From assembly GCA_028683385.1 (NCBI GenBank), contig JAQUIJ010000008.1:62001-126000 (forward strand): a stretch of 64,000 bases of DNA. The letters run 5' to 3'. Under the pieces are notes generated by a model, which made no database searches, was not told the origin of the DNA, and saw only the letters and a list, made by a program, of their open reading frames with translations. The position numbers and the translations under genes were made by a program. The DNA is from Prolixibacteraceae bacterium (GTDB lineage: Bacteria > Bacteroidota > Bacteroidia > Bacteroidales > Prolixibacteraceae). Below, piece by piece: positions 1 through 64,000 of this stretch. Position 1 is the first letter of the stretch. Each line of letters opens with the position of its first letter.

Positions 1-1949
1 CGCTGATTTTTAAGGTTTACGACCTCCCTTATATATGGTTCTAGTTCTGTTTTTTTGTTCGCCTGATAATTGGGTGTGTAATGCGCTAGTCCATTTTCGA
101 GGGCGATAAATGTGTTTTGACGGTCGACTATGTTGATGTTTTCAAATCCGGAGATAATGCGATCCGACAATTTTTCAAATGGTGCGCTTACCTTTTTATA
201 AGTTCCATCTTCAAGAAAACGGAGTACCCCGAGATTGTTCCCACTGGCATACCAGATGTTGTTGAACTGATCTTCTTTAATGTAGTCAATATTTGTTGGT
301 TGCTCAAAGATGTGGTTGTAATATGCTGATTGTTCAAAACGGTCGGTAGTTTCATTGTAAGTATAGATACCATTTAATGATGTAAAAATGATATTTTTAC
401 CAATAGTCATGAGGTTATTGTATAAGTCTGATGGAAGTCCGTTTTTCGAGTTATAAAACGAATAATGAGTGACACTATCCAATTTTTCGTTCAGGGATAT
501 ACAAAACACACCTTTAAATCCATGGCTCATCCAGATATTTCCCTTTTTATCTTGTGCCAGCAATTTCGATGATTCATTGAATCCTTTTATTTGTTTTACA
601 AATTGCCAGCGTTTATTGTCTGCCGACTTTTTAAACAGTGTCATGCCCAAATAATTTCCACCAATTAGGTAGTTCTTGTTCTGGATGGGTTCAATATACA
701 TCCAGGCTCCACTTACATTAGAAATCTGGGAAGCCGTTTCACCTTCAATGATATAAGTGCCATTGTCGTGTCCGCATAACAAGATTCCCTGATGAACTCC
801 CAAATACCATACTTGCCCAACTGTTTTTTGAATAAGCCTGAATCCTTCGGGGTCAACACTTGAATGCTCAGGCCAGTTTTTTACAAAGAGTCCGTGGTTG
901 GTTCCGACATACAATTTCCCATTGTAAACTATCGATGAATATGTTGAACCTAATCCTTCCGGGTCGAACATATAGGTGAATGGAGAACCGGTGTCGATGT
1001 AGTCTATCCCGTTATCAAGTCCTAACCAAAGGTTTTCATCGCGATCGGTTCCGATGCTTAATATCGTATTATTCTGAAGTCCTTTCTTTTTGTTGATATG
1101 TTGTATAATTCTTCCCGATTCATCTGTAATGATCATTCCGTTTTGAACCGTTCCCAATGCGTAATGGTTTTCGCTAAATAGAGTTGCTGAAAACAATTGG
1201 TTATTTTTCAGAAAGTCGTTTGCTTCACCCTGCCACGGAGTTAGTGTATTCCCATCGGATATGAATGCTCCATTGCGATCAGTCGCAATTAAGAGGTTTG
1301 TATTGTTGACCGGAAGAATAGCCCATATTTTTTTATCCTTCAGCAAACTATGACCGGGTATTCCGAGCAAACGACCTTGTTTGTATTCCATCAAACCTTC
1401 AACTTCATCCTGAATCAGCAGTTTGTCATTCACGTAAAAGGAAAATATTATTCTGTTCTCTAAATGAATAGAGGCTATCTGTTCATCCTTATAAATAAAT
1501 AAATGAGTGTACGACTGGAATACAACTCCAAAGGTGGTGATGTGAATTTTCCAGATTTCCTTAAAATTCCGGTCATCTTTTGGTACAAGGTTTAATAAGG
1601 AATGATATTTTAATTGACCGGTTACGTCAGGCTCAAAGTATCCAAAGTCATTTTGCTGACCAATATAAATTCGGTCGTTCGAATCAATTTTCAAACAGCG
1701 GATAATCGATGGATTGGGCAATCCATAAAGTTGCCAGTGGGCACCATCAAATTCCAGAAGTCCGTTATTGTTGGCAAAATACATGAAGTTTTTGCTGTTT
1801 CTTTCGATTTGCCAGTTTTGGGTCCCGGCCTTGTATTCACTTTTCAGAAAGTTATGGATATACGGAACCCCGACATTTATTATTTCGGCAGAAGCATCCG
1901 TCGACAATATTAAAACGAATAAGAAAATATAGATTAGCTTTTTACGCAT
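1..1949 (-). CDS. Two-component-propeller type sensor/regulator, N-terminal part (cut by window edge)
   Basis: The minus strand is open from an ATG at 1949 to base 1 (649 codons) with no stop, so the C-terminus lies outside the window. A hydrophobic N-terminal signal (LIYIFLFVLILSTDASA) is followed by about 600 residues with recurring strand blocks such as NFMYFANNNGLLEFDG, RIYIGQQNDFGYF, NLWLGLDNGIDYI, KLYVGTNHGLFV and NIWMSHGFKGVF. This is the pattern of reg_prop beta-propeller blades in periplasmic sensor domains. In Bacteroidota such propellers are usually followed by a Y_Y_Y domain, a membrane helix and either a histidine kinase or a LuxR-type helix-turn-helix; this N-terminus looks most like the LuxR-type class, but the output domain cannot be seen. 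It probably senses a periplasmic ligand, often a glycan. Confidence 0.8.
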   Translation of the reverse strand, partial: MRKKLIYIFLFVLILSTDASAEIINVGVPYIHNFLKSEYKAGTQNWQIERNSKNFMYFANNNGLLEFDGAHWQLYGLPNPSIIRCLKIDSNDRIYIGQQNDFGYFEPDVTGQLKYHSLLNLVPKDDRNFKEIWKIHITTFGVVFQSYTHLFIYKDEQIASIHLENRIIFSFYVNDKLLIQDEVEGLMEYKQGRLLGIPGHSLLKDKKIWAILPVNNTNLLIATDRNGAFISDGNTLTPWQGEANDFLKNNQLFSATLFSENHYALGTVQNGMIITDESGRIIQHINKKKGLQNNTILSIGTDRDENLWLGLDNGIDYIDTGSPFTYMFDPEGLGSTYSSIVYNGKLYVGTNHGLFVKNWPEHSSVDPEGFRLIQKTVGQVWYLGVHQGILLCGHDNGTYIIEGETASQISNVSGAWMYIEPIQNKNYLIGGNYLGMTLFKKSADNKRWQFVKQIKGFNESSKLLAQDKKGNIWMSHGFKGVFCISLNEKLDSVTHYSFYNSKNGLPSDLYNNLMTIGKNIIFTSLNGIYTYNETTDRFEQSAYYNHIFEQPTNIDYIKEDQFNNIWYASGNNLGVLRFLEDGTYKKVSAPFEKLSDRIISGFENINIVDRQNTFIALENGLAHYTPNYQANKKTELEPYIREVVNLKNQ

Positions 1950-2108
1950 AGGAATGACCTGATTTGGGAATAATTCATTGATTATTCTGCAATTGTAGCG
2001 TAAAGGATTTAAATAAGCAATGATTTGCAGTAGTCAAATTCATTCAATCCTGACGTTGTTTGACTAATGAGTTTTCGATGCGAAAAAAATGCGTCAAAGA
2101 CGCAAAAT

Positions 2109-2152
2109 AGTCAACACTTCGTTTGAGCCCCAGCGGAAACAAAGTGTTGACT
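2109..2152. repeat. Intergenic inverted repeat (hairpin)
   Basis: The arms AGTCAACACTTCGTTT and AAACAAAGTGTTGACT pair almost perfectly around a 12-base loop. It lies between the sensor start and the end of the repeat lipoprotein, in a 240-base gap. It lacks a T-run on either strand, so it resembles a REP-type palindrome more than a classical terminator. Confidence 0.6.
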
Positions 2153-2189
2153 GTGATGAATTAAATCCAAAGATTCGGCTCTGAATCAA

Positions 2190-3368
2190 TTAATTTACTG
2201 CTTTTACAACCTTTCCGTAATCCACTTCCGAATTGATGGTTTTTGCTACATTCATGTAGCTTGTTTTTACCTGTTCGCTCTTTGGCATTTTTTCTGCAAG
2301 CTGCACCAAAACATTTCCTCTTTCAAATTCAGAATCGATCTTTGCTGTTTCATTGATGAGTCCAATCCATTGTTCTTCAGTTTGAAGCTCTTTATTGGCC
2401 AGCTTTTTGAGCAGATTTGTTTTTTCAAAGTCCGACCCGACGCGATTAATAGAGCCTAGTAAATTCGTAAAATTTTCGCCTTCAAACTGTTTATTATCTA
2501 TCAATTCTTTCAGGATGTTTGCTTTCTCGAAATCAGAACCGACGTGATCTGCTGAATTTAAAAATGGACTTAAATTTTCTCCTGCCACTATTTCCTGATG
2601 AAGTAATTCTTTCAGAATATTTGCTTTTTCGAAATCGGAACCTACAGTGTTTGACGCGCTTAGTGCTGAGTTGAACTGCTCTTTGGAGAGCGGTTGCTTG
2701 ATGATGTGCTTCAGGGCATTGGCTTTTTCGAAATCGGAACCAACACTTCCAACTGCTTCGAAATAAGCTTTTGATGTCAGCGAATCTTTCAATTGAGTCG
2801 GTGAAAACTTCTGAAGTAATTTCCCTTTTTCAAAATCTGAACCAATTTGTGTACTGATCTTTTTTGCGATTTCGGTTACCTGCTCGGGGTGAATGCTGTC
2901 GCTGGTAATCAGGTTTTCGAGGTACATACTTTTGATGAAGTCATTGTCCAGGCGATCTACTTCGTTCAGTAAAGCACGGAGACCGCCTTTTTCAACAATG
3001 CGCTTTATTCGGCTCTGGGCATCAAACCCTACTGAAATCATTCCCTGAATGGCTTCGGCCAAAAACTTTTTGCCTTCGGCATCTTCCGGGTTTAATTTCC
3101 GGCCATTTTCGAACATCTCGTAAGTAAGTTCTCCATTGGCATTGCATTTGACCCGTAACTTCATGTCATTTTTCCAGTACTTCAAATAGCTATTTTTCGA
3201 CATGCTTTTTATGGCAGCTTCATCATCGGTAAATTTGATTTCACCGGTATAATTGATTTCAAGTTTGTCTTTTCCATTGTTTACAATGATTGTATTTCCG
3301 TTGTTATGGCACGAACCTGTAAGTAAGAGGATGATCAGCACTGTGAATATGTTTCTTATCGTTTTCAT
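2190..3368 (-). CDS. Lipoprotein with five 34-residue SDFEK helical repeats
   Basis: A signal peptide ends in the lipobox LTGSC (Cys20), predicting an exported lipoprotein. Residues 25-150 form a mixed domain. From residue 177 the motif SDFEK recurs at 177, 211, 244, 278 and 312, with a degenerate SEFER at 346, so the period is 33-34 residues. Each copy reads roughly VGSDFEKANILKEL and probably forms a helical hairpin, stacked as a solenoid. Similar SDYEK-type repeats occur, from memory, in extracytoplasmic parts of some M56/BlaR1-like and anti-sigma-linked proteins, but no activity is known to me. It is the last gene after an ECF sigma factor, anti-sigma factor and membrane protein on the same strand, which suggests a sensing or envelope-stress role. 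Confidence 0.8.
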   Translation of the reverse strand: MKTIRNIFTVLIILLLTGSCHNNGNTIIVNNGKDKLEINYTGEIKFTDDEAAIKSMSKNSYLKYWKNDMKLRVKCNANGELTYEMFENGRKLNPEDAEGKKFLAEAIQGMISVGFDAQSRIKRIVEKGGLRALLNEVDRLDNDFIKSMYLENLITSDSIHPEQVTEIAKKISTQIGSDFEKGKLLQKFSPTQLKDSLTSKAYFEAVGSVGSDFEKANALKHIIKQPLSKEQFNSALSASNTVGSDFEKANILKELLHQEIVAGENLSPFLNSADHVGSDFEKANILKELIDNKQFEGENFTNLLGSINRVGSDFEKTNLLKKLANKELQTEEQWIGLINETAKIDSEFERGNVLVQLAEKMPKSEQVKTSYMNVAKTINSEVDYGKVVKAVN

Positions 3369-3524
3369 GAGTATAAATTTTTGTTTAGCATTCTACATTT
3401 TGGTATTAACGTCATCTTTTTGAATCATACTTCAACCTCTTGGAATAGCCATTTATACATTTCCGGTTTGTGCGGGCTGTTGCACACATGGCTATTTCAT
3501 CTTAAGTCATTATTTACTTAGGTT

Positions 3525-3956
3525 TTACTTTTCTAATCGTTTCAGGTATGAGAAATATCCAAGGAAGCTCAGGGCAAGGCAGCAGACGATGATTGCGATT
3601 GAGTGTATTCCGAAGGGTGTTGTTGCACTCACGAGGCCTAATCCGACTCCCATTCCGGCTAAAATCAGAAACCATTTGAATGCCTGGCTTTTGTTGTCGT
3701 TTTTCGTCGGTTGGAGGATTTGTTCTGCTACTTTATCCGAAACCTCTTTTTCAACCATTTTTAATTTTAGTCGATTGTCCAGGATTATCCGAACCAGGGA
3801 AATTAATAAATTAATCACTAACCATGCGGCAAAGATTGTGGCTGAAATTTCGAATAATGGTCTCGAAAATGAAGTTCCTTCGGTGAAATGGTAATCTTCG
3901 GCGGAAACTAAAAAAGGAGTTGTAAATGCAAGGAATAGAAGAATGAGCCTTTTCAT
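3525..3956 (-). CDS. Membrane protein of unknown function in sigma-factor operon
   Basis: The 143-residue product starts with a hydrophobic signal-like stretch (MKRLILLFLAFTTPFLVSA). It then has a transmembrane helix around residues 35-58, a charged segment with KMVEKEVSDKVAEQIL, and two closely spaced helices near residues 93-137. I do not recognise a named family with confidence. It lies 62 bases after the anti-sigma gene and 156 bases before the repeat lipoprotein, all on the same strand, so it is probably co-transcribed with them. Confidence 0.7.
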   Translation of the reverse strand: MKRLILLFLAFTTPFLVSAEDYHFTEGTSFSRPLFEISATIFAAWLVINLLISLVRIILDNRLKLKMVEKEVSDKVAEQILQPTKNDNKSQAFKWFLILAGMGVGLGLVSATTPFGIHSIAIIVCCLALSFLGYFSYLKRLEK

Positions 3957-4018
3957 TTTGTGTGTTTTATTGTTTGTAATCGATTAGACTGGTAGGTATG
4001 TGTATTGTTGCAAAACAT

Positions 4019-4468
4019 TCAGGATAAATTCAGAACGCCGATTTGTTTCTTGTATTTTCGACAGATTTCGATGCACTGAAACAGAAAAACCACAGCGGTA
4101 ATAGCCATGAACAAATAAATAAGCAGATTGGAATAGCGGATAAACAAACCTGACAAATACTCGTGAAACAGGAAGCATGAAATCAATACCGCCGTTATTC
4201 CGATGGAGGAAAGCAGGTAAGCGACTACGATATTTGTTGAAAAGGAGCGTTTCGGTTGCTCCAGTTGGGCAATTACCAAATCAGTTAAATTGAAGTCGAA
4301 TTCAGGTTTTTGCTGTCGCTGAATTCCTGAGAACAGAATTTGATAAGTTTCCGCTTTCTCTTTACAGATATAGCACGATTTGATGTGCTCCCTGATGGAT
4401 TGTTCGCAATGCAACGAGTCTGAAACGTATTGCTGAAGTTCATTTTCAGAAAGATGTTCGGCTATCAT
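4019..4468 (-). CDS. Anti-sigma factor with zinc-finger-like motif
   Basis: The N-terminus carries H28-x3-C32-x2-C35 (HIKSCYICK), the arrangement of zinc-binding anti-sigma domains (zf-HC2/ZAS), followed by a linker and two transmembrane helices (about residues 80-103 and 112-132). The start ATG overlaps the stop of the upstream sigma factor by four bases (ATGA), typical for a sigma/anti-sigma pair. It should hold the sigma factor at the membrane until a signal arrives. The signal is unknown. Confidence 0.85.
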   Translation of the reverse strand: MIAEHLSENELQQYVSDSLHCEQSIREHIKSCYICKEKAETYQILFSGIQRQQKPEFDFNLTDLVIAQLEQPKRSFSTNIVVAYLLSSIGITAVLISCFLFHEYLSGLFIRYSNLLIYLFMAITAVVFLFQCIEICRKYKKQIGVLNLS

Positions 4469-5079
4469 AGTTCTTCTTTTTTGTATTTGCGTAATAAATT
4501 GTCTTTTAACGATCGCCTTGCCCTGAACAAATAATTCTTCACGGTTCCTTCCGGAAGTTGGGTGATGCGTGCTATTTCTTCGTAACTCAGTTCTTCATTG
4601 TGATATAACGTGATCAATGTTTTGTGCAAAGGCGAAAGCAGTTCAATTTCTGACTTAAGTATCTCATTCAGTTCCCGCTGAAAAATATCGTTTTCAGTTT
4701 GATTGAATAAGCCAATTACTGATTTGCTGCCGACAAACTCAAGAGAATCATCATCTGTTTCGATATTTTCATTTCGATTATCAATAAGAACCAGCTTTTT
4801 CTTTTCAAGATAAGTAAGACAGGTATTGTAGGCAATTTGTGCAATCCAGGTCGATAGTTTCGATTGATACCTGAATCCAGGCAGGCTTTTAAATGCTTTT
4901 AGATAAATGTCCTGAGCAATGTCTTTCCGGTCTTCGGTGCGACTAATCATTTTAAAAACGATTTGGGTAACCAAACCTTCGGTATTTTGAATAATAGTTG
5001 CAAAGGCATTGGTGTCTCCGCCCAATACCCTATCAATCCAATACCGATCTTTCTGTATGTTTTCCTTGTTCCCGCTCAC
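4465..5079 (-). CDS. ECF RNA polymerase sigma factor
   Basis: This 204-residue protein has the two-domain ECF layout. Region 2 shows DIAQDIYLKAFKSLPGF and FRYQSKLSTWIAQIAYNTCL. Region 4 shows LSYEEIARITQLPEGTVKNYLFRARRSLKDNL, a helix-turn-helix for the -35 element. It is translationally coupled to the anti-sigma gene downstream. It probably controls its own operon, including the repeat lipoprotein. The region 2-4 linker is long and acidic (NIETDDDSLEF). Confidence 0.93.
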   Translation of the reverse strand: MSGNKENIQKDRYWIDRVLGGDTNAFATIIQNTEGLVTQIVFKMISRTEDRKDIAQDIYLKAFKSLPGFRYQSKLSTWIAQIAYNTCLTYLEKKKLVLIDNRNENIETDDDSLEFVGSKSVIGLFNQTENDIFQRELNEILKSEIELLSPLHKTLITLYHNEELSYEEIARITQLPEGTVKNYLFRARRSLKDNLLRKYKKEEL

Positions 5080-5131
5080 TTACGCGATTAGACTGACGAT
5101 GGAAGAAAATGTTGCAAAATAAAGAAACAAA

Positions 5132-5161
5132 AAAGGCTGAATGGTTTCCCGTTCAGCCTTT
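5132..5161 (-). terminator. Rho-independent terminator after korB
   Basis: The arms AAAGGCTGAA and TTCAGCCTTT enclose a 10-base loop. On the minus strand the stem is followed by a T-rich run, placing it as the end of the korAB transcript. Confidence 0.8.
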
Positions 5162-5183
5162 GAATATTATGGATCGTTTTAAT

Positions 5184-6248
5184 CTATCCGAAACATTTGT
5201 TATCGAAAAATTTAACCGGTTCGCTGCAGTTTTCGCCATCAACAGTCCAGGTATTTCCCGATTGTAACAATTCGTCCATGCAGGTTACCCTGCGTTTGGC
5301 CTGAACCGTTTCAATCTGCTTTTTCATTTCCTGATCGTAAACTGGTGCTTTAACACTTCGGATAACACCCATTGCCACCGGAAACTCCGGAAGCGCCATG
5401 TTAATTAACGCAACTTGTAATCCAAGGTTGTCTTCCTCCGGATGATGAACCAAAATGTCTTCGCGGGTAATGCCGTCTTCTCCAATTTTTACCACTTTCA
5501 AATGTCCATTCTCCAGAATCAAACCTTTGTCTTCCTGCTCTCCAAAAATCATTGGTTCGCCTTTCTTCAGGAATAGCTGGCGTTCAGAGCGGAATTTCGG
5601 ATCAGCAACGTAATCGTGGATTCCATCGTTGAAAATCACGCAATTTTGAAGTACTTCTACTACAGAAGTGCCTTCGTGTTTTGCTGATTCAGCCAGAACT
5701 TCCTGCGTGTGTTTTACATTACTGTCGATAGCTCGCGCAAAGAATGTTCCGCGTGAACCCAAAACCAATTGTCCCGGAACAAACGAATCTTCGATGGTTC
5801 CGAACGGCGAAGTTTTGGTAATCTTACCGCGGTCTGATGTAGGTGAATACTGGCCTTTAGTCAACCCGTATATTTTGTTGTTGAAAAGAACAAGGTTGAG
5901 GTTAATGTTACGACGAACCAGGTGAATGAAATGGTTTCCACCGATAGCCAATGAGTCGCCATCACCGGTAATTACCCAAACCGTTAAATCCGGGTTAGCT
6001 GATTTAACACCGGAAGCAATAGCTGCAGCACGACCATGAATGGTATGGAATCCGTAAGTACTCATGTAATACGGAAACCTTGAAGAACAACCAATTCCGG
6101 AGATAACAGCAAAATCTTTGTGTGCGATGTCCATATCGGCCATTGTCTTCTGCACCGCATTCATAATGGCATAATCGCCACATCCAGGACACCAGCGAAC
6201 TTCAGCGGCGCTTTTAAAATCTTTGGCAGTATAATTGAATTTTGTCAT
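5184..6248 (-). CDS. korB: 2-oxoacid:ferredoxin oxidoreductase, beta subunit (TPP-binding)
   Basis: This subunit binds thiamine diphosphate and, with the alpha subunit, oxidatively decarboxylates a 2-oxoacid (probably 2-oxoglutarate) to acyl-CoA while reducing ferredoxin. The cofactor motifs are CPGCGDY (20-26), GDGDSLAIGGNH (95-106) and NNKIYGLTKGQYSPTS (from 123). The 354-residue length fits KorB. It begins two bases after the stop of korA, so the two are translated as a unit. In anaerobic Bacteroidota this enzyme replaces or complements 2-oxoglutarate dehydrogenase. Exact substrate is inferred from family similarity. Confidence 0.93.
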   Translation of the reverse strand: MTKFNYTAKDFKSAAEVRWCPGCGDYAIMNAVQKTMADMDIAHKDFAVISGIGCSSRFPYYMSTYGFHTIHGRAAAIASGVKSANPDLTVWVITGDGDSLAIGGNHFIHLVRRNINLNLVLFNNKIYGLTKGQYSPTSDRGKITKTSPFGTIEDSFVPGQLVLGSRGTFFARAIDSNVKHTQEVLAESAKHEGTSVVEVLQNCVIFNDGIHDYVADPKFRSERQLFLKKGEPMIFGEQEDKGLILENGHLKVVKIGEDGITREDILVHHPEEDNLGLQVALINMALPEFPVAMGVIRSVKAPVYDQEMKKQIETVQAKRRVTCMDELLQSGNTWTVDGENCSEPVKFFDNKCFG

Positions 6249-6250
6249 GA

Positions 6251-8092
6251 TTAAGCCTCCAGTATTTTTTCAAAGTTTTCAACTAATTCGTGTACCGAGA
6301 ATGGTAGTCCCTTCATCTTATTTACCTGATAGTAATGGAATCCAGGTACACTGTCGCGCAAATAGCTGGCAAATTGTCCCAGATTTAATTCGCAAACAAC
6401 GATCTTTTTGAATTTACTGAAAACTTCAGCTGTATTTTTTGGTAATGGTTTAATGTAATTAAAATGAGCCAGGCTCACTTTCTTGCCAGCTTCCTGCATC
6501 GCGCGAACAGAACTGATCATGTGACCATAAGTTCCACCCCAGCCAACCACAAGTAAATCACCTTCAGCTTCACCAACAAGTTCTAATTCAGGAATCATAT
6601 CAACGACCTTTGCAACTTTTTCGGCTCTGATTTGGGTATTGATGTGGTGGTTCTCAGGATCGTGGCTGACGCCGCCGGCTGCATTTTTTTCTAATCCGCC
6701 AATTCGGTGTTCAAATCCTTCCATGCCGGGAACTGCCCATTCTCTGGCTAATGTTTCCGGATCACGGTTATATGGTTTAAATAATTCAGGATTGGTTGCT
6801 TTGCGTGGTGTAATCGATGGCAACTCACTCATGTTAGGTACTCTCCATGGCTCGCTTCCATTACCTAAAAAACCATCAGTTAAAAGCACTACAGGAACCA
6901 TTCGTTCGAGAGCGATCTTTGCTGCCAGGAAAGCATAGTAAAAACAGTCGGATGGAGTACTTGCGGCAAGCACAACCAATGGGCTTTCGCCATTTCTTCC
7001 GTATAACGTTTGTAATAAATCGGATTGTTCTGTTTTGGTTGGAAGTCCGGTTGAAGGACCGCCACGCTGTACATTCACTACAACAATGGGTAATTCAGCC
7101 ATCACCGAAAGTCCCAGAGCCTCTGCTTTTAAAGCAAATCCGGGACCCGATGTCGATGTTACTGCCAAATGACCTGCAAATGCAGCTCCAATCGTAGTAC
7201 AGATTCCGGCGATTTCGTCTTCTGCCTGAAATGATTTTACTCCAAGGTCTTTCCGTTCGGCTAAAGCCTGTAAAACATCTGTAGCTGGAGTGATTGGGTA
7301 AGAACCGATAAACAGATTCAGTCCAGATTTTTCGGCAGCGGCTAAAAGTCCCCAGGCAGTTGCAAGGTTTCCGTTAATGTTTCGGTAAATTCCTTTTTCG
7401 ATTGGCGCAGGATGCACAATGAACCGTGGAGTTGCATGCTGCATGTTCATGCCGTAGTTATATCCGTCGTGAAGAACCTTCAGGTTAGCTTCAGCAATCA
7501 ACGGACTTTTTTTGCCAAATTTGTTCTGGATAAACCGTTCGATATAATCCAACGGACGTTCGAACATCCAGCAAATCAAGCCAAGGGCAAACATATTTTT
7601 ACAACGCAAAACGCTTTTGTTGTCAAGCTCCAGATCTTTAAGGCTTTCTTTGGTAAGACTGGTAATTGGCACCGGAATTTTGAAATAATCATCCAGTTTT
7701 AATTCAGCAAAAGGATCTAATGTCTGAAATTGTGCCTTGGCAAAATTCTTTTCAGAAAATGAATCTACATCAAAAATAATGGTACCGCCCGGATTCATGA
7801 ATGCTGCATTTGCTTTTAAGGCAGCAGGGTTCATGGCAATAAGCACATGTGCCAAATCTCCCGGTGTGGTAATTTTCTTTTTCCCAAATTGTACCTGAAA
7901 ACCTGATACTCCACCTACGGTTCCCTGAGGAGCCCTGATTTCGGAGGGATAATCCGGAAATGTAGAAATATCATTTCCGAACAGTGCTGAAGTGTCTGAA
8001 AACAATGTTCCAGTCAGCTGCATTCCATCGCCAGAGTCTCCGGAAAACCTTATGGCTACCTCCTCAAGTTCAATAACCTTTGCATCTTTCAT
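6251..8092 (-). CDS. korA: 2-oxoacid:ferredoxin oxidoreductase, gamma-alpha fused subunit
   Basis: The protein joins the gamma domain (about 1-190, starting with RFSGDSGDGMQLTG) to the alpha pyrimidine-binding domain (about 200-613, with GSYPITPATDVLQALAE and TSTSGPGFALKAEALGLSVM). This gamma-alpha fusion of about 610 residues is usual for 2-oxoglutarate:ferredoxin oxidoreductases. It is first in a two-gene operon with korB. Confidence 0.93.
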   Translation of the reverse strand: MKDAKVIELEEVAIRFSGDSGDGMQLTGTLFSDTSALFGNDISTFPDYPSEIRAPQGTVGGVSGFQVQFGKKKITTPGDLAHVLIAMNPAALKANAAFMNPGGTIIFDVDSFSEKNFAKAQFQTLDPFAELKLDDYFKIPVPITSLTKESLKDLELDNKSVLRCKNMFALGLICWMFERPLDYIERFIQNKFGKKSPLIAEANLKVLHDGYNYGMNMQHATPRFIVHPAPIEKGIYRNINGNLATAWGLLAAAEKSGLNLFIGSYPITPATDVLQALAERKDLGVKSFQAEDEIAGICTTIGAAFAGHLAVTSTSGPGFALKAEALGLSVMAELPIVVVNVQRGGPSTGLPTKTEQSDLLQTLYGRNGESPLVVLAASTPSDCFYYAFLAAKIALERMVPVVLLTDGFLGNGSEPWRVPNMSELPSITPRKATNPELFKPYNRDPETLAREWAVPGMEGFEHRIGGLEKNAAGGVSHDPENHHINTQIRAEKVAKVVDMIPELELVGEAEGDLLVVGWGGTYGHMISSVRAMQEAGKKVSLAHFNYIKPLPKNTAEVFSKFKKIVVCELNLGQFASYLRDSVPGFHYYQVNKMKGLPFSVHELVENFEKILEA

Positions 8093-8552
8093 CTGTTTGT
8101 AATTTGTTTTTTAATTTGCAAGATGAAACTCGCCATTATATCATCCTCAAAGAAGAAAATCTTTCTTATAGCTCGTTTCATATGATATATTAATTTAATT
8201 CTGGTCTTTTTGCTTTGAAATTGTTGTAGGATCGGCTCCGAGATTATTAAACAGAAAAATTCCAGCTCATTTTGCTTGAATATTTTATTTATTGAAGCAG
8301 CAAAAATAACCATTAATTTTAAGCGGAATAGGATAATCTGAATTATTTATCTTGACTTTTGTCACCATAAAAATTAATTTTTAGGTAGTTATATTTATAT
8401 AAGTTCTTGTGCTATTGTGTTTTGTTGCGGAGCTGTGTGAATTGCTTTTCTTTTGTTCTTTTTTGATGTCAGATGGGAGTCTGAATATTTTGACAGAATA
8501 GTTCTTCCTTTTGTTTCTATCTTTGTTCTTCAATTTTAAAATGAATTCTGAA
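8093..8552. other. Intergenic region between divergent korA and carbonic anhydrase genes
   Basis: This AT-rich stretch of 460 bases must contain the promoters of both divergent genes. Open frames here (for example one of 74 codons on the minus strand) have no recognisable protein character. I see no RNA gene, repeat or clear operator in it. Confidence 0.6.
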
Positions 8553-9071
8553 ATGGCACTTATAAAAACAATTTTAGGAAAAACTCCGGAATTTGGCGAA
8601 AACTGTTTTTTAGCCGAAACGGCAACGATAATTGGTGATGTTGTTACAGGCAATGATTGTAGCATTTGGTATGGAGCCGTTTTGCGTGGCGATGTTCATT
8701 ACATTCGCTTAGGCAACAATACAAATGTACAGGATAATGCTGTAATCCATGCCACTTATCAGAAATCGCCCACCAACATTGGGAATAATGTAACTATTGC
8801 GCACGGTGCAATTGTACACGGCTGCACTATTCATGACAATGTGATGATTGGAATGAACGCCGTTGTTCTTGATGAAGCTGTGATTGAAAGCAACAGCATT
8901 GTGGCCGCGGGATCAGTAGTCAGCAAAGGAACCCGAGTGGAAAGTGGTACGGTTTACGCAGGTATTCCAGCGAAGAAGATAAAAGATATAGGACCAGAAT
9001 TACTCGAAGGCGAAATTAAACGTATTGCCAAAGCCTATGGAATGTATTCAAGCTGGTACAAAGAAGTTTAG
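8553..9071 (+). CDS. Gamma-class carbonic anhydrase family protein
   Basis: This left-handed beta-helix protein has hexapeptide repeats (IIGDVV, CSIWYGAVLRGDV, NIGNNVTIAHGAIVHGC, VMIGMNAVVLDEAVI). Three histidines in the usual metal-binding places (about H66, H84 and H89) suggest zinc or iron binding and reversible CO2 hydration, although many PaaY/YrdA-like relatives have no measured activity. I chose the ATG at 8553 because MALIKTILGKTPEFGEN matches the usual family start; ATGs at 8511 and 8541 are in frame upstream. Confidence 0.88.
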   Translation: MALIKTILGKTPEFGENCFLAETATIIGDVVTGNDCSIWYGAVLRGDVHYIRLGNNTNVQDNAVIHATYQKSPTNIGNNVTIAHGAIVHGCTIHDNVMIGMNAVVLDEAVIESNSIVAAGSVVSKGTRVESGTVYAGIPAKKIKDIGPELLEGEIKRIAKAYGMYSSWYKEV

Positions 9072-9092
9072 AGTTATAAATAAGAAGAAAGA

Positions 9093-9127
9093 AATCCGTA
9101 AAATTCATTATCTGAGTTTTACGGATT
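9093..9127. terminator. Bidirectional hairpin between convergent genes
   Basis: The arms AATCCGTAAAA and TTTTACGGATT enclose a 13-base loop between the convergent carbonic anhydrase and glycosidase genes. The A-rich and T-rich flanks could serve termination on both strands. Confidence 0.6.
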
Positions 9128-9136
9128 ATTTGAATT

Positions 9137-11167
9137 CTATTTCACAACCGGAAATGCCACAATTCTGACCTTTGTACAACCAATCGGAACTAGTGTTAAT
9201 TGTTCTGTCTTCTCCGAGACTTTTCCTTTATAAACACCGTCCCTAGCGGTTACTGGCTGGTAAGCAACTCCCTCAATGGCTTTCCAACCTGGAATTTGCT
9301 TGCCGGGAATAGTTATCTCGATTGGCGCATGACTAAGATTCCATACAAAATCAGAATTTGCAGTTTTAACCTCCGAAACGTTTATATGTTCCTTTGGATT
9401 CAAAACCGCATCCTGAACTAACCCGTAATTCCAATCCGATTCTGGGAATACCGAAAAATAGTCGCCTTCCTTTTCGTCATTGCCTTTTTCCCAGCGCTCT
9501 TTAATTTTAAGCGCATAAACCAATGGCCCGCGTTCTATTGCAGTGGAATTTCTGCCCCAGTTCGAAGTGGTGACCTCCATTGGAAAATAAACAACCAATT
9601 GGTCGAGGTTCGACCATTTGCGATTGATCGAGACGATTTGACCATTGTTTTCAATAGGTAACTTTTTACCGTTTATTTTGATCGACGGATTTTTACACCA
9701 TGCTGGTATTCGAATGTCAAACGGAAATTCAACCGAATTCTTCATTTTCAGATCGAACTGAATTTTTTCATCAAAAGGGTAGGTTGTGTTTTCCACAATT
9801 TCAATTTCAGTATTGTCGCTTCCAACGGTTGTTTTGACCGTATTGGGACTAAAGACCAACGCAGCTAAACCATTTTTCTCATTCTTGTACCACAAATGTT
9901 GGGCGAATTTTGGCCAACCTTGATGCATATTGGCAAGGCAGCAGGTGTAGCCGCTTCGCATCCCAAGCACATTATTCATTTCACGGTCGAAGGGCAGCGA
10001 AAAATTAAACACTCCGCGCGAAATCTGAACCTGATTGGCAATCTGGAAATATTGCTTGTTGTTATAGTCATCGGTTGTTTGTGAGGGAAGTGCATTAAAC
10101 GCCATACGTTCCAAAGCATCCATATAGAATGGATCGCCAGTAATTGCGCCTATTTCTTCCAACGAATACATTGATTCAACAATGGCACAAAGTTCAGTTC
10201 CCTGAATCGGGTCGTTCCCATGCAAATCTTCATCTGCCGAAAAAATCCCCATGGGCAATCCGTGCAGCGTCATCAAATCGGTAAAGCCAGTTTTTAGGGC
10301 TTTCAGGTATTTTTCATCACCCGTACGTTGGTAGTTTATTGCAGGAGATTTAATAGCCATCCCAACGTTCACTCCATGTCGGTGCATCCAGCGGTCGCCG
10401 TTCTGGTAGGCTGCGGCCCAGATTACCCAATCGCGATTTCCCAACCACTCGCTCCAATTGAACGATTGCGACTCGATTAAACTGGCCAATTCAAGCAACG
10501 ATTCATCTTTGGTGATCTGAAACAACCATTGCGCCATCATTACATTTTCTGTTCCTCTGGAGGTTGCCCATTCAGTCCATTGCCCCAGTGGCGCATTTTT
10601 TAGCGCATTGATCTGGAATTGAAAGTACTTTTTCAGGAATCCGATTACCCGCATATCGCCAGTTGCCTGATAATACTGTTTCATTACTTTCAGCATTACC
10701 ATTTTTGGCCACCAGTCGTCGCCTGCTTCTTTTATGTTTTTAACCGTAACTACAGTGTCGTTTTTGAGTTCATATTTGGTAATTCCACCAAAATATCCCG
10801 ATGACCGTTGGTGTTCGATGGTCCAGTCGATGTATTTTTTTACTTTTTTCTGAAGGGTCAAATCTTTAAGTAACCAGGCCAGCGGTACTGCGCCATCAAG
10901 CCAGTAAGGAGTTTCTTCCCAGGCATCGCCGGTTCCACCGAGCCAGCCATTTTCTTTTCCTATTTTAGCATAAACTTCATCTAAATGGCCTGAAGTCCCA
11001 TTGCGCATAATTTGCAGTTGATGTTTTAGCCATCCGTCGGGTTGAATTGCTCCAAGTGGTAATTCCTTATATACAGGTTGAACAAATTTTTCTGATTCAG
11101 AAAGGCTCTGTCCGAAAGTATTGATCCAGATCAGACAGATAATTAGTAAGGAAAGTGAGTGTTTCAT
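9137..11167 (-). CDS. Secreted GH127/DUF1680-type glycoside hydrolase (beta-L-arabinofuranosidase-like)
   Basis: The 676-residue protein has a signal peptide (about 1-19) and the all-alpha barrel plus beta-sandwich layout of DUF1680 proteins. GH127 beta-L-arabinofuranosidases use a zinc-bound cysteine nucleophile held by Glu-x-Cys and Cys-Cys motifs. Here E325-L-C327 (in GTELCAIVES) and C409-C410 (in GYTCCLANMHQG) match that set, so the active centre seems intact. It probably acts in the periplasm on arabinofuranosyl residues of plant or exopolysaccharide glycans. The flanking text CCLANMHQGWPKFAQ marks a subfamily distinct from the founding enzyme, so the exact sugar is uncertain. Confidence 0.85.
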   Translation of the reverse strand: MKHSLSLLIICLIWINTFGQSLSESEKFVQPVYKELPLGAIQPDGWLKHQLQIMRNGTSGHLDEVYAKIGKENGWLGGTGDAWEETPYWLDGAVPLAWLLKDLTLQKKVKKYIDWTIEHQRSSGYFGGITKYELKNDTVVTVKNIKEAGDDWWPKMVMLKVMKQYYQATGDMRVIGFLKKYFQFQINALKNAPLGQWTEWATSRGTENVMMAQWLFQITKDESLLELASLIESQSFNWSEWLGNRDWVIWAAAYQNGDRWMHRHGVNVGMAIKSPAINYQRTGDEKYLKALKTGFTDLMTLHGLPMGIFSADEDLHGNDPIQGTELCAIVESMYSLEEIGAITGDPFYMDALERMAFNALPSQTTDDYNNKQYFQIANQVQISRGVFNFSLPFDREMNNVLGMRSGYTCCLANMHQGWPKFAQHLWYKNEKNGLAALVFSPNTVKTTVGSDNTEIEIVENTTYPFDEKIQFDLKMKNSVEFPFDIRIPAWCKNPSIKINGKKLPIENNGQIVSINRKWSNLDQLVVYFPMEVTTSNWGRNSTAIERGPLVYALKIKERWEKGNDEKEGDYFSVFPESDWNYGLVQDAVLNPKEHINVSEVKTANSDFVWNLSHAPIEITIPGKQIPGWKAIEGVAYQPVTARDGVYKGKVSEKTEQLTLVPIGCTKVRIVAFPVVK

Positions 11168-11367
11168 ATCGGTTGAGTGTTTAGCTAAATCTTTTAGTTT
11201 TGCGAATATCGTTAATTCATACTAAATACAAGCAAAGTCACTGAAATACTCTTTCAACTTTTTTATTTTCAGATGGCTCGTTTTAAATCAAGCTATTGTA
11301 AGTTTTTTGCTTCTAAAACCTAGATATTTCTATACTTTTACCTGAACTAATTTCAAAGATTTTAGAC

Positions 11368-14202
11368 ATGCTTTCCGGAAAATACCAACAACTCTATCAG
11401 CAATTTACATCAACAATTGATACAAAAAGAATCTTTCACGATCCGCTACATACCTTGGCTTTTGGAACCGACGCGAGTTTTTACCGGCTCATTCCCAAAA
11501 TGGTTATCAAGGCCAAAAACGAAGAAGAAGTTTCATTCATCCTGAAAGAAAGTTCCAAACTGGCAATTCCGGTCACTTTCCGTGCCGCAGGAACAAGTCT
11601 TTCCGGACAAGCTATTTCCGATTCGGTGCTGGTCATTGCCGGAAACCACTGGACAAAATTCAAAATCGATCCCGATGGATTAAAAATCAGCTTGCAACCC
11701 GGACTGACCGGCGGAAAAGTTAATTCACTTTTAGCTCGTTACGGAAGAAAAATTGGTCCCGATCCTGCTTCGATTGATGCCGCCATGATTGGTGGAATTG
11801 CAGCCAACAATGCCAGCGGTATGTGTTGTGGCACAGCCGAGAATTCGTACAAAACAATTGCCAGCATGCGTGTCATTTTTGCCGATGGAACAGTGCTTGA
11901 TACTTCCGATCCTGAAAGCAAACATCAGTTCAGTCAAACACATCCGCAATTGATTCAGGATATTACGGAGATGGCCGCATCGGTAAAAGCCAATGCCGAA
12001 TTGGCTGGCCGGATTGCCCGGAAGTTTAAAATGAAAAACACCACCGGCTACAGCCTGAATGCGCTGGTCGATTTTGCTGATCCTTTTGATATTATTGAGC
12101 ATTTGATGATTGGTTCGGAAGGAACGCTCGGATTCATTGCTGAAATAAGTTACAAAACCGTAGTTGAACATCCGTTTAAGGCCAGTTCGCTGATGGTTTT
12201 CCCGGATATTGAAAAGGCGTGTAATGCAGTTTCACTCTTGAAATTGGCACCGGTTTCGGCAGTCGAATTAATGGATAGGGCAGGGCTGCGATCGGTTGAA
12301 GATCAGGCAGGCGTTCCCAGCTATCTGAAAACGCTTAGTCCAACTGCAAGCGCCATTTTGGTTGAAACCCGTGCTCTTCATCAAGACGAACTTAATCAGC
12401 AAATAGCCGTCATTCTGGATACTGTAAAGACAATTCCTTCTGAAATACCCATTGAATTTACTTCAGTCCCATCAGAATATGCTTTGCTTTGGAAAATCCG
12501 TAAAGGAATGTTTCCATCCATTGGAGCCATTCGAAAGACGGGAACTACTGTTATTATTGAGGATGTAGCTTTTCCTGTGGCACGTCTGGCAGAGGCAACA
12601 CTCGATTTACATCGTTTATTCGAAAAATGGGAGTATCGCGAAGCTGTAATTTTTGGCCATGCGTTGGAGGGGAACTTACATTTTGTTTTTACTCAGGATT
12701 TTGGCTCTCAAAGCGAGGTTGATCGCTATGCCAACTTTATGGCCGATGTGGCCGATTTGGTGGTTTCGAAATACGATGGTTCGCTGAAGGCTGAGCATGG
12801 AACCGGCCGAAATATGGCTCCGTTTGTTGAAAAGGAGTGGGGGAGTGAAGCTTACCAACTGATGAAGCAGATCAAACAAATCTTTGATCCAGAAAACCTG
12901 CTCAATCCGGGAGTTATTCTGAATAATGATCCGGAAGCACATTTGCAAAATCTGAAGCCGATTCCGGCAGCCAGCGAAAAGATTGACAAATGTATTGAAT
13001 GTGGTTTTTGCGAACCGACCTGTGTTTCGGCTGAACTGACATTGACGCCTCGTCAGCGCATCGTGGTTTATCGCGAGATGGCCAGTTTGGCAAGGAGCGG
13101 CCATGAACCGCATATTGCAGCTTCGTTGGCTAAATCGTATCAATATGCTGGGAACGAAACCTGCGCTACCGATGGCTTGTGCGCCACTGCTTGCCCGGTA
13201 AAAATCGACACGGGCAAGTTGATCAAAACCCTGCGAAAGGAAGAGATAGGAGAACATCAAAATCGGGCGGTTTGGATTGCAGATCATATGAGTGGAGTAA
13301 CTTCGTCGGTTCGTGGTGCGCTTTCAATTGTTGGATTCTTTCATACGGTTTTGGAGACTCCAATCATGAAAGGCATTTCCGGAGGACTAAGAACTTTATC
13401 CGGGAATCACATTCCGCGCTGGAATGCATTTATGCCACTTGGGGCAAAAAAAATAAATACGAACCAGTTACAGAAAGCCAAAACAGATAGAAAAGTTGTG
13501 TATTTCCCATCATGTATTAACCGGGCGATGGGCGTTTCAAAAGAAACTCGCAATGAAAAACAGCTTTCTGAAAAGATGCTTGAATTGCTGAATAAAGGCG
13601 GTTTCGAGGTTATCTATCCTGAAAATCTAAACAGTTTGTGTTGTGGAATGGCTTTTTCGAGCAAAGGTTACACCGAAGCCGGAACCAAAAAATCGAACGA
13701 GTTGGAAGTGGCTTTGCTGAAAGCCAGCGAAAACGGGAAGTATCCCGTGCTTTGCGACATGAGCCCATGCCTGTTTACGATGAAAGAGAACATGAAAACA
13801 GGTCTGAAACTTTACGAACCGGTTGAATTTATTCTCGATCATCTACTTTCGAATCTGGAGATTACACCAATGCAGGAAACCATCACCGTATTCCCGGTAT
13901 GCAGTATGAAGAAGATGGGTTTGGAAAATAAGCTGGTAGAGTTGGCTGAAAGATGTGCGACGAAAGTGGTTGTTCCGGAAACCAATTGTTGTGGTTTTGC
14001 CGGTGACCGTGGGTTTTCATTTCCGGAGTTAAATGAACATGGATTACGCAATCTGAAAATTCAATTACCTGAAGGTGTTCGATATGGCTATTCAACCAGC
14101 CGAACCTGTGAAATTGGTCTCAGCCTGCATTCCGGTGTTTCGCATCAATCCATCGTTTATCTGGTTGATGAAGTAAGTCGTGCAAAAGATGTTGCCGGGT
14201 AA
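11368..14202 (+). CDS. FAD-binding / (Fe-S)-binding 2-hydroxyacid dehydrogenase (D-lactate dehydrogenase-like)
   Basis: The N-terminal half (about 1-530) is a GlcD/DLD-type flavoprotein: PCMH FAD-binding fold with FRAAGTSLSGQAISD and PGLTGGKVNSLLARYGRKIG, then a C-terminal FAD-oxidase cap with the histidine motif GHALEGNLHFVF. The second half carries two 4Fe-4S clusters (CIECGFCEPTC from about residue 542; CATDGLCATACPVK) and two CCG-type motifs (LCCGMAF, NCCGFAGDRG) like GlcF. Such fusions of about 940 residues oxidise D-lactate or another D-2-hydroxyacid and pass electrons to the quinone pool. The gene stands alone with its own terminator. Substrate is not certain. Confidence 0.88.
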   Translation: MLSGKYQQLYQQFTSTIDTKRIFHDPLHTLAFGTDASFYRLIPKMVIKAKNEEEVSFILKESSKLAIPVTFRAAGTSLSGQAISDSVLVIAGNHWTKFKIDPDGLKISLQPGLTGGKVNSLLARYGRKIGPDPASIDAAMIGGIAANNASGMCCGTAENSYKTIASMRVIFADGTVLDTSDPESKHQFSQTHPQLIQDITEMAASVKANAELAGRIARKFKMKNTTGYSLNALVDFADPFDIIEHLMIGSEGTLGFIAEISYKTVVEHPFKASSLMVFPDIEKACNAVSLLKLAPVSAVELMDRAGLRSVEDQAGVPSYLKTLSPTASAILVETRALHQDELNQQIAVILDTVKTIPSEIPIEFTSVPSEYALLWKIRKGMFPSIGAIRKTGTTVIIEDVAFPVARLAEATLDLHRLFEKWEYREAVIFGHALEGNLHFVFTQDFGSQSEVDRYANFMADVADLVVSKYDGSLKAEHGTGRNMAPFVEKEWGSEAYQLMKQIKQIFDPENLLNPGVILNNDPEAHLQNLKPIPAASEKIDKCIECGFCEPTCVSAELTLTPRQRIVVYREMASLARSGHEPHIAASLAKSYQYAGNETCATDGLCATACPVKIDTGKLIKTLRKEEIGEHQNRAVWIADHMSGVTSSVRGALSIVGFFHTVLETPIMKGISGGLRTLSGNHIPRWNAFMPLGAKKINTNQLQKAKTDRKVVYFPSCINRAMGVSKETRNEKQLSEKMLELLNKGGFEVIYPENLNSLCCGMAFSSKGYTEAGTKKSNELEVALLKASENGKYPVLCDMSPCLFTMKENMKTGLKLYEPVEFILDHLLSNLEITPMQETITVFPVCSMKKMGLENKLVELAERCATKVVVPETNCCGFAGDRGFSFPELNEHGLRNLKIQLPEGVRYGYSTSRTCEIGLSLHSGVSHQSIVYLVDEVSRAKDVAG

Positions 14203-14207
14203 AGAAA

Positions 14208-14242
14208 AAACCCAACTACTTTTGATATAAGTAATTGGGTTT
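14208..14242. terminator. Terminator between the dehydrogenase gene and tRNA-His
   Basis: The arms AAACCCAACTACTT and AAGTAATTGGGTTT flank a short loop, with A-rich sequence before and T-rich after. It can end the plus-strand dehydrogenase transcript and the minus-strand tRNA transcript. Confidence 0.75.
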
Positions 14243-14248
14243 TAGATG

Positions 14249-14323
14249 GGTGGATGATGGGATTTGAACCCACGACCCCTGGAACCACAATCCAGTGCTC
14301 TAACCAGCTGAGCTACAACCACC
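14249..14323 (-). tRNA. tRNA-His (GTG anticodon)
   Basis: Read on the minus strand, the cloverleaf has acceptor GTGGTTG/CATCCAC, D-arm GCTCAGCTGGTTAGAGC, anticodon arm CTGGA-TTGTGGT-TCCAG with anticodon GTG, and T-arm GTGGG-TTCAAAT-CCCAT. The extra G at position -1 (base 14323) faces C73, the identity signature of tRNA-His. CCA is not encoded. The acceptor stem contains a U5:U68 mismatch. Confidence 0.95.
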
Positions 14324-14525
14324 GTGTATGATTTTGCGGTTGCAAATATAGTATTAAATTTTTTAGTTGTGCAATAGGAAAGATACGTTTTTTAGTTTTT
14401 TTTGACTGCGATAGAGATGCAAAATATTACTAAGCAAAATAAATTATTGATAAATATTTGACGAGAAGAATGTTACAGGCGAGGTTTACACCTGAATATT
14501 TTAGTCTGTCAAATAGTGATCATGT

Positions 14526-14924
14526 TTAAAGTTTGTTTTTTTGAATGAGCCCACCTTTTTCGTTCAAAAGTAAGGAATACCTAATTAGCGCTTCATCGCG
14601 AATAATCAGTTCGTAGCCGACAATCTCTTCTTCTATTATTTCGATAACATTCATCAATTCGCCGTGCAGGGCAGCTTTTTGTTTAATGTGTTCGGGTGTC
14701 GCATGAATAGGAAGATTCTTTTTTAGATTAATCAGTTTACCCACAGAATCGAAATGAGCAATGTATTCAATGTCTTCAAGGTAAAAAATAGCTTCGTAGA
14801 AATCATCGGAATGGAGCCATTCCACATTAATAGAATCTCCAAATTTCTGAAAAAATGAGTCTTTTACTGCTTCAGGAAGTGAAACATTAGAAAACTTAAA
14901 TATTTTACTTAAAATGTTTTTCAT
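14526..14924 (-). CDS. PepSY-like domain protein
   Basis: The 132-residue protein has the pattern of PepSY-like (putative beta-lactamase-inhibitor-like) domains: LPEAVKDSFFQKFGDSINVEW, then YEAIFYLEDIEYIAHFDSVGKLI, and a second half with YELIIRDEALIRYSLLLNEKG. Unlike most relatives it shows no signal peptide and begins MKNILSKIFKF, so it may be cytoplasmic. It follows an ECF sigma gene on the same strand after 134 bases and may be part of that regulon. Function unknown. Confidence 0.65.
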   Translation of the reverse strand: MKNILSKIFKFSNVSLPEAVKDSFFQKFGDSINVEWLHSDDFYEAIFYLEDIEYIAHFDSVGKLINLKKNLPIHATPEHIKQKAALHGELMNVIEIIEEEIVGYELIIRDEALIRYSLLLNEKGGLIQKNKL

Positions 14925-15058
14925 AAATCGGTAGTGTAATATTGGGTTTAGGTTTATGGGTTTTAGTATTTATGGTATCCAGAACGATTTGTAAATAAAG
15001 GTTCTAGCTGTTCTTACTTATAGACGGAATATTTAATAAATGTAACACATAAGAAAAA

Positions 15059-15634
15059 TTAATCGGCCGAATTAAATTTTTGGTTATACATATAAATAAC
15101 CCGGGATCTGGCTCTTTTAAGTCTCATCTTAACCGCATCCTCGCTAATTCGTAGAGTCTTTGCTATTGATTTCATAGGAAGATTGTCCTGATATTTCATC
15201 AGAAGCAGTACTTTTTCTTCAGGATGTATTAACTCAAAAATAGTAAGCAGGTTCTCGTAGCTTGCTTCTTCAAAATCGGTTTCCGATTCATCAATGATTT
15301 CGGGAATTTCGTTATTACTGTTCCATTCCGGATAGTGAAGTTTCTTTTTGACTCTTAAATAATCAATGCAATAATTGTACGTTATAGAATAGAGCCAGGA
15401 CGAAAATGAAGAATTGCCTTTAAATCCGTGAATCTTTTCGTATGCTTTGGTTAATATGTCATTTGCAAATTCTTCAGATAATTTGGAATCTTTTAAAAAA
15501 CTGAAGCATTTGTCCCTGACTTTTTTGAAATATCTTAAATAAATCAATTCAAATAATTCCTGATTCCCGGAATTTATAATTAGAAGAACGATTTCTTCGT
15601 CAGACTTCTGTTTATATTTGGTGGTTGATGCCAT
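15059..15634 (-). CDS. ECF-type RNA polymerase sigma factor
   Basis: The 191-residue protein has sigma region 2 (LSEEFANDILTKAYEKIHGF, then FSSWLYSITYNYCIDYLRVKKK) and region 4 (LPMKSIAKTLRISEDAVKMRLKRARSRV). No anti-sigma gene adjoins it. It is divergent from the lipoprotein/L,D-transpeptidase cluster and upstream of the PepSY-like gene, so either set could be a target. Confidence 0.9.
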   Translation of the reverse strand: MASTTKYKQKSDEEIVLLIINSGNQELFELIYLRYFKKVRDKCFSFLKDSKLSEEFANDILTKAYEKIHGFKGNSSFSSWLYSITYNYCIDYLRVKKKLHYPEWNSNNEIPEIIDESETDFEEASYENLLTIFELIHPEEKVLLLMKYQDNLPMKSIAKTLRISEDAVKMRLKRARSRVIYMYNQKFNSAD

Positions 15635-15840
15635 TTATATGTTATTGGAAATGTGAAATATATAAAAAAATGTGTAAAAAAAGATATAAAGTTGTGTTAC
15701 TTCTCCTAAAACCTCCGTCACAATGATAAATTTGTCAGAAAGTCCTTTGATAATCCGATGTAAAAATAGAACTTTGTAAAAGTTTTTAGTTATATATTAG
15801 AGTTAATAGTTTTAGAGAAAAACAAATTTAAAAATTGAGT

Positions 15841-16434
15841 ATGAAAAGTAAATTAATTATTGCTGTTGCAGCAATGGGTCTTACAGTGTTATTTAGTTCT
15901 TGTCAGAAAGTTCCACAAACAGAAATTGATGCAGCAACTGCAGCAATTCAGGAAGTAAAAGACGCTGGTGCAGACATGTATGTTCCAGAAGCTTATCAGG
16001 CTTTGGTTGATTCAATGAAATCAGCTAACGAAAAAGTAGAAGTAGCTAAAGCAAAATGGTTCCCAAGCTACACAAAAGCTAAAGCTACTTTAGCTGTTGT
16101 TAGCCAGATGGCTGTTGATACTAAAGCTAAATCAGAAGCTCGTAAAGTTGAATTGAAAGCTGAAACTGAAGCTGCTATTGTTGAAGTTAAAGCTCTTGTT
16201 GAAGAAAACAAAGGTTTGATTGCAAAAGCTCCTAGAGGTAAAGAAGGAAGAGAAGCTTTAGAAGCTATCAAAGCTGACTTGGCTGTAGCTGAAACTACTG
16301 TAACTGAAGTTGAAGGTTTGTTAGCTAATGGCGACCTTTTAGGTTCAAACAGCAAAATTAAAGCTGCCAAAGAAAAAGCTACTTCTATCAAAGCTGAATT
16401 AGAAGAAGCTATCGCAAAAAAAGGTAAAAAATAA
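15841..16434 (+). CDS. Abundant-type helical lipoprotein ending in lysines (DUF4398-like)
   Basis: The ATG at 15841 gives a lipoprotein signal ending VLFSSC (Cys21) and a mature chain of about 177 residues, almost entirely alpha-helical and very rich in Ala, Lys and Glu. The first helical part (DAATAAIQEVKDAGADMYVPEAY) resembles DUF4398 and also the N-terminal exported region of the next gene. Codon choice is strongly biased (GCT, GAA, AAA), suggesting high expression, and a strong terminator follows. The chain ends AIAKKGKK. Together with two downstream L,D-transpeptidases this recalls Braun lipoprotein, whose C-terminal lysine is linked to peptidoglycan by such enzymes; that role is my inference. 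Confidence 0.8.
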   Translation: MKSKLIIAVAAMGLTVLFSSCQKVPQTEIDAATAAIQEVKDAGADMYVPEAYQALVDSMKSANEKVEVAKAKWFPSYTKAKATLAVVSQMAVDTKAKSEARKVELKAETEAAIVEVKALVEENKGLIAKAPRGKEGREALEAIKADLAVAETTVTEVEGLLANGDLLGSNSKIKAAKEKATSIKAELEEAIAKKGKK

Positions 16435-16459
16435 TAACTCATAAGAGTTAGGGATTTTA

Positions 16460-16492
16460 AATACCCGGGGCTTTCCCCCCGGGTATTTTTTT
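16460..16492 (+). terminator. Strong intrinsic terminator after the lipoprotein
   Basis: A perfect 11-base-pair stem (AATACCCGGGG with CCCCGGGTATT) with loop CTTTCC runs into seven Ts. It should end most transcripts of the lipoprotein and limit read-through into the L,D-transpeptidase genes. Confidence 0.95.
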
Positions 16493-16504
16493 AATAAAAA
16501 TGTG

Positions 16505-17632
16505 ATGGCCTTGAATAAGAAGAAAATTAAGTGGATAACTGTTATTTCTTTGTCAGTTGTTTTTCTCGTAATTACCGTTTGTGTTATCATTGTTTCGCAA
16601 AGGAAACAACCAAACGATGATTTGAGATTTGCACGCGAAGCTTTATCCGAAGCCAAAGAAGCCGAAGCTGATGTTTATTCTGAAACAAAGTATAAGCAGG
16701 CAACGCAGATTTATGAATCTGCCATGAAGAATTGGTCAAGGGAAAACGATCGTTTTATTCTTGTCAGAGATTATGGCAGTGTGATAAGTTCAGCTCAGAA
16801 GGCAAAAAAGATTGCAGAAGAATCGAAAGAAGAATCCATAGCAAAAGCAGACGACTTAAGTAAGAACGTAGATGCTGCTTTTGTGAGTATGGAAAAGAAG
16901 ATTGAATTGTATAATAAGCTATTTAAGAGTCTACCTATACCTCGATCTGTTTTTGATGCGCATAATAAATCTAAAATGTTTTTTAGCGAATCAAAAATTG
17001 CTCAGGGAAATGGTAAATTAAAAGATGCAGAAATACTTTTTAAAAAGGCCGAAATATATGCCAACCATGCCAATACTGCAGCTGCAAAAATGTTACGCGA
17101 TTATTTCAATGATTACGGCAGGTGGAAAAGTTTAGCTAATGATGCCATTGCAGCTTCGCGTGGAGGAAATAAGGTGATTTTAGTAGATAAAGTTGCACAT
17201 ATTTTGTATGTATATCAGTCAGGAAAAATAATACGTAGTTATGACGTTGAATTTGGACCTAATTGGATGGCACATAAAGAACAGGCAGGAGATAAAGCAA
17301 CTCCGGAAGGAAATTATCATATAACGAGTAAAAAAGCCGGAGGTGGCACTGGATATAATAAGGCAATGTTACTTGATTATCCAAATGCAGAAGATCGGGC
17401 TCACTTTGCTCAAATGAAACGCCAGGGTCTGATTTCCAAAAGAGCCGGAATCGGAAACCTGATTGAAATACATGGCAATGGTGGTCGTGGTTTTGACTGG
17501 ACAAGTGGTTGTGTTGGTATGAGAGATAGGGATATTGATGATTTGTATCGTGTTGTTGGTTCCGGTACCCGTGTAACTATTGTGGGATCTATTGAGCCTC
17601 TGTCTACAGTTACCGGAGGTGTAGATTTTTAA
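16505..17632 (+). CDS. Membrane-anchored L,D-transpeptidase (YkuD) with helical exodomain
   Basis: An N-terminal transmembrane helix (about 8-30) is followed by a helical region of about 170 residues whose pattern (REALSEAKEAEADVYSETKY) is like the preceding lipoprotein. A C-terminal YkuD domain (about 215-365) follows. Catalytic signature: IEIHGNGGRGFDWTSGCVGM with catalytic Cys336 and the conserved His upstream. YkuD enzymes form 3-3 peptidoglycan cross-links or attach proteins to meso-diaminopimelate. The ATG at 16505 is preferred to the in-frame GTG at 16502. The shared helical domain hints that enzyme and lipoprotein interact. Confidence 0.88.
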   Translation: MALNKKKIKWITVISLSVVFLVITVCVIIVSQRKQPNDDLRFAREALSEAKEAEADVYSETKYKQATQIYESAMKNWSRENDRFILVRDYGSVISSAQKAKKIAEESKEESIAKADDLSKNVDAAFVSMEKKIELYNKLFKSLPIPRSVFDAHNKSKMFFSESKIAQGNGKLKDAEILFKKAEIYANHANTAAAKMLRDYFNDYGRWKSLANDAIAASRGGNKVILVDKVAHILYVYQSGKIIRSYDVEFGPNWMAHKEQAGDKATPEGNYHITSKKAGGGTGYNKAMLLDYPNAEDRAHFAQMKRQGLISKRAGIGNLIEIHGNGGRGFDWTSGCVGMRDRDIDDLYRVVGSGTRVTIVGSIEPLSTVTGGVDF

Positions 17633-17715
17633 TGTGCGTTGAAACTTTTTTGAGAAATATAAGTTTATGTTATTGATATGATATATAAAACAGGTTTAAT
17701 AATAATTCAAATTCT

Positions 17716-18378
17716 ATGATTCGTAATTTCTTTATTTATCTGGCAGTTTTGATTGTTGGGATTCTGTTTTTTGCATCAATGGTACTTTTTGCTATTCCGG
17801 CATTTCAAGAATCAACTCTTGCTTTAACAGGTCTTTCCTCAAGTTCCTCTGGTTCTGGTGAAGTTGGAACTGATAAGGAATCCATTGAAGCTGATGTTAA
17901 TAAACTTCAGAAGCGCCTTGATTCGTTTACACCTACAAATGCTTATATGGTTGTAAATACGTCAGATAACCATTTCTTTCTATACAAGGGTAAGCAACTG
18001 ATTCGGGATGGAGTATGTTCAACCGGAAAAAACGAAAAATTGGTTTCGGCTGAAAGAAAATACGAACACGTTTTTTATACTCCATTTGGTGTCCGTAAAG
18101 TATTACGTAAAGCAACCAATCCGGTTTGGAAAAAGCCTGATTGGGCTTTTATTGAAGATGGTATGCCTATTCCTTCCGCAAACGACCCTTCCCGATGGGA
18201 AACCGGCACCCTTGGTGCCTATAAAATGGAAATTGGTGATGGTTATATGATTCATGGTACTATATATAAACGCCGGATGGGTATGAGTGTTACCCATGGT
18301 TGTATCCGTTTACTTGATGACGATCTGGAAGCTGTATATAAGGCGATGGAAGTAGGTTCAAAAGTTTATATTTACTAA
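17716..18378 (+). CDS. L,D-transpeptidase (YkuD), second copy
   Basis: A single N-terminal membrane helix (about 5-28) and a Ser/Gly-rich linker precede a YkuD domain from about residue 75 to the end. The active site reads MIHGTIYKRRMGMSVTHGCI, with catalytic Cys196 in the classic HGCIRL motif. The domain class differs from its upstream neighbour (THGCIRL versus TSGCVGM), so the two enzymes probably have different acceptors. It lies 83 bases after the first one and 2 bases before the next gene. Confidence 0.9.
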   Translation: MIRNFFIYLAVLIVGILFFASMVLFAIPAFQESTLALTGLSSSSSGSGEVGTDKESIEADVNKLQKRLDSFTPTNAYMVVNTSDNHFFLYKGKQLIRDGVCSTGKNEKLVSAERKYEHVFYTPFGVRKVLRKATNPVWKKPDWAFIEDGMPIPSANDPSRWETGTLGAYKMEIGDGYMIHGTIYKRRMGMSVTHGCIRLLDDDLEAVYKAMEVGSKVYIY

Positions 18379-18380
18379 GT

Positions 18381-19196
18381 ATGAAAGAAAATTCGGAGGA
18401 AGACTTTGATAGTTTATTTGTTGAAGATAAACGCAGTGGTGTAAAATACATTGTTATTATTATTGTGTTGTCGGTATTGGTTTTAACTGCCATTTATGCC
18501 TATTTATCGGTCAGCTCGGTTCGTGATCGAATGAAGCTTGCTCAAGTTCAGGCAGAAGGTAGCCCTCAGATCAATTCTTCGTTATTAACACAGTTAAAAG
18601 AAAAGGCGTGGCTTGAGTCACGTTTGAAAATGGCAGCCGGTGATTCTATCGGGTTGTCTATTGATTTGGAACAACATCGTATTCAACTTGAACTAAAGGG
18701 AGTAGTCCTATTATCATCTAAAATTCGGGACACTTCAATATCGGGTTTCTTTCGTAAAATGGATGGTAACGTGTATTTTTCAACTTTTGGAACTCCATTG
18801 ACTATCCAACAGTTTAAATCGTCAATTGCAAAAAATCCTTTCAAAGTTGTTCAAGCGCCTAAGGACACCATCGCCGCCATGGCTGCTGTCGATGCTGCGA
18901 TGAAAAAGGATTCACTGAAAGATGAAAATGTATTTTGGACAGTAAAACTCGATCGCGGCTTTGATCTGGATATTCAGGGAATTGATTCAGTCGCAGAAGC
19001 TCAGAATAAATATAAATTTGGAAAGGGCTTTGAGTTTGAACGCAATTTGAAGAATATTGCCAGCTCGTTTCAACATATTCTTCGATTTACTAAACCAGAT
19101 TATAATCCCGAAATATTAATTAGTATACCCGAGAATGAAGCAAAAGCTATACTTCGGGCGCTTCCGAATAAAGCTCTTGTAACTATCCGGATTTAA
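18381..19196 (+). CDS. Single-pass membrane protein linked to L,D-transpeptidases
   Basis: The 271-residue protein has an acidic cytoplasmic start, one transmembrane helix (about 24-44) and an exported domain with no motif I know. It starts two bases after the second transpeptidase, so translation is coupled. It probably partners that enzyme in cell-wall work. I cannot assign a family. Confidence 0.75.
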   Translation: MKENSEEDFDSLFVEDKRSGVKYIVIIIVLSVLVLTAIYAYLSVSSVRDRMKLAQVQAEGSPQINSSLLTQLKEKAWLESRLKMAAGDSIGLSIDLEQHRIQLELKGVVLLSSKIRDTSISGFFRKMDGNVYFSTFGTPLTIQQFKSSIAKNPFKVVQAPKDTIAAMAAVDAAMKKDSLKDENVFWTVKLDRGFDLDIQGIDSVAEAQNKYKFGKGFEFERNLKNIASSFQHILRFTKPDYNPEILISIPENEAKAILRALPNKALVTIRI

Positions 19197-19220
19197 AATT
19201 TAGTTTTAGGTTATTTAAGT

Positions 19221-19265
19221 AAGCCTGGAAAGACATTTTTTTGAATGTTTTTCCAGGCTTTTTTT
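19221..19265 (+). terminator. Terminator closing the L,D-transpeptidase operon
   Basis: The arms AAGCCTGGAAA and TTTCCAGGCTT, extended inside by ACAT/ATGT, are followed by a T-run. Confidence 0.88.
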
Positions 19266-19312
19266 GAATCTGAAAATTGGTAAGTTTATACTTTCAACGA
19301 ACATTTGTTAGC

Positions 19313-19885
19313 ATGGCTGATAATTTAAGCATTTCAGGATTTATTTTGGCTGGCGGGAAAAGCAGCCGAATGGGAACCGATAAAGCGTTATTGATGTTTC
19401 AGAATAACCCATTATTGCTGCACATGATTAGCTTAATTGAACCTTTGTGCGAAAAGGTTGCCGTCAGTGGGCAAAATTCGAATTATATAAGTTTTGGCAT
19501 CGAAATGGTTCCTGATTTATATTCAGATTGTGGCCCGATCGCTGGTATTTTTTCGGCATTGAAGTATTCTGATTCTGATTGGAATTTGATGGTAAGTGTC
19601 GATGTCCCTTTTGTCAATGATGAGTTATTTCTTTCCCTGATTTCAAATACAGGTGAGTCTGATTGTATAATTCCGGAACATAATTTCGGGGTTGAACCAT
19701 TAGTTGGGCTTTATCATCGACGCACATTACCGGTAATTGAAAAAATGATTACATCCGGAGATTACAGACTTACAAACCTGCTCTCGAAACTAAGTACCAG
19801 CTATGTTGATTGTAATGAGTTGATCAAAAAGCATCCCCGCTTGTTTATGAATATTAACCGAATGGAAGATTATCAGTCAATTTGA
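19313..19885 (+). CDS. mobA: Molybdenum cofactor guanylyltransferase
   Basis: This enzyme transfers GMP from GTP to molybdopterin cofactor. The nucleotide-binding signature LAGGKSSRMGTDKALL lies near the N-terminus, and VSVDVPFV and GVEPLVGLYH are further family motifs. I chose the ATG at 19313 (MADNLSISGFILAGG); an upstream in-frame ATG at 19277 would overlap the preceding terminator region and adds unconserved residues. No other molybdenum gene is nearby. Confidence 0.88.
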   Translation: MADNLSISGFILAGGKSSRMGTDKALLMFQNNPLLLHMISLIEPLCEKVAVSGQNSNYISFGIEMVPDLYSDCGPIAGIFSALKYSDSDWNLMVSVDVPFVNDELFLSLISNTGESDCIIPEHNFGVEPLVGLYHRRTLPVIEKMITSGDYRLTNLLSKLSTSYVDCNELIKKHPRLFMNINRMEDYQSI

Positions 19886-19942
19886 ACTTCATTTGCCGGA
19901 AGAGCGGAAAGCTTTTACTACTTTTGAATTAAATTAAATAGC

Positions 19943-21172
19943 ATGTCACAACTCTTATTTTATATCATTATTGGCCTTTTGGTGGCCGATTTTATTCTTG
20001 AACATTTCCTCGAATATCTGAATTCAACGCAATGGAGCGATCAGCTTCCGGAGGAGGTAAAAGATATTTACGACGAGCAGGAATACCAAAAACAGCAGGC
20101 ATACGAAAAAGTGAATTTTCGATTTTCGATGATTAGTTCTTCTTTCAGTTTTATGCTGATGTTTTTAATGGTGCTTTTTGCCGGATTTGCACTGGTGAAT
20201 AATTGGGCATTGTCTGTTTCAGTGAATCCGATCCTAACAGCTTTGGTATTCTTTGGAATACTCTTGTTGGCCTCCGATATCCTGACGACACCGTTTTCAA
20301 TCTATGACACTTTTGTTATCGAAGAAAAGTTTGGCTTCAACAAGACTACGCCTAAAACGTTTGTCCTTGATAAACTGAAAGGATATCTGCTTGGGGCGAT
20401 TATTGGCGGCGGACTTTTGGCGTTGATCATCTATATTTATCAGCTTACTACGACCAACTTCTGGATTTATGCATGGCTGGTTATTACGGGATTTTCGGTA
20501 TTTATGGTGCTGTTTTATTCCAGCCTGATTGTTCCGTTGTTTAATAAACAAACTCCGCTTCAGGAGGGGGAATTAAAAACTGCCATTGAAAAATTTTCAG
20601 CAAAAGTGGGTTTTAAACTCGATAATATTTATGTCATCGACGGATCAAAACGTTCAACCAAAGCCAATGCCTATTTTACCGGATTTGGCGCAAAAAAGCG
20701 AATTGTTTTGTACGATACGCTGATTAACGACATGACCACCAACGAACTTGTGGCTGTTTTGGCGCACGAAATAGGTCATTACAAAAAACATCATGTGATT
20801 TGGAGCCTGCTGTTGGGGACTTTGCAAACCGGGATCGTACTGTTCATTTTTTCGCTGTTTGTAGGGAGTCCCGAACTTTCGGCAGCGTTAGGAGTCGAAG
20901 CGCCTAGTTTTCACATCGGGCTGATTGCTTTTGGAATTTTGTATTCGCCCATTTCGATGATAACTGGCTTATTTATGAATGTTTTTTCCAGAAAGAATGA
21001 ATATGAGGCTGATGCCTTTGCAGCAAAATATTTTGATGCGAATGAATTGGCTTCGGCTTTGAAAAAACTATCGGTAAAGAACCTGAGCAACCTGAGGCCA
21101 CATCCGGCTTATGTGTTTTTTCATTATTCGCATCCAACACTGTTACAAAGATTACGGGCATTAAAACAATAA
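19943..21172 (+). CDS. M48 family membrane metalloprotease (Ste24/CAAX protease 1-like)
   Basis: The 409-residue multi-pass protein has the zinc motif H275-E-I-G-H279 and the third ligand in NEYEADAFA. Several hydrophobic helices before and after give the Ste24-type topology, with the site facing a membrane chamber. Bacterial members probably degrade or process membrane proteins, since bacteria lack CAAX prenylation. It is followed closely by a palindromic repeat and cinA. Confidence 0.9.
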   Translation: MSQLLFYIIIGLLVADFILEHFLEYLNSTQWSDQLPEEVKDIYDEQEYQKQQAYEKVNFRFSMISSSFSFMLMFLMVLFAGFALVNNWALSVSVNPILTALVFFGILLLASDILTTPFSIYDTFVIEEKFGFNKTTPKTFVLDKLKGYLLGAIIGGGLLALIIYIYQLTTTNFWIYAWLVITGFSVFMVLFYSSLIVPLFNKQTPLQEGELKTAIEKFSAKVGFKLDNIYVIDGSKRSTKANAYFTGFGAKKRIVLYDTLINDMTTNELVAVLAHEIGHYKKHHVIWSLLLGTLQTGIVLFIFSLFVGSPELSAALGVEAPSFHIGLIAFGILYSPISMITGLFMNVFSRKNEYEADAFAAKYFDANELASALKKLSVKNLSNLRPHPAYVFFHYSHPTLLQRLRALKQ

Positions 21173-21173
21173 T

Positions 21174-21201
21174 GTAGAGACGTTGCATGCAACGTCTTTA
21201 C
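21174..21201. repeat. Palindromic repeat, GTAGAGACG family, copy 1
   Basis: A 28-base near-perfect palindrome (GTAGAGACGTTGCA with TGCAACGTCTTTAC) fills the gap between the M48 gene and cinA. A second family member is at 54130-54157. This type of palindrome occurs in many Bacteroidota and cyanobacterial genomes, as I recall. Confidence 0.85.
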
Positions 21202-21214
21202 CAACAATGAATTT

Positions 21215-22471
21215 ATGAAAGCAGAAATCATTACCATAGGTGACGAAATTTTAATCGGGCAGATTGTTGATACCAATTCAGCCTGGATGGGCCAGCAGTT
21301 GAATCTTTTAGGCATCGAAGTGTATCAGGTAACTTCTGTTCACGACAATCACGAACATATACTGAAAGCTTTTGCTGAAGCGGAACAAAATGCCGATTTG
21401 GTGCTGATTACTGGTGGCTTGGGACCAACCAAAGACGATATCACTAAAAAATGCCTGTGTGAGTATTTCGATACCGAGCTGGTTTTTCATCCTGAAGTAC
21501 TTGAACATGTTCGTTCACTTTTGTCTTCCCGGAATGTTGCCATCAATCAATTAAATCAAGATCAGGCGCTGTTACCGGCCAATTGTACAGTATTGCATAA
21601 TTCTGCTGGAACTGCTTCAGGAATGTGGTTCGAGCGCAATAACACCATCTTCGTGTCGATGCCCGGAGTTCCTTTCGAGATGGAAGCCATTATGTCTGAG
21701 GAAGTTTTTCCACGGCTCGTCAAGTTGGGAATTACTCAGTCGATTGTGCACAAAACGGTTTTAACCATTGGTTTGCCCGAGTCGATGCTGGCCGAAAAGA
21801 TTGAAAGCTGGGAAGACGGTTTACCCGATTTTATCAAGCTGGCTTATCTGCCAAGTCCGATGATGGTTCGTTTACGGCTTAGCGCTTATGGAACCGATCA
21901 ATCTGCGCTTGAAGCTGAGGTTGACCGGCAAGTGAAAGAGTTACTGACAATTATTCCTGAATTTGTATTTGGGTTTGACGACGATAATCTTGGCATTGCC
22001 ATAGGCCGGATGCTGGTTGAATCAGGAAAAACTTTGGCCCTGGCTGAAAGTTGTACAGGTGGCAATATCGCTCATTTTATAACTTCCAATGCCGGAAGTT
22101 CGGCCTATTTTAAAGGTGGAGTCGTGGCATATTCGAATGAGATCAAAAACAGGCTGCTAGGTGTCCCGATGGAATTGCTTGATTCATTTGGAGCCGTAAG
22201 TCAGGAAGTTGCCGAAGCAATGGCCATAGGCGCTCAAAAAGCATTAAAAACCGATTATTCGGTGGCAACAACCGGAATTGCCGGACCTGACGGAGGATCG
22301 GACGAAAAACCGGTTGGGACAGTTTGGATTGCGGTGGCCGGACCTTCAGGAGTGATAAGCAAAAAATATATATTTAAGCATAACCGGGAGCGGAATATAA
22401 TACGTACAACCCATACTGCGTTAAATCTATTACGTATCTTTATCTTAAACCAAAATTCAGCGCTCATATGA
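21215..22471 (+). CDS. cinA: CinA family: NMN deamidase with MoCF-type domain
   Basis: The N-terminal domain (about 1-170) is the MoCF-like domain of CinA (GDEILIGQIVDTNSAWMG, TGGLGPTKDD), which can hydrolyse ADP-ribose. The C-terminal domain (about 255-415) is PncC nicotinamide mononucleotide deamidase, with LAESCTGGNIAHFIT and TTGIAGPDGGSDEKPVGTVW. It recycles NMN formed by NAD-consuming reactions. The stop overlaps the start of the AsmA-family gene (ATGA). Confidence 0.93.
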   Translation: MKAEIITIGDEILIGQIVDTNSAWMGQQLNLLGIEVYQVTSVHDNHEHILKAFAEAEQNADLVLITGGLGPTKDDITKKCLCEYFDTELVFHPEVLEHVRSLLSSRNVAINQLNQDQALLPANCTVLHNSAGTASGMWFERNNTIFVSMPGVPFEMEAIMSEEVFPRLVKLGITQSIVHKTVLTIGLPESMLAEKIESWEDGLPDFIKLAYLPSPMMVRLRLSAYGTDQSALEAEVDRQVKELLTIIPEFVFGFDDDNLGIAIGRMLVESGKTLALAESCTGGNIAHFITSNAGSSAYFKGGVVAYSNEIKNRLLGVPMELLDSFGAVSQEVAEAMAIGAQKALKTDYSVATTGIAGPDGGSDEKPVGTVWIAVAGPSGVISKKYIFKHNRERNIIRTTHTALNLLRIFILNQNSALI

Positions 22472-24984
22472 AACGTAAAATATTAATTATCTTCGGAATT
22501 GTAGTTTTGATTTTTGGAATATTGGCAGCTTTACCATTTTTGTACAAAGACAAGTTGCTCGCCAAAGTAAAGACTACCTTGAATAACCAGGTGAATGCAA
22601 AAATCGATTTCACCGATTTTAAGCTTTCGTTGTTTTCTCAATTCCCGAAAGTTGAAATGGAAATCAGGAATTTGAGTTTGGTTGGGATCGACGAATTTGC
22701 CAGCGATACTATTTTCTCGGCAGGTTCCATCTCAACCAATATTTCACTGATGGAAATGATCAGCGGCAAGGGTTTGGAATTGAATAGCCTGACCATTGAA
22801 AATCCACGGATTTCATTGATTTCGGATAAGGCCGGAAAAGTTAACTGGGATATTGCCAAAGCTTCAGCAACAGCTAAACCTGAAGCAGCCAGCGCTGAAG
22901 CATCAACTGAGGCATTTAAAATGAAACTAAGTGATATTCGGGTAAATAACCTGAATTTACTTTACAATGATTTGGCCATGCCAATGAAGGTTTGGGTTAA
23001 AAATACGAACATAACTTCGTCGGGTGATGTTGCCGGAACTGTTACCAGTTTTAACCTGAAGGGTGATGTTGGTGAATTTATTTTCGAATACGACTCGGTA
23101 AAATACATCTCGAAAACCAAACTAAAAGCCGAAACTTTGCTGAAGGTTGATTACGAGAAAATGAATTTTGGGTTCGATCAGGGGAAATTGTGGATCAATA
23201 ATTTGCCGCTGGAAGTGAACGGTTCGTTTGCCATGCCAAACGACAGTATGCAATTTGATTTGGCTTTCCAGAGCGAAAAAAGCGATTTTGCTACTATTTT
23301 ATCGTTGGTTCCGGCTGATTATCAGAAATACCTTGAAAAGGCCGACATTAAAGGTTCTGCTGAGTTCAAAGGTTCTGTAAAAGGACTGTTTTACAACGAG
23401 ATTTATCCCGCAATCGATGTTTTACTTTCGGCAAGTAATGCCAGTTTTAAATATCAGGATCTGCCTGAAAGCGTTCAGGATATTCAGGTTTCGGCTCAAA
23501 TTACCAAACCTGAAGGCGATTTGAATTTGCTGAAAGTGAATGTTGAAAAGGCTCACGCTTCGATTAAAAATAATCCAATGGACTTGCGTTTGTTGGTGAC
23601 TGAGCCGATGACCGATCCAAATATTGACGCTTCATTTTCGGGAACCATTGATTTTGCTTCGCTGAAACAAGCCATTCCAATCGACAGCCTTGATATTACT
23701 GGTATCCTGAAAGCCAAAATGCAAATGGCCGGTCGGATGTCTTCGATCGAAAAGCAGGAATATGAAAAGTTTCAGTCGAGTGGTGAAGCAACAATTCAGA
23801 ATTTCAGGATACAGAGTAATCAGTTGACCAAACCGCTTGAAATCAGTCAGGGACAAGTAAAAGCAAATACAAAACAGATCAATATTGAACGTTTTGATGC
23901 CAAAGTGGGGCAGAGCGATTTTTCACTTCGGGGAAATGTGAGCAACTATCTGGCTTATATGTTTAAGAATGGTGTGCTTAAAGGTGATTTTAACCTGAAA
24001 TCTGAGTTCCTGAATTTCTCCGAATTGTCGAATATTCAGAAACCTGTCGCACAATCGGCAGCTACCGATGCAAATGCAAAAGCAGCGCCAGTCGCACCAG
24101 CCGATTCGGTGACTGCGTTTCAGGTTCCTAAAAATCTGGATCTGAGTTTTCAATCTACGATTCAAAAAGCCGTTTACGACAAGATGCCAATCAACAACAT
24201 CAACGGATTGGTAAAGATTAAAGATCAGAAAATGGATCTCACCAACCTGACCATGGAAATGCTTCAGGGGAAACTGGCGATTAATGGATCGTATACCAGT
24301 AACAAAGAAAATAAGCCACTTTTCGATTTCAAACTCGACATGCAAAACATCGACTTGCCAACAGCTTATCAATCACTAAGTACGATGCGGCATTATTTGC
24401 CAATTGCAGCCAGAAGTCAGGGTAAAATCTCAACACAATTTGGTCTTTCAGGAACAATGAACGAAAAAATGAATATTGTGCCTACCAGCCTGAATGGGTT
24501 GGGCATTTTCAATACCCAAAACCTGATGATTGTTGATTCTCCGGTGTTTGATCAGATTCGTGGAATCATCAAGAAAGAAAAGCTTAAAAATGTGAAAGTG
24601 GATGATTTTACGGCGAAGTTCCAGTTCGAAAATGGCGAGTTGAAAATGAATCCGTTTAAAACCAACATTGCCGATCAGCAGGCAACCATCTACGGAAGTC
24701 TTTCCGCAGCGCGCCAAATTAACCTGAACATGGATTTCTTAGTCAATCGTGAAGATTTGGGGGCTGACATCAATAAGGGACTTGATATTTTGCCGGGTTC
24801 GCAGAATATTAAGATGATCGATGCATCGGTAATTTTGAAGGGATCGTTGACTAAACCTGAAGTTTCGCTCGACTTGAGCAAAGCCCGCGCCCAGATTGAG
24901 CAACAAGTAAAAAAAGCTTCGGTGGAAGAACTGAAAGGGTCGGTTAAAAAGATTGGCGATGAATTGAAGAAGTTGTTTAAGTAG
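22468..24984 (+). CDS. AsmA family envelope protein
   Basis: The 838-residue protein has one N-terminal transmembrane helix (about 5-25) and a long periplasmic chain with the AsmA N-terminal pattern (INLSLFSQFPKVEMEIRNLSLVG-like) and an AsmA-like C-terminal region (about 590-800). A low-complexity Ala/Pro linker sits near residues 533-548. AsmA-like proteins belong to the bridge-like lipid-transfer group and affect outer-membrane lipid balance. Its four-base overlap with cinA indicates translational coupling. Confidence 0.85.
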   Translation: MKRKILIIFGIVVLIFGILAALPFLYKDKLLAKVKTTLNNQVNAKIDFTDFKLSLFSQFPKVEMEIRNLSLVGIDEFASDTIFSAGSISTNISLMEMISGKGLELNSLTIENPRISLISDKAGKVNWDIAKASATAKPEAASAEASTEAFKMKLSDIRVNNLNLLYNDLAMPMKVWVKNTNITSSGDVAGTVTSFNLKGDVGEFIFEYDSVKYISKTKLKAETLLKVDYEKMNFGFDQGKLWINNLPLEVNGSFAMPNDSMQFDLAFQSEKSDFATILSLVPADYQKYLEKADIKGSAEFKGSVKGLFYNEIYPAIDVLLSASNASFKYQDLPESVQDIQVSAQITKPEGDLNLLKVNVEKAHASIKNNPMDLRLLVTEPMTDPNIDASFSGTIDFASLKQAIPIDSLDITGILKAKMQMAGRMSSIEKQEYEKFQSSGEATIQNFRIQSNQLTKPLEISQGQVKANTKQINIERFDAKVGQSDFSLRGNVSNYLAYMFKNGVLKGDFNLKSEFLNFSELSNIQKPVAQSAATDANAKAAPVAPADSVTAFQVPKNLDLSFQSTIQKAVYDKMPINNINGLVKIKDQKMDLTNLTMEMLQGKLAINGSYTSNKENKPLFDFKLDMQNIDLPTAYQSLSTMRHYLPIAARSQGKISTQFGLSGTMNEKMNIVPTSLNGLGIFNTQNLMIVDSPVFDQIRGIIKKEKLKNVKVDDFTAKFQFENGELKMNPFKTNIADQQATIYGSLSAARQINLNMDFLVNREDLGADINKGLDILPGSQNIKMIDASVILKGSLTKPEVSLDLSKARAQIEQQVKKASVEELKGSVKKIGDELKKLFK

Positions 24985-24997
24985 GTTTAGTCACTTG

Positions 24998-25080
24998 TTT
25001 GTCATTTGCTTCACGTCATCGGTGGTCATTTATTGTTCTTATAACAACGACAAATGACTATTGATGACAATGAATGACTA
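24998..25080. repeat. Intergenic inverted repeat rich in GTCATT units
   Basis: TTTGTCATTTG units face CAAATGACT and AATGACTAA units around a central AACAACGAC segment. The TCATT/AATGA content resembles the copies at 34476-34550 and 35330-35405, although the match is loose. It lies between convergent genes. Confidence 0.5.
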
Positions 25081-25084
25081 ATTT

Positions 25085-26251
25085 TTACTTTTTCAGGAAC
25101 GGCAAAATGCTCATCATGCCAGCAACGAAATAAATAATTCCGGTAACCATTAATGCTGTACTTAAGCTGAATTTATCGGTGAGATAACCCAAGGCAGGTC
25201 CAATCGCAGCAAAAATGATGCGTATCTCCAGATTCCGGACTGATAAAATGGTCGCCCGCACTTTCGAGTCGGTGTACTGATTAATCTGGTCTTTCAGCAC
25301 AGGAGTGGCAATTCCACGAACCATGTAAAAGCCAAACAGAATGGCAATTCCGGCAAGGCTTATTTCCAGTGACGTCAGGATAAAGCCAAGTGAAATAAAA
25401 ATGACAATGAACAGCAATGATTTTTTGTTTCCGAGAAGTCGCTCGATTTTATACGAATACATCGAGAAAACTCCTGCTGAAAGGTTGAGCAGAGTCCATA
25501 AGATTCCAAACACTGAAACCGGTAATCCAGCTTCCTGGAAATAGGGTTGAACAAACCACGCATAAGTTAAAGTGGCTGCCCCTGTAAACGACGAAATCAT
25601 GATCGCACTACGCATTTCCTTTTGCAGGTAGGTCAATTTGACAATCGACAGAATTTCATTCATCGTTAACTTAATCCTTTCCTGAATGTGCTGGGGTTCT
25701 TTCAGGAAATAGGCGGCAGGAATAGCAATTGCTGCAACAAAAACTTGAAAATAATACGGAGTTCGAAGGCTGAAAGTGGCCAATAACCCACCGGCAACTC
25801 CTGCAAGAGCTTCTGCAAAGTTCCCGGCTGAAGTTATCCTTCCTTCATGTTTGATGTATTCCTCTTCACGATTTTCTGCTTTAAGCGAATCGTAGAGCAG
25901 GGCGGAGTCCGCGCCTGAAATGAAACTAAAACCTACACCCAAAATGACTTCAGCAACGGCAAAACTGGCAAAGTCGGCAGAGATGCAGTAAATTCCAATT
26001 CCAATAGTTCCCAATATTGCCCCCAAAAGCAGCGTTCGCCTGCATCCCCAAACATCAGCCAGATAACCCGAAGGCAATTCGGTGGCTACCATGGCAATGG
26101 AGTAGATGGATTTGAGGATGAATATCTGCGACATGGTCAACCCATTCTCCTGGTAAAACAGGACGACGATTGGCATGATCAGATTAAACCATTTGGCAAT
26201 TTTGATCAGGTATAACTGAAGGGTGTTGGCTGGAAGGTCTTTGTATATCAT
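25085..26251 (-). CDS. MFS transporter
   Basis: About twelve hydrophobic helices with the MFS signature between helices 2 and 3 (GYLADVWGCRRTLLLG) define a major facilitator superfamily carrier. The substrate cannot be told from sequence. I chose the start at 26251 (MIYKDLPANTLQLYLIKIAKW); an upstream in-frame ATG at 26275 adds eight residues. Confidence 0.85.
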   Translation of the reverse strand: MIYKDLPANTLQLYLIKIAKWFNLIMPIVVLFYQENGLTMSQIFILKSIYSIAMVATELPSGYLADVWGCRRTLLLGAILGTIGIGIYCISADFASFAVAEVILGVGFSFISGADSALLYDSLKAENREEEYIKHEGRITSAGNFAEALAGVAGGLLATFSLRTPYYFQVFVAAIAIPAAYFLKEPQHIQERIKLTMNEILSIVKLTYLQKEMRSAIMISSFTGAATLTYAWFVQPYFQEAGLPVSVFGILWTLLNLSAGVFSMYSYKIERLLGNKKSLLFIVIFISLGFILTSLEISLAGIAILFGFYMVRGIATPVLKDQINQYTDSKVRATILSVRNLEIRIIFAAIGPALGYLTDKFSLSTALMVTGIIYFVAGMMSILPFLKK

Positions 26252-26399
26252 CAACTGCAAAAGTAGAAAATGCAACGGAAAAAATCTTTATTTTGAAAAG
26301 ACTGAAAACAAAGACCCGAGCCTTTTGATCAAAGAATCCACCTTGCAGTTGTATACAACAGACCGATGTGTTTTATCCAAAATTAGTTACGGAATAAAA

Positions 26400-27305
26400 T
26401 TAATTAAGCTTTTGGATTTTGTAGTCGTCGGTGTTAACGACTTCTGATTTTTTGTCGACAGACTGAACCTGCATAAACATGTTTTTAGTTCCATCTTTAT
26501 CAAAGTCAGTCATTTCCATTACATAGCCAAATCCATTTGGCATGTCATTCATATCATTCCCTAAGATTTTGGAGAAATTTTTTAAGTAGGTTGTATAATC
26601 AAAATCAAGTGAATTTGTAAACCAAATTAACGATTTCCCTTCTAATGTGGAAGATTCGTACTCTTTGCACGAATACCCTGCGATGGATTTTGTTTTTCCG
26701 GTTGGGTGAAAAGAAAAGTTGGAAGGTTTGTCGTCGGGAGATTGTATTTTGCTTCCCTTGCCAATTTTCTGAAGAAAATCCAGCGACATCGGTTGAAGTG
26801 TCTTTTTCTTTGTGTCTATCATTAGCATAGAGTTGTTTGCAAAGTCATATAATATCATCGTATTCGTGTTTTTATCTGTTTCTATCATTATGGCATCATC
26901 AGCATAATAATGTACCATAGTTTGTTCCTGAGCTGCTTTCCCATTTTTGAATGTCTGATAACTTATTTTGGCATTTAGTGGAAAAGAATAGGTGTTTTTA
27001 TACTTGGCTTCATTCATCCCTCCCATGATTGATTTCATCATTTCATTAGCCTGATTCGATGTGGTTTCTGTATTTTCCTGAATGCTACTTTCATTCGAAG
27101 ACGCATCTTTCCTGAGTATATCAGTGGCATCTGTTTTTAGTGAATCATAAGCTTGATCGACCTTTTTGTCGACAGAATTTTCCACATCTTTCTGAACTTT
27201 TTGTTTGAGTTTGTCCTGGACTTTTTTTTCAAGGTTTTTTAAAAGCTGGGCTTCTGTTGGTTGCGTGCAGCAGAAGAGGATAATAAGTAGAATTACTTGT
27301 TTCAT
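26400..27305 (-). CDS. Exported DUF4412 domain protein
   Basis: A signal peptide (about 1-19, ending TEAQ) is followed by a Lys/Asp-rich helical stretch (LEKKVQDKLKQKVQKDVENS) and a C-terminal DUF4412 domain with YADDAIMIETDKNTNTMILY and KSIAGYSCKEYE. DUF4412 proteins are periplasmic or outer-membrane linked; their role is unknown. The gene is monocistronic and faces away from asnA. Confidence 0.75.
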   Translation of the reverse strand: MKQVILLIILFCCTQPTEAQLLKNLEKKVQDKLKQKVQKDVENSVDKKVDQAYDSLKTDATDILRKDASSNESSIQENTETTSNQANEMMKSIMGGMNEAKYKNTYSFPLNAKISYQTFKNGKAAQEQTMVHYYADDAIMIETDKNTNTMILYDFANNSMLMIDTKKKTLQPMSLDFLQKIGKGSKIQSPDDKPSNFSFHPTGKTKSIAGYSCKEYESSTLEGKSLIWFTNSLDFDYTTYLKNFSKILGNDMNDMPNGFGYVMEMTDFDKDGTKNMFMQVQSVDKKSEVVNTDDYKIQKLN

Positions 27306-27535
27306 AATGTTTAGTTTTTTGAAGCCTGATACCTAAATTACAACAATTTATGCATAAAAATTGTTGATTTTGAACAGACTTTCTATCATGCCAACTACGA
27401 CTTAAACAAATAAATATAATCCTGATATTTTGAGGAAATGCTTTGAATTATCGATCATATTAATTAGTTTAATGCTTTTTACGAAAAGATTGATAAAAGT
27501 TTTTTCATTCTTATTAATTAAAATCTACTAGAAAA

Positions 27536-28570
27536 ATGAAGTTATTTATCCCCCAAAATTACCAGCCTTTATTGGATGTGAATCAGACAGAAAAGGCGAT
27601 TAAACTTGTTAAAGACAGTTTTCAGCAGGATTTAGCATCAGAACTACGCTTACGTCGCGTTACAGCACCCTTGTTTGTGATGAAAGGTACAGGTATCAAT
27701 GATGATCTAAACGGAATTGAACGTCCGGTGTCATTTCTGGTTAAAGAGTTAGGTGATAGTTTGGCCGAGGTCGTGCACTCGCTTGCCAAATGGAAACGAA
27801 TGACTTTGGCTGATTTGAATATTAGCAAAGGTTATGGCTTGTACACTGATATGAATGCTATTCGTCCTGACGAGGAACTTTCAAATATTCACTCGCTCTA
27901 TGTTGATCAATGGGATTGGGAAAGAGTTATCTCAGAAGATGAACGAAATCTGGATTTTCTGAAAAAGATTGTGCGAAAAATATATTCAACTTTTTTACGT
28001 ACCGAATTTATTGTGTCCGAAAATTTTCCGCAAATACAACCTATACTTCCTGAAGAAATAACCTTCATCCATTCAGAGGAATTGGAAGAACAATATCCTG
28101 ATCTTACACCAAAAGAACGAGAACATGAAGCTGCAAAAATGTATGGGGCAGTATTCATTATTGGAATCGGAGGAATACTTCCGGGAGGAGAAAAGCACGA
28201 TGGACGTGCTCCTGATTATGATGACTGGACTACGCCAACAGTAGGTAATCGCAAAGGGATAAATGGCGATATTCTGGTTTGGAACCCTGTAATGGAAACA
28301 TCGCTTGAATTGTCGTCGATGGGAATCCGTGTAGACAAAGCAGCTCTCTTAAAACAATTGGAAATTACAGGAACCGAACAGCGTAAAAATTTATACTGGC
28401 ATGCCCGATTGCTCAATGGCGAACTTCCACTTTCAATTGGCGGAGGTATTGGTCAATCGCGTTTATGCATGTATTTTTTGCGAAAAGCTCACATTGGAGA
28501 GATCCAATCGAGCATTTGGCCTGATGAAATGAAAACTATCTGTAAGGAAAATAGCATTGCATTGATCTGA
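27536..28570 (+). CDS. asnA: Aspartate--ammonia ligase
   Basis: The enzyme makes asparagine from aspartate, ammonia and ATP. The 344-residue length and class II synthetase-like motifs match AsnA: LRLRRVTAPLFVMKGTGIND, YTDMNAIRPDEELSNIHSLY, VDQWDWE and SIGGGIGQSRLCM. It has a 230-base upstream region and is monocistronic. Confidence 0.96.
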   Translation: MKLFIPQNYQPLLDVNQTEKAIKLVKDSFQQDLASELRLRRVTAPLFVMKGTGINDDLNGIERPVSFLVKELGDSLAEVVHSLAKWKRMTLADLNISKGYGLYTDMNAIRPDEELSNIHSLYVDQWDWERVISEDERNLDFLKKIVRKIYSTFLRTEFIVSENFPQIQPILPEEITFIHSEELEEQYPDLTPKEREHEAAKMYGAVFIIGIGGILPGGEKHDGRAPDYDDWTTPTVGNRKGINGDILVWNPVMETSLELSSMGIRVDKAALLKQLEITGTEQRKNLYWHARLLNGELPLSIGGGIGQSRLCMYFLRKAHIGEIQSSIWPDEMKTICKENSIALI

Positions 28571-28668
28571 AAATACAATGAAACCGCCAATTTTAGAACT
28601 CTTTCTGATGAATGTTGGTTTCTGTAAGTTTTTGTTATAAATCATGGCGAAAGGTTAACAAAAATTGA

Positions 28669-28676
28669 TATATTTG
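28669..28676 (+). promoter_or_regulatory. -7 element of the tRNA-Arg promoter
   Basis: TATATTTG matches the Bacteroidota -7 consensus TAnnTTTG and lies 17 bases before the tRNA. The -33 TTG is not clear at the ideal spacing. Confidence 0.55.
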
Positions 28677-28693
28677 CAGCCGCTAAAAAGGAT

Positions 28694-28767
28694 GTCTCGG
28701 TAGCTCAGCTGGATAGAGCAACGGCCTTCTAAGCCGTAGGTCTTGGGTTCGAATCCCAACCGGGATA
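28694..28767 (+). tRNA. tRNA-Arg (TCT anticodon)
   Basis: The cloverleaf has acceptor GTCTCGG/CCGGGAT, D-arm GCTCAGCTGGATAGAGC, anticodon arm ACGGC-CTTCTAA-GCCGT (anticodon TCT, reading AGA/AGG) and T-arm TTGGG-TTCGAAT-CCCAA. CCA is not encoded. Confidence 0.96.
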
Positions 28768-28785
28768 CAGATTTGAAATTAATAA

Positions 28786-28820
28786 AAAGCGCTTTAATCA
28801 TTAGATTGAAGCGCTTTTTT
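28786..28820 (+). terminator. Terminator after tRNA-Arg
   Basis: AAAGCGCTT pairs with AAGCGCTTT, extended by AATC/GATT, and runs into a T-tract. The rest of the 336-base gap up to hutI shows nothing else I can name. Confidence 0.9.
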
Positions 28821-29103
28821 TATGCTTGTGAATTTCTTTCCGAATATATTACCAAAGGTTATTACTTGAATAAAAACTAACGACTAATTGTTTAATTCGA
28901 TAGATCATCGTAACTTGTTCTTTAATAATACCCTAAAAATAGACAGAAATTTGCCCTATTTATGATCTATTGCATGAAAAACCTGCAATGACTTTCTTTA
29001 ATTGTATTCGAAAAATAAAGACATATCACAAGAAAGTAACTTGTGTTTCGTAGTCCGGAACAAATGAAATATTGAAGTAAAAATTGCATCAAACCCCTAA
29101 GAA

Positions 29104-30351
29104 ATGAGACTGATTCTTGAAAATATAAAAGAACTTGTTCAGGTTGATCCCCAAAATAGGTTATGGGTTGCCGGAAAGTCGATGGCTGAAGTTCAGACCA
29201 TAAAAAATGCATTTCTTCTGATTAAAGGTGAGCAAATTGTCGATTTTGGTCCAATGGAAGAACTTAGTCACTCTGACTTTGAAGCCGACGACCTGATCAT
29301 GGAAATTGATTGTTCCGGTAAAATGGTTTTCCCAAGCTATTGCGATTCGCATACTCATTTGGTTTTTGCGGCCACCCGAGAACTTGAATTCGTTGACCGC
29401 ATTAAAGGTCTTACGTATGAGGAAATTGCTAAAAATGGAGGTGGAATTTTGAATTCAGCCAAACGACTTCAGGAAATGTCGGAGGAAGAATTATACGAAC
29501 AGGCCATGTTGAGACTCGAAGAAATTGCTTTAACCGGAACTGGCGCTGTTGAGATAAAAAGTGGCTACGGACTAACAACCGAATCGGAATTGAAAATGCT
29601 GAGGGTGATTCACCGCATGAAACAACATTCGCCCTTGATGATCAAATCCACTTTTCTTGCACATGCTTTCCCTCTTGAATTTAAAGGGAAACGTGAAGAA
29701 TATATGAATCTGATGATCAATGAAATGATGCCTTTGATCGCTGCCGAAGAACTGGCCGATTATGTGGATGTTTTTTGTGATCGCGGATTTTTTACCATGG
29801 AAGAAAGCGAACGAATTCTGATGGCTGGGATGAAACTAGGTATGCAGGGAAAAATACACGCCAACGAATTGGCTAATTCAGGCGGCGTGCAAGTTGGTGT
29901 AAAATACAATGCCCTTTCGGCCGATCACCTCGAATTTGTTGATGATGAAGAAATTGCTGCATTAATGGGCAGCGAAACCATGCCCACTGTATTGCCGGGC
30001 GCAGCTTTTTTCCTGAATCTGAGATTGGCTCCTGTCCGCAAAATGATTGATGCTGGCTTGCCGGTTGCTTTGGCTTCTGATTATAATCCGGGAACTTCTC
30101 CTTCAGGAAATATGAATTTTATTCAGTCATTGGGCTGTCTTCGCTACGGAATGACACCTGAAGAAACCATTCATGCTACCACAATTAACTCGGCTTATGC
30201 CATGGGAATTAGTGAAAGTTATGGCAGCATTGCCAAAGGGAAAGTGGCCAATTTGTTTATCACCAAAGATATTTCGTCGTATGCAGCGATTCCGTATTCA
30301 TTCGGCTCCAACCTGATTGAAACGGTGATTTTGAATGGGGAAATACAGTAG
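29104..30351 (+). CDS. hutI: Imidazolonepropionase
   Basis: This amidohydrolase opens imidazolone-5-propanoate to N-formimino-L-glutamate in histidine breakdown. Metal-binding motifs are visible: DSHTHLVFAATRE, the His of LAHAFPLEFK, KIHANELANSGG and LASDYNPGTSPSG. The 415-residue length is normal. It is followed by the enzyme for the next step; hutH and hutU are not in the window. Confidence 0.95.
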   Translation: MRLILENIKELVQVDPQNRLWVAGKSMAEVQTIKNAFLLIKGEQIVDFGPMEELSHSDFEADDLIMEIDCSGKMVFPSYCDSHTHLVFAATRELEFVDRIKGLTYEEIAKNGGGILNSAKRLQEMSEEELYEQAMLRLEEIALTGTGAVEIKSGYGLTTESELKMLRVIHRMKQHSPLMIKSTFLAHAFPLEFKGKREEYMNLMINEMMPLIAAEELADYVDVFCDRGFFTMEESERILMAGMKLGMQGKIHANELANSGGVQVGVKYNALSADHLEFVDDEEIAALMGSETMPTVLPGAAFFLNLRLAPVRKMIDAGLPVALASDYNPGTSPSGNMNFIQSLGCLRYGMTPEETIHATTINSAYAMGISESYGSIAKGKVANLFITKDISSYAAIPYSFGSNLIETVILNGEIQ

Positions 30352-30436
30352 ATGTTACGAGTTCAGGGATTCGGGGTACGTGTTTCCCTGATACTTGAAT
30401 CTATTTTCAAATGATTAATGACTTTTTTCTAAAAAT

Positions 30437-32116
30437 ATGAAACAACTGATTGAATGTGTTCCGAATTTTTCGGAGGGGAGAGATGAAAAAATAATCAAAC
30501 AGATAACCGACGCCATCGAAAGTGTGGACGGCATTAAATTGTTGAATGTTGATCCGGGAAAAGCTACCAATCGCACGGTAGTGACCTTTGTGGGTGAACC
30601 TGAACAGGTAATTGAAGCCGCTTTTCAGGGCGCTAAAATGGCAGCTCAACTAATCGACATGAGCAAACACAAAGGCGAGCATCCACGCTTTGGGGCTACC
30701 GATGTTTGTCCGTTGATTCCAATTGCCAACATCACCATGGAAGAAACGGTTGTTTATGCACAGAAACTGGCTAAGCGGATAGGAGAGGAGTTAGGCATTT
30801 CGGTGTATTGTTACGAATTTGTTGCATCAAACGAAGAACGTCGCAGTCTGGCCAATTGCCGTGCCGGCGAATACGAGGGATTGAAGGAAAAACTTCAGAA
30901 TCCGCAATGGAAACCCGATTTTGGACCAGACAAATTGAATGAACGTGCGGGTGCAACGGCCGTTGGCGCTCGTAATTTCCTGATTGCTTACAATGTCAAC
31001 CTAAATACCACATCGGTCCGTCGTGCAAATTCCATTGCTTTCGATGTTCGTGAGGCTGGGCGAGTGGTTCGCGAAGGCGATCCGGTTACAGGTAAAATCG
31101 TAAATGACGCAAACGGCGAACCATTGCGAATTCCCGGAACATTGAAAAAAGTCCGCGCCATTGGGTGGTACATTCAGGAATATGGTATTGCTCAAATTTC
31201 GATGAACCTGACTGATATTACAGTAACTTCGATGCACCAGGCATTTGACGAAGTATCGGAACGAGCCCGCGACCGCGGAATCCGCGTTACCGGATCTGAA
31301 CTCATCGGGGTTATACCATTGCAGGCTATGCTCGATGCCGGTAAATATTTTCTTCGGAAACAGGAACGCTCAGTTGGAATTCCAGATGCCGAAATTATTA
31401 AAATAGCTGTCAAATCGATTGGTTTGGACGAATTGGCGCCTTTCGATCCAAAGAAACGAATCATTGAATACCTGATTGATGATCGGCAAAGTAAATTGGT
31501 TGATATGAGTTTGTCAGGCTTTTCAAACGAGACTTTATCTGAATCCCCGGCTCCTGGTGGTGGTTCTGTTTCGGCTTATGTTGGTGCTTTGGGCGCCGCG
31601 TTGGGTTCGATGGTTGCAAATCTTTCGGCTCACAAACGTGGTTGGGACGACCGCTGGGACGAATTCTCCGATTGGGCCGAAAAAGGTAAACAAGCACACG
31701 ACCGACTTTTGAAATTGGTTGATGAAGATACTGCTGCTTTTAACGCAATTATGGATGCATTCGGGTTGCCCAAAAATACTGATCAGGAGAAAAAAAATCG
31801 CTCGGCAGCCATTCAGAGCGCAACCAAACATGCCATAGAAGTGCCGTTTGAGGTTATGCAAACAGCATATAGTTCTTTGGAAGTTATTCAGGCGATGGCT
31901 ACTATTGGTAACCCAAATTCGCTCTCCGATGCAGGAGTTGGCGCCTTGTGTGCTAGGACAGCCGTTTACGGTGCATATCTCAATGTCAGGATAAATGCAG
32001 GAGGCTTAAGTGATAAAGTTTTTGTTGAAGATGTTCTGGCGAAAGCGTCTCAACTTCTTCAACAAACGCTTTCAAAGGAAGAAGAAATTCTGAGGTTAGT
32101 AGAATCGAAAATATAA
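30437..32116 (+). CDS. ftcD: Bifunctional glutamate formimidoyltransferase / formimidoyl-THF cyclodeaminase
   Basis: Residues about 1-330 are the formimidoyltransferase (IECVPNFSEGRDEKIIKQI, HPRFGATDVCPLIPI). Residues about 350-559 are the cyclodeaminase (SESPAPGGGSVSAYVGALG, DEDTAAFNAIMDAF). Together they move the formimino group of formiminoglutamate to tetrahydrofolate and release ammonia, giving 5,10-methenyl-THF. The fusion resembles the vertebrate enzyme of similar length and occurs in Bacteroidota. It lies 85 bases after hutI and probably belongs to one transcript. Confidence 0.93.
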   Translation: MKQLIECVPNFSEGRDEKIIKQITDAIESVDGIKLLNVDPGKATNRTVVTFVGEPEQVIEAAFQGAKMAAQLIDMSKHKGEHPRFGATDVCPLIPIANITMEETVVYAQKLAKRIGEELGISVYCYEFVASNEERRSLANCRAGEYEGLKEKLQNPQWKPDFGPDKLNERAGATAVGARNFLIAYNVNLNTTSVRRANSIAFDVREAGRVVREGDPVTGKIVNDANGEPLRIPGTLKKVRAIGWYIQEYGIAQISMNLTDITVTSMHQAFDEVSERARDRGIRVTGSELIGVIPLQAMLDAGKYFLRKQERSVGIPDAEIIKIAVKSIGLDELAPFDPKKRIIEYLIDDRQSKLVDMSLSGFSNETLSESPAPGGGSVSAYVGALGAALGSMVANLSAHKRGWDDRWDEFSDWAEKGKQAHDRLLKLVDEDTAAFNAIMDAFGLPKNTDQEKKNRSAAIQSATKHAIEVPFEVMQTAYSSLEVIQAMATIGNPNSLSDAGVGALCARTAVYGAYLNVRINAGGLSDKVFVEDVLAKASQLLQQTLSKEEEILRLVESKI

Positions 32117-32133
32117 ATCCATATTTTGTTTTG

Positions 32134-32166
32134 AGTCAGGGTTTCACTTCAAATGAAGCCCTGACT
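32134..32166. repeat. Palindromic repeat, AGTCAGGG family, copy 1
   Basis: AGTCAGGGTTTCA pairs with TGAAGCCCTGACT around a short loop. Other copies are at 35270-35301 and 40236-40268. It follows the ftcD stop and may also act as a transcript end. Confidence 0.85.
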
Positions 32167-32196
32167 TATTTTAAGATTTAACCAAAATAATGACTC

Positions 32197-32517
32197 ATGA
32201 TTGCACAAACGCCATCTCCACCATATTATGCCGTAATTTTTACTTCAGTCAGGACCGATGGCGACAACGGTTATGCTGAAATGGCCGATCGGATGGTTGA
32301 ATTAGCCAGCCAACAGGAAGGTTGTCTTGGTGTTGAATCTGCCCGAAACGAAGTTGGGATAACTGTTTCGTATTGGCTCGATCTGGAATCTATCAGGAGA
32401 TGGAAGGAGAATTCGGAGCACTCGTTTGCCCGTGAAAAAGGTCGGAGAGAATGGTATCAAGCTTTTAAAGTACGCATAGCAAAAGTAGAGAACGATTTTG
32501 TATTTGACAGGAATTAA
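32197..32517 (+). CDS. Antibiotic biosynthesis monooxygenase (ABM) domain protein
   Basis: This 106-residue ferredoxin-like fold protein has YYAVIFTSVRTDGDNGYAEM, LASQQEGCLGVESAR and SYWLDLESIRRWKENSEH, typical of ABM-domain proteins. Family members include quinol and heme monooxygenases, but many have no known substrate. It has no clear operon partner. Confidence 0.8.
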   Translation: MIAQTPSPPYYAVIFTSVRTDGDNGYAEMADRMVELASQQEGCLGVESARNEVGITVSYWLDLESIRRWKENSEHSFAREKGRREWYQAFKVRIAKVENDFVFDRN

Positions 32518-32577
32518 TCCGAACAGACAATATTAAGGGCATATGATTAGTTTAGGATAGAATAAATTATGAATGAC

Positions 32578-32607
32578 TTGAATCTTCATGTAAATGAAGT
32601 AAATTTG
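32578..32607 (+). promoter_or_regulatory. Bacteroidota-type promoter for the DedA/ATP-grasp gene
   Basis: TTG at 32578-32580, a 19-base spacer and TAAATTTG at 32600-32607 match the -33/-7 consensus. Transcription would begin about 50 bases before the ATG. Confidence 0.7.
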
Positions 32608-32663
32608 CTAAACGACCAATAATTGATAATCGTTAAACCCTAATCTGCCATCAAATAAAATCT

Positions 32664-34394
32664 ATGTTCGACTCCTCATCACTGATTTGGCTACAACATT
32701 GTATTGTAATCTATTTTATGACTTTTCTGCATGAGGATGCTGCTATTTTAGCCGCTGCATTTTCGCGCGTTGAACATGGGATGCCACTTGTTTACGCTTA
32801 TGTGAGTATCTATTTAGGTATTATTTCAGGAGATCTGATTATATATGGTCTTGGTCATTTTGCTCAAAAGAATGCATGGTTACGATCGAAGGTTATTGGT
32901 CCAAAAGTCGAGCGGGTTAAATTGTGGCTCGAATCTCACCTCGTGCGTGTGCTCTTACTTTGCCGCATCACTCCCGGATTGTTGTTCCCAACCTTTGTGG
33001 CTTGTGGCTGGTTCAAAATTCCATTCAGTCGTTTTGCTTTGGTAACCATTGTGTCAGGTATTGTTTATTCTACTATTGTCCTTTCAGTAATTATACTTTT
33101 TGGTGATTTGGTACTGGTACATCTTGACTATTGGGCCTGGATTTTATTGGTAGGTGTTGTGGTCGGATTTGGAATCAGGAACTCATTTAAGCCTCGGTGG
33201 AGTAAAACAACAGAACAGGCCATGGGCGATCTTCCTCCCTCTTTTTTGAAAGTTCTGAAAAAGCATATGCCCCACCTAAAACACAAATTCAATGGGATGC
33301 CGTCGCTCGACGGAATAAAAAGGGTGGTTTCTTTTGCGGAACGTTTACCAAACGGACTGTTCTACATTCCGGTTGGCCTGCGCTGGTTAGTATTATCTGT
33401 GCGCTACCGAAGTCTCACTTTACCAACAGTTTCCAATCCGATGATCGAAACCGGCGGTTTTTGGGGTGAATCAAAAAGCAATATTATGGGTCAGGTGGGT
33501 GACGATCAACAATCGTGGGTTGCCGAGTTTGTTACTCTCCACCGAAATGGCAAAGGCGCTCAATCTGATTATGCAGATGCGTTGTCGATGATGGATGTTA
33601 AAGGTCTTACTTTCCCGATTGTTGTCAAACCTGATGTTGGCTGGCAGGGTTATGGTGTCAGGCTGGTTGAAGATAGCAGTCATTTGTTGCAATACATTTC
33701 CATTTATCCGACGGGCGAAAAAATGGTGCTTCAGCGACCAATTCCTCATGATGGTGAGGCCGGTATTTTCTATGTCAGGTTGCCCGGAGAGGAACATGGA
33801 CGCATTCTGTCTGTCACCTTACGATATTTCCCTTTTGTATATGGCGATGGCGTATCTACTTTGCAGGAACTGATTCAGAACAATGAACGTTCGAGACTAA
33901 GGGCAGGTTTTTATCTTGGCGGAAAATCAGAACACATGGGATTTGAGAAAGAATATCTGGAAATGATTCCTTTGGAAGGAGAACTGGTTAGGTTGTCGTT
34001 TATCGGTAGTATCAGGGTTGGTGGACTTTATCGCGATGCCAGCGATCTGATCACGCCGGAAATGACTAAACGATTTGATGAGATTGCATTAAGCATGCCC
34101 GAATTCTATTTTGGCCGGTTTGATATTCGTTTTGAATCAACCGATTTACTCAAAGAAGGCAAAGGGTTCTCAATCATCGAAATCAATGGCGCAGGTTCCG
34201 AAGCCATCAATGCCTGGGATCCTGAAGTGTCAATTTTCAAGCTGTATCGCGAGTTATTTCAGACACAAAGTTTGTTATTTAAGGTTTCTGCACTCAACCG
34301 ATCACGCGGATACAAACCAATGAGTTTTATTGATTTCCTGAAAGCTGCCCGACGTCAAAACAAACTCATCGATAGCTATCCTCCGGCAGGATAA
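32664..34394 (+). CDS. DedA/VTT membrane domain fused to an ATP-grasp ligase domain
   Basis: Residues about 10-170 form a DedA-type (VTT) membrane domain, with the arginine motif at R101 (CRITPGLLFPTFVACGWFKI) and four to five hydrophobic helices. Residues about 250-545 look like an ATP-grasp fold: PIVVKPDVGWQGYGVRLV gives the nucleotide-binding lysine strand, and FGRFDIRFES (D487) with FSIIEINGAGSEA (E506, N508) gives the metal-binding end. DedA proteins move or flip polyprenyl phosphate or phospholipids; ATP-grasp enzymes join carboxylates to amines. The fused protein might modify a lipid-linked substrate at the membrane, but that is inference. Confidence 0.82.
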   Translation: MFDSSSLIWLQHCIVIYFMTFLHEDAAILAAAFSRVEHGMPLVYAYVSIYLGIISGDLIIYGLGHFAQKNAWLRSKVIGPKVERVKLWLESHLVRVLLLCRITPGLLFPTFVACGWFKIPFSRFALVTIVSGIVYSTIVLSVIILFGDLVLVHLDYWAWILLVGVVVGFGIRNSFKPRWSKTTEQAMGDLPPSFLKVLKKHMPHLKHKFNGMPSLDGIKRVVSFAERLPNGLFYIPVGLRWLVLSVRYRSLTLPTVSNPMIETGGFWGESKSNIMGQVGDDQQSWVAEFVTLHRNGKGAQSDYADALSMMDVKGLTFPIVVKPDVGWQGYGVRLVEDSSHLLQYISIYPTGEKMVLQRPIPHDGEAGIFYVRLPGEEHGRILSVTLRYFPFVYGDGVSTLQELIQNNERSRLRAGFYLGGKSEHMGFEKEYLEMIPLEGELVRLSFIGSIRVGGLYRDASDLITPEMTKRFDEIALSMPEFYFGRFDIRFESTDLLKEGKGFSIIEINGAGSEAINAWDPEVSIFKLYRELFQTQSLLFKVSALNRSRGYKPMSFIDFLKAARRQNKLIDSYPPAG

Positions 34395-34475
34395 TCCAAC
34401 TGAGATTAATTGTTTAGTCGAACAACAGGCTTATTGCCGATTTTGAAACGGATTCGTTTCTCTTTACTGACCGAA

Positions 34476-34550
34476 AAAAGTCATTGGTCAATGGGAAATT
34501 GTTTCAAAACCACTTTTCGAATGACTTATGACCATTTCCCATTTCAAATT
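34476..34550. repeat. Imperfect inverted repeat, GTCATT/GGGAAA family, copy left of phnA-type gene
   Basis: AAAAGTCATTGGTCAATGGG at one end faces GACCATTTCCC at the other, with ACTTTTCGAATGACT in between. It aligns over about 75 bases with 35330-35405. Confidence 0.7.
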
Positions 34551-34632
34551 AGTCGGATATTGTTTTTAGTCTGCTAAATTTCAGATAAGGTTACTAATGT
34601 ATTTTTATCTTCTGATAGTTGGTTTTAAATCT

Positions 34633-34640
34633 TAGATTTG
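34633..34640 (+). promoter_or_regulatory. -7 element before the PhnA-type gene
   Basis: TAGATTTG matches TAnnTTTG and lies 22 bases before the ATG at 34663. Confidence 0.5.
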
Positions 34641-34662
34641 CGGCCAAATTAAAATACGAATA

Positions 34663-35244
34663 ATGAGTGTAGAAAAGGAAATTCAGGCTCGAAGCGGCTC
34701 AAAGTGCGAATTTTGTGGAGCAACCGATGACCTGAAAGTTTATGAAGTTCCGCCAACCTCGAATGGAAAAGCCGACGAATGCGTGTTGGTATGCGATACT
34801 TGTTTGGAACAGATTGAAAATCCGGATAAGATGGATGGCAATCACTGGCGCTGTTTAAACGATAGCATGTGGAGTCCGGTTCCAGCGGTGCAGGTGATGG
34901 CCTGGCGATTGTTGCACCGGTTAAGTGCCGAAGGTTGGTCGCACGATTTGCTCGATATGCTTTACCTCGATGAAGAAACAATGGCATGGGCACAAGCTAC
35001 AGGCGAAGGAATTTCGGCTGAAGATGTGGTGAAACACATAGACAGTAACGGCGTTGTGCTTCAGGGTGGCGATACTGTGGTGCTGATAAAAGATTTGGAT
35101 GTAAAAGGAGGTGGATTCACGGCCAAGCGCGGAACAGCAGTTCGTGGAATCAGACTGGTTGCCGATAATCCGGAACACATTGAAGGTCGCGTAGAAGGAC
35201 AGCAAATTGTGATCCTGACTAAATTTGTGAAGAAATCGACTTAA
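34663..35244 (+). CDS. PhnA/YjdM family zinc-ribbon protein
   Basis: The N-terminal part has a zinc-ribbon with CEFCG and CDTC (four cysteines), and the C-terminal part the PhnA domain (LQGGDTVVLIKDLDVKGGGF, EGRVEGQQIVILTKFVKK). The family was named from alkylphosphonate uptake but has no proven role in it. The 193-residue length is longer than E. coli YjdM owing to a middle segment of about 60 residues. It stands alone between two repeat copies. Confidence 0.85.
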   Translation: MSVEKEIQARSGSKCEFCGATDDLKVYEVPPTSNGKADECVLVCDTCLEQIENPDKMDGNHWRCLNDSMWSPVPAVQVMAWRLLHRLSAEGWSHDLLDMLYLDEETMAWAQATGEGISAEDVVKHIDSNGVVLQGGDTVVLIKDLDVKGGGFTAKRGTAVRGIRLVADNPEHIEGRVEGQQIVILTKFVKKST

Positions 35245-35269
35245 TATTAAGGCATAAAGAGTATTTGAA

Positions 35270-35301
35270 AGTCAGGGTTTCACTCAAGTGAAGCCCTGAC
35301 T
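35270..35301. repeat. Palindromic repeat, AGTCAGGG family, copy 2
   Basis: AGTCAGGGTTTCACT and AGTGAAGCCCTGACT are separated by two bases, a near-perfect 32-base palindrome 26 bases after the PhnA-type gene. Confidence 0.9.
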
Positions 35302-35329
35302 TGGTTTATGAAAAATGATTTTCACTGTA

Positions 35330-35405
35330 AAAAGTCAGTAGTCATTGGGAAAAAGCTTAAACGTGACTTTTCGAATGACTAATGACAATTTCCCTTGCCA
35401 TTGGT
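35330..35405. repeat. Imperfect inverted repeat, GTCATT/GGGAAA family, copy right of phnA-type gene
   Basis: It aligns in the same orientation with 34476-34550, sharing AAAAGTCA, TGGGAAA, ACTTTTCGAATGACT and ATTTCCC. Confidence 0.7.
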
Positions 35406-35440
35406 CAGCTATCATAGTTGCATATTGATCGAATTTCTGT

Positions 35441-36214
35441 TTAAATCCGCTCCTTTATCGTTTTCCAGTTGTGTGTGGTGACAAAACTTTCAGGAAGGAA
35501 GCCTGCCAGCTTTTTCAGGAAAGCATAGGGTAGTGCAAACGACAGCAAATCGGCAGGCATCCGGGTTCGTGCGGCTATGTCGAAATTTCCAATGATTGCT
35601 TTTTCTTCTTTTTTTCGGGCAAGTTTCAACGGCAAAGTGACCAAAGACATGCACGACGATGCAAATGGCGCCAGCACGCGGTCCATGCTTCCCGGCGAGT
35701 CGTAATGCGATAAAAATACCAGCGCGCTTAGTTGGTCGGCATTCACAAAAAACAGTACTGATTCAGGTTCTTCATCAGCCTGGAAATCGTCGAGCGGCTT
35801 AATGACCAGATAAGGTTTGGTGGGTTTTACCGGGTGAATGTTGTCGATTAGGGTTTTAGCCAAACCCGGATTTTGGATAAATCGTTCGCATGGCCGCCAA
35901 AAATCGTCTTTGTTCGACAGAAAATACTCGATGCCTTCAAAAATAGTATCCTGAAACCCAAGGTAAAACGCAGAACAAGGCCAGCCCGTTGATTCTTCAG
36001 CAAATACTACGGGAATTCCGGTTGATGCTTTCATAATGAGCGGAACAATGCAGCCATTTCCTTTTTTCTTTAATTCCAACGCATTGGCTGGTTTTTCATT
36101 GCTGAAATAGACTCCACAGAGTTCGTATTTATCTAATTTTAGTGCTTCGCTGAAGGCCAGCGCGATTTCATTTGGGTTCATAAAAACAGTTTCAAGTTCG
36201 AAATCAAAAGTCAT
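35441..36214 (-). CDS. DUF169 family protein
   Basis: The 257-residue protein matches the COG2043/DUF169 pattern: CGVYFSNEKPANALELKKKG, a middle AFYLGFQD, FFVNADQLSALVFLSHYDSP, LAPFASSCMSLVTLPL and IGNFDIAARTRMPADLLSFA. The conserved cysteines suggest metal or heme binding, but function is unknown. No linked partner. Confidence 0.8.
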   Translation of the reverse strand: MTFDFELETVFMNPNEIALAFSEALKLDKYELCGVYFSNEKPANALELKKKGNGCIVPLIMKASTGIPVVFAEESTGWPCSAFYLGFQDTIFEGIEYFLSNKDDFWRPCERFIQNPGLAKTLIDNIHPVKPTKPYLVIKPLDDFQADEEPESVLFFVNADQLSALVFLSHYDSPGSMDRVLAPFASSCMSLVTLPLKLARKKEEKAIIGNFDIAARTRMPADLLSFALPYAFLKKLAGFLPESFVTTHNWKTIKERI

Positions 36215-36251
36215 AAAAAGAAATGAAAAATCTACACTTATCTTTTAATTT

Positions 36252-37415
36252 CTAGTTCATCTCAATCGGTTTTTTACTCATTCCAAAGATGAATCGAGTG
36301 AAGTTGAATGGCTTAATTACAAGCGAGTAAACGACAGTAATTGTAAATAAAGCACTTAGTGCGATAAATCCGAACTTGCCCCAATTCCCCCAGTTCCACT
36401 GCACAACCACGAATCCAATAAGCAGCAAAACGGTTTGATGCAATATGTAGAATGGCAAAACAGCCTCGTTCAAGGGCTGGCGGTATTTCGATTCCTTGTT
36501 GAGGTATTTCATCCCAATTGCCACGATGAATATAATCCAGCACCAGGTTACCAAAGCTCCAGCCGTTTCCTGAAAGGCATAGTACCCATACACCTGCGTG
36601 TTCTGAAACAATTGTCCAAATGTGGTTTCCTTCAGGCTAAATGATGCAAAATACATTACCGTTAACACCAATCCAATTCCAAGCGCGACTAAACGCGATT
36701 TCAGGAACGATTGTTTCAAACCTTCGTTGTTGGTACACAAAAATCCGAGGAAAAAGAATAGCGCATATTTGGCAAAATCGGCCCAACTGGTGTAGTTCGG
36801 GAAATGTTTTTTAAGCAATACTCCGGCAATGGCAACCGGAATGAACAGTAAAACAGCACCTCCTGAAAATGATGTTATTTTGCTCAAGCGGTTCATCAGG
36901 CGCTCTCCTTTTGCATCGATGTATTTCATCAGGTGGTAAAACAGGATGGAAATGATGAACAGATGGCCCAGGAACCACAAATGATAGGAGATTGCACCGA
37001 TCCAAAGTGGATCGAAACCCATCGGGTAATTAAAAATTCCTCCGGAAAAGTAGGTTTGCAGAAAATCGAAATACCCACCCGTAAACTTGTTGTTCGATAA
37101 TGCTTCAACATATTTCTGTGGCGGGATGAGGAGTAAAACGCCCATCACATAAGGGACCAGCAGGCGAAGGGTTTTGCTTTTCAGGAACGATAAAAACGGT
37201 TTTCGTGCGCCAAATACTCCCGATGCTCCTGAAAGAAAAAAGAAAAGCGGCATAATCCAGAGGTTAATGAACCCCAGAAAAAGCAAAACCGATTCGCTTT
37301 TTACTGGGTTTTTCACATGCCAGTACATGGGATCGAAAAAGTGAGAGGTGTGGAAGAAGAAAACGGTAACGATTGCCAGGATGCGCAACCAGTCGATGTA
37401 ATAAATTCGTTTCAT
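36252..37415 (-). CDS. Membrane acyltransferase (acyltransferase 3 family)
   Basis: A multi-pass protein of about 387 residues begins YYIDWLRILAIVTVFFFHTS, the RxL..H motif region of acyltransferase 3 proteins, and has about ten helices. Such proteins O-acylate glycans or glucans (OpgC-like). I prefer the ATG at 37415 (MKRIYYIDWLR); an upstream ATG at 37445 is in frame but adds unconserved residues. Confidence 0.82.
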   Translation of the reverse strand: MKRIYYIDWLRILAIVTVFFFHTSHFFDPMYWHVKNPVKSESVLLFLGFINLWIMPLFFFLSGASGVFGARKPFLSFLKSKTLRLLVPYVMGVLLLIPPQKYVEALSNNKFTGGYFDFLQTYFSGGIFNYPMGFDPLWIGAISYHLWFLGHLFIISILFYHLMKYIDAKGERLMNRLSKITSFSGGAVLLFIPVAIAGVLLKKHFPNYTSWADFAKYALFFFLGFLCTNNEGLKQSFLKSRLVALGIGLVLTVMYFASFSLKETTFGQLFQNTQVYGYYAFQETAGALVTWCWIIFIVAIGMKYLNKESKYRQPLNEAVLPFYILHQTVLLLIGFVVVQWNWGNWGKFGFIALSALFTITVVYSLVIKPFNFTRFIFGMSKKPIEMN

Positions 37416-37539
37416 GGCTTTGAGGGTTTTAAATGTTTCCGGCAAAGCTATGTGGCGGTGAACTGCTTCAGCGAATGCGCTGGCAAACTGCGTGTTGGCG
37501 TTGGCAAAAACGGAGTACGCATTCGCAAATCAGCACCTG

Positions 37540-38712
37540 TTAATTTTCTGGAGTACTGTTGGTTCTGAATTCAGATGGCGTTTGCCCTGCGAACTTTTTA
37601 AAAGCTTTATTGAAGGCCGATTTGGAGTTGTACCCCACTTCTTCGGCAATTTGTTCAACGGTGTATTGCCCGGTTTTGGGGTTGGTCAGCAGTCGTTTGG
37701 CTTCTTCAACGCGGTATTGGGCAATCCAGTCGTAAAATGAGGCTTCCATTTTTTCGTTGATCACCTGCGAAACCACGTAGGCTGGTTCGCCAATCCGTTT
37801 CGCCAGTTTCCCAACTGAAATAAGACTGTCGGTATATAGTTTATCTTCTTCCATAACCACCAGCAACTTTTGCTGTATTTCGAGTTTCTTTTCGTCTTTG
37901 ATGCCTGAAGCTGCACTTCTCGGAAGCTCTTCAGGAGTTTCTCCCATTCCGGGAACAACTTGATGCAGAGCGACCGTTGGGCGAAGTAATTCGGTAAGTG
38001 TGCTGCAATAAATTATTCCGGTGAGAAAAGTGGCAATAATGTGGTCGCCAAAATCGCGGACGTAAGTCATTTTTACAACCAAGGTCACCACGATCAATAC
38101 TGAAATGATAACACTAAATGCAAACCACCATTTGATTTCAATTCGCCACAATCCCGGTTTAGGGTTCTGGTAGAAATGCGCCAATTTCTGAAACGACAAA
38201 ACCAGGTAAATTATCGTTTGGAAATACCAGAAGAACATCTGGAACCGTCTGATACTTCCAAGCACATGAAGCATTTCGTAATGCCCGGTTGTTTTCCACT
38301 CAACCATGTGGTGCACATAGTAATAGTTTTCGAATTTGTATTCATAGGGCGCCAGGTAAAACGGAAGAAAAAACAGGGTATAGGCAATGAACGGAATAAA
38401 ATGGAGTTCCCATTTTCTGAGCACAACATCGGGGTCTATGCTTAAAACGAGCAGGTAAATGAGCGGAGGAAGCGCAAACTGGAATGGTTCAGAAAAATCG
38501 ACCAGCGGAATAACAAAATACATGTAGCCAGTGCGGTTCAGAAAAATTTCGGCAATGATGCACGTCAGGAAAAAGTACATTGCTGCTTTAAATTTCTCTT
38601 TCCGGCCCTTTCTGAAAAGACTGGTAATACAAAGCATGATGCCCTGAACGACGCCAAGCAAAATCACAAAATCGACAAAATTCAGATCGGTATTTCCAGG
38701 TTCAGGGATCAT
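37540..38712 (-). CDS. Membrane-bound AraC family transcriptional regulator
   Basis: Residues about 1-240 contain six or seven hydrophobic helices. Residues about 285-385 form an AraC-type double helix-turn-helix (VGKLAKRIGEPAYVVSQVIN and VEQIAEEVGYNSKSAFNKAF, then FAGQTPSEFR). This 7TM-AraC architecture is common in Bacteroidota. It lies upstream of the acyltransferase on the same strand and may regulate it. Confidence 0.88.
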   Translation of the reverse strand: MIPEPGNTDLNFVDFVILLGVVQGIMLCITSLFRKGRKEKFKAAMYFFLTCIIAEIFLNRTGYMYFVIPLVDFSEPFQFALPPLIYLLVLSIDPDVVLRKWELHFIPFIAYTLFFLPFYLAPYEYKFENYYYVHHMVEWKTTGHYEMLHVLGSIRRFQMFFWYFQTIIYLVLSFQKLAHFYQNPKPGLWRIEIKWWFAFSVIISVLIVVTLVVKMTYVRDFGDHIIATFLTGIIYCSTLTELLRPTVALHQVVPGMGETPEELPRSAASGIKDEKKLEIQQKLLVVMEEDKLYTDSLISVGKLAKRIGEPAYVVSQVINEKMEASFYDWIAQYRVEEAKRLLTNPKTGQYTVEQIAEEVGYNSKSAFNKAFKKFAGQTPSEFRTNSTPEN

Positions 38713-38783
38713 AATTGAATTAGCTGCTCGAAGTTTTCTTCAAATATAATCAATACCTGAAAATTCCTGATTTCATCGGTCAT

Positions 38784-39404
38784 TTAGTTTATCAGCGAAA
38801 GCACATCGAGCGGAGTTTTCAGCTTAAATTCGGCAGGAATGGTGCCCGGAGTTTTGGTTCCCCACAATGCGAGTCCAAACGGAATGCCGGCTGCGCTGGC
38901 CGCTTGCTGGTCGTAAATGGTATCGCCAATGTAAATGGTCTGGTCGGCTTTGTATCCCGAGATCTCAAGAAATTTGAGCAGCGGATCGGGGAAAGGCTTA
39001 TGGCGTTGCGTATCGCTGGCACTCACGTAATGATCGAAGTAGGGCATCAGCCCGAATGGAATGAAGTCGGTATTAAGTTCAGTTTGGGTTTTTGAGGTAA
39101 CCAATCCGGTTGTAATTTGATGTGATTTCAGGAGTTTCAGTGTTTCTTCAATTCCGGCATAAATTTTCACATGGTGCTTAAATTCAATCATGTACTCGTT
39201 CCATTTTCGACTTGCTTTTTCCGTATCGACGATTCCAAATCGGTTTAGAGTAACTTCACCCGGAATTCCTAAAATGAAATCAAGTTCTTCCCATGATGGT
39301 TCTTGTGCGATTTCTTCGAGAAGTAATTTCTGAAGTGCTTTCTTTACCATGAACTCAGTGTCGATTAAGGTTCCATCGACATCGAAAATGATGCAATTAA
39401 ACAT
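38784..39404 (-). CDS. HAD superfamily phosphatase (phosphoglycolate phosphatase-like)
   Basis: HAD motifs are complete: FDVDGTLIDTE (motif I, nucleophile Asp8), GLVTSKT (motif II), a lysine near KPFPDPL (motif III) and IYIGDTIYDQQAASAAG (motif IV). The alpha-helical cap after motif I puts it with Gph/YjjG-type small-molecule phosphatases. Substrate unknown. Confidence 0.87.
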   Translation of the reverse strand: MFNCIIFDVDGTLIDTEFMVKKALQKLLLEEIAQEPSWEELDFILGIPGEVTLNRFGIVDTEKASRKWNEYMIEFKHHVKIYAGIEETLKLLKSHQITTGLVTSKTQTELNTDFIPFGLMPYFDHYVSASDTQRHKPFPDPLLKFLEISGYKADQTIYIGDTIYDQQAASAAGIPFGLALWGTKTPGTIPAEFKLKTPLDVLSLIN

Positions 39405-39517
39405 AGCGATAAGTTTTCTGGTTGTAAAGGTTAAAAATCAGAAACGATAATGCAAATGATAAATTGCCTGAGGCCGGAAATTTCAACGAAAAGCTGTAAC
39501 TTGATGGAAAAATAGCT

Positions 39518-40198
39518 ATGAATTTTGCTGAAGGGAATATTTACCACGTTTATAATCGGGGAAACAACTCTCAAACCGTGTTTTTCGATCACGAAAATTA
39601 CATGTTTTTCCTCGAAAAGATCAGAACGCACATTTTACCTCACGCCGATATTCTGGCCTGGTGCCTGATGCCGAATCATTTTCATTTGATGATTTCGGTG
39701 AAGCAGGTGGAGTTTGAGATAAGTGAGCCGATGAATCTTTCAGCGCCTGATCCGATGACTTTGTCTCAAATTTCGGTTAGTTGTGTTGAAACTGAAATTA
39801 GTGAGCAGGTGACTCGAAGTCACCTGCTCACTAAAACAAGGTCGCTGAATGACTCAATTTCAATTTTACTTCGGTCTTACACCAGGGCAATTCAAAAGCA
39901 GGAGCGTATAACTGGAAGTCTTTTCCAGAATCGCACCAAAGCCCTTTGCCTCACTGAACCGCAGACTGTTTCTCCGGCTTATTTCAACACTCATTTCGGA
40001 ATGATGGGAAACCTCGACTTGCCCGAAACCAATTACCTGAATGTTTGCTTCGATTATATCCACCAAAACCCTGTTAGCGGCAAAGTGGTTGCTAATCCTG
40101 AAGACTGGGAATTCTCTTCCTATCGCGATTACTACTGCGGACGAAAAGGCAAACTCGTAAACCGGGAATTGGCGAATGAATTGGGGCTGACTGAGTGA
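39518..40198 (+). CDS. REP-associated tyrosine transposase (RAYT, IS200-like)
   Basis: This 226-residue Y1 transposase has the family features YHVYNRGNNSQTVFFDHENY, the HUH metal motif in MPNHFHLMISV, and the tyrosine region SISILLRSYTRAIQKQERITGSLFQNRTKA followed by YIHQNPVSGKVV. RAYTs are host-domesticated single-strand transposases that move REP palindromes. Residues about 94-106 are encoded by a perfect palindrome (39798-39834) inserted in frame between the HUH and tyrosine halves. An AGTCAGGG palindrome lies 37 bases downstream. Confidence 0.9.
   Translation: MNFAEGNIYHVYNRGNNSQTVFFDHENYMFFLEKIRTHILPHADILAWCLMPNHFHLMISVKQVEFEISEPMNLSAPDPMTLSQISVSCVETEISEQVTRSHLLTKTRSLNDSISILLRSYTRAIQKQERITGSLFQNRTKALCLTEPQTVSPAYFNTHFGMMGNLDLPETNYLNVCFDYIHQNPVSGKVVANPEDWEFSSYRDYYCGRKGKLVNRELANELGLTE
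39798..39834. repeat. Palindrome inside the RAYT coding sequence, TTAGTGAGC family
   Basis: Two perfect 17-base arms (TTAGTGAGCAGGTGACT and its complement) flank a CGA loop. A sister copy with 18-base arms is at 41402-41440. Confidence 0.95.
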
Positions 40199-40235
40199 CC
40201 GGCTGATTTCTTTTGTCAAGATATTGCCGTGTTTT

Positions 40236-40268
40236 AGTCAGGGCTTCACTTAGAGTGAAACCCTGACT
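40236..40268. repeat. Palindromic repeat, AGTCAGGG family, copy 3
   Basis: AGTCAGGGCTTCACT pairs with AGTGAAACCCTGACT around a 3-base loop, 37 bases downstream of the RAYT gene. Confidence 0.9.
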
Positions 40269-40324
40269 AGCCTCCACCGTTTATCAAAATTATTTTCTAA
40301 ATTTATTCCTCAAATTAAAGTGAT

Positions 40325-41305
40325 ATGAAAGAGATAAAGAATGGTGGAGTTTGCCCATTAACTGGGTGGGAGATTGTATCAGATATAATAGAAGATAATG
40401 GATATAGGTATGATATCAAGTGCGCCCGTTATTTTTTTACTCTTTGGGTTACAACTGAATGTTGTGAAAGTTCTGCTTTAGTTGGACTACAGCATATTAT
40501 TAGATGGTTGTTGTTTAATGGAAAGATAAAAACAGTAGAAACTCATGTGGATAAGCAAAATCTTGAGTTCGTTTATTCAGAAGATAGATTGCTAAATTTA
40601 ATTGAAGAAACTTTTATACCAAGGACTCCAAATGAAAAGGCCGGTCAACTTTTAGTTTTGTTGAATAAAATATTTCCTTGGTTTTGTGGTGAAATCGAAC
40701 GGCGAAATCTGTTCAATTTGACATTCTTTCCATCAGAAAAGGAGTTTGATATCTATATTAGCCACTTTATTAATTCTGGCTATATTTCTAAGTTAGAGTC
40801 AAATAAAAATGTAGTAATCTCAGGGATTTTAATTCGAGAAACAGTTTATTCAATAGATATTACTTTCAAGGGAATAGAGTATTTAGCTTCAATTGTAGAG
40901 CATGGGCGAAACTCGAGAAACTGTTTTGTGGCTATGTCATTTTCGGGAGAAAAAGAGTTGGAAATAAAAGAAGCAATAAAAGCTGCACTCAAAGAAACTA
41001 ATTATAATCCGATCATTATTAATGAGCAACATTTTGAAAGCGATAGGACGATTAATGATGAAATAATTGCGGGAATAAAAAAAGCTAAATTTGTTATATC
41101 CGATTTTACAGAGCAAAAACCAAATGTTTATTTCGAAGCTGGTTTTGCCTTGGGATTAGGCCTCCCAGTAATTTATTGTTGTGAAAAAGAAGACTTTGAT
41201 AATCATTCTCATTTTGATGTGAATCATTATCCGCATATTCTGTATAAAACTCCTGAGCAACTAAGTAAAGGATTGATCGATAAAATTAGAGCTTGGATTG
41301 ATTGA
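40325..41305 (+). CDS. Orphan protein with C-terminal TIR/nucleoside deoxyribosyltransferase-like domain
   Basis: Residues about 1-190 contain several cysteines (C10, C33, C46, C47) and a probable winged-helix-like part (about 100-185), with no family I know. Residues about 197-326 form a Rossmann-like domain: NCFVAMSFSGE, NDEIIAGIKKAKFVISDFTE, and PNVYFEAGFALGLGLPVIY with a candidate catalytic glutamate at E271. This is the layout of TIR-like and nucleoside 2-deoxyribosyltransferase-like domains, several of which cleave nucleotides in phage defence. The gene is more AT-rich than its neighbours and sits between a RAYT and a repeat, suggesting transfer. Confidence 0.7.
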   Translation: MKEIKNGGVCPLTGWEIVSDIIEDNGYRYDIKCARYFFTLWVTTECCESSALVGLQHIIRWLLFNGKIKTVETHVDKQNLEFVYSEDRLLNLIEETFIPRTPNEKAGQLLVLLNKIFPWFCGEIERRNLFNLTFFPSEKEFDIYISHFINSGYISKLESNKNVVISGILIRETVYSIDITFKGIEYLASIVEHGRNSRNCFVAMSFSGEKELEIKEAIKAALKETNYNPIIINEQHFESDRTINDEIIAGIKKAKFVISDFTEQKPNVYFEAGFALGLGLPVIYCCEKEDFDNHSHFDVNHYPHILYKTPEQLSKGLIDKIRAWID

Positions 41306-41360
41306 GGGTAAGAATTAAGAATATTGATCCGTTGAACTCCAGTCATCGGATCAAATGCCA

Positions 41361-41396
41361 AAAGCCGCTACCAGGGAAATGGGAAGCGGCTTTTTT
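41361..41396 (+). terminator. Terminator after the TIR-like gene
   Basis: AAAGCCGCT pairs with AGCGGCTTT and is followed by a T-run on the plus strand. Confidence 0.85.
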
Positions 41397-41401
41397 ATTT
41401 T

Positions 41402-41440
41402 GTTAGTGAGCGGGTGACTCCAAGTCACCCGCTCACTAAC
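41402..41440. repeat. Palindromic repeat, TTAGTGAGC family, intergenic copy
   Basis: Two perfect 18-base arms (GTTAGTGAGCGGGTGACT and its complement) flank CCA. It lies 12 bases beyond the gnd stop. Confidence 0.95.
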
Positions 41441-41452
41441 AAGAGTTTCAGG

Positions 41453-42907
41453 CTAAACTACATAAGTTCTTGAAGTAGTGTCGCCACCTCTTCCGGTCCA
41501 GTTGGTGTGGAAGAATTCGCCACGTGGTTTATCGGTGCGTTCGTAGGTGTGAGCGCCAAAGTAATCGCGCTGAGCCTGTAACAGGTTGGCCGGCAAACGC
41601 TCGCTGCGGATTCCGTCGAAATAGCAAAGCGCTGAAGTCAATGCCGGAACCGGAATTCCGTTGGTCAACGCAATGGCGCAAACACGACGCCATCCGGCCT
41701 GTGCTTTTTCAACCACTTCTTTGAAATAAGGAGCAAACAACAGGTTTTGCAGGTCTGGGTTTACTTCGAATGCTTTTTTGATATCAGCTAAGAAAACCGA
41801 ACGGATGATACATCCACCACGCCACATCAACGCAATACCGCCGTAATTCAGGTTCCATCCGTATTCTTTGGCAGCTTCCATCATCAGGTTATAGCCCTGG
41901 GCATACGAAATAATTTTGGCTCCAAACAAAGCGTCTTTCAGGTCAGAAATCATCTGAGCCTTATCGATTGTTTTGTCAACAACCGGTCCGCTAATCAGTT
42001 TCGAAGCTTCAACGCGCATATCTTTCTGTGCCGATAAGCAACGTGCAAATACCGATTCTCCAATCAATGTCAATGGAATCCCGAGATCGAGAGCCGACAC
42101 TGCAGTCCATTTACCAGTTCCTTTTTGTCCGGCAGTGTCGAGAATTTTTTCCACCATTGGTTGTCCGTCTTCGTCTTTGAAACCCAGAATGTCGCGGGTA
42201 ATTTCAATCAGGTACGAATCCAGGTCGCCTTCATTGTATGTTTTGAAAACGTCGTGCATTTCGTCGGCGCTCATGCCCAACATTTCTTTCATCAACTGGT
42301 AAGCTTCGCAAATGATTTGCATATCGCCGTATTCAATGCCGTTGTGAACCATTTTTACGAAATGACCGGCACCACCTTCGCCAACCCAGTCGCAGCAAGG
42401 AGAGCCGTCTTCCACTTTGGCAGCCACGGCCTGAAAAATTTCTTTTACAGCAGGCCATGCAGCAGGCGATCCGCCTGGCATCATTGATGGTCCGAGCAGT
42501 GCGCCTTCTTCACCACCTGAAACGCCGGTTCCGATGAACAACAAACCTTTGCTCTCCACATATTTAGTACGGCGAATCGTGTCAGGAAAATGCGAGTTTC
42601 CGCCGTCAATGATAATGTCGCCCGGTTCCAGGTGAGGAATAATCAGTTCGATGAAATCATCTACCGGTTGTCCGGCCTTTACGAGCATCATCACTTTGCG
42701 TGGACGTTCGAGCGAAGCGCACAATTCGGCAATCGAATGAGCACCAATGAAATTTTTGCCTTTGCCACGACCTGCCATAAACTCGTCAACACGAGCGGTT
42801 GTGCGGTTAAAAACACCAACTGTAAAGCCTTTGCTTTCCATGTTCAATACCAGGTTTTCGCCCATTACGGCCAACCCGATTAATCCAATGTCTGCTAATT
42901 TTTTCAT
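41453..42907 (-). CDS. gnd: 6-phosphogluconate dehydrogenase, decarboxylating
   Basis: This 484-residue enzyme oxidises 6-phosphogluconate to ribulose 5-phosphate and CO2. It has the NADP-binding start IGLIGLAVMGENLVLNMESK, the catalytic GVSGGEEGALLGPSMMPGG and HNGIEYGDMQ, and the C-terminal dimer region ending near YERTDKPRGEFFHTNW. It is the last gene of the leftward cluster after the LarA-like, kinase and SDR genes, a context that could feed it from gluconate. Confidence 0.95.
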   Translation of the reverse strand: MKKLADIGLIGLAVMGENLVLNMESKGFTVGVFNRTTARVDEFMAGRGKGKNFIGAHSIAELCASLERPRKVMMLVKAGQPVDDFIELIIPHLEPGDIIIDGGNSHFPDTIRRTKYVESKGLLFIGTGVSGGEEGALLGPSMMPGGSPAAWPAVKEIFQAVAAKVEDGSPCCDWVGEGGAGHFVKMVHNGIEYGDMQIICEAYQLMKEMLGMSADEMHDVFKTYNEGDLDSYLIEITRDILGFKDEDGQPMVEKILDTAGQKGTGKWTAVSALDLGIPLTLIGESVFARCLSAQKDMRVEASKLISGPVVDKTIDKAQMISDLKDALFGAKIISYAQGYNLMMEAAKEYGWNLNYGGIALMWRGGCIIRSVFLADIKKAFEVNPDLQNLLFAPYFKEVVEKAQAGWRRVCAIALTNGIPVPALTSALCYFDGIRSERLPANLLQAQRDYFGAHTYERTDKPRGEFFHTNWTGRGGDTTSRTYVV

Positions 42908-42938
42908 TTTGTATAGTTAATAATTTATCTTTTTGTTT

Positions 42939-42995
42939 GAACCACATAGGTCACATAGATTTTATTCGTTTTTTCTATTGTGTGCTATGTGGTTT
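42939..42995. repeat. Inverted repeat, CCACATAG family, copy 1
   Basis: GAACCACATAGGTCACATAG at the left faces CTATGTGGTTTG at the right. The right arm overlaps the last codons and TAG stop of pdxB. Copy 2 is at 46570-46621. Confidence 0.85.
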
Positions 42996-44115
42996 GTACT
43001 TTAAATCCAATTTTTCGCAACACCTCTAACGTTTCGTTCCCGATATTCCTGGTAATAATTGTAAACGCCGGAAACTCCCTTCTGACAGGGTAATCTCCAC
43101 GTAATTGTTCAAATTGCGCCGTGTTTTTCCTGAAATTCTGATCATCATTCCGGATGTCGTAGTTGTGCAAAATAGCTTTGGCAATAATTTCCTGTTCGCT
43201 CGATCCTGTTCCGTCGAGTTCAAAAACAGGGTTTATGGGTTGCTCCACTCCTGAAGGTTGCCAGCTTTCCAGTCCCAAATTGAAATATTTGCTGATGGCA
43301 TGAACACTCATTTCGGTTCCGGTGGCTTTGCCGTCTTTCGAGTACCCGGCAATGTGCGGCGTCGCGATTTCAGTCAAAGCCAGTAATTCCAGATCAATGT
43401 CGGGTTCGTTTTCCCAGCAATCGCATACAAATCCTGAGACCTGTCCACTTTTTAATGCTGTTTTTACGGCAAGCGTTTCAACCACTTCGCCACGGCAGGA
43501 ATTGATCATGATTGGATTCTTTTTCAATCCTGAAAAGAATTCTTCGTTGCCCAAATGGAATGTGGCATCTTCGCCTTTCATATTCAGGGGAACGTGAAGT
43601 GTAATAATGTCAGCTTCGTCCATCACCTGTTTCAAATTAACAAATGCAGCAGAACCTTCAGCGCGTTCGCGTGGCGGGTCGTTCAGCAATACTTTCATGC
43701 CAAACAGTTTGCAGATTCGGGCAACTTTGCTTCCCACATTTCCTACGCCAACAACTCCAATGCAGAGATCATTCAGTTGCAGATTTCTTCGTGCGGCTAG
43801 AACCATCAATGTTGAGGCGATGTATTGTTCAACCGATTTGCTGTTGCAGCCCGGTGCGTTGGTCCATTTGATTCCGGCGGCGTCACAATATTCGGTGTCG
43901 ATGTGGTCGTAGCCAATGGTTGCGGTTGCAATGAATTTTACCGAAGAACCAGCCAGCAATTTTTCGTTGCAAATGGTGCGGGTACGGGTCACAATGGCAT
44001 CGGCATCTTTCACCACTTCAGGAGTAGTTTTTGAACCGGGCAGGTAAACGACCTCCGCCACTCCTTCAAAAGCGCCCCGGATGTAAGGGATTTTATCGTC
44101 GATTATTATCTTCAT
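42985..44115 (-). CDS. pdxB: Erythronate-4-phosphate dehydrogenase
   Basis: This 2-hydroxyacid dehydrogenase makes the second step of DXP-dependent pyridoxal phosphate synthesis. The NAD-binding GVVGVGNVGSKVARICKLFG and catalytic residues in NSCRGEVVE and HIAGYS are present. The C-terminal PdxB dimerisation domain (about 285-376, DUF3410-like) separates it from other family members. The last two codons and stop come from a CCACATAG repeat arm. It lies within a sugar-acid gene cluster, an unusual neighbourhood for pdxB. Confidence 0.9.
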   Translation of the reverse strand: MKIIIDDKIPYIRGAFEGVAEVVYLPGSKTTPEVVKDADAIVTRTRTICNEKLLAGSSVKFIATATIGYDHIDTEYCDAAGIKWTNAPGCNSKSVEQYIASTLMVLAARRNLQLNDLCIGVVGVGNVGSKVARICKLFGMKVLLNDPPRERAEGSAAFVNLKQVMDEADIITLHVPLNMKGEDATFHLGNEEFFSGLKKNPIMINSCRGEVVETLAVKTALKSGQVSGFVCDCWENEPDIDLELLALTEIATPHIAGYSKDGKATGTEMSVHAISKYFNLGLESWQPSGVEQPINPVFELDGTGSSEQEIIAKAILHNYDIRNDDQNFRKNTAQFEQLRGDYPVRREFPAFTIITRNIGNETLEVLRKIGFKVQTT

Positions 44116-44123
44116 AGTTTATT

Positions 44124-45173
44124 TTAAATATTTCGGCAACTGCCTTTAATTCGTTTGTTCTCGTTGTGGATCGGTGCGTAATAATTTTTTACCATTTCTT
44201 CGAGAACTGCGCTTGATCTGGCGGCTGATTTTCCAGTACTTACGCATTCACTTTCTCCCAGTAATGTTTTCACAACCTGAGTAATCAGATTGTACTGTAT
44301 ATTTTCAGGATTTTGGAAACTGAAACTGACTGTTCCTTCCGGAGTTGTCAGGTTTACATCGCCATGCTGAAAACTGGAAAAACTGAGTTTGCCTTTGGTT
44401 CCGTTAATTTCAATGATATCTTCTTCGTTTCCTTTGGCAACTACAAAATACCAACTTCCGGTGCCAATTACACCGTTTCCAAACCGAAAAGTTCCGGTAA
44501 CAGTGTCTTCAGCTTTGTAATATCCTGCCTGATTTGCGGCTATGCCATGAACCTGAATTACCGGACCAAACAGAAAGTCGAGGTAATCGAACTGATGAGA
44601 TGCCAGATCATAAAAATAACCTGCACCTGCAATCTCTGGATTTACATGCCAGAATTGAGTTTCAGGTTTTAAATCACGTTCTGGAGCTGATTTATGCAGG
44701 CAAATATTTACTGTCAATGACTTACCAATAATTTCATTGTCAATCAGCTCTTTAACTTTTAGAAATGCTGGTAAAGTTCTGCGGTAATAAGCTACAAAAA
44801 GCGGTATCCCGGTTTCTTCGGAAACCTGGTTCATTTCCTGACACTCGCTATAATTCAATGCCATTGGCTTTTCTACATAAACAGGTTTGCCGGCGCGCAT
44901 AGCCTGAATGGCATACGAAGCATGTGTATTGGGTGGAGTGGCAATGTAGATGGCATTAACTTCCGGATCGTTGATGAGTTGATCTGCATCAGCGTACCAT
45001 TTGGGCACACCGTGTCGCTTGGCGTAATCTTCGGCCAACGCCCCGTTCCGACGCATCACAGCAACCAATCTTGAATGCTCCACCTTGTTAAAAGCCGGAC
45101 CACTCTTCAGTTCGGTTACATTTCCGCAGCCAATAATTCCCCAGTTTACATCCTGAATTTTATACATCTTCAC
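44124..45173 (-). CDS. Gfo/Idh/MocA family oxidoreductase
   Basis: Residues about 1-125 form a Rossmann domain (NWGIIGCGNVTELKSGPAFN) and the EKPMALN motif holds the catalytic lysine. The rest is the alpha/beta substrate domain. Family members oxidise or reduce sugars and inositols with NAD(P). Starting eight bases before pdxB on the same strand, it belongs to the leftward operon; its sugar is not known. Confidence 0.87.
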   Translation of the reverse strand: MKMYKIQDVNWGIIGCGNVTELKSGPAFNKVEHSRLVAVMRRNGALAEDYAKRHGVPKWYADADQLINDPEVNAIYIATPPNTHASYAIQAMRAGKPVYVEKPMALNYSECQEMNQVSEETGIPLFVAYYRRTLPAFLKVKELIDNEIIGKSLTVNICLHKSAPERDLKPETQFWHVNPEIAGAGYFYDLASHQFDYLDFLFGPVIQVHGIAANQAGYYKAEDTVTGTFRFGNGVIGTGSWYFVVAKGNEEDIIEINGTKGKLSFSSFQHGDVNLTTPEGTVSFSFQNPENIQYNLITQVVKTLLGESECVSTGKSAARSSAVLEEMVKNYYAPIHNENKRIKGSCRNI

Positions 45174-45175
45174 TT

Positions 45176-45258
45176 AGATTAACGATTAACGATAAATGAT
45201 TTTTGATTAACGATTTCTTTTAATCTACAATCGTTAATCTTCAATCTCTAATTGTTAA
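45176..45258. repeat. Intergenic repeat of GATTAACGATT units
   Basis: Several GATTAACGAT units face AATCGTTAATC and TTGTTAATC units, giving a hairpin-forming segment that fills the gap between the LarA-like gene and the oxidoreductase gene. Confidence 0.7.
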
Positions 45259-46548
45259 TCAATAGTTGAATCGGTCTTTAAAAGCCCACAAACCTAGCGC
45301 GGGATTTGAAATGTAGAAAATTTCTTCTCCGTCGGGCATCGTATTGTAGCCATCGCGCAGTTTGGCCGGATCGTATTTGGCAGTTACCTGATCGAAATCG
45401 GCGTAATGGAAACCAACACTTTCGATTTCAGCTTGTGTCAGGTTATCTTTACCTTTTCCGGGGCAATAAGTGATACTGAAACGTCCTTCAGAAGATCCAT
45501 GAATGAGATGAGCTGCGGCGCTCAGGTTGTTGCGAAGTTCTTCGTTTTCGTCACAGCATTTCAGCGTGTTTGGTGTTCCAAAATAACCGTATTTGCGGAT
45601 GAGGCGGTCGATTTCCTTGTCTTCGCCAAACTCTTTCAGAGCAGGTGCCAATACGATCAACTCTCCCTCATCGTCGATGGCCATGCGGGTACGGTAAACT
45701 GATTTGTTGCCCAACCATGTACTTTTGAATTCGGTTGGATCGAGGTAAACCACCACTTTTTTCAGTGGTTTATCCAACATTTCGAAGTTGACCAATAAAG
45801 CCAGCTTTGCAGCTTTGTCGAAAACTTCAAAATCGTCGCCGATATACAATCCGCGGGTTTTGATTTTGCCGTCGGTTTTGTCCAGTCCAACCACAGTTTG
45901 CACGTAAACAATCGGCATATGATTGGTGAAATGTTCCGATGCATAATTGAAAATGCGACGTACCGGTGTATCGGCATGTCCCATCATTCGCTCCATTCCA
46001 TAGGCTGCACCTACAAAGTGACTTTTATTGATCCCTTCAACACCTCCTGTTCCGACGAAAATATTCTTATTGTAATTGGCCATTCCCACTACTTCGTGAG
46101 GAACCACCTGTCCGATCGACAAAATCAAATCGAAATTACCTTCAATCAATAATTTGTTGACTTGAGCCGGCCATGGAAATTCAACTGCACCTCCCGACAC
46201 TTCTTTCACGAATTCAGCAGGAACAGTTCCGACTGTCACCACATCGTTACGCCAGTCATGTTCGCGAATCAATGAAGCAGGCATGGAACCAAACATGTGT
46301 GAAATCTGGTGATCTGTCATGGGCGAATGTGTTCCCAGAGCCGGAAGCACATCTGTCAAAGCATCGCCATAAAATTCCCATGTCATTTCGGTCAGTTCAC
46401 CGGCGCGACTGGGCAAACGCGTGTAATCCGGCGGAATAGCAAGCACTTTCTTCCTTGGTCCCATCTTTTCCAATGCTTCGAACAAACCCTTCTTCAAATC
46501 ATCCGCACTTAATTCCAGTTCTGTTGAGCCAATCTGATAGTATAGCAT
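45259..46548 (-). CDS. LarA family nickel-dependent hydroxyacid racemase/epimerase
   Basis: The 429-residue protein has LarA (DUF2088) marks: IPPDYTRLPSRAGELT, PALGTHSPMTDHQ, and GQVVPHEVVGMANYNKNIFVG followed by GINKSHF, where lysine and histidine should hold the nickel-pincer cofactor. LarA homologues racemise lactate and other 2-hydroxyacids, and a D-gluconate 2-epimerase activity has been described in the superfamily. Between a mannonate-oxidoreductase-like SDR, a sugar kinase and gnd, an epimerase linking D-mannonate and D-gluconate is a good guess. The cofactor genes larB, larC and larE are not in the window. Confidence 0.82.
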   Translation of the reverse strand: MLYYQIGSTELELSADDLKKGLFEALEKMGPRKKVLAIPPDYTRLPSRAGELTEMTWEFYGDALTDVLPALGTHSPMTDHQISHMFGSMPASLIREHDWRNDVVTVGTVPAEFVKEVSGGAVEFPWPAQVNKLLIEGNFDLILSIGQVVPHEVVGMANYNKNIFVGTGGVEGINKSHFVGAAYGMERMMGHADTPVRRIFNYASEHFTNHMPIVYVQTVVGLDKTDGKIKTRGLYIGDDFEVFDKAAKLALLVNFEMLDKPLKKVVVYLDPTEFKSTWLGNKSVYRTRMAIDDEGELIVLAPALKEFGEDKEIDRLIRKYGYFGTPNTLKCCDENEELRNNLSAAAHLIHGSSEGRFSITYCPGKGKDNLTQAEIESVGFHYADFDQVTAKYDPAKLRDGYNTMPDGEEIFYISNPALGLWAFKDRFNY

Positions 46549-46569
46549 GTTTGTGTTTTTTAAGATTTA

Positions 46570-46621
46570 AACTATGTGTTCTATGTGGTTTAACAATTTA
46601 TGAACCACATAGGTCACATAG
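46570..46621. repeat. Inverted repeat, CCACATAG family, copy 2
   Basis: ACTATGTGTTCTATGTGGTT faces AACCACATAGGTCACATAG around a 12-base loop, in the gap between the PfkB kinase and LarA-like genes. Confidence 0.9.
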
Positions 46622-46628
46622 AAATCAA

Positions 46629-47708
46629 TTATCTTTTAACGCGCGCATTTCCGCCCCAGATGCTCCACACCATGTCTTCGTCGGCTGGTTGGGCATAATC
46701 GGTTAGGAAAGTGGTTGCCAAAGCGCCTGTTGCCCAGCCAAATTGCGGCCATTTTTCAGGTTCCCAACCTTTCAGGATACCATAAAGCAAACCGCCTACA
46801 AAACCGTCGCCGCCACCAATGCGGTCGAGCACAGTAATTTTGCGTGGTTCAATAACATGCCAGTCGTTGCCTTCGAGCATAATGGCGCCCCAAAGGTGTT
46901 CGTTGGCGCTGATCACCTGTCGCAAAGTAGTTGCAAATACCGAGGCATTCGGGAAAGCAGCCTTTACGCGGCCAATCATTCCCTTGAAACCTTCGATTTC
47001 GGCTTCAATACCTTTACCTCCGGCTTCAGGTCCTTGAATGCCAAGGCACAGTTGAAAATCTTCTTCATTACCAATCAGTATATCAGCTACAGAAGCAATT
47101 TCAGTAAAGCTTTCGCGCAATTCCTTGTCACGTCCTTTCCAGAACGAAGCACGGTAATTCAGGTCGAAGGCGATGCGGGTACCGTATTTTTTGGCTGCAC
47201 GAGCGATTTCCAGACAGAAGGTTGTTGTTTCGGGCGACAAAGCGCCAATCAATCCTGAAAGGTGAACAATCTGTACGCCTTCTTGACCGAAAATGCGTTC
47301 CAGATCGAAATCTTTCACGTTGAGTGTGCGGCCAACTTCACCGGCACGGTCGTTTTGCACGCGAGGGCCGCGGGTTCCGAAGCCACTATCGGCAATGTTG
47401 AACTGGTGGCGATAACCCCATGGATCGCCTTGTGCCACTTCTGGCCCTTCGTAATCCATGTTCCGGCTGCGAAGGCTACTTTTAATAAACAGGGCAATAG
47501 GACTATCTTTCACGAAAGTAGTGAGTACTTTAACCGGAAGACCAAGTGACGACGAAATGTTTGCAACGTTTGTTTCGGCGCTGGTGGCCTGCATTTCGAA
47601 TAAGTTGCTGCTGTGTACCGGCTGTCCGTTCACCGGTGTAATACGAACACCCATGCTGGTTGGAACCAAAAGGGAATATTTACAATCTTTTTTTAATTCG
47701 AAGCTCAT
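46629..47708 (-). CDS. PfkB family sugar (acid) kinase
   Basis: The PfkB fold is clear, ending with the anion-hole/catalytic motif DRIGGGDGFVGGLLYGIL and DLNYRASFW before it. It resembles 2-keto-3-deoxygluconate kinases but has a longer middle part (about 75-130) than KdgK at 53084. As kdgK is already encoded in the rightward operon, this copy may phosphorylate another acid such as gluconate. It lies between the SDR and LarA-like genes. Confidence 0.85.
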   Translation of the reverse strand: MSFELKKDCKYSLLVPTSMGVRITPVNGQPVHSSNLFEMQATSAETNVANISSSLGLPVKVLTTFVKDSPIALFIKSSLRSRNMDYEGPEVAQGDPWGYRHQFNIADSGFGTRGPRVQNDRAGEVGRTLNVKDFDLERIFGQEGVQIVHLSGLIGALSPETTTFCLEIARAAKKYGTRIAFDLNYRASFWKGRDKELRESFTEIASVADILIGNEEDFQLCLGIQGPEAGGKGIEAEIEGFKGMIGRVKAAFPNASVFATTLRQVISANEHLWGAIMLEGNDWHVIEPRKITVLDRIGGGDGFVGGLLYGILKGWEPEKWPQFGWATGALATTFLTDYAQPADEDMVWSIWGGNARVKR

Positions 47709-47778
47709 TGTATTTGTGATTTATGAATTGTTATTTATTATTTATTCCGAACGTGTAAAATTGTCTTTTAGAGTGTCG

Positions 47779-47801
47779 GTGGCTGAGCTTGTCGAAGCCT
47801 A
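47779..47801. repeat. GTGGCTGAGCTTGTCGAAGCC repeat overlapping the SDR stop
   Basis: GGCTGAGCTTGTCGAAGCC forms a short hairpin (GGCT/AGCC). It reaches into the stop codon of the SDR gene at 47799-47801. This motif is recurrent in many bacterial genomes, as I recall. Confidence 0.65.
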
Positions 47802-48656
47802 GACTCCTCCAAAAGCGCTGTATCCGCCATCGACAGGGATTACGATTCCGGTAACAAAAGAGGAAATGTCGGAAAGAAGAAATAACGTAGTTCCTTGAAG
47901 ATCTTCCGGCTCACCAAATTTGCCCATTGGCGTATTATTTACAATTTTCTGTCCGCGAGCTGAGAAATTGCCGGTTTCCTTATCGAGAACCAAAAAACGG
48001 TTCTGGTCGGTAATGAAAAATCCGGGAGCAATAGCATTTACACGGATTCCAACCTTTGCCAAATGAACGGAAAGCCATTCTGTAAAATTGTTGATTGATG
48101 CTTTGGCGGCTGAATAAGCAGGAATTTTAGTCAACGGTTTGTACGAGTTCATCGACGAAACGTTCAGAACCACGCCTTTTTTATTCTTCAGCATATCGGT
48201 TGTGAAAACCATTGATGGAAGCAAAGTTCCTTTGAAATTGAGTGCAAATACCTTGTCGAAACCATCCATCGACAAACCATAGAACGTATCTTCCAGGTGA
48301 TCGAGGCTGTTTTCGTCCATTTGTTCCACTTTAGTGGTTGCTGTTGGGTGGTTTCCACCTGCGCCATTAATCAGCATGTCAATGTCACCTAATTTCTCGT
48401 TGATGATTTGTTTCGCTTTGATTAACGATTCTTTATCCAATACATTGGCTTCAACACCAATTACTTCAGCATTATATTCTTTTGATATTTCAGCAGCTAC
48501 TCTTTCGGCTGTTTCCTTGTTGAGATCAGCTATCGCAACTTTAACCCCTACTGAGGCCATTGCTTTAACCATTGCTGAACCGATAACTCCACCGCCACCC
48601 GTGATTACACATACTTTACCACTTAGGTCGTTAAAACTGATTGCATTCATTTTCAT
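47799..48656 (-). CDS. SDR oxidoreductase, D-mannonate oxidoreductase-like
   Basis: A classical short-chain dehydrogenase with the NAD site ITGGGGVIGSAMVKAMAS, the NGAGGNHP loop, and catalytic Ser...YSAAK (PAYSAAKASINNFTEWL). The long insertion after NGAGG (about 97-130) is seen in SDR-type fructuronate reductases of Bacteroidota and Bacillus. It would interconvert D-fructuronate and D-mannonate, the step after UxaE/UxaC. It is next to the LacI-type regulator (9 bases), which it follows. Confidence 0.85.
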   Translation of the reverse strand: MKMNAISFNDLSGKVCVITGGGGVIGSAMVKAMASVGVKVAIADLNKETAERVAAEISKEYNAEVIGVEANVLDKESLIKAKQIINEKLGDIDMLINGAGGNHPTATTKVEQMDENSLDHLEDTFYGLSMDGFDKVFALNFKGTLLPSMVFTTDMLKNKKGVVLNVSSMNSYKPLTKIPAYSAAKASINNFTEWLSVHLAKVGIRVNAIAPGFFITDQNRFLVLDKETGNFSARGQKIVNNTPMGKFGEPEDLQGTTLFLLSDISSFVTGIVIPVDGGYSAFGGV

Positions 48657-48665
48657 CTCGTTTAA

Positions 48666-49739
48666 TTATTTATAATAATCCAGATTTTCTTTGGTAATAA
48701 TATCAATGGAAGTATATTTTTCGTTTTTTACCTCTTTCTTCAAAACCAGATGTTCGAAAAGCGTTCTAATCGCATTATATCCCTGTTCTTCAGGTCGCTG
48801 ACAAATCAGGAAATCGATAAATCCTTTCTTTAGGAAACTAATGTTCTCATGAATTAAATCGTGACCTATAACCCGAATGCCAGTCAAATTCAGTTTTTCA
48901 AGAATGCTCGCCAGGTAATAAACCTGCGAGTTGGTTACAAAAATACCTTGAATTTGAGGGTTTGTTTGTAGTAGTGTTTCGATTATGTTTTGTGATTCTT
49001 CTGTTGTCGGATCAGCAATTTCCTGAGTAATCAGATTTCTTGCGGATTCGGGTTTACGTTTACTGAAATATTCGTAGAACCCTTTTTCGCGCTGCACTAA
49101 ATGGTTCATGTTATCCAATTGTTTGGCATAATGCAGAATCAGGATTGATGCTTCAGCAGGAACAGAATAATCGAGTAATTTGGCAGCCAATGTTCCCGAT
49201 TGAAACGAATCCTGACCAATGTAACTTAGCTTGTCACATTCTTTGATGTTTGAATCAATAAATACATATGGAATGTTTCGCTTCATCAGTTCAGCAATAA
49301 ACTCTCTTGATTCCCTGAAAAAGAATGGAGCCAGCACAACGCCTTCCTGATTACTTTCAAGAATAATCTTTGCTTCATGATTAAATGTTAGCGGATCAGA
49401 TTGTTTAAAAAGATGTATTGAAACATTTACACCATATTGATGAATTTCCTGAAAGGCTTTCCGGACACCAATCAAAGGTTTGTTCCAGTAAGATTCGGCT
49501 GAGATAGGTTCAGGCACGAGCAATGCAAATGAAAATGTTTTCTTTGAAGCCAGTGCGCTTGCCAGTAAATTAGGCTGATACTCCATCTCTTCAATAATCG
49601 ACTGAATTTTATCGCGGGTGGCTTTCGATACTTCGCCGCGATTGTGAATCACACGATCAACTGTTCCGATTGAAACGTTTGCTTTTTGTGCGATATCCTT
49701 TATTCGGGTATGATTAATTGCTTTGATAATGATCCAATT
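48666..49739 (-). CDS. LacI family transcriptional regulator (non-standard start codon)
   Basis: The frame codes for a LacI helix-turn-helix (TRIKDIAQKANVSIGTVDRV) and a periplasmic-binding-like sensor domain (from about residue 85). No ATG, GTG or TTG lies before the helix-turn-helix: the frame opens after TAA at 49742-49740, and the first start-like codons are ATC/ATT at 49733, 49730 and 49727. The GTG at 49652 would remove the DNA-binding part. I take the start as ATT at about 49730. It should repress the divergent uronate operons, released by an intermediate. Confidence 0.85.
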   Translation of the reverse strand, partial: NWIIIKAINHTRIKDIAQKANVSIGTVDRVIHNRGEVSKATRDKIQSIIEEMEYQPNLLASALASKKTFSFALLVPEPISAESYWNKPLIGVRKAFQEIHQYGVNVSIHLFKQSDPLTFNHEAKIILESNQEGVVLAPFFFRESREFIAELMKRNIPYVFIDSNIKECDKLSYIGQDSFQSGTLAAKLLDYSVPAEASILILHYAKQLDNMNHLVQREKGFYEYFSKRKPESARNLITQEIADPTTEESQNIIETLLQTNPQIQGIFVTNSQVYYLASILEKLNLTGIRVIGHDLIHENISFLKKGFIDFLICQRPEEQGYNAIRTLFEHLVLKKEVKNEKYTSIDIITKENLDYYK

Positions 49740-49793
49740 TTAATGATGAAATTTATTGAGCAGGAACAAAGCTATGTATTTTTTCTTTGATGT

Positions 49794-49807
49794 CGTGTGC
49801 GAACACG
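49794..49807. promoter_or_regulatory. Operator candidate 1, CGTGT-N4-ACACG
   Basis: A perfect inverted repeat (CGTGTGCGAACACG) upstream of the regulator gene. It has the same half-sites and 4-base spacing as operator 2, at 89 bases centre to centre. Confidence 0.75.
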
Positions 49808-49853
49808 GAAAAAGTATTCTATAACATTTTTAACGATTTTTAGTTTATCATCG

Positions 49854-49884
49854 TTGCAGATTAAAGATATTGTCTATACTTTCG
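49854..49884 (+). promoter_or_regulatory. Promoter of the uxaE operon
   Basis: TTG at 49854-49856, a 20-base spacer and TACTTTCG at 49877-49884 (one mismatch to TAnnTTTG). The operator at 49883-49896 overlaps its downstream edge and the expected start site. Confidence 0.6.
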
Positions 49885-49896
49885 TGTCCGTACACG
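49883..49896. promoter_or_regulatory. Operator candidate 2, CGTGT-N4-ACACG
   Basis: Inverted repeat CGTGTCCGTACACG, covering the expected transcription start of uxaE. Confidence 0.75.
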
Positions 49897-49939
49897 GAAT
49901 TTGGATTGGTTTATTTATATGTCAGTAAATTAATAGTAT

Positions 49940-51187
49940 ATGAAACTCGGAAAGTATAGTTTAGGAATTGGCGACCGCTTCTCACATCAGGGAGTTGCTC
50001 AGCTTCGTGGAATTGTAAAAGCCAATCAGGCAGGTTTAGACATTAGTCCGGTTTGGAACAAGTCAAACCGCGAACACATGTACGTGCATTCTCATCCGGC
50101 CGATGTTCGGAAAGAAGCTGATGCAGCAGTTGCCGCTTTGGGTTTCTCCGGAAAATACTTTGTAGATGCCGACCATATTAATATGGGTACGGTCGCTCCG
50201 TTTGTTGAAACTGCCGATTTTTTTACACTCGACGTAGCGTCGTTTATCGGGAAAGAAAGTCCGGATGCCGAAGTGAAAGCGTTTGTCGCTTCGTGTTCAA
50301 AATATGTTGGAAAACTAAATATTCCAGGAATTGACCATGCGATTGAAGTTTCAGAAGAATTGATTGAAAAAATAGCGCATAAATTTTTAGCTGCAACCCA
50401 GCAGGCCAGCGAAATCTATAATTTTTTAGAATCGTCAAAAGGAAAAGGAAATTTCATTACTGAAGTTTCGATGGACGAAGTTGAAAACCCACAAACACCG
50501 GTCGATTTGTTTTTTATCCTGAAAATGTTGGCCGATAAAGGTGTTCCGGCACAAACCATTGCTCCAAAATTTACTGGTCGTTTCAATAAGGGAGTTGATT
50601 ACACCGGAAACGTTGAGCAATTTGCCAAAGAGTTTGAAGAAGATGTTTTGGTCATTGATTTTGCGGTGAAAGAATTTGGACTTCCTGAAGAATTAAAACT
50701 CAGCGTACATTCCGGAAGTGATAAATTCACGATTTATCCGATCATGGCTGGTATCATCAAAAAATACGACAAAGGAATTCATGTAAAAACAGCAGGTACT
50801 ACCTGGCTCGAAGAAGTAATCGGACTGGCACTTGCCGGTGGTGAAGCTCTGGAAGCCGCCAAATCGATTTACTCCATAGCGCTAGGTCGCAAAGATGAAT
50901 TGTGCGCTCCTTATGCCGATGTCATTGATATTGATGATTCGAAATTGCCCTCGGCTGCTGAAGTTGCTGGTTGGTCGAGCGAAAAATTTGCCAATACTTT
51001 ACGTCATATTCCCGGACATCCGGATTATAATCCAAATCTTCGTCAGTTGATTCATGTAGGCTACAAAGTTGCTTCTGAAATGGGAACAACCTATACCGAT
51101 CTCCTGAAAAAACATGCTGAAGTGGTTGGCCAGTGCGTCGAAGAAAATATTTACGAACGCCATTTGAAAAGGCTGTTTAATCTATAA
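49940..51187 (+). CDS. uxaE: Tagaturonate epimerase
   Basis: The 415-residue product matches the UxaE family, which converts D-tagaturonate to D-fructuronate so both galacturonate and glucuronate can follow one path. Visible features: GIGDRFSHQGVAQLRG at the start, FVDADHINM, DFFTLDVASFIG, KLSVHSGSDKF and HVKTAGTTWLEEVIGLA, with histidines and acidic residues for a metal site. It is first in the rightward operon and directly under the operator. Confidence 0.9.
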   Translation: MKLGKYSLGIGDRFSHQGVAQLRGIVKANQAGLDISPVWNKSNREHMYVHSHPADVRKEADAAVAALGFSGKYFVDADHINMGTVAPFVETADFFTLDVASFIGKESPDAEVKAFVASCSKYVGKLNIPGIDHAIEVSEELIEKIAHKFLAATQQASEIYNFLESSKGKGNFITEVSMDEVENPQTPVDLFFILKMLADKGVPAQTIAPKFTGRFNKGVDYTGNVEQFAKEFEEDVLVIDFAVKEFGLPEELKLSVHSGSDKFTIYPIMAGIIKKYDKGIHVKTAGTTWLEEVIGLALAGGEALEAAKSIYSIALGRKDELCAPYADVIDIDDSKLPSAAEVAGWSSEKFANTLRHIPGHPDYNPNLRQLIHVGYKVASEMGTTYTDLLKKHAEVVGQCVEENIYERHLKRLFNL

Positions 51188-51457
51188 TTACCCCGAAAGG
51201 GTTCAATTTGAATAACCGTGGGTGATAACCCACGGAGTATGAATCAAGATAAATAGTCAGCCCTGAAAGGGTTGAATCTGTTGTCTTATTTGTATTCAGC
51301 CCTTTCAGGGCTGATGGTTTGACTGGCCTTATTTCCGTGGGCTTTACCCACGGTTATTTAGATTTAGTCCTTTCAGAACTGTTTTTGAGTTTTCGGATTT
51401 TTTGAATTGAACTCAAAATTTTAAATAGTAAATTAATAAATAGTAAATCAAAAAAAT
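51188..51457. repeat. Composite palindromic repeat block between uxaE and uxaC
   Basis: It holds CCGTGGGTGATAACCCACGG (51216-51235), CAGCCCTGAAAGGG (51258 on) facing CCCTTTCAGGGCTG (to 51313), and CCGTGGGCTTTACCCACGG (51335-51353), plus half-copies such as CCGAAAGGG and CCTTTCAGAACTG. These nested hairpins resemble known Bacteroidota REP-type blocks and fill most of the 270-base gap. Confidence 0.85.
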
Positions 51458-52858
51458 ATGAAACCATTTATGGACGAGAATTTTCTGTTGCAAACTGAGA
51501 CTGCACAGAAATTATACCATGAACATGCAGCTAAAATGCCAATTTTCGACTATCACTGTCACATTAATCCAAAAGATATTGCCGACGACCGGATGTTTAA
51601 ATCCATCACAGAAATATGGCTGGCTGGCGACCATTACAAATGGCGCGCTATGCGTACAAACGGTGTAGATGAAAAGTATTGCACCGGCGATGCTTCCGAT
51701 TGGGAGAAATTCGAAAAGTGGGCAGAAACCGTTCCTCAAACTTTACGGAATCCATTGTTTCACTGGACTCACCTTGAACTGAAGAAATTCTTTGGAATCA
51801 ATGAAGTTTTAAGCCCGAAAAATGCCCGCCAGATTTTTGACGCCTGCAATGAAAAATTAAAGACTCAGGCATACAGTTGCCGCAATATCATCCGGATGGC
51901 CAATGTGCATACGATTTGTACTACTGACGATCCGATTGACAATTTACAGTATCATCAGCAAATTAAGGCTTCAGGATTTGAAGTCGCCGTACTTCCGGCA
52001 TGGCGTCCCGATAAAGCCATGATGGTTGACGATCCAATATTCTATAATGCCTACATTTTCCAGTTGGCAGAAGCGGCAGGAATGGATATCAGTTCGTTTG
52101 CCGACTTAATTACTGCACTGGATAAACGTCATCAGTATTTCCACGAAAATGGTTGTCGCTTGTCTGATCATGGTTTGGATACCGCTTTCGCTGAAGATTA
52201 TACTGCAAAGGAAATTCGGGCGATTTTTTCTAAGGTTAGGGCTGGAAATCACTTGACTTCCGAAGAAATTTTGAAGTTCAAATCGTGCATGTTGTATGAG
52301 TTTGGTGTGATGGATCATTCACGTGGTTGGGCACAGCAATTTCATATTGGAGCGCTTCGTAATAACAATACCCGATTGTTCAATAAATTAGGCCCTGATA
52401 CTGGTTTCGATTCAATTGGCGATAAACCGGTTGCTGAACCTTTATCTAAATTACTGAACCGTCTGGATATGGAAGATAAATTGTGCAAAACGGTTTTGTA
52501 TAACCTCAATCCGGGCGATAATGAATTGTATGCCACGATGATTGGCAACTTTCAGGATGGAAGCGTTCCAGGCAAAATGCAATATGGTTCCGGATGGTGG
52601 TTTCTCGATCAGAAAGACGGAATGGAAAAACAAATAAATGCGTTATCGAACCTCGGTCTGCTAAGTCGTTTTGTAGGAATGTTAACCGATTCCAGAAGTT
52701 TTCTTTCGTACACCCGTCACGAGTATTTCCGTCGTACCCTTTGCAATATTTTAGGTAACGATGTGGAAAATGGCGAAATTCCGAACGATATGGAATTACT
52801 TGAGCAAATGGTTGAAAACATATGCTTCAACAATGCAAAAAACTATTTCAACTTTTAA
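51458..52858 (+). CDS. uxaC: Glucuronate (uronate) isomerase
   Basis: This TIM-barrel amidohydrolase-like enzyme converts D-glucuronate to D-fructuronate and D-galacturonate to D-tagaturonate. Marks: FDYHCHINPKDIADD near residue 30, ICTTDDPIDNL, WRPDKAM, LSDHGLD and WWFLDQKDGME. The 466-residue length is standard. It follows uxaE after a repeat block. Confidence 0.96.
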   Translation: MKPFMDENFLLQTETAQKLYHEHAAKMPIFDYHCHINPKDIADDRMFKSITEIWLAGDHYKWRAMRTNGVDEKYCTGDASDWEKFEKWAETVPQTLRNPLFHWTHLELKKFFGINEVLSPKNARQIFDACNEKLKTQAYSCRNIIRMANVHTICTTDDPIDNLQYHQQIKASGFEVAVLPAWRPDKAMMVDDPIFYNAYIFQLAEAAGMDISSFADLITALDKRHQYFHENGCRLSDHGLDTAFAEDYTAKEIRAIFSKVRAGNHLTSEEILKFKSCMLYEFGVMDHSRGWAQQFHIGALRNNNTRLFNKLGPDTGFDSIGDKPVAEPLSKLLNRLDMEDKLCKTVLYNLNPGDNELYATMIGNFQDGSVPGKMQYGSGWWFLDQKDGMEKQINALSNLGLLSRFVGMLTDSRSFLSYTRHEYFRRTLCNILGNDVENGEIPNDMELLEQMVENICFNNAKNYFNF

Positions 52859-52895
52859 GAATAAGTTGTTTTTCGCGTCTTTTGGTACAAACAGA

Positions 52896-53013
52896 ACTTG
52901 GTGAAATTGATAAAATTGGTAGATTTGCAATCGATTGCATTAAAAGCTTGCTTAGGGCATGGAGCGAAGAGCTTGGGTAAACGCGGAACGCGTATCCCGC
53001 ACCCCGAACCAAG
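52896..53013 (+). ncRNA. Structured, tRNA-like element of unknown nature
   Basis: A perfect 7-base-pair closing stem (ACTTGGT with ACCAAGT) encloses 104 bases. Inside are the self-complementary TGCAATCGATTGCA (hairpin) and ACGCG-GAA-CGCGT. The segment after the first arm (GAAATTG, then AATTGGTAGA) is like a tRNA-Leu D-arm, but no T-arm with GTTCGA is found and 118 bases is too long for a tRNA. It lies between uxaC and kdgK. Confidence 0.4.
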
Positions 53014-53083
53014 TAGCAATAATTTTAAAGTCAGTTACTTGAAATGGTGAATTGTAAATCAATAAATTGTAAATAGAATTAAG

Positions 53084-54115
53084 ATGAGAGTAGTTACATT
53101 CGGAGAAATCATGTTGCGACTTGCAACTCCTGGTTATTTGCGTTTTAATCAAACAGATAGTTTAACAGCCACTTTTGGTGGTGGTGAGGCCAATGTGGCC
53201 GTTTCGCTTGCAAATTTTGGCATTCCGGTTGGTTTTGTAACCCGTTTGCCTAAAAACGACATTGCCCAGAGTTGTGTGATGGATCTGCGGAAATACGGAG
53301 TCGGAGTGGATCAGATTGTATATGGTGGCGATCGTTTGGGAATTTACTTCCTTGAAACTGGCGCTGTAAGCCGTGGATCGAAAGTGGTTTATGACCGTGC
53401 ACATTCGGCCATTTCAGAAATTAAATCAGGAATGATTGACTGGGATAAGGTTTTTGAAGGCGTAAACTGGTTTCATTGGACTGGTATAACTCCAGCTATT
53501 TCGCAGGGTGCTGCCGATGTTTGTCTGGAAGCTATTCAGAAAGCCAACGAAAAAGGGATCACCGTCTCGTGCGATTTGAATTACCGCAAGAATTTATGGA
53601 ACTACGGAAAAAAAGCTGGCGAAGTGATGCCTGCACTGGTTGCCGGAACGGATGTGATTTTGGGTAACGAAGAAGATGCCGAAAAAGTATTGGGAATTAA
53701 ACCTGAAGGTGTTGATGTAACTGGCGGTCATGTTGAGGCTGCTGCTTACGAATCTGTTTCAAAACAGATTATGGCTAAATTTCCGCGTTGTAAAAAAGTA
53801 ATTACTACTTTGCGTGGATCAATCAATGCCAATCACAACAGTTGGTCGGGTGTGCTTTGGGACGGAAAAACATTGTTTGAAGCTCCGACTTACCAGATTA
53901 CCGATATTGTTGACCGCGTTGGTGGTGGCGACTCATTCATGGGTGGTTTAATTTACGGTTTGCTGACTTATACCGGCGACGATCAGAAAGCGTTGAATTT
54001 TGCAGTGGCCGCATCGTGCCTGAAACATACCATCTATGGAGACTACAACCAGGTAACTGTTGACGAAGTAGAAAAACTCATGGGTGGCGATGCTTCGGGT
54101 CGTGTAGCAAGATAA
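53084..54115 (+). CDS. kdgK: 2-keto-3-deoxygluconate kinase
   Basis: PfkB-family kinase with GGGEANVAVSLANFG and the catalytic DRVGGGDSFMGGLIYGLL near residue 290. It phosphorylates 2-keto-3-deoxygluconate to KDPG, the substrate of the aldolase that follows. The 343-residue length fits Bacteroidota KdgK. The next gene begins 64 bases later, across a palindrome. Confidence 0.92.
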   Translation: MRVVTFGEIMLRLATPGYLRFNQTDSLTATFGGGEANVAVSLANFGIPVGFVTRLPKNDIAQSCVMDLRKYGVGVDQIVYGGDRLGIYFLETGAVSRGSKVVYDRAHSAISEIKSGMIDWDKVFEGVNWFHWTGITPAISQGAADVCLEAIQKANEKGITVSCDLNYRKNLWNYGKKAGEVMPALVAGTDVILGNEEDAEKVLGIKPEGVDVTGGHVEAAAYESVSKQIMAKFPRCKKVITTLRGSINANHNSWSGVLWDGKTLFEAPTYQITDIVDRVGGGDSFMGGLIYGLLTYTGDDQKALNFAVAASCLKHTIYGDYNQVTVDEVEKLMGGDASGRVAR

Positions 54116-54129
54116 GCAAAAATAATTAT

Positions 54130-54157
54130 GTAGAGACGTAACATGTTACGTCTCTAC
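54130..54157. repeat. Palindromic repeat, GTAGAGACG family, copy 2
   Basis: A perfect 28-base palindrome (GTAGAGACGTAACA plus complement) between kdgK and eda, with the same outer arms as the copy at 21174-21201. Confidence 0.92.
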
Positions 54158-54179
54158 CAATAAATATAAGATTGAATTT

Positions 54180-54851
54180 ATGGCACGTTTTACAAGAATA
54201 GAAGTAGCATTAAAAATGAAGGAAACCGGTATGGTCCCGGTTTTTTACCATAAAGATGCCAATGTTTGCAAACAGGTGGTGAAAGCCTGTTACGAAGGTG
54301 GCGTTCGTGTTTTCGAATTTACAAACCGTGGTGATTTTGCACACGAGGTGTTTGCTGAAGTGTCGAAATGGGCTGTTAAAGAAGCTCCGGAAATGATTTT
54401 GGGAGTTGGCTCTGTTATTGACAGCGCAACGGCTGCATTATACATTCAGTTGGGATCTAATTTCATTGTTTCTCCATTGATTGATGAAGATACAGCTCGT
54501 TTCTGCAATCGTCGTAAAATCGCCTGGAGCCCGGGTTGCGGTTCGGTTACAGAGATTAATCGTGCACATGAATTGGGTGCCGAAGTGGTTAAAGTATTCC
54601 CGGGTTCATCGGTTGGTGGTCCTGATTTTATTTCAGGAGTAAAAGGCCCGATGCCTTGGGCCAGCATTATGCCAACAGGAGGCGTTTCGCCTGACGAAGC
54701 CAACCTGAAAGGCTGGTTCAAAGCCGGAGTTCATTGTGTGGGCATGGGCTCGCAATTGTTTCCGAAAGAGGTAATTGAAGCTGGAAACTATGGTGCTATC
54801 GCTGAAAAATGCAGCCAGGCATTGGAAATCATTAAAAAACTAAGAACGTAA
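54180..54851 (+). CDS. eda: KDPG aldolase (4-hydroxy-2-oxoglutarate aldolase family)
   Basis: The enzyme splits KDPG into pyruvate and glyceraldehyde 3-phosphate. TIM-barrel motifs include GVRVFEFTNRGDFA, GVGSVIDSATAALY, FIVSPLIDE and VKVFPGSSVGGPDFI with the Schiff-base lysine in the latter region, and IMPTGGVSPDEANL. It completes the uronate path in this operon. Confidence 0.93.
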   Translation: MARFTRIEVALKMKETGMVPVFYHKDANVCKQVVKACYEGGVRVFEFTNRGDFAHEVFAEVSKWAVKEAPEMILGVGSVIDSATAALYIQLGSNFIVSPLIDEDTARFCNRRKIAWSPGCGSVTEINRAHELGAEVVKVFPGSSVGGPDFISGVKGPMPWASIMPTGGVSPDEANLKGWFKAGVHCVGMGSQLFPKEVIEAGNYGAIAEKCSQALEIIKKLRT

Positions 54852-54888
54852 TTAAATATAAACCAGTACTAATCACTAAAACTAAATT

Positions 54889-56334
54889 ATGCAATCGACC
54901 AATAGCCTTGCGAAGATGACGAACTACCGATGGACAATAGTTGCCCTCTTGTTTGTGGCCACAACTATTAACTATCTCGATCGTCAGGTCTTGTCCTTAA
55001 CCTGGGATGAGTTTATTATGCCCGAATTTCATTGGAATGAAAATCATTACGGAACGATTACTTCCATTTTTTCAATTGTTTATGCCGTTTCAATGTTGTT
55101 TGCCGGAAGTTTTGTAGACTGGCTGGGAACTAAAAGAGGATTTTTGTGGGCAATCGGAGTGTGGTCGGTAGGTGCTTGTATGCACGCTCTTTGTGGTGTA
55201 GTTACTGAAAGTTGGGTTGGCTTGCATTCTGCGGTTGAACTGGCACAGGCTGTTGGTGATGTTGCTGTACTTATTTCCACCGTTAGTATGTATGCCTTTA
55301 TTGTTGCACGTATTATTTTGGCTATTGGAGAGGCTGGAAACTTTCCGGCTGCCATTAAGGTTACTGCTGAATATTTTCCTAAAAAAGACCGTGCTTATGC
55401 TACCAGTATTTTCAATGCCGGTGCTTCTGTCGGTGCGCTAATTGCTCCGCTTTCAATTCCTTTTTTGGCTGCTGCTTATGGTTGGGAAATGTCCTTCGTC
55501 GTGATTGGTGCTTTAGGATTTCTTTGGATGGGTTTTTGGGTATTCTTGTATAAAAAACCGGAACAAAATAAATTCGTAAACAGTGCCGAGCTAAATTATA
55601 TTTTATCCGACAGGGAATCGAAAGATGAGTTGGAAATGCAAGCCTCTGCTGTTCAGGAAAAGAAAGTTTCGTTTATCGATTGTTTCAAGTATAAACAAAC
55701 CTGGGCATTTGCATTTGGTAAGTTTATGACCGATGGCGTTTGGTGGTTCTTTCTGTTTTGGACTCCATCGTATCTGAATATGCAGTTTGGAATTAAAACA
55801 TCTGACGGATTAGGTGCAGCTCTTATTTTCACCTTATACGCCCTTGCCACACTTTCAATTTATGGTGGAAAACTACCTTCAATTATTATCAAAAAAACCG
55901 GACTGAACCCCTATGCAGCCCGAATGAAGGCCATGTTTATTTTTGCATTTATTCCACTTTTGGTTTTGTTGGCTCAGCCTTTAGGAACCTTTTCTCCATG
56001 GTTTCCGATTATACTTATCGGTTTCGGATGTGCAGCTCATCAGTCGTGGTCGGCAAATATATTCACGACGGTTGGCGATATGTTCCCCAAACATGCCATT
56101 GCAACAATCATCGGAATTGGTGGAATGGCTGGTGGAGTCGGTTCCATGATTCTGCAAAAATCGGCCGGAGCTCTATTCGTTTATGCAGGCGAAACCAAAA
56201 TGACTTTTCTTGGATTTGAAGGAAAACCTGCTGGTTATTTCATGGTATTCATTTTTTGTGCTGTGGCTTACCTGATTGGATGGACTGTAATGAAATCATT
56301 GGTGCCGAAGTATAAACCGATTACAGATTTATAA
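54889..56334 (+). CDS. Hexuronate transporter (ExuT-like MFS)
   Basis: About 12 helices with TTINYLDRQVLSLTWD near the start and an MFS loop DWLGTKRGFLWA, as in the anion:cation symporter group holding ExuT. A segment of about 30 residues between helices 3 and 4 (CGVVTESWVGLHSAVELAQ) is longer than in E. coli ExuT. Last gene before the terminator, it should import galacturonate/glucuronate. Confidence 0.9.
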   Translation: MQSTNSLAKMTNYRWTIVALLFVATTINYLDRQVLSLTWDEFIMPEFHWNENHYGTITSIFSIVYAVSMLFAGSFVDWLGTKRGFLWAIGVWSVGACMHALCGVVTESWVGLHSAVELAQAVGDVAVLISTVSMYAFIVARIILAIGEAGNFPAAIKVTAEYFPKKDRAYATSIFNAGASVGALIAPLSIPFLAAAYGWEMSFVVIGALGFLWMGFWVFLYKKPEQNKFVNSAELNYILSDRESKDELEMQASAVQEKKVSFIDCFKYKQTWAFAFGKFMTDGVWWFFLFWTPSYLNMQFGIKTSDGLGAALIFTLYALATLSIYGGKLPSIIIKKTGLNPYAARMKAMFIFAFIPLLVLLAQPLGTFSPWFPIILIGFGCAAHQSWSANIFTTVGDMFPKHAIATIIGIGGMAGGVGSMILQKSAGALFVYAGETKMTFLGFEGKPAGYFMVFIFCAVAYLIGWTVMKSLVPKYKPITDL

Positions 56335-56361
56335 TAGAATTTTTTAGAGATTCGATTTTTC

Positions 56362-56402
56362 AAGTAAAGAAGCAGGTCATTTGGCCTGCTTCTTTACTTT
56401 TA
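56362..56402 (+). terminator. Terminator of the rightward uronate operon
   Basis: A 15-base-pair stem (AAGTAAAGAAGCAGG with CCTGCTTCTTTACTT) with an 8-base loop and T-rich end. Confidence 0.93.
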
Positions 56403-56496
56403 TTAACGTTTGAATCAACAACCTTTACAAGTAATAATTGTTTGAATTGGCAATAGAAACATAGAGTCCAACGTTTTTAATTATCATTACACCTGA

Positions 56497-56796
56497 ATGG
56501 AGATACTTAAGAAGATAAGTTTTTTTATCGTGTTCTTTCTAACACTTTCTCATGGATTTGGAGATTCAGTTTCCTTATCCGGAGAGCAGCTTGTTGTGGT
56601 CGAAAATCAGGATGAAAAACAGTCTTCCAATGAAGATTTACTCCAGGAATTTGATGAACACGACGATGAGGGATTTATCGATGTTACAGAGTTCTGTAAC
56701 TGTATGTCAATAGTAAAAGAGCGTATTTATCCTGAAAAGATTTCTTTTTATGCGACATATAACTTCACATTCTGGCAACCGCCTCAAAATTCCTGA
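56497..56796 (+). CDS. Small exported protein of unknown function
   Basis: A 99-residue product with a signal peptide (about 1-22, FFIVFFLTLSHGFG) and an acidic middle (NEDLLQEFDEHDDEGFIDV), then a CNC motif in TEFCNCMS. No family recognised. No close neighbour on the strand within 160 bases. Confidence 0.55.
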   Translation: MEILKKISFFIVFFLTLSHGFGDSVSLSGEQLVVVENQDEKQSSNEDLLQEFDEHDDEGFIDVTEFCNCMSIVKERIYPEKISFYATYNFTFWQPPQNS

Positions 56797-56957
56797 TTTT
56801 ATCTTCAATTGCATTTTTACGGATGAAGAGAAGTTCTTTATCAGTAAAAAATCTGTTTAAACTTTATTTACGATTCTTGATAGTGGGCGTTCTTCGCAAG
56901 ATAATTAAACAGATCACATCAATTTTTTCAAAATAGATAAAACTTAAAAATACGACT

Positions 56958-57395
56958 ATGAATTTTTTAGAACAATTTGACCATCCAAGCCGAAAGCAAG
57001 ACAAAGAGCATTTTGGCCACCTTATACAGATTGCAATGGCTGACGGAAAAATAGAAACTTCGGAATTGGAAATGCTGCATAAGTTTGGCGGTAAGTTGGG
57101 ATTAACAACTCAGGAGGTTGATGATTTGCTTGAGACGAGCAAAAAGTCAGCATATGTTCCTCCGTATGAATTTGAAAAACGATTTGGGCAACTTTATGAT
57201 GTCATTAAGATGGTTTTTGCCGATGGTAAAATTGACAACAATGAAATGCGCCTGGCAACAGGAATTGCTTTAAAGTCGGGGTTCACTGAACAAGAGATAC
57301 CTGTTCTTTTGGCTCTGCTGATTAGCGGAATAAAAAATGGTGATAACGAAGAGGATCTTTTCGATTTGTACAAAAAGCGAAGGGTACTCAAATAA
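56958..57395 (+). CDS. TerB-like domain protein
   Basis: The 145-residue all-helical protein shows the two TerB half-repeats: IQIAMADGKIETSELEML and IKMVFADGKIDNNEMRLA, each with an Asp-Gly-Lys-Ile acidic turn that can bind metal. TerB domains occur in tellurite resistance and membrane stress complexes, but no other ter gene is near. Confidence 0.85.
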   Translation: MNFLEQFDHPSRKQDKEHFGHLIQIAMADGKIETSELEMLHKFGGKLGLTTQEVDDLLETSKKSAYVPPYEFEKRFGQLYDVIKMVFADGKIDNNEMRLATGIALKSGFTEQEIPVLLALLISGIKNGDNEEDLFDLYKKRRVLK

Positions 57396-57448
57396 AAGAA
57401 CAGATGTATTGTAAATCAGTAAGATAATACTTAGAAACTAAAAAATTG

Positions 57449-57486
57449 CGGTCTTCAGATTTATACCTGATGACCGTTTTTTTTTT
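57449..57486 (+). terminator. Terminator after the TerB-like gene
   Basis: CGGTCTTCAG and CTGATGACCG pair with one mismatch and run into ten Ts. Confidence 0.85.
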
Positions 57487-57589
57487 ATATGCTTTTGCAG
57501 AATGTTAAACTGTATTTTTCCGTATTTAAGATTGTTTAAACATCATTTGCATTGTGCGATTTTTAGATTTTCTTTTAAACACCGACAAT

Positions 57590-57617
57590 AAAAAAGCGAC
57601 CTTCTTGCGAAAGTCGC
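57590..57617 (-). terminator. Terminator of the glutathione peroxidase gene
   Basis: On the minus strand GCGAC/GTCGC arms flank a 12-base loop and run into a T-tract (poly-A at 57590-57595 on the plus strand). Confidence 0.75.
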
Positions 57618-57647
57618 CGGAAATTCAATCCACCAATTCAATAAATG

Positions 57648-58184
57648 CTATTTTTTAATCCAACTTACGATTTGCTCATCGTCAGGTAATGTTTTCGAGT
57701 AATAAACATTCACCAGTTTACCATTTTCGTCAATCAGATATTTCTGAAAGTTCCATTTTACATCCGAATCCATTACACCGTTTTCACTTTTGCTTGTAAG
57801 CCATTTATACAATGGATGCATGTCGTTGCCCTTTACTGAAATCTTCGACATCATTTTAAACGTTACCCCGTAATTTTTTTCGCAGAATTCAGCAATTTCC
57901 TTGTTGGTTCCGGGTTCCTGACTCATAAAATTGTTAGCTGGGAAACCGATAATCGTGAATTTGTCGCCACCATAAGTTTCGAACAACGATTGGAGTTGCT
58001 TGTACTGTGGCGTAAATCCACATTTCGAAGCGGTATTTACAACCAATACTTTTTTACCTTTCAGGCTCGAAAGATCAAAGTCCTTTCCATCAATATCTTT
58101 TACTTTGAAATCGTAGAACGATTGCTGACTGAAAGCAACAGTTGTCAATATGATTAAACCAAAAACCAAACTGAGTTTTTTCAT
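57648..58184 (-). CDS. Exported glutathione peroxidase family thiol peroxidase
   Basis: A signal peptide (about 1-19) precedes a thioredoxin-fold peroxidase. The peroxidatic Cys55 lies in NTASKCGFTPQY, and the tryptophan/asparagine of the tetrad in KWNFQKYL. The usual GFPCNQFG is GFPANNFMSQEPG here, so the glutamine is replaced by asparagine. Bacterial members generally use thioredoxin rather than glutathione. The start at 58184 (MKKLSLVFGLII) gives a normal signal peptide; the ATG at 58220 would bury it. Confidence 0.88.
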   Translation of the reverse strand: MKKLSLVFGLIILTTVAFSQQSFYDFKVKDIDGKDFDLSSLKGKKVLVVNTASKCGFTPQYKQLQSLFETYGGDKFTIIGFPANNFMSQEPGTNKEIAEFCEKNYGVTFKMMSKISVKGNDMHPLYKWLTSKSENGVMDSDVKWNFQKYLIDENGKLVNVYYSKTLPDDEQIVSWIKK

Positions 58185-58312
58185 GATTAAATATTTAAAT
58201 ATATACTGAGGAAGAAACAATTCAGCCTGACAAAAGTTTGTGACTCGGTATGAATTAATATTTTAACCTTGATTCTGTCAGTTTATTCCTGATTCTGTTG
58301 ATAAGTTTTGAC

Positions 58313-58342
58313 TTTGACGATTGATCAGAATTAGTATATTTG
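58313..58342 (+). promoter_or_regulatory. Promoter of dnaX
   Basis: TTTG (58313-58316), 18 bases, then TATATTTG (58335-58342) match the Bacteroidota consensus fully; the ATG is 22 bases further on. Confidence 0.8.
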
Positions 58343-58364
58343 GTCGTTCAATTCAGTAAGTTTT

Positions 58365-59468
58365 ATGGAGAATTTTATTGTTTCAGCACGAAAATACAGA
58401 CCCGATACGTTTCAGACAGTTGTAGGGCAGGCCTCAATTACTTCAACCTTGAAGAATGCGATTAAAAACAGTCAGCTTGCTCATGCCTATTTGTTTTGCG
58501 GTCCGCGTGGCGTTGGAAAAACTACTTGTGCACGTATTTTTGCAAAGACAATTAATTGTCAAAACCTGACTGCTGATATTGAACCTTGCAACGAATGCGA
58601 ATCATGTCTGGCTTTCAACGGAAGTCGTTCATACAACATTCATGAGTTGGATGCCGCATCGAACAACTCGGTTGACGATATTCGTAACCTGACTGATCAG
58701 GTTCGCATTCCGCCACAGATTGGACATTACAGCATTTACATCATCGATGAGGTTCACATGCTGTCGCAGGCTGCGTTTAATGCATTCCTGAAGACCCTCG
58801 AAGAACCGCCTCGCCATGCCATTTTTATTTTGGCAACTACCGAAAAGCATAAAATTATTCCAACCATTTTATCGCGTTGCCAGATTTTTGATTTTAACCG
58901 GATCAAAATTGGTGATATATCGAGCCACTTGAAGCATGTAGCTACCAGCGAAAGTGTTTCGGTTGAAAGCGAAGCCTTAAATGTGATTGCTCAAAAGGCT
59001 GATGGAGCGATGCGAGATGCCCTGTCGATTTTCGATCAGATTGTAAGTTTTTCAGGACGGAACATTACTTACAAAGATGTTATTTCGAACCTGAATGTAC
59101 TCGACTACGATTATTATTTCCGGATAGTCGATTTGTTTCTTGCCAATGATATTTCCGGAAGTTTGCTGCTTTTCAACGAGATTCTCGATCACGGGTTTGA
59201 TGGTCATCATTTCATTACTGGTCTGAGTTCGCATTTCCGCGACGTGATGGTATCCAAAGATCCAGTAACCATTCAGTTGCTTGAAGTAGGTGGCGAAATC
59301 AGGGAAAAGTATAAAGTTCAGGCAACCCGCTGCGACAACGATTTTTTGATTGGCGCTTTGCAGATTGCCAACGAATGCGACCTTCAATACAAAGCCAGTC
59401 AGAATAAACGATTGTTGGTTGAACTGGCTACCATAAAAATAGCGCAACTGACCTTAAAAAAAAAATAG
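58365..59468 (+). CDS. dnaX: DNA polymerase III gamma/tau subunit, gamma-like short product
   Basis: This clamp-loader ATPase has Walker A GPRGVGKTT (46-54), a zinc site (C65, C75, C78, C81), Walker B IIDEVHM (from 126), the SRC arginine-finger motif in ILSRCQ, and a lid and collar domain. The zero-frame ends with Lys-Lys-Lys-TAG directly on a run of ten As (59456-59465). It is 367 residues, shorter than the roughly 600 usual in the phylum. The rest of tau is in the -1 frame. The short form resembles gamma in E. coli or Thermus, made by frameshifting or slippage. Confidence 0.93.
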   Translation: MENFIVSARKYRPDTFQTVVGQASITSTLKNAIKNSQLAHAYLFCGPRGVGKTTCARIFAKTINCQNLTADIEPCNECESCLAFNGSRSYNIHELDAASNNSVDDIRNLTDQVRIPPQIGHYSIYIIDEVHMLSQAAFNAFLKTLEEPPRHAIFILATTEKHKIIPTILSRCQIFDFNRIKIGDISSHLKHVATSESVSVESEALNVIAQKADGAMRDALSIFDQIVSFSGRNITYKDVISNLNVLDYDYYFRIVDLFLANDISGSLLLFNEILDHGFDGHHFITGLSSHFRDVMVSKDPVTIQLLEVGGEIREKYKVQATRCDNDFLIGALQIANECDLQYKASQNKRLLVELATIKIAQLTLKKK

Positions 59469-59513
59469 CTGACGATACTGACGATCAGTCGCTTCTTCCG
59501 CTATTTAGCGGGG
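59456..59513 (+). promoter_or_regulatory. Slippage/frameshift site in dnaX: A10 run with two downstream hairpins
   Basis: Ten As run across three lysine codons just before the zero-frame TAG. ACTGA-CGA-TCAGT (59477-59489) and a 7-base-pair stem at 59496-59513 (TTCCGCT/AGCGGGG, loop ATTT) follow and could stimulate ribosomal -1 shifting. Transcriptional slippage on A9-A10 runs is also known for dnaX in Thermus. Confidence 0.75.
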
Positions 59514-60106
59514 GAGAACAGTTGGTACAGCAGTCTGCGACAGCAGGCCCATCACCGCAAACTCAGGTTTCATCAACGGTCGGCAATCTGGAGCCCATCG
59601 AAAAACCGTCGGCAGTGAAAACAATTCGCAGGGTAGGTAGTTCATTCACACCTTCAATCAAAGATGCCCTTGCCGGTAAGGTAACCGAGAAAAGTATTAT
59701 CGATGAAATTGCCCAGACGGAGTACAACGAATATGAAAATTTCAGTGAGCAATTCACTTCGGAACAGCTGACTGCAAAATGGACCGAATTTCTTGGCCTC
59801 ATCTCAGATCGTCCAAATTTAGTTTCAACACTTTCGAATGTTCCGGAATTGACTAACGGCAATAAGCTATTGCTTAAAATCGGCAACTCGGTTCAGGAAG
59901 AGGATGTCAGGCAAATTAAACCAGAGTTAATTAATTTTCTAAGAAAAGAACTCCGGAATTCAGGAATAGAATTGGCGACGAGTATTGAAAAGATTGAATC
60001 GGAACGTACTCACTTCAACGATTCGGAGAAGTTACAAATACTCATGCAAAAGAATCCTGAATTATTCGAATTAAAGCAAAAGTTCAACCTCGATTTTAAT
60101 GCTTGA
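59462..60106 (+). CDS. dnaX: tau-specific C-terminal part of dnaX (-1 frame)
   Basis: In the -1 frame reading continues AAA ATA GCT GAC from the A-run without a stop to 60106. The region begins with a Ser/Gln/Pro-rich linker and ends with about 130 residues (AKWTEFLGLISDRPNLVSTL, NKLLLKIGNSVQEEDVRQIK) like the C-terminal polymerase-binding region of Bacteroidota tau. The fused product would be about 580 residues. As a separate gene it has only a TTG start (59522) and no promoter, so I take it as the tau end. Confidence 0.85.
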   Translation, partial: KIADDTDDQSLLPLFSGGEQLVQQSATAGPSPQTQVSSTVGNLEPIEKPSAVKTIRRVGSSFTPSIKDALAGKVTEKSIIDEIAQTEYNEYENFSEQFTSEQLTAKWTEFLGLISDRPNLVSTLSNVPELTNGNKLLLKIGNSVQEEDVRQIKPELINFLRKELRNSGIELATSIEKIESERTHFNDSEKLQILMQKNPELFELKQKFNLDFNA

Positions 60107-60217
60107 TTGTTAACTCTTTCTGAATATTTAACATTTTTGTTGTATTCGTATTTCAAAATCAGGTGGGAGAGAATTTAATTTTTTGTACTTTTATTCAAAA
60201 TTGAAAAACCAAAGGCT

Positions 60218-60730
60218 ATGATTAAGAAGGAAGTTTTAGATGCACTGAACGAACAGATTAATGCTGAATCCTATTCTGCATTTATGTATTTGTCGATGGC
60301 CGCTTATTTCGAGAATATGGGGCTTTCAGGTTTTGCAAACTGGATGAAAGTGCAATATCAGGAAGAAGCTGCGCATGCCTTAAAATTCTTTAACTATGTG
60401 ACCGACCGTGGAGGAAGAGTTGTTTTGAAAGCAATAGACCAGGTACCGGTTGATTTTGACGGCATTGTTGACGTTTACGAAAAGACTTTGGCTCACGAAA
60501 ATCATGTTACTGATTTGATTAATAATTTGATGAATGTAGCTATTGCGGCCAGCGACCACGCCTCGCAGAGCTTTTTTAAGTGGTTTGTCGATGAGCAGGT
60601 TGAAGAAGAAGCTAATGTGGAAAAAATTCTGGCAACGTTAAAGCTCATCAATGGTCAGGGTAATGGTATTTTTATGATGGATCGTGAATTAGGACAGCGT
60701 GTTTTTGTTGATCCAAATGCGGCAGTTTAA
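60218..60730 (+). CDS. ftnA: Ferritin (non-heme, FtnA type)
   Basis: A 170-residue four-helix bundle with iron-oxidising residues in LNEQINAESYSAFMYLSMAA (Glu) and VQYQEEAAHALKFFNYV (Glu-Glu-x-x-His), and the third helix residues in HENHVTDLI and FFKWFVDEQVEEEANV. It oxidises and stores iron as a 24-mer in the cytoplasm. Its own terminator follows. Confidence 0.94.
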   Translation: MIKKEVLDALNEQINAESYSAFMYLSMAAYFENMGLSGFANWMKVQYQEEAAHALKFFNYVTDRGGRVVLKAIDQVPVDFDGIVDVYEKTLAHENHVTDLINNLMNVAIAASDHASQSFFKWFVDEQVEEEANVEKILATLKLINGQGNGIFMMDRELGQRVFVDPNAAV

Positions 60731-60752
60731 ATTTTTTCAAAATATATTTGTG

Positions 60753-60780
60753 AAAAGGCTGCCATACGGTAGCCTTTTTT
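60753..60780 (+). terminator. Terminator after ferritin
   Basis: AAAAGGCTGCC pairs with GGTAGCCTTTT (one G-T pair) around ATAC and runs into Ts. Confidence 0.88.
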
Positions 60781-60867
60781 ATTTGTTGTTTACCAAACTC
60801 TTTTATTCGTATTGTCAATCAAAGAGAAAGGTTATACTTTTTAATACTTACTTTTAAACTTAAAGCT

Positions 60868-61278
60868 ATGAGTAACATTATTGTAAATAAATTAGATTAT
60901 TTGCGAATTCAGAAACGAATAAATGAAGCAATTCAGGAAAAAACTATCGATGCTTCGGAAGCTGAGAAACTGTTGAATGAGTTAAATTCTGCAACCATTG
61001 TTGAACCACATGAAATCCCCAACGATGTAGTTACAATGAATTCGGTCGTCACAATTTCTTTTGCTGAAATGGGGAAACAACAGGAATTTAAGATTGTTTA
61101 TCCGGATGAAGCTAATTTCAAAGAGAAAAAGGTTTCTATTTTTTCGCCCATTGCAACAGCATTGCTGGGTTTCAGGGTTGGCGATCTGATCGAATGGATG
61201 CTGCCTGGGGGGCTGACCAAAATCAGAATAGATCGGATCATTTATCAACCCGAAGCAGCCGGCGATTATACCCTTTAG
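60868..61278 (+). CDS. GreA/GreB-Rnk family protein
   Basis: A 136-residue protein with a short N-terminal helical part (KLDYLRIQKRINEAIQEK) and a C-terminal FKBP-like domain as in GreA and Rnk (SVVTISFAEMGKQQEFKIVYP, SIFSPIATALLGFRVGDLIEW). The helical part is too short for a GreA cleavage coiled coil, so it is closer to Rnk-like regulators that bind RNA polymerase. It lies just before the relA-type gene. Confidence 0.82.
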   Translation: MSNIIVNKLDYLRIQKRINEAIQEKTIDASEAEKLLNELNSATIVEPHEIPNDVVTMNSVVTISFAEMGKQQEFKIVYPDEANFKEKKVSIFSPIATALLGFRVGDLIEWMLPGGLTKIRIDRIIYQPEAAGDYTL

Positions 61279-61356
61279 CGTATTGTGGAAATGTAAAGCT
61301 ATGCAAAGTCATCGGCTATCTTTACAAATTTTAATTTTGAAATCAAAAATAGGATC

Positions 61357-63525
61357 ATGATCACAGGTATTGAAAAGGCATTTGCAGGTTTTTTTGAGAT
61401 TTGCAAAGCAAATATTCCGGAGAAGGAACATCCCAAACTTCACGATGCCCATGCAATGATATGCGAGGTGTTTGGCGATGAATGCTGGGAATCAGGCGAG
61501 AGCATTGTTATTCACTCCATTGATGTAGCCAAAATCGTAGTTCAGGAAGTCGGTTTGGGTGTTGATTCCGTGATAGCTGCCCTGCTTCACAATGTTTATT
61601 ATCAGGAATCAACAACACAATTGGTTGAGCCAAGGTTTGGTCGTTCGGTAACTACAATACTTGAAGGAATGGCCAAAATTAATGCAATGGGTACCGATAC
61701 GGTTGAGTTGCATTCGGAAAACTACCGTAAGCTAATGCTTGCCATGGCTGGCGATGTTCGGGTAATACTCGTTAAAATTGCTGATCGATTGCAAGTGATG
61801 AGACACCTGGATGCTCATCCTGAATCAGTCAGAATAAAAATATCCATTGAAACTTCATTTCTGTATGCTCCGCTGGCGCATCGTCTGGGCTTGTATTACA
61901 TCAATTCCGAATTATTGGATTTATGCCTGAAATATCAAAATCCGGAAGCATACCATGCGGTTTCGCTTCGGTTGCAGGAAACTGATCGCGAACGGGCCAA
62001 TTTCGTAGCTGAATTTGTGAAGCCGATCGAAGAAAAGCTGAATGCACGTGGATTTTCTTTCGAAATGAAAGCGCGTACCAAATCAATCAATTCCATCTGG
62101 CGCAAAATGCAGGCGCAAAAGGTCGAATTCGATGAAGTAATGGATTTATTTGCCATTCGGGTTATACTCAATGCTGAACTGGCTAACGAAAAATCGGATT
62201 GCTGGCAGGTTTATTCCATTGTTACCGAAGAATACCAGTCGAACCCAAAACGTATGCGCGATTGGATTACAATTCCAAAATCGAACGGTTACGAGTCGTT
62301 GCATGCCACTGTTCTCGGGCCTCATGGTAAATGGGTCGAAATTCAGATCCGTACCCGTAGAATGGACGAAATCGCTGAAAAGGGATTGGCGGCTCATTGG
62401 AAATACAAAGGCGGTTCCGGAACTTCTGAAATGGAAACCTGGTTAGCGAACGTTCGCGAAATTTTGGAAAATCCGGATTTAAATATGGTCGATTTCATCG
62501 ACGATTTCAAGATGAACGTTTATGCCGACGAAATTTTTGTTTTTACGCCCAAGGGTGATTTGCGAAAACTTTCGGCCGGAGCCACTTTGCTCGATTTCGC
62601 CTACGAGGTTCATTCCAAGGTTGGCGATCGTTGTATTGGTGGCAAAGTGAACGGAAAGAATGTTACGCTTCGTCATAAACTACACAATGGCGACCAGATT
62701 TCGGTTGATACAGCAAACCATCAGCGGCCAAAAATGGACTGGCTCGATTTTGTGGTGACTACGAAAGCCAAAAATCGCATCAAAGCTAGTTTAAACGAGG
62801 AAGTTAAGCGGGAAGCTGAGAATGGAAAGGAAATACTACTGCGGAAAGTAAAAAACTGGAAAATCGAATATAACGATGACAGTATTCGTAAGCTTCTGAA
62901 GCATTACAAGTTTAAGCTTGCACAGGATTTGTATTACAATGTTTCGATCGGGAAAATCGATACCCTTGAAATAAAAGATATTCTGGTCGATAAAAAGGAA
63001 GAGTCGGCCAAACAGATGATTACTGAAATATTGCCCAAGGATAAGGTTCAGGAGCTTGAATTCTCGGGTGGTGACGATTATTTGGTTATTGACAACAACA
63101 TTAAGAATGTAATTTATAAGCTGGCTCCCTGCTGTAATCCGATTTTTGGTGACGATATTTTTGGGTTTGTGACCATTTCCGAAGGAATTAAAATTCACCG
63201 CGAAAGTTGCCCCAATGCGCGTCAAATGATCGAACGGTATCCTTATCGCGTAATCAAAGCGAAATGGCAGGATACCAAAAAGAAAACCTCGTTTCAGGCA
63301 ACTATTCGAATTGCCGGTACCGATGAGATTGGAATTGTTGCTCAAATCTCGCACGTTATTTCGAAAGATATTGGTGTGCAGATGCGGTCAATAAATATCG
63401 AAAACAGCAATGGCGATTTCGATGGAACTTTAAGGGTATTTGTCAATGGACTGGAACATCTGGATTTTTTGATGAATAAACTACGCAGCATTAATGGTGT
63501 ATTTTCGGTTTCGCGAGCCGATTAG
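61357..63525 (+). CDS. relA: RelA-type (p)ppGpp synthetase with degraded hydrolase site
   Basis: Domain order is HD (about 25-190), synthetase (about 230-350; FDEVMDLFAIRVIL, GYESLHATVLGPHGKWVEIQIRT), TGS (about 390-450; DEIFVFTPKGDLRKL), a helical/zinc-finger part with LAPCCNPIFGDDIFGF, and ACT (about 645-722). In the HD domain H53 is kept, but the paired HD is H78-N79, the usual Glu-Asp is Tyr-Gln (82-83), and ADRLHN reads ADRLQV. The enzyme should therefore make but not break down (p)ppGpp. A bifunctional partner must be elsewhere. Confidence 0.9.
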   Translation: MITGIEKAFAGFFEICKANIPEKEHPKLHDAHAMICEVFGDECWESGESIVIHSIDVAKIVVQEVGLGVDSVIAALLHNVYYQESTTQLVEPRFGRSVTTILEGMAKINAMGTDTVELHSENYRKLMLAMAGDVRVILVKIADRLQVMRHLDAHPESVRIKISIETSFLYAPLAHRLGLYYINSELLDLCLKYQNPEAYHAVSLRLQETDRERANFVAEFVKPIEEKLNARGFSFEMKARTKSINSIWRKMQAQKVEFDEVMDLFAIRVILNAELANEKSDCWQVYSIVTEEYQSNPKRMRDWITIPKSNGYESLHATVLGPHGKWVEIQIRTRRMDEIAEKGLAAHWKYKGGSGTSEMETWLANVREILENPDLNMVDFIDDFKMNVYADEIFVFTPKGDLRKLSAGATLLDFAYEVHSKVGDRCIGGKVNGKNVTLRHKLHNGDQISVDTANHQRPKMDWLDFVVTTKAKNRIKASLNEEVKREAENGKEILLRKVKNWKIEYNDDSIRKLLKHYKFKLAQDLYYNVSIGKIDTLEIKDILVDKKEESAKQMITEILPKDKVQELEFSGGDDYLVIDNNIKNVIYKLAPCCNPIFGDDIFGFVTISEGIKIHRESCPNARQMIERYPYRVIKAKWQDTKKKTSFQATIRIAGTDEIGIVAQISHVISKDIGVQMRSINIENSNGDFDGTLRVFVNGLEHLDFLMNKLRSINGVFSVSRAD

Positions 63526-63529
63526 CAAA

Positions 63530-63820
63530 ATGAAAATGGGAAAAAGAATGGATATTACAGAATTAAAACAATTGGTTGATCAGAATGAATTGTCTCGATC
63601 ATTGGAACTGTTAAATGAGCTAATCCGGGTAGATCCAACCGACGTTTCGGCACTTCAGCTTCGTGCCCGTATCTATTATAAAATGCAAAAGTGGGGCGAC
63701 GCCATGAATGATTTTTCATCGGTTTTAGAACTTGAGCCGAATAATCCGGAGGCAAAATCGGGCTTTCAGATGGCTCAAAATATACTGGGATATTTCACTC
63801 CCGACATGTTTAATCCTTAG
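63530..63820 (+). CDS. Small TPR protein
   Basis: About 96 residues with one to two tetratricopeptide units (ELSRSLELLNELIRVDPTDV and KWGDAMNDFSSVLELEPNNP). It starts four bases after the relA stop and is probably co-transcribed. Start codons at 63530, 63536 and 63548 are in frame; I use the first outside relA. Confidence 0.75.
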   Translation: MKMGKRMDITELKQLVDQNELSRSLELLNELIRVDPTDVSALQLRARIYYKMQKWGDAMNDFSSVLELEPNNPEAKSGFQMAQNILGYFTPDMFNP

Positions 63821-63915
63821 CTTTTTTTATTGATTACATAATATTTTTATCGATTTGAATTCGCTTTTGATTTTCTAAAAGTTGTTAAAAAATTAGGTTT
63901 ATCCGCTGTAAATGC

Positions 63916-63923
63916 TATTTTTG
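63916..63923 (+). promoter_or_regulatory. -7 element before the last, partial gene
   Basis: TATTTTTG fits TAnnTTTG and lies 62 bases before the ATG at 63986. Confidence 0.4.
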
Positions 63924-63985
63924 AATTCTGGTAATGATTTATAGGGAATAATTTAACTAAATATTATAACTTAAAATTTCTGATT

Positions 63986-64000
63986 ATGAAGCGTATTTTG
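63986..64000 (+). CDS. Start of a gene cut by the window edge
   Basis: An ATG at 63986 begins MKRIL, a typical start of an exported protein, and the window ends five codons in. Nothing more can be said. Confidence 0.4.

Follow-up and report, generated by a model that had tools for sequence, protein, structure and literature searches.

The window, a stretch of 64,000 nucleotides from a Prolixibacteraceae bacterium, holds a hexuronate locus in which a LacI-family gene lies between a rightward run, uxaE-uxaC-kdgK-eda-MFS, and a leftward run, sdr-pfkB2-larA-gfo-pdxB-gnd. As the intergenic gaps of the leftward run span 8-90 bp, its genes look like a single operon. A divergent locus around one LacI gene had been described by the sequence-only reading, and open frames and family matches confirm it: every gene named there is an open frame that matches the named family, at the following window coordinates.

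41453..42907, minus strand: gnd, decarboxylating NADP 6-phosphogluconate dehydrogenase (TIGR00873, 759 bits, cut-off 427)
42985..44115, minus strand: pdxB, 4-phosphoerythronate dehydrogenase (NF001309, 456 bits, cut-off 434)
44124..45173, minus strand: Gfo/Idh/MocA oxidoreductase (PF01408, 95 bits, cut-off 24)
45259..46548, minus strand: LarA group 18 protein (LarA18), predicted C2-epimerase of mannonate or 6-phosphomannonate (NF052594, 660 bits, cut-off 500)
46629..47708, minus strand: PfkB2, predicted gluconate or mannonate 6-kinase (PF00294, 68 bits, cut-off 26)
47799..48656, minus strand: SDR, predicted fructuronate reductase with the UxuB role (PRK08277 'D-mannonate oxidoreductase', 376 bits, cut-off 281)
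48666..49733, minus strand: LacI-family regulator (PF13407, 128 bits, cut-off 35; PF00356, 28 bits, cut-off 27)
49940..51187, plus strand: uxaE, tagaturonate/fructuronate epimerase (PF16257, 186 bits, cut-off 27)
51458..52858, plus strand: uxaC, glucuronate/galacturonate isomerase (PF02614, 705 bits, cut-off 25; NF002794, 666 bits)
53084..54115, plus strand: kdgK, PfkB family, 2-keto-3-deoxygluconate (KDG) kinase by context (best model NF041633, the kinase part of a KDPG-aldolase fusion, 503 bits, below the cut-off of 700)
54180..54851, plus strand: eda, KDPG/KHG aldolase (PRK07114, 369 bits, cut-off 275)
54889..56334, plus strand: MFS transporter, probably for hexuronates judging from its context (PF07690, 164 bits, cut-off 33)

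The gnd gene is the single over-cut-off copy in this genome, and the product of its neighbor pdxB may clear an inhibitor of Gnd. With a standard start codon, the LacI frame covers 48666-49652, which truncates the DNA-binding domain; the helix-turn-helix seems to extend to about 49733, with a start at ATT/ATC. The divergent gap holds two copies of CGTGTNCGNACACG, while 0.04 are expected from shuffles, and the putative target motif of the regulator is CGTGTNNNNACACG.

49794..49807, no strand: putative operator copy 1, CGTGTGCGAACACG, with a motif conserved in related loci
49883..49896, no strand: putative operator copy 2, CGTGTCCGTACACG

The operator half-sites recur twice upstream of uxaB-uxaA, located on another contig of the same genome, and these shared operators suggest that the locus and uxaB-uxaA are co-regulated.

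The explanation that best fits this locus, to which we assign a probability of about 0.73, is a single regulon for hexuronates, with two exits, by which this bacterium would break down sugars of pectin. Tagaturonate and fructuronate would come from UxaC and UxaE, and the SDR would reduce the latter to D-mannonate, which, for lack of UxuA, would be routed to 6-phosphogluconate through LarA18, predicted to epimerize C2 by means of a nickel-pincer cofactor, and PfkB2, predicted to phosphorylate position 6. Decarboxylation by Gnd would then yield ribulose 5-phosphate and recover the reducing equivalents that the SDR consumes, while KdgK and Eda would handle the KDG derived from altronate. The substrates, the directions and the regulation proposed are all deduced from gene content, linkage, missing matches, operators, and conserved residues. 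Comparative genomics gives good support to the predicted branch from mannonate to 6-phosphogluconate and, if this branch exists, the order in which the epimerase acts first is mildly favored.

LarA18 also matches NF052594 in a search of its own genome (659.5 bits). Group 18 bears the name 'hexonate epimerase', but in the available passages of the paper that named it the hexonate is just assumed (PMC7583248), and the literature searched yielded no assay of a group 18 protein. The nearest solved structure, both by sequence and by fold, is 4NAR (the LarA18 model has a pLDDT of 88.5). Residues D41, R44, H74, H151, K161, H177, and K282, which also align with GntE-like proteins, are invariant in sets of 15 and 32 proteins and correspond by alignment to D72, R75, H108, H174, K184, H200, and K298 of LarA, the NPN ligands and catalytic residues. 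The signature of groups 18-20, taken like the LarA numbering from PMC7583248, consists of EV/S after the catalytic His and a W in helix 11, and appears in LarA18 as H151-E152-V153 and W278. No group 19 or 20 (GntE) model is found among its NCBIfam matches, and its identity to ten further LarA proteins, GntE2-like ones among them, is 24-28%. As for the cofactor, the window genome encodes larB (301 bits), LarC1 (209 bits), and larE (290 bits) in one run. In a sample of 296 genomes of the phylum, 16 with a group 18 larA and 280 without, profile searches of the former gave no match to LarC and no over-cut-off match to LarE in 10 of the 16, which is hard to square with a nickel cofactor.

PfkB2 holds the GGGD catalytic motif (G298-D301), invariant in 20 proteins, and appears from sequence comparison to represent a family apart from KdgK. 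It has lost a GG pair retained by KdgK and by a second PfkB type, differs at many fixed positions, and shares with that second type residues unlike those of KdgK. Orthologues scoring over 700 bits occur in 4 of the 296 genomes, each adjoining larA, and each of the next five matches has a LarA gene no more than 13.1 kb away. The best score of PfkB2 against KDG-kinase models is 98 bits (cut-off 440), a weak test because the kdgK of the locus stays under these cut-offs too. It does not match the gluconokinase models TIGR01313 or TIGR01314. Ordinary gluconokinases were considered as the true kinase, and none exceeded the cut-off in 19 genomes, although this is a weak test, especially for the FGGY type: both the P-loop GntK and the FGGY cut-offs were reached in just 2 of 14 controls each, weaker P-loop matches (20-25 bits) occur in two of the 19 genomes, and FGGY gluconokinase-like proteins of 232-319 bits, below the cut-off, in six. 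A PfkA-type protein with a HAD protein is only a possible third kinase type, since a PPi-PFK could instead work at a later step of the pentose phosphate pathway.

Linkage was studied in the best 80 of 584 relatives, which are the loci named here as group 18, 45 of them being informative, with at least 4 kb on each side. The sequence-only reading had proposed checking other genomes for co-occurrence of this LarA group with gnd and SDR genes; these lie within 4 kb of larA in 39 and 36 of the 45, respectively, and a sugar kinase does so in 38. All three genes are near larA in 31, from Bacteroidota, Ignavibacteria, and Planctomycetota records, with the order sdr-kinase-larA in 30 of these 31 and gnd after larA in 25; pdxB is linked in 22 of the 45 and a Gfo/Idh/MocA gene in 15. 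By the rule applied, no kinase is found in seven; in one genome (G062) there is none within its 20 kb stretch, and in another (G039) it lies 13 kb away. gnd is not nearby in six, five of which are Verrucomicrobia records, and larA and gnd also occur together in records of Limisphaerales and Kiritimatiellae. Each of the 16 group 18 genomes of the phylum sample has exactly one gnd over the cut-off; it lies no more than 2.5 kb from larA in 14 of them, 8 kb away in one (G014) and unlinked in another (G176). Finally, six loci containing uronate-type genes have a GntE2-like LarA where group 18 would stand, the relation to 4NAR having been tested for one such LarA; the same kinase types and gnd are present in three of the loci, and one (G228) has no gnd in its stretch.

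The absence of alternative enzymes was judged by profile thresholds in genomes that are mostly drafts. UxuA has no match at E 0.001 in the window genome (G000, listed as 100 complete with 3.58 contamination), so mannonate has no known entry there to the KDPG route, and it is unmatched in 12 of the 16 group 18 genomes, this one included. A hidden RspA/ManD mannonate dehydratase was sought, and none of the 16 reaches the cut-off of 430, with weak matches of at most 74 bits in 13; an altronate dehydratase domain is present in two. Ten of the 16 thus show none of UxuA, over-cut-off RspA-type protein, and altronate dehydratase. Zwf, the glucose-6-phosphate dehydrogenase, is absent from five genomes, all among these ten, and each of the five keeps one Gnd at most 8.3 kb from larA, which, because Zwf is absent, needs another source of 6-phosphogluconate. 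There is no general anti-correlation between group 18 larA and UxuA, as the latter occurs in 4 of the 16 genomes versus 72 of the other 280. The KDPG branch of the window genome probably departs at tagaturonate and proceeds through altronate, given that UxuA is unmatched there and that uxaB-uxaA stand under the shared operator. A point against the mannonate branch is that this genome could also return fructuronate to the altronate route via UxaE. The sequence-only reading had placed a path from fructuronate through mannonate and 6-phosphogluconate to ribulose 5-phosphate beside the KDPG route. Linkage, missing alternatives, and the proximity of gnd to larA favor the path itself, whereas 'beside' was imprecise: for mannonate, the branch would rather replace the UxuA step.

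The idea of this route is not new. A uronate-gluconate branch is reported to have been proposed for Thermotoga maritima by Rodionova (2012), and its epimerase was proven by Desguin (2020), GntE2 converting mannonate to gluconate (PMC7583248). The T. maritima branch (UxaE/UxuB/GntE2/GntK/Gnd) has the same predicted reactions and an epimerase of the LarA family encoded next to kinase and uronate genes, and the gene content here likewise joins fructuronate reductase, LarA-type epimerase, kinase, and gnd in one predicted regulon. However, the T. maritima epimerase is an assayed group 20 LarA, 24% identical in a structural match to the group 18 protein predicted here, and the kinase is named GntK instead of being a PfkB protein. 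In Lactobacillus suebicus, mannonate kinase and 6-phosphomannonate 2-epimerase, acting in this order, were reported in extracts, with no genes assigned in the available passages (Valk 2020, PMC6978723). That pathway starts from mannonate and ends in 6-phosphogluconate and ribulose 5-phosphate as proposed here, but it is known by activity without genes, and the window locus by genes without activity. The classical isomerase (Ashwell) pathway shares UxaC, SDR, KdgK, and Eda with this locus but has UxuA, in place of which UxaB and UxaA probably feed KdgK here.

Within the two-exit explanation, and counted in its odds, the kinase could act first, PfkB2 being a mannonate kinase and LarA18 a 6-phosphomannonate 2-epimerase, with no free gluconate; the sequence-only reading had placed the epimerase before the kinase. 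The kinase-first order is rather doubtful overall. It agrees with the L. suebicus extracts, in which, as far as the available passages of PMC6978723 go, both activities were found and mannonate without ATP gave no gluconate; with the published mannonate Km values of GntE-type enzymes, 9-120 mM in the available parts of PMC7583248 and PMC11770544; with the lack of any P-loop gluconokinase over the cut-off in the 19 genomes; and with the gene order given above, which is weak evidence. Nevertheless, GntE2 from T. maritima uses free mannonate, three loci combine GntE2-like LarAs with these kinase types, and no phosphate-binding feature could be made out in LarA18, a comparison of distal-loop sequences favoring neither order.

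It is unlikely that LarA18 and PfkB2 serve another acid, such as another hexonate or an aldarate, gnd and pdxB being merely co-regulated with sugar acids. The hexonate assumed for group 18, the Gfo/Idh/MocA gene in the leftward operon, and the loci without gnd or kinase would be consistent with this, but the joint presence of SDR, kinase, larA, and gnd in 31 of the 45 informative loci (best 80 of 584) across three groups, the linked Gnd of the five genomes that lack Zwf as well as all three known types of dehydratase, and the GntE2-like LarAs in the same kind of locus all argue against it. Far less probable still is that PfkB2 is a second KDG kinase, with mannonate converted to KDG by an unrecognized dehydratase and LarA18 scavenging gluconate to mannonate. 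Although among solved structures a KDG kinase, 2AFB, comes closest to PfkB2 in sequence (the PfkB2 model has a pLDDT of 79.9), the locus already holds a KdgK-like kinase, PfkB2 has diverged at the GG pair and the fixed positions mentioned above, no known mannonate dehydratase family reaches its cut-off in the window genome, and gnd would be left unexplained.

The two-exit explanation offers an assayable role for LarA group 18 and for a PfkB family apart from KdgK, as well as candidate genes for the two activities measured without assigned genes in the available passages of PMC6978723. It also suggests that some Zwf-less genomes of the phylum keep Gnd for uronates rather than for glucose. If the kinase acts first, the locus would encode a nickel-dependent 6-phosphomannonate 2-epimerase and a mannonate kinase, genes of the kind wanted for the L. 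suebicus activities but in an unrelated phylum, for a redox-neutral path that leads from uronates to pentose phosphates without gluconate, replaces UxuA, and makes Gnd independent of Zwf in some genomes. According to Valk et al., redox-neutral conversion of pectin sugars into ribulose 5-phosphate is of interest for fermenting pectin-rich waste (PMC6978723). What is new here is a UxuA-less genome that keeps uxaB-uxaA under the same operator, the ten group 18 genomes that match neither the UxuA nor the altronate dehydratase profile, with Gnd kept in the five lacking Zwf, the few PfkB2 orthologues, each beside larA, and the GntE2-like LarAs in similar loci.

The leftward arm of the hexuronate locus encodes a predicted, and probable, branch from uronates to 6-phosphogluconate. 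Fructuronate would be converted to mannonate by an SDR protein, mannonate to 6-phosphogluconate by LarA18 (a LarA group 18 protein, predicted mannonate or 6-phosphomannonate C2-epimerase) together with PfkB2 (a predicted gluconate or mannonate 6-kinase), and the product to ribulose 5-phosphate by Gnd. Of the two middle enzymes, either the epimerase or the kinase could act first. The frames described in the sequence-only reading have the right coordinates and belong to the families named there. Those needed here are:

42985-44115, leftward: pdxB
45259-46548, minus strand: larA, encoding LarA18
46629-47708, minus strand: pfkB2, encoding the sugar kinase PfkB2
48666-49733, leftward: lacI, encoding the regulator
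53084-54115, plus strand: kdgK, a separate kinase gene

The leftward order is lacI, sdr, pfkB2, larA, gfo, pdxB and gnd, with intergenic gaps of 8-90 bp, and the rightward order is uxaE, uxaC, kdgK, eda and an MFS gene.

LarA18 scores 660 bits against NF052594, "putative hexonate epimerase" (cut-off 500). The substrate of group 18 has been assumed to be a hexonate (Desguin 2020, PMC7583248); the same paper proved GntE2 and showed members of groups 19 and 20 to convert mannonate to gluconate, and group 18 is not seen in its table of assayed enzymes. The solved structure closest to LarA18, both by sequence and by fold, is that of Thermotoga maritima GntE2 (4NAR; E 1.4e-28 for a structure model with pLDDT 88.5). 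The equivalents of LarA D72, R75, H108, H174, K184, H200 and K298 are invariant in alignments of 15 and of 32 proteins. Mannonate-gluconate epimerization was proposed by Rodionova 2012, according to Valk 2020 (PMC6978723), where extracts of L. suebicus are described as showing a mannonate kinase and then a 6-phosphomannonate epimerase, their genes being unknown; a third GntE was added by Desguin 2024 (PMC11770544). In the literature searched, which covered few subscription papers, there was no assay of group 18 and no title on a PfkB gluconokinase of this kind, and phosphomannonate appeared in Valk 2020 alone, which was also the only one of five papers compared to contain "mannonate kinase".

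The best evidence that Gnd can receive substrate from the larA branch comes from a survey of 296 genomes of the phylum, since dehydratases, and in part also Zwf, are missing in some of those with group 18 larA, where gnd mostly stays near larA. Sixteen genomes exceed the NF052594 cut-off, and 16 further ones hold weaker matches. Among the former, UxuA is found in four (profile searches found none in the window genome), an RspA-type dehydratase over cut-off in none, and an altronate dehydratase domain in two, the window genome being one. All three are absent from ten (G014, G031, G035, G062, G078, G093, G124, G176, G224 and G263), five of which also lack Zwf (G014, G031, G093, G124 and G263); Zwf occurs in the remaining 11 of the 16, including the window genome. 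Gnd over cut-off is present as a single copy in all 16, with its gene within 2.5 kb of larA in 14, at 8.3 kb in G014 and unlinked in G176. Against this evidence, UxuA is no rarer in the group 18 genomes (4/16) than in the other 280 (72/280), and eight of the ten genomes devoid of the three dehydratases also lack LarC and over-cut-off LarE, proteins of nickel cofactor synthesis. These two are missing from ten group 18 genomes altogether (G031, G035, G051, G062, G093, G124, G176, G188, G224 and G263), where the cofactor is either imported or made in another way, or LarA is cofactor-independent; the cofactor-binding residues are invariant in nine of them (G031 was left out of the alignment).

The co-occurrence of group 18 larA with gnd and SDR genes, raised in the sequence-only reading, is borne out elsewhere. 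Among the best 80 of 584 relatives listed from a contig scan, 45 loci had at least 4 kb on each side of larA, the other 35 being too short and left out. With the script thresholds, these 45 hold nearby gnd in 39, a kinase of any of three types in 38 (both in 32), SDR in 36, pdxB in 22 and uxuA in five. SDR, kinase and gnd coincide in 31, of which 30 keep the order sdr-kinase-larA and 25 also have gnd after larA. Six of the 45 lack gnd near larA (L082, L083, L094, L099, L101 and L109), and seven lack a same-strand PfkB or nearby PfkA-type kinase (L074, L087, L096, L098, L100, L103 and L108), L100 having a PfkB on the opposite strand. A HAD hydrolase occurs in two of the 45, never together with pdxB. 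As 4-phosphoerythronate inhibits Gnd and is cleared by phosphatases (PMC6449344), a protective role towards Gnd is possible for PdxB or the HAD protein. In Petrimonas, Proteiniphilum and relatives (L065, L068, L069 and L070), larA is followed by genes for glycoside 3-dehydrogenase-like and 3-keto-disaccharide hydrolase-type proteins.

Four of the 296 genomes have a PfkB2 orthologue scoring above 700 bits, its gene adjoining larA in each. For the next five matches (207-221 bits), the distance to a LarA gene is at most 13.1 kb, and no more than 3 kb in four cases. Around larA in the remaining 15 genomes with group 18, PfkB2 was scored in three, another PfkB type in eight (directly between sdr and larA in six) and a PfkA type with a HAD protein in two; the G062 stretch holds no kinase, and in G039 a PfkB lies 13 kb from larA. 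When 17 KdgK, 49 PfkB2 and 17 other PfkB sequences were aligned, the GG pair near KdgK residue 33 was lost in PfkB2, and changes such as GGGDS to GGGDG were common to PfkB2 and the other PfkB type compared with KdgK. KdgK and the other PfkB form clades with support near 1 each, and PfkB2 one with a support label of 0.51. In 19 genomes, neither P-loop GntK nor FGGY GntK was found over cut-off, the latter with nearly full-length matches of 232-319 bits in six.

LarAs of other groups (148-189 bits) occur in 13 of the 16 weaker-match genomes, with uronate-type genes around six: G179 (by SDR and gnd only), G200, G120, G251, G055 and G228. The G200 protein, the sole one compared, matches 4NAR at 229 bits. 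The other PfkB type and gnd accompany LarA in G200 and G055, and a PfkA type and gnd in G179; the G120 and G251 loci reach contig ends, and gnd is absent from the G228 stretch. Such GntE2-like LarAs stand in uronate-type loci, and a further LarA match beside the group 18 protein is missing from all 16 genomes that have it, which points to a function similar to that of group 18. Seven genomes of one family (L147, L148, L150, L151, L153, L154 and L155) carry another LarA group near a gnd-like protein 27-30% identical to Gnd, probably belonging to a different pathway.

In the divergent gap of the window, CGTGTNCGNACACG is found twice at a spacing of 89 bp (0.04 expected). CGTGTNNNNACACG is present in 22 of the 142 loci compared, and L033, L034, L037, L039 and L042 retain a pair spaced 89-90 bp. 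Of three window-genome loci outside the window (L138, L139 and L142), L142 carries the motif twice, preceding a tagaturonate reductase gene (PRK03643, 645 bits, cut-off 359) and, second, one for a galactarate/altronate dehydratase family protein (TIGR03248, 303 bits, below cut-off; PF20629, 338 bits), a pair that can be read as uxaB and uxaA. Because the operators are shared, one regulator probably governs both window arms and the altronate route. From the last stop to the DNA-binding domain, the LacI frame lacks ATG, GTG and TTG codons, as in eight of ten relatives (L034, L035, L039, L042, L050, L054, L055 and L058; L033 has TTG and L037 ATG), and in the window and these eight the start codon seems to be ATT, ATC or ATA.

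Farther left, the frame at 39518-40198 has no Pfam match and resembles a REP-associated transposase, judged by eye from its motif. Just left of the operon, the product of 40325-41305 matches a CAP12/Pycsar effector TIR domain at 31 bits, and the gene may be an anti-phage one.
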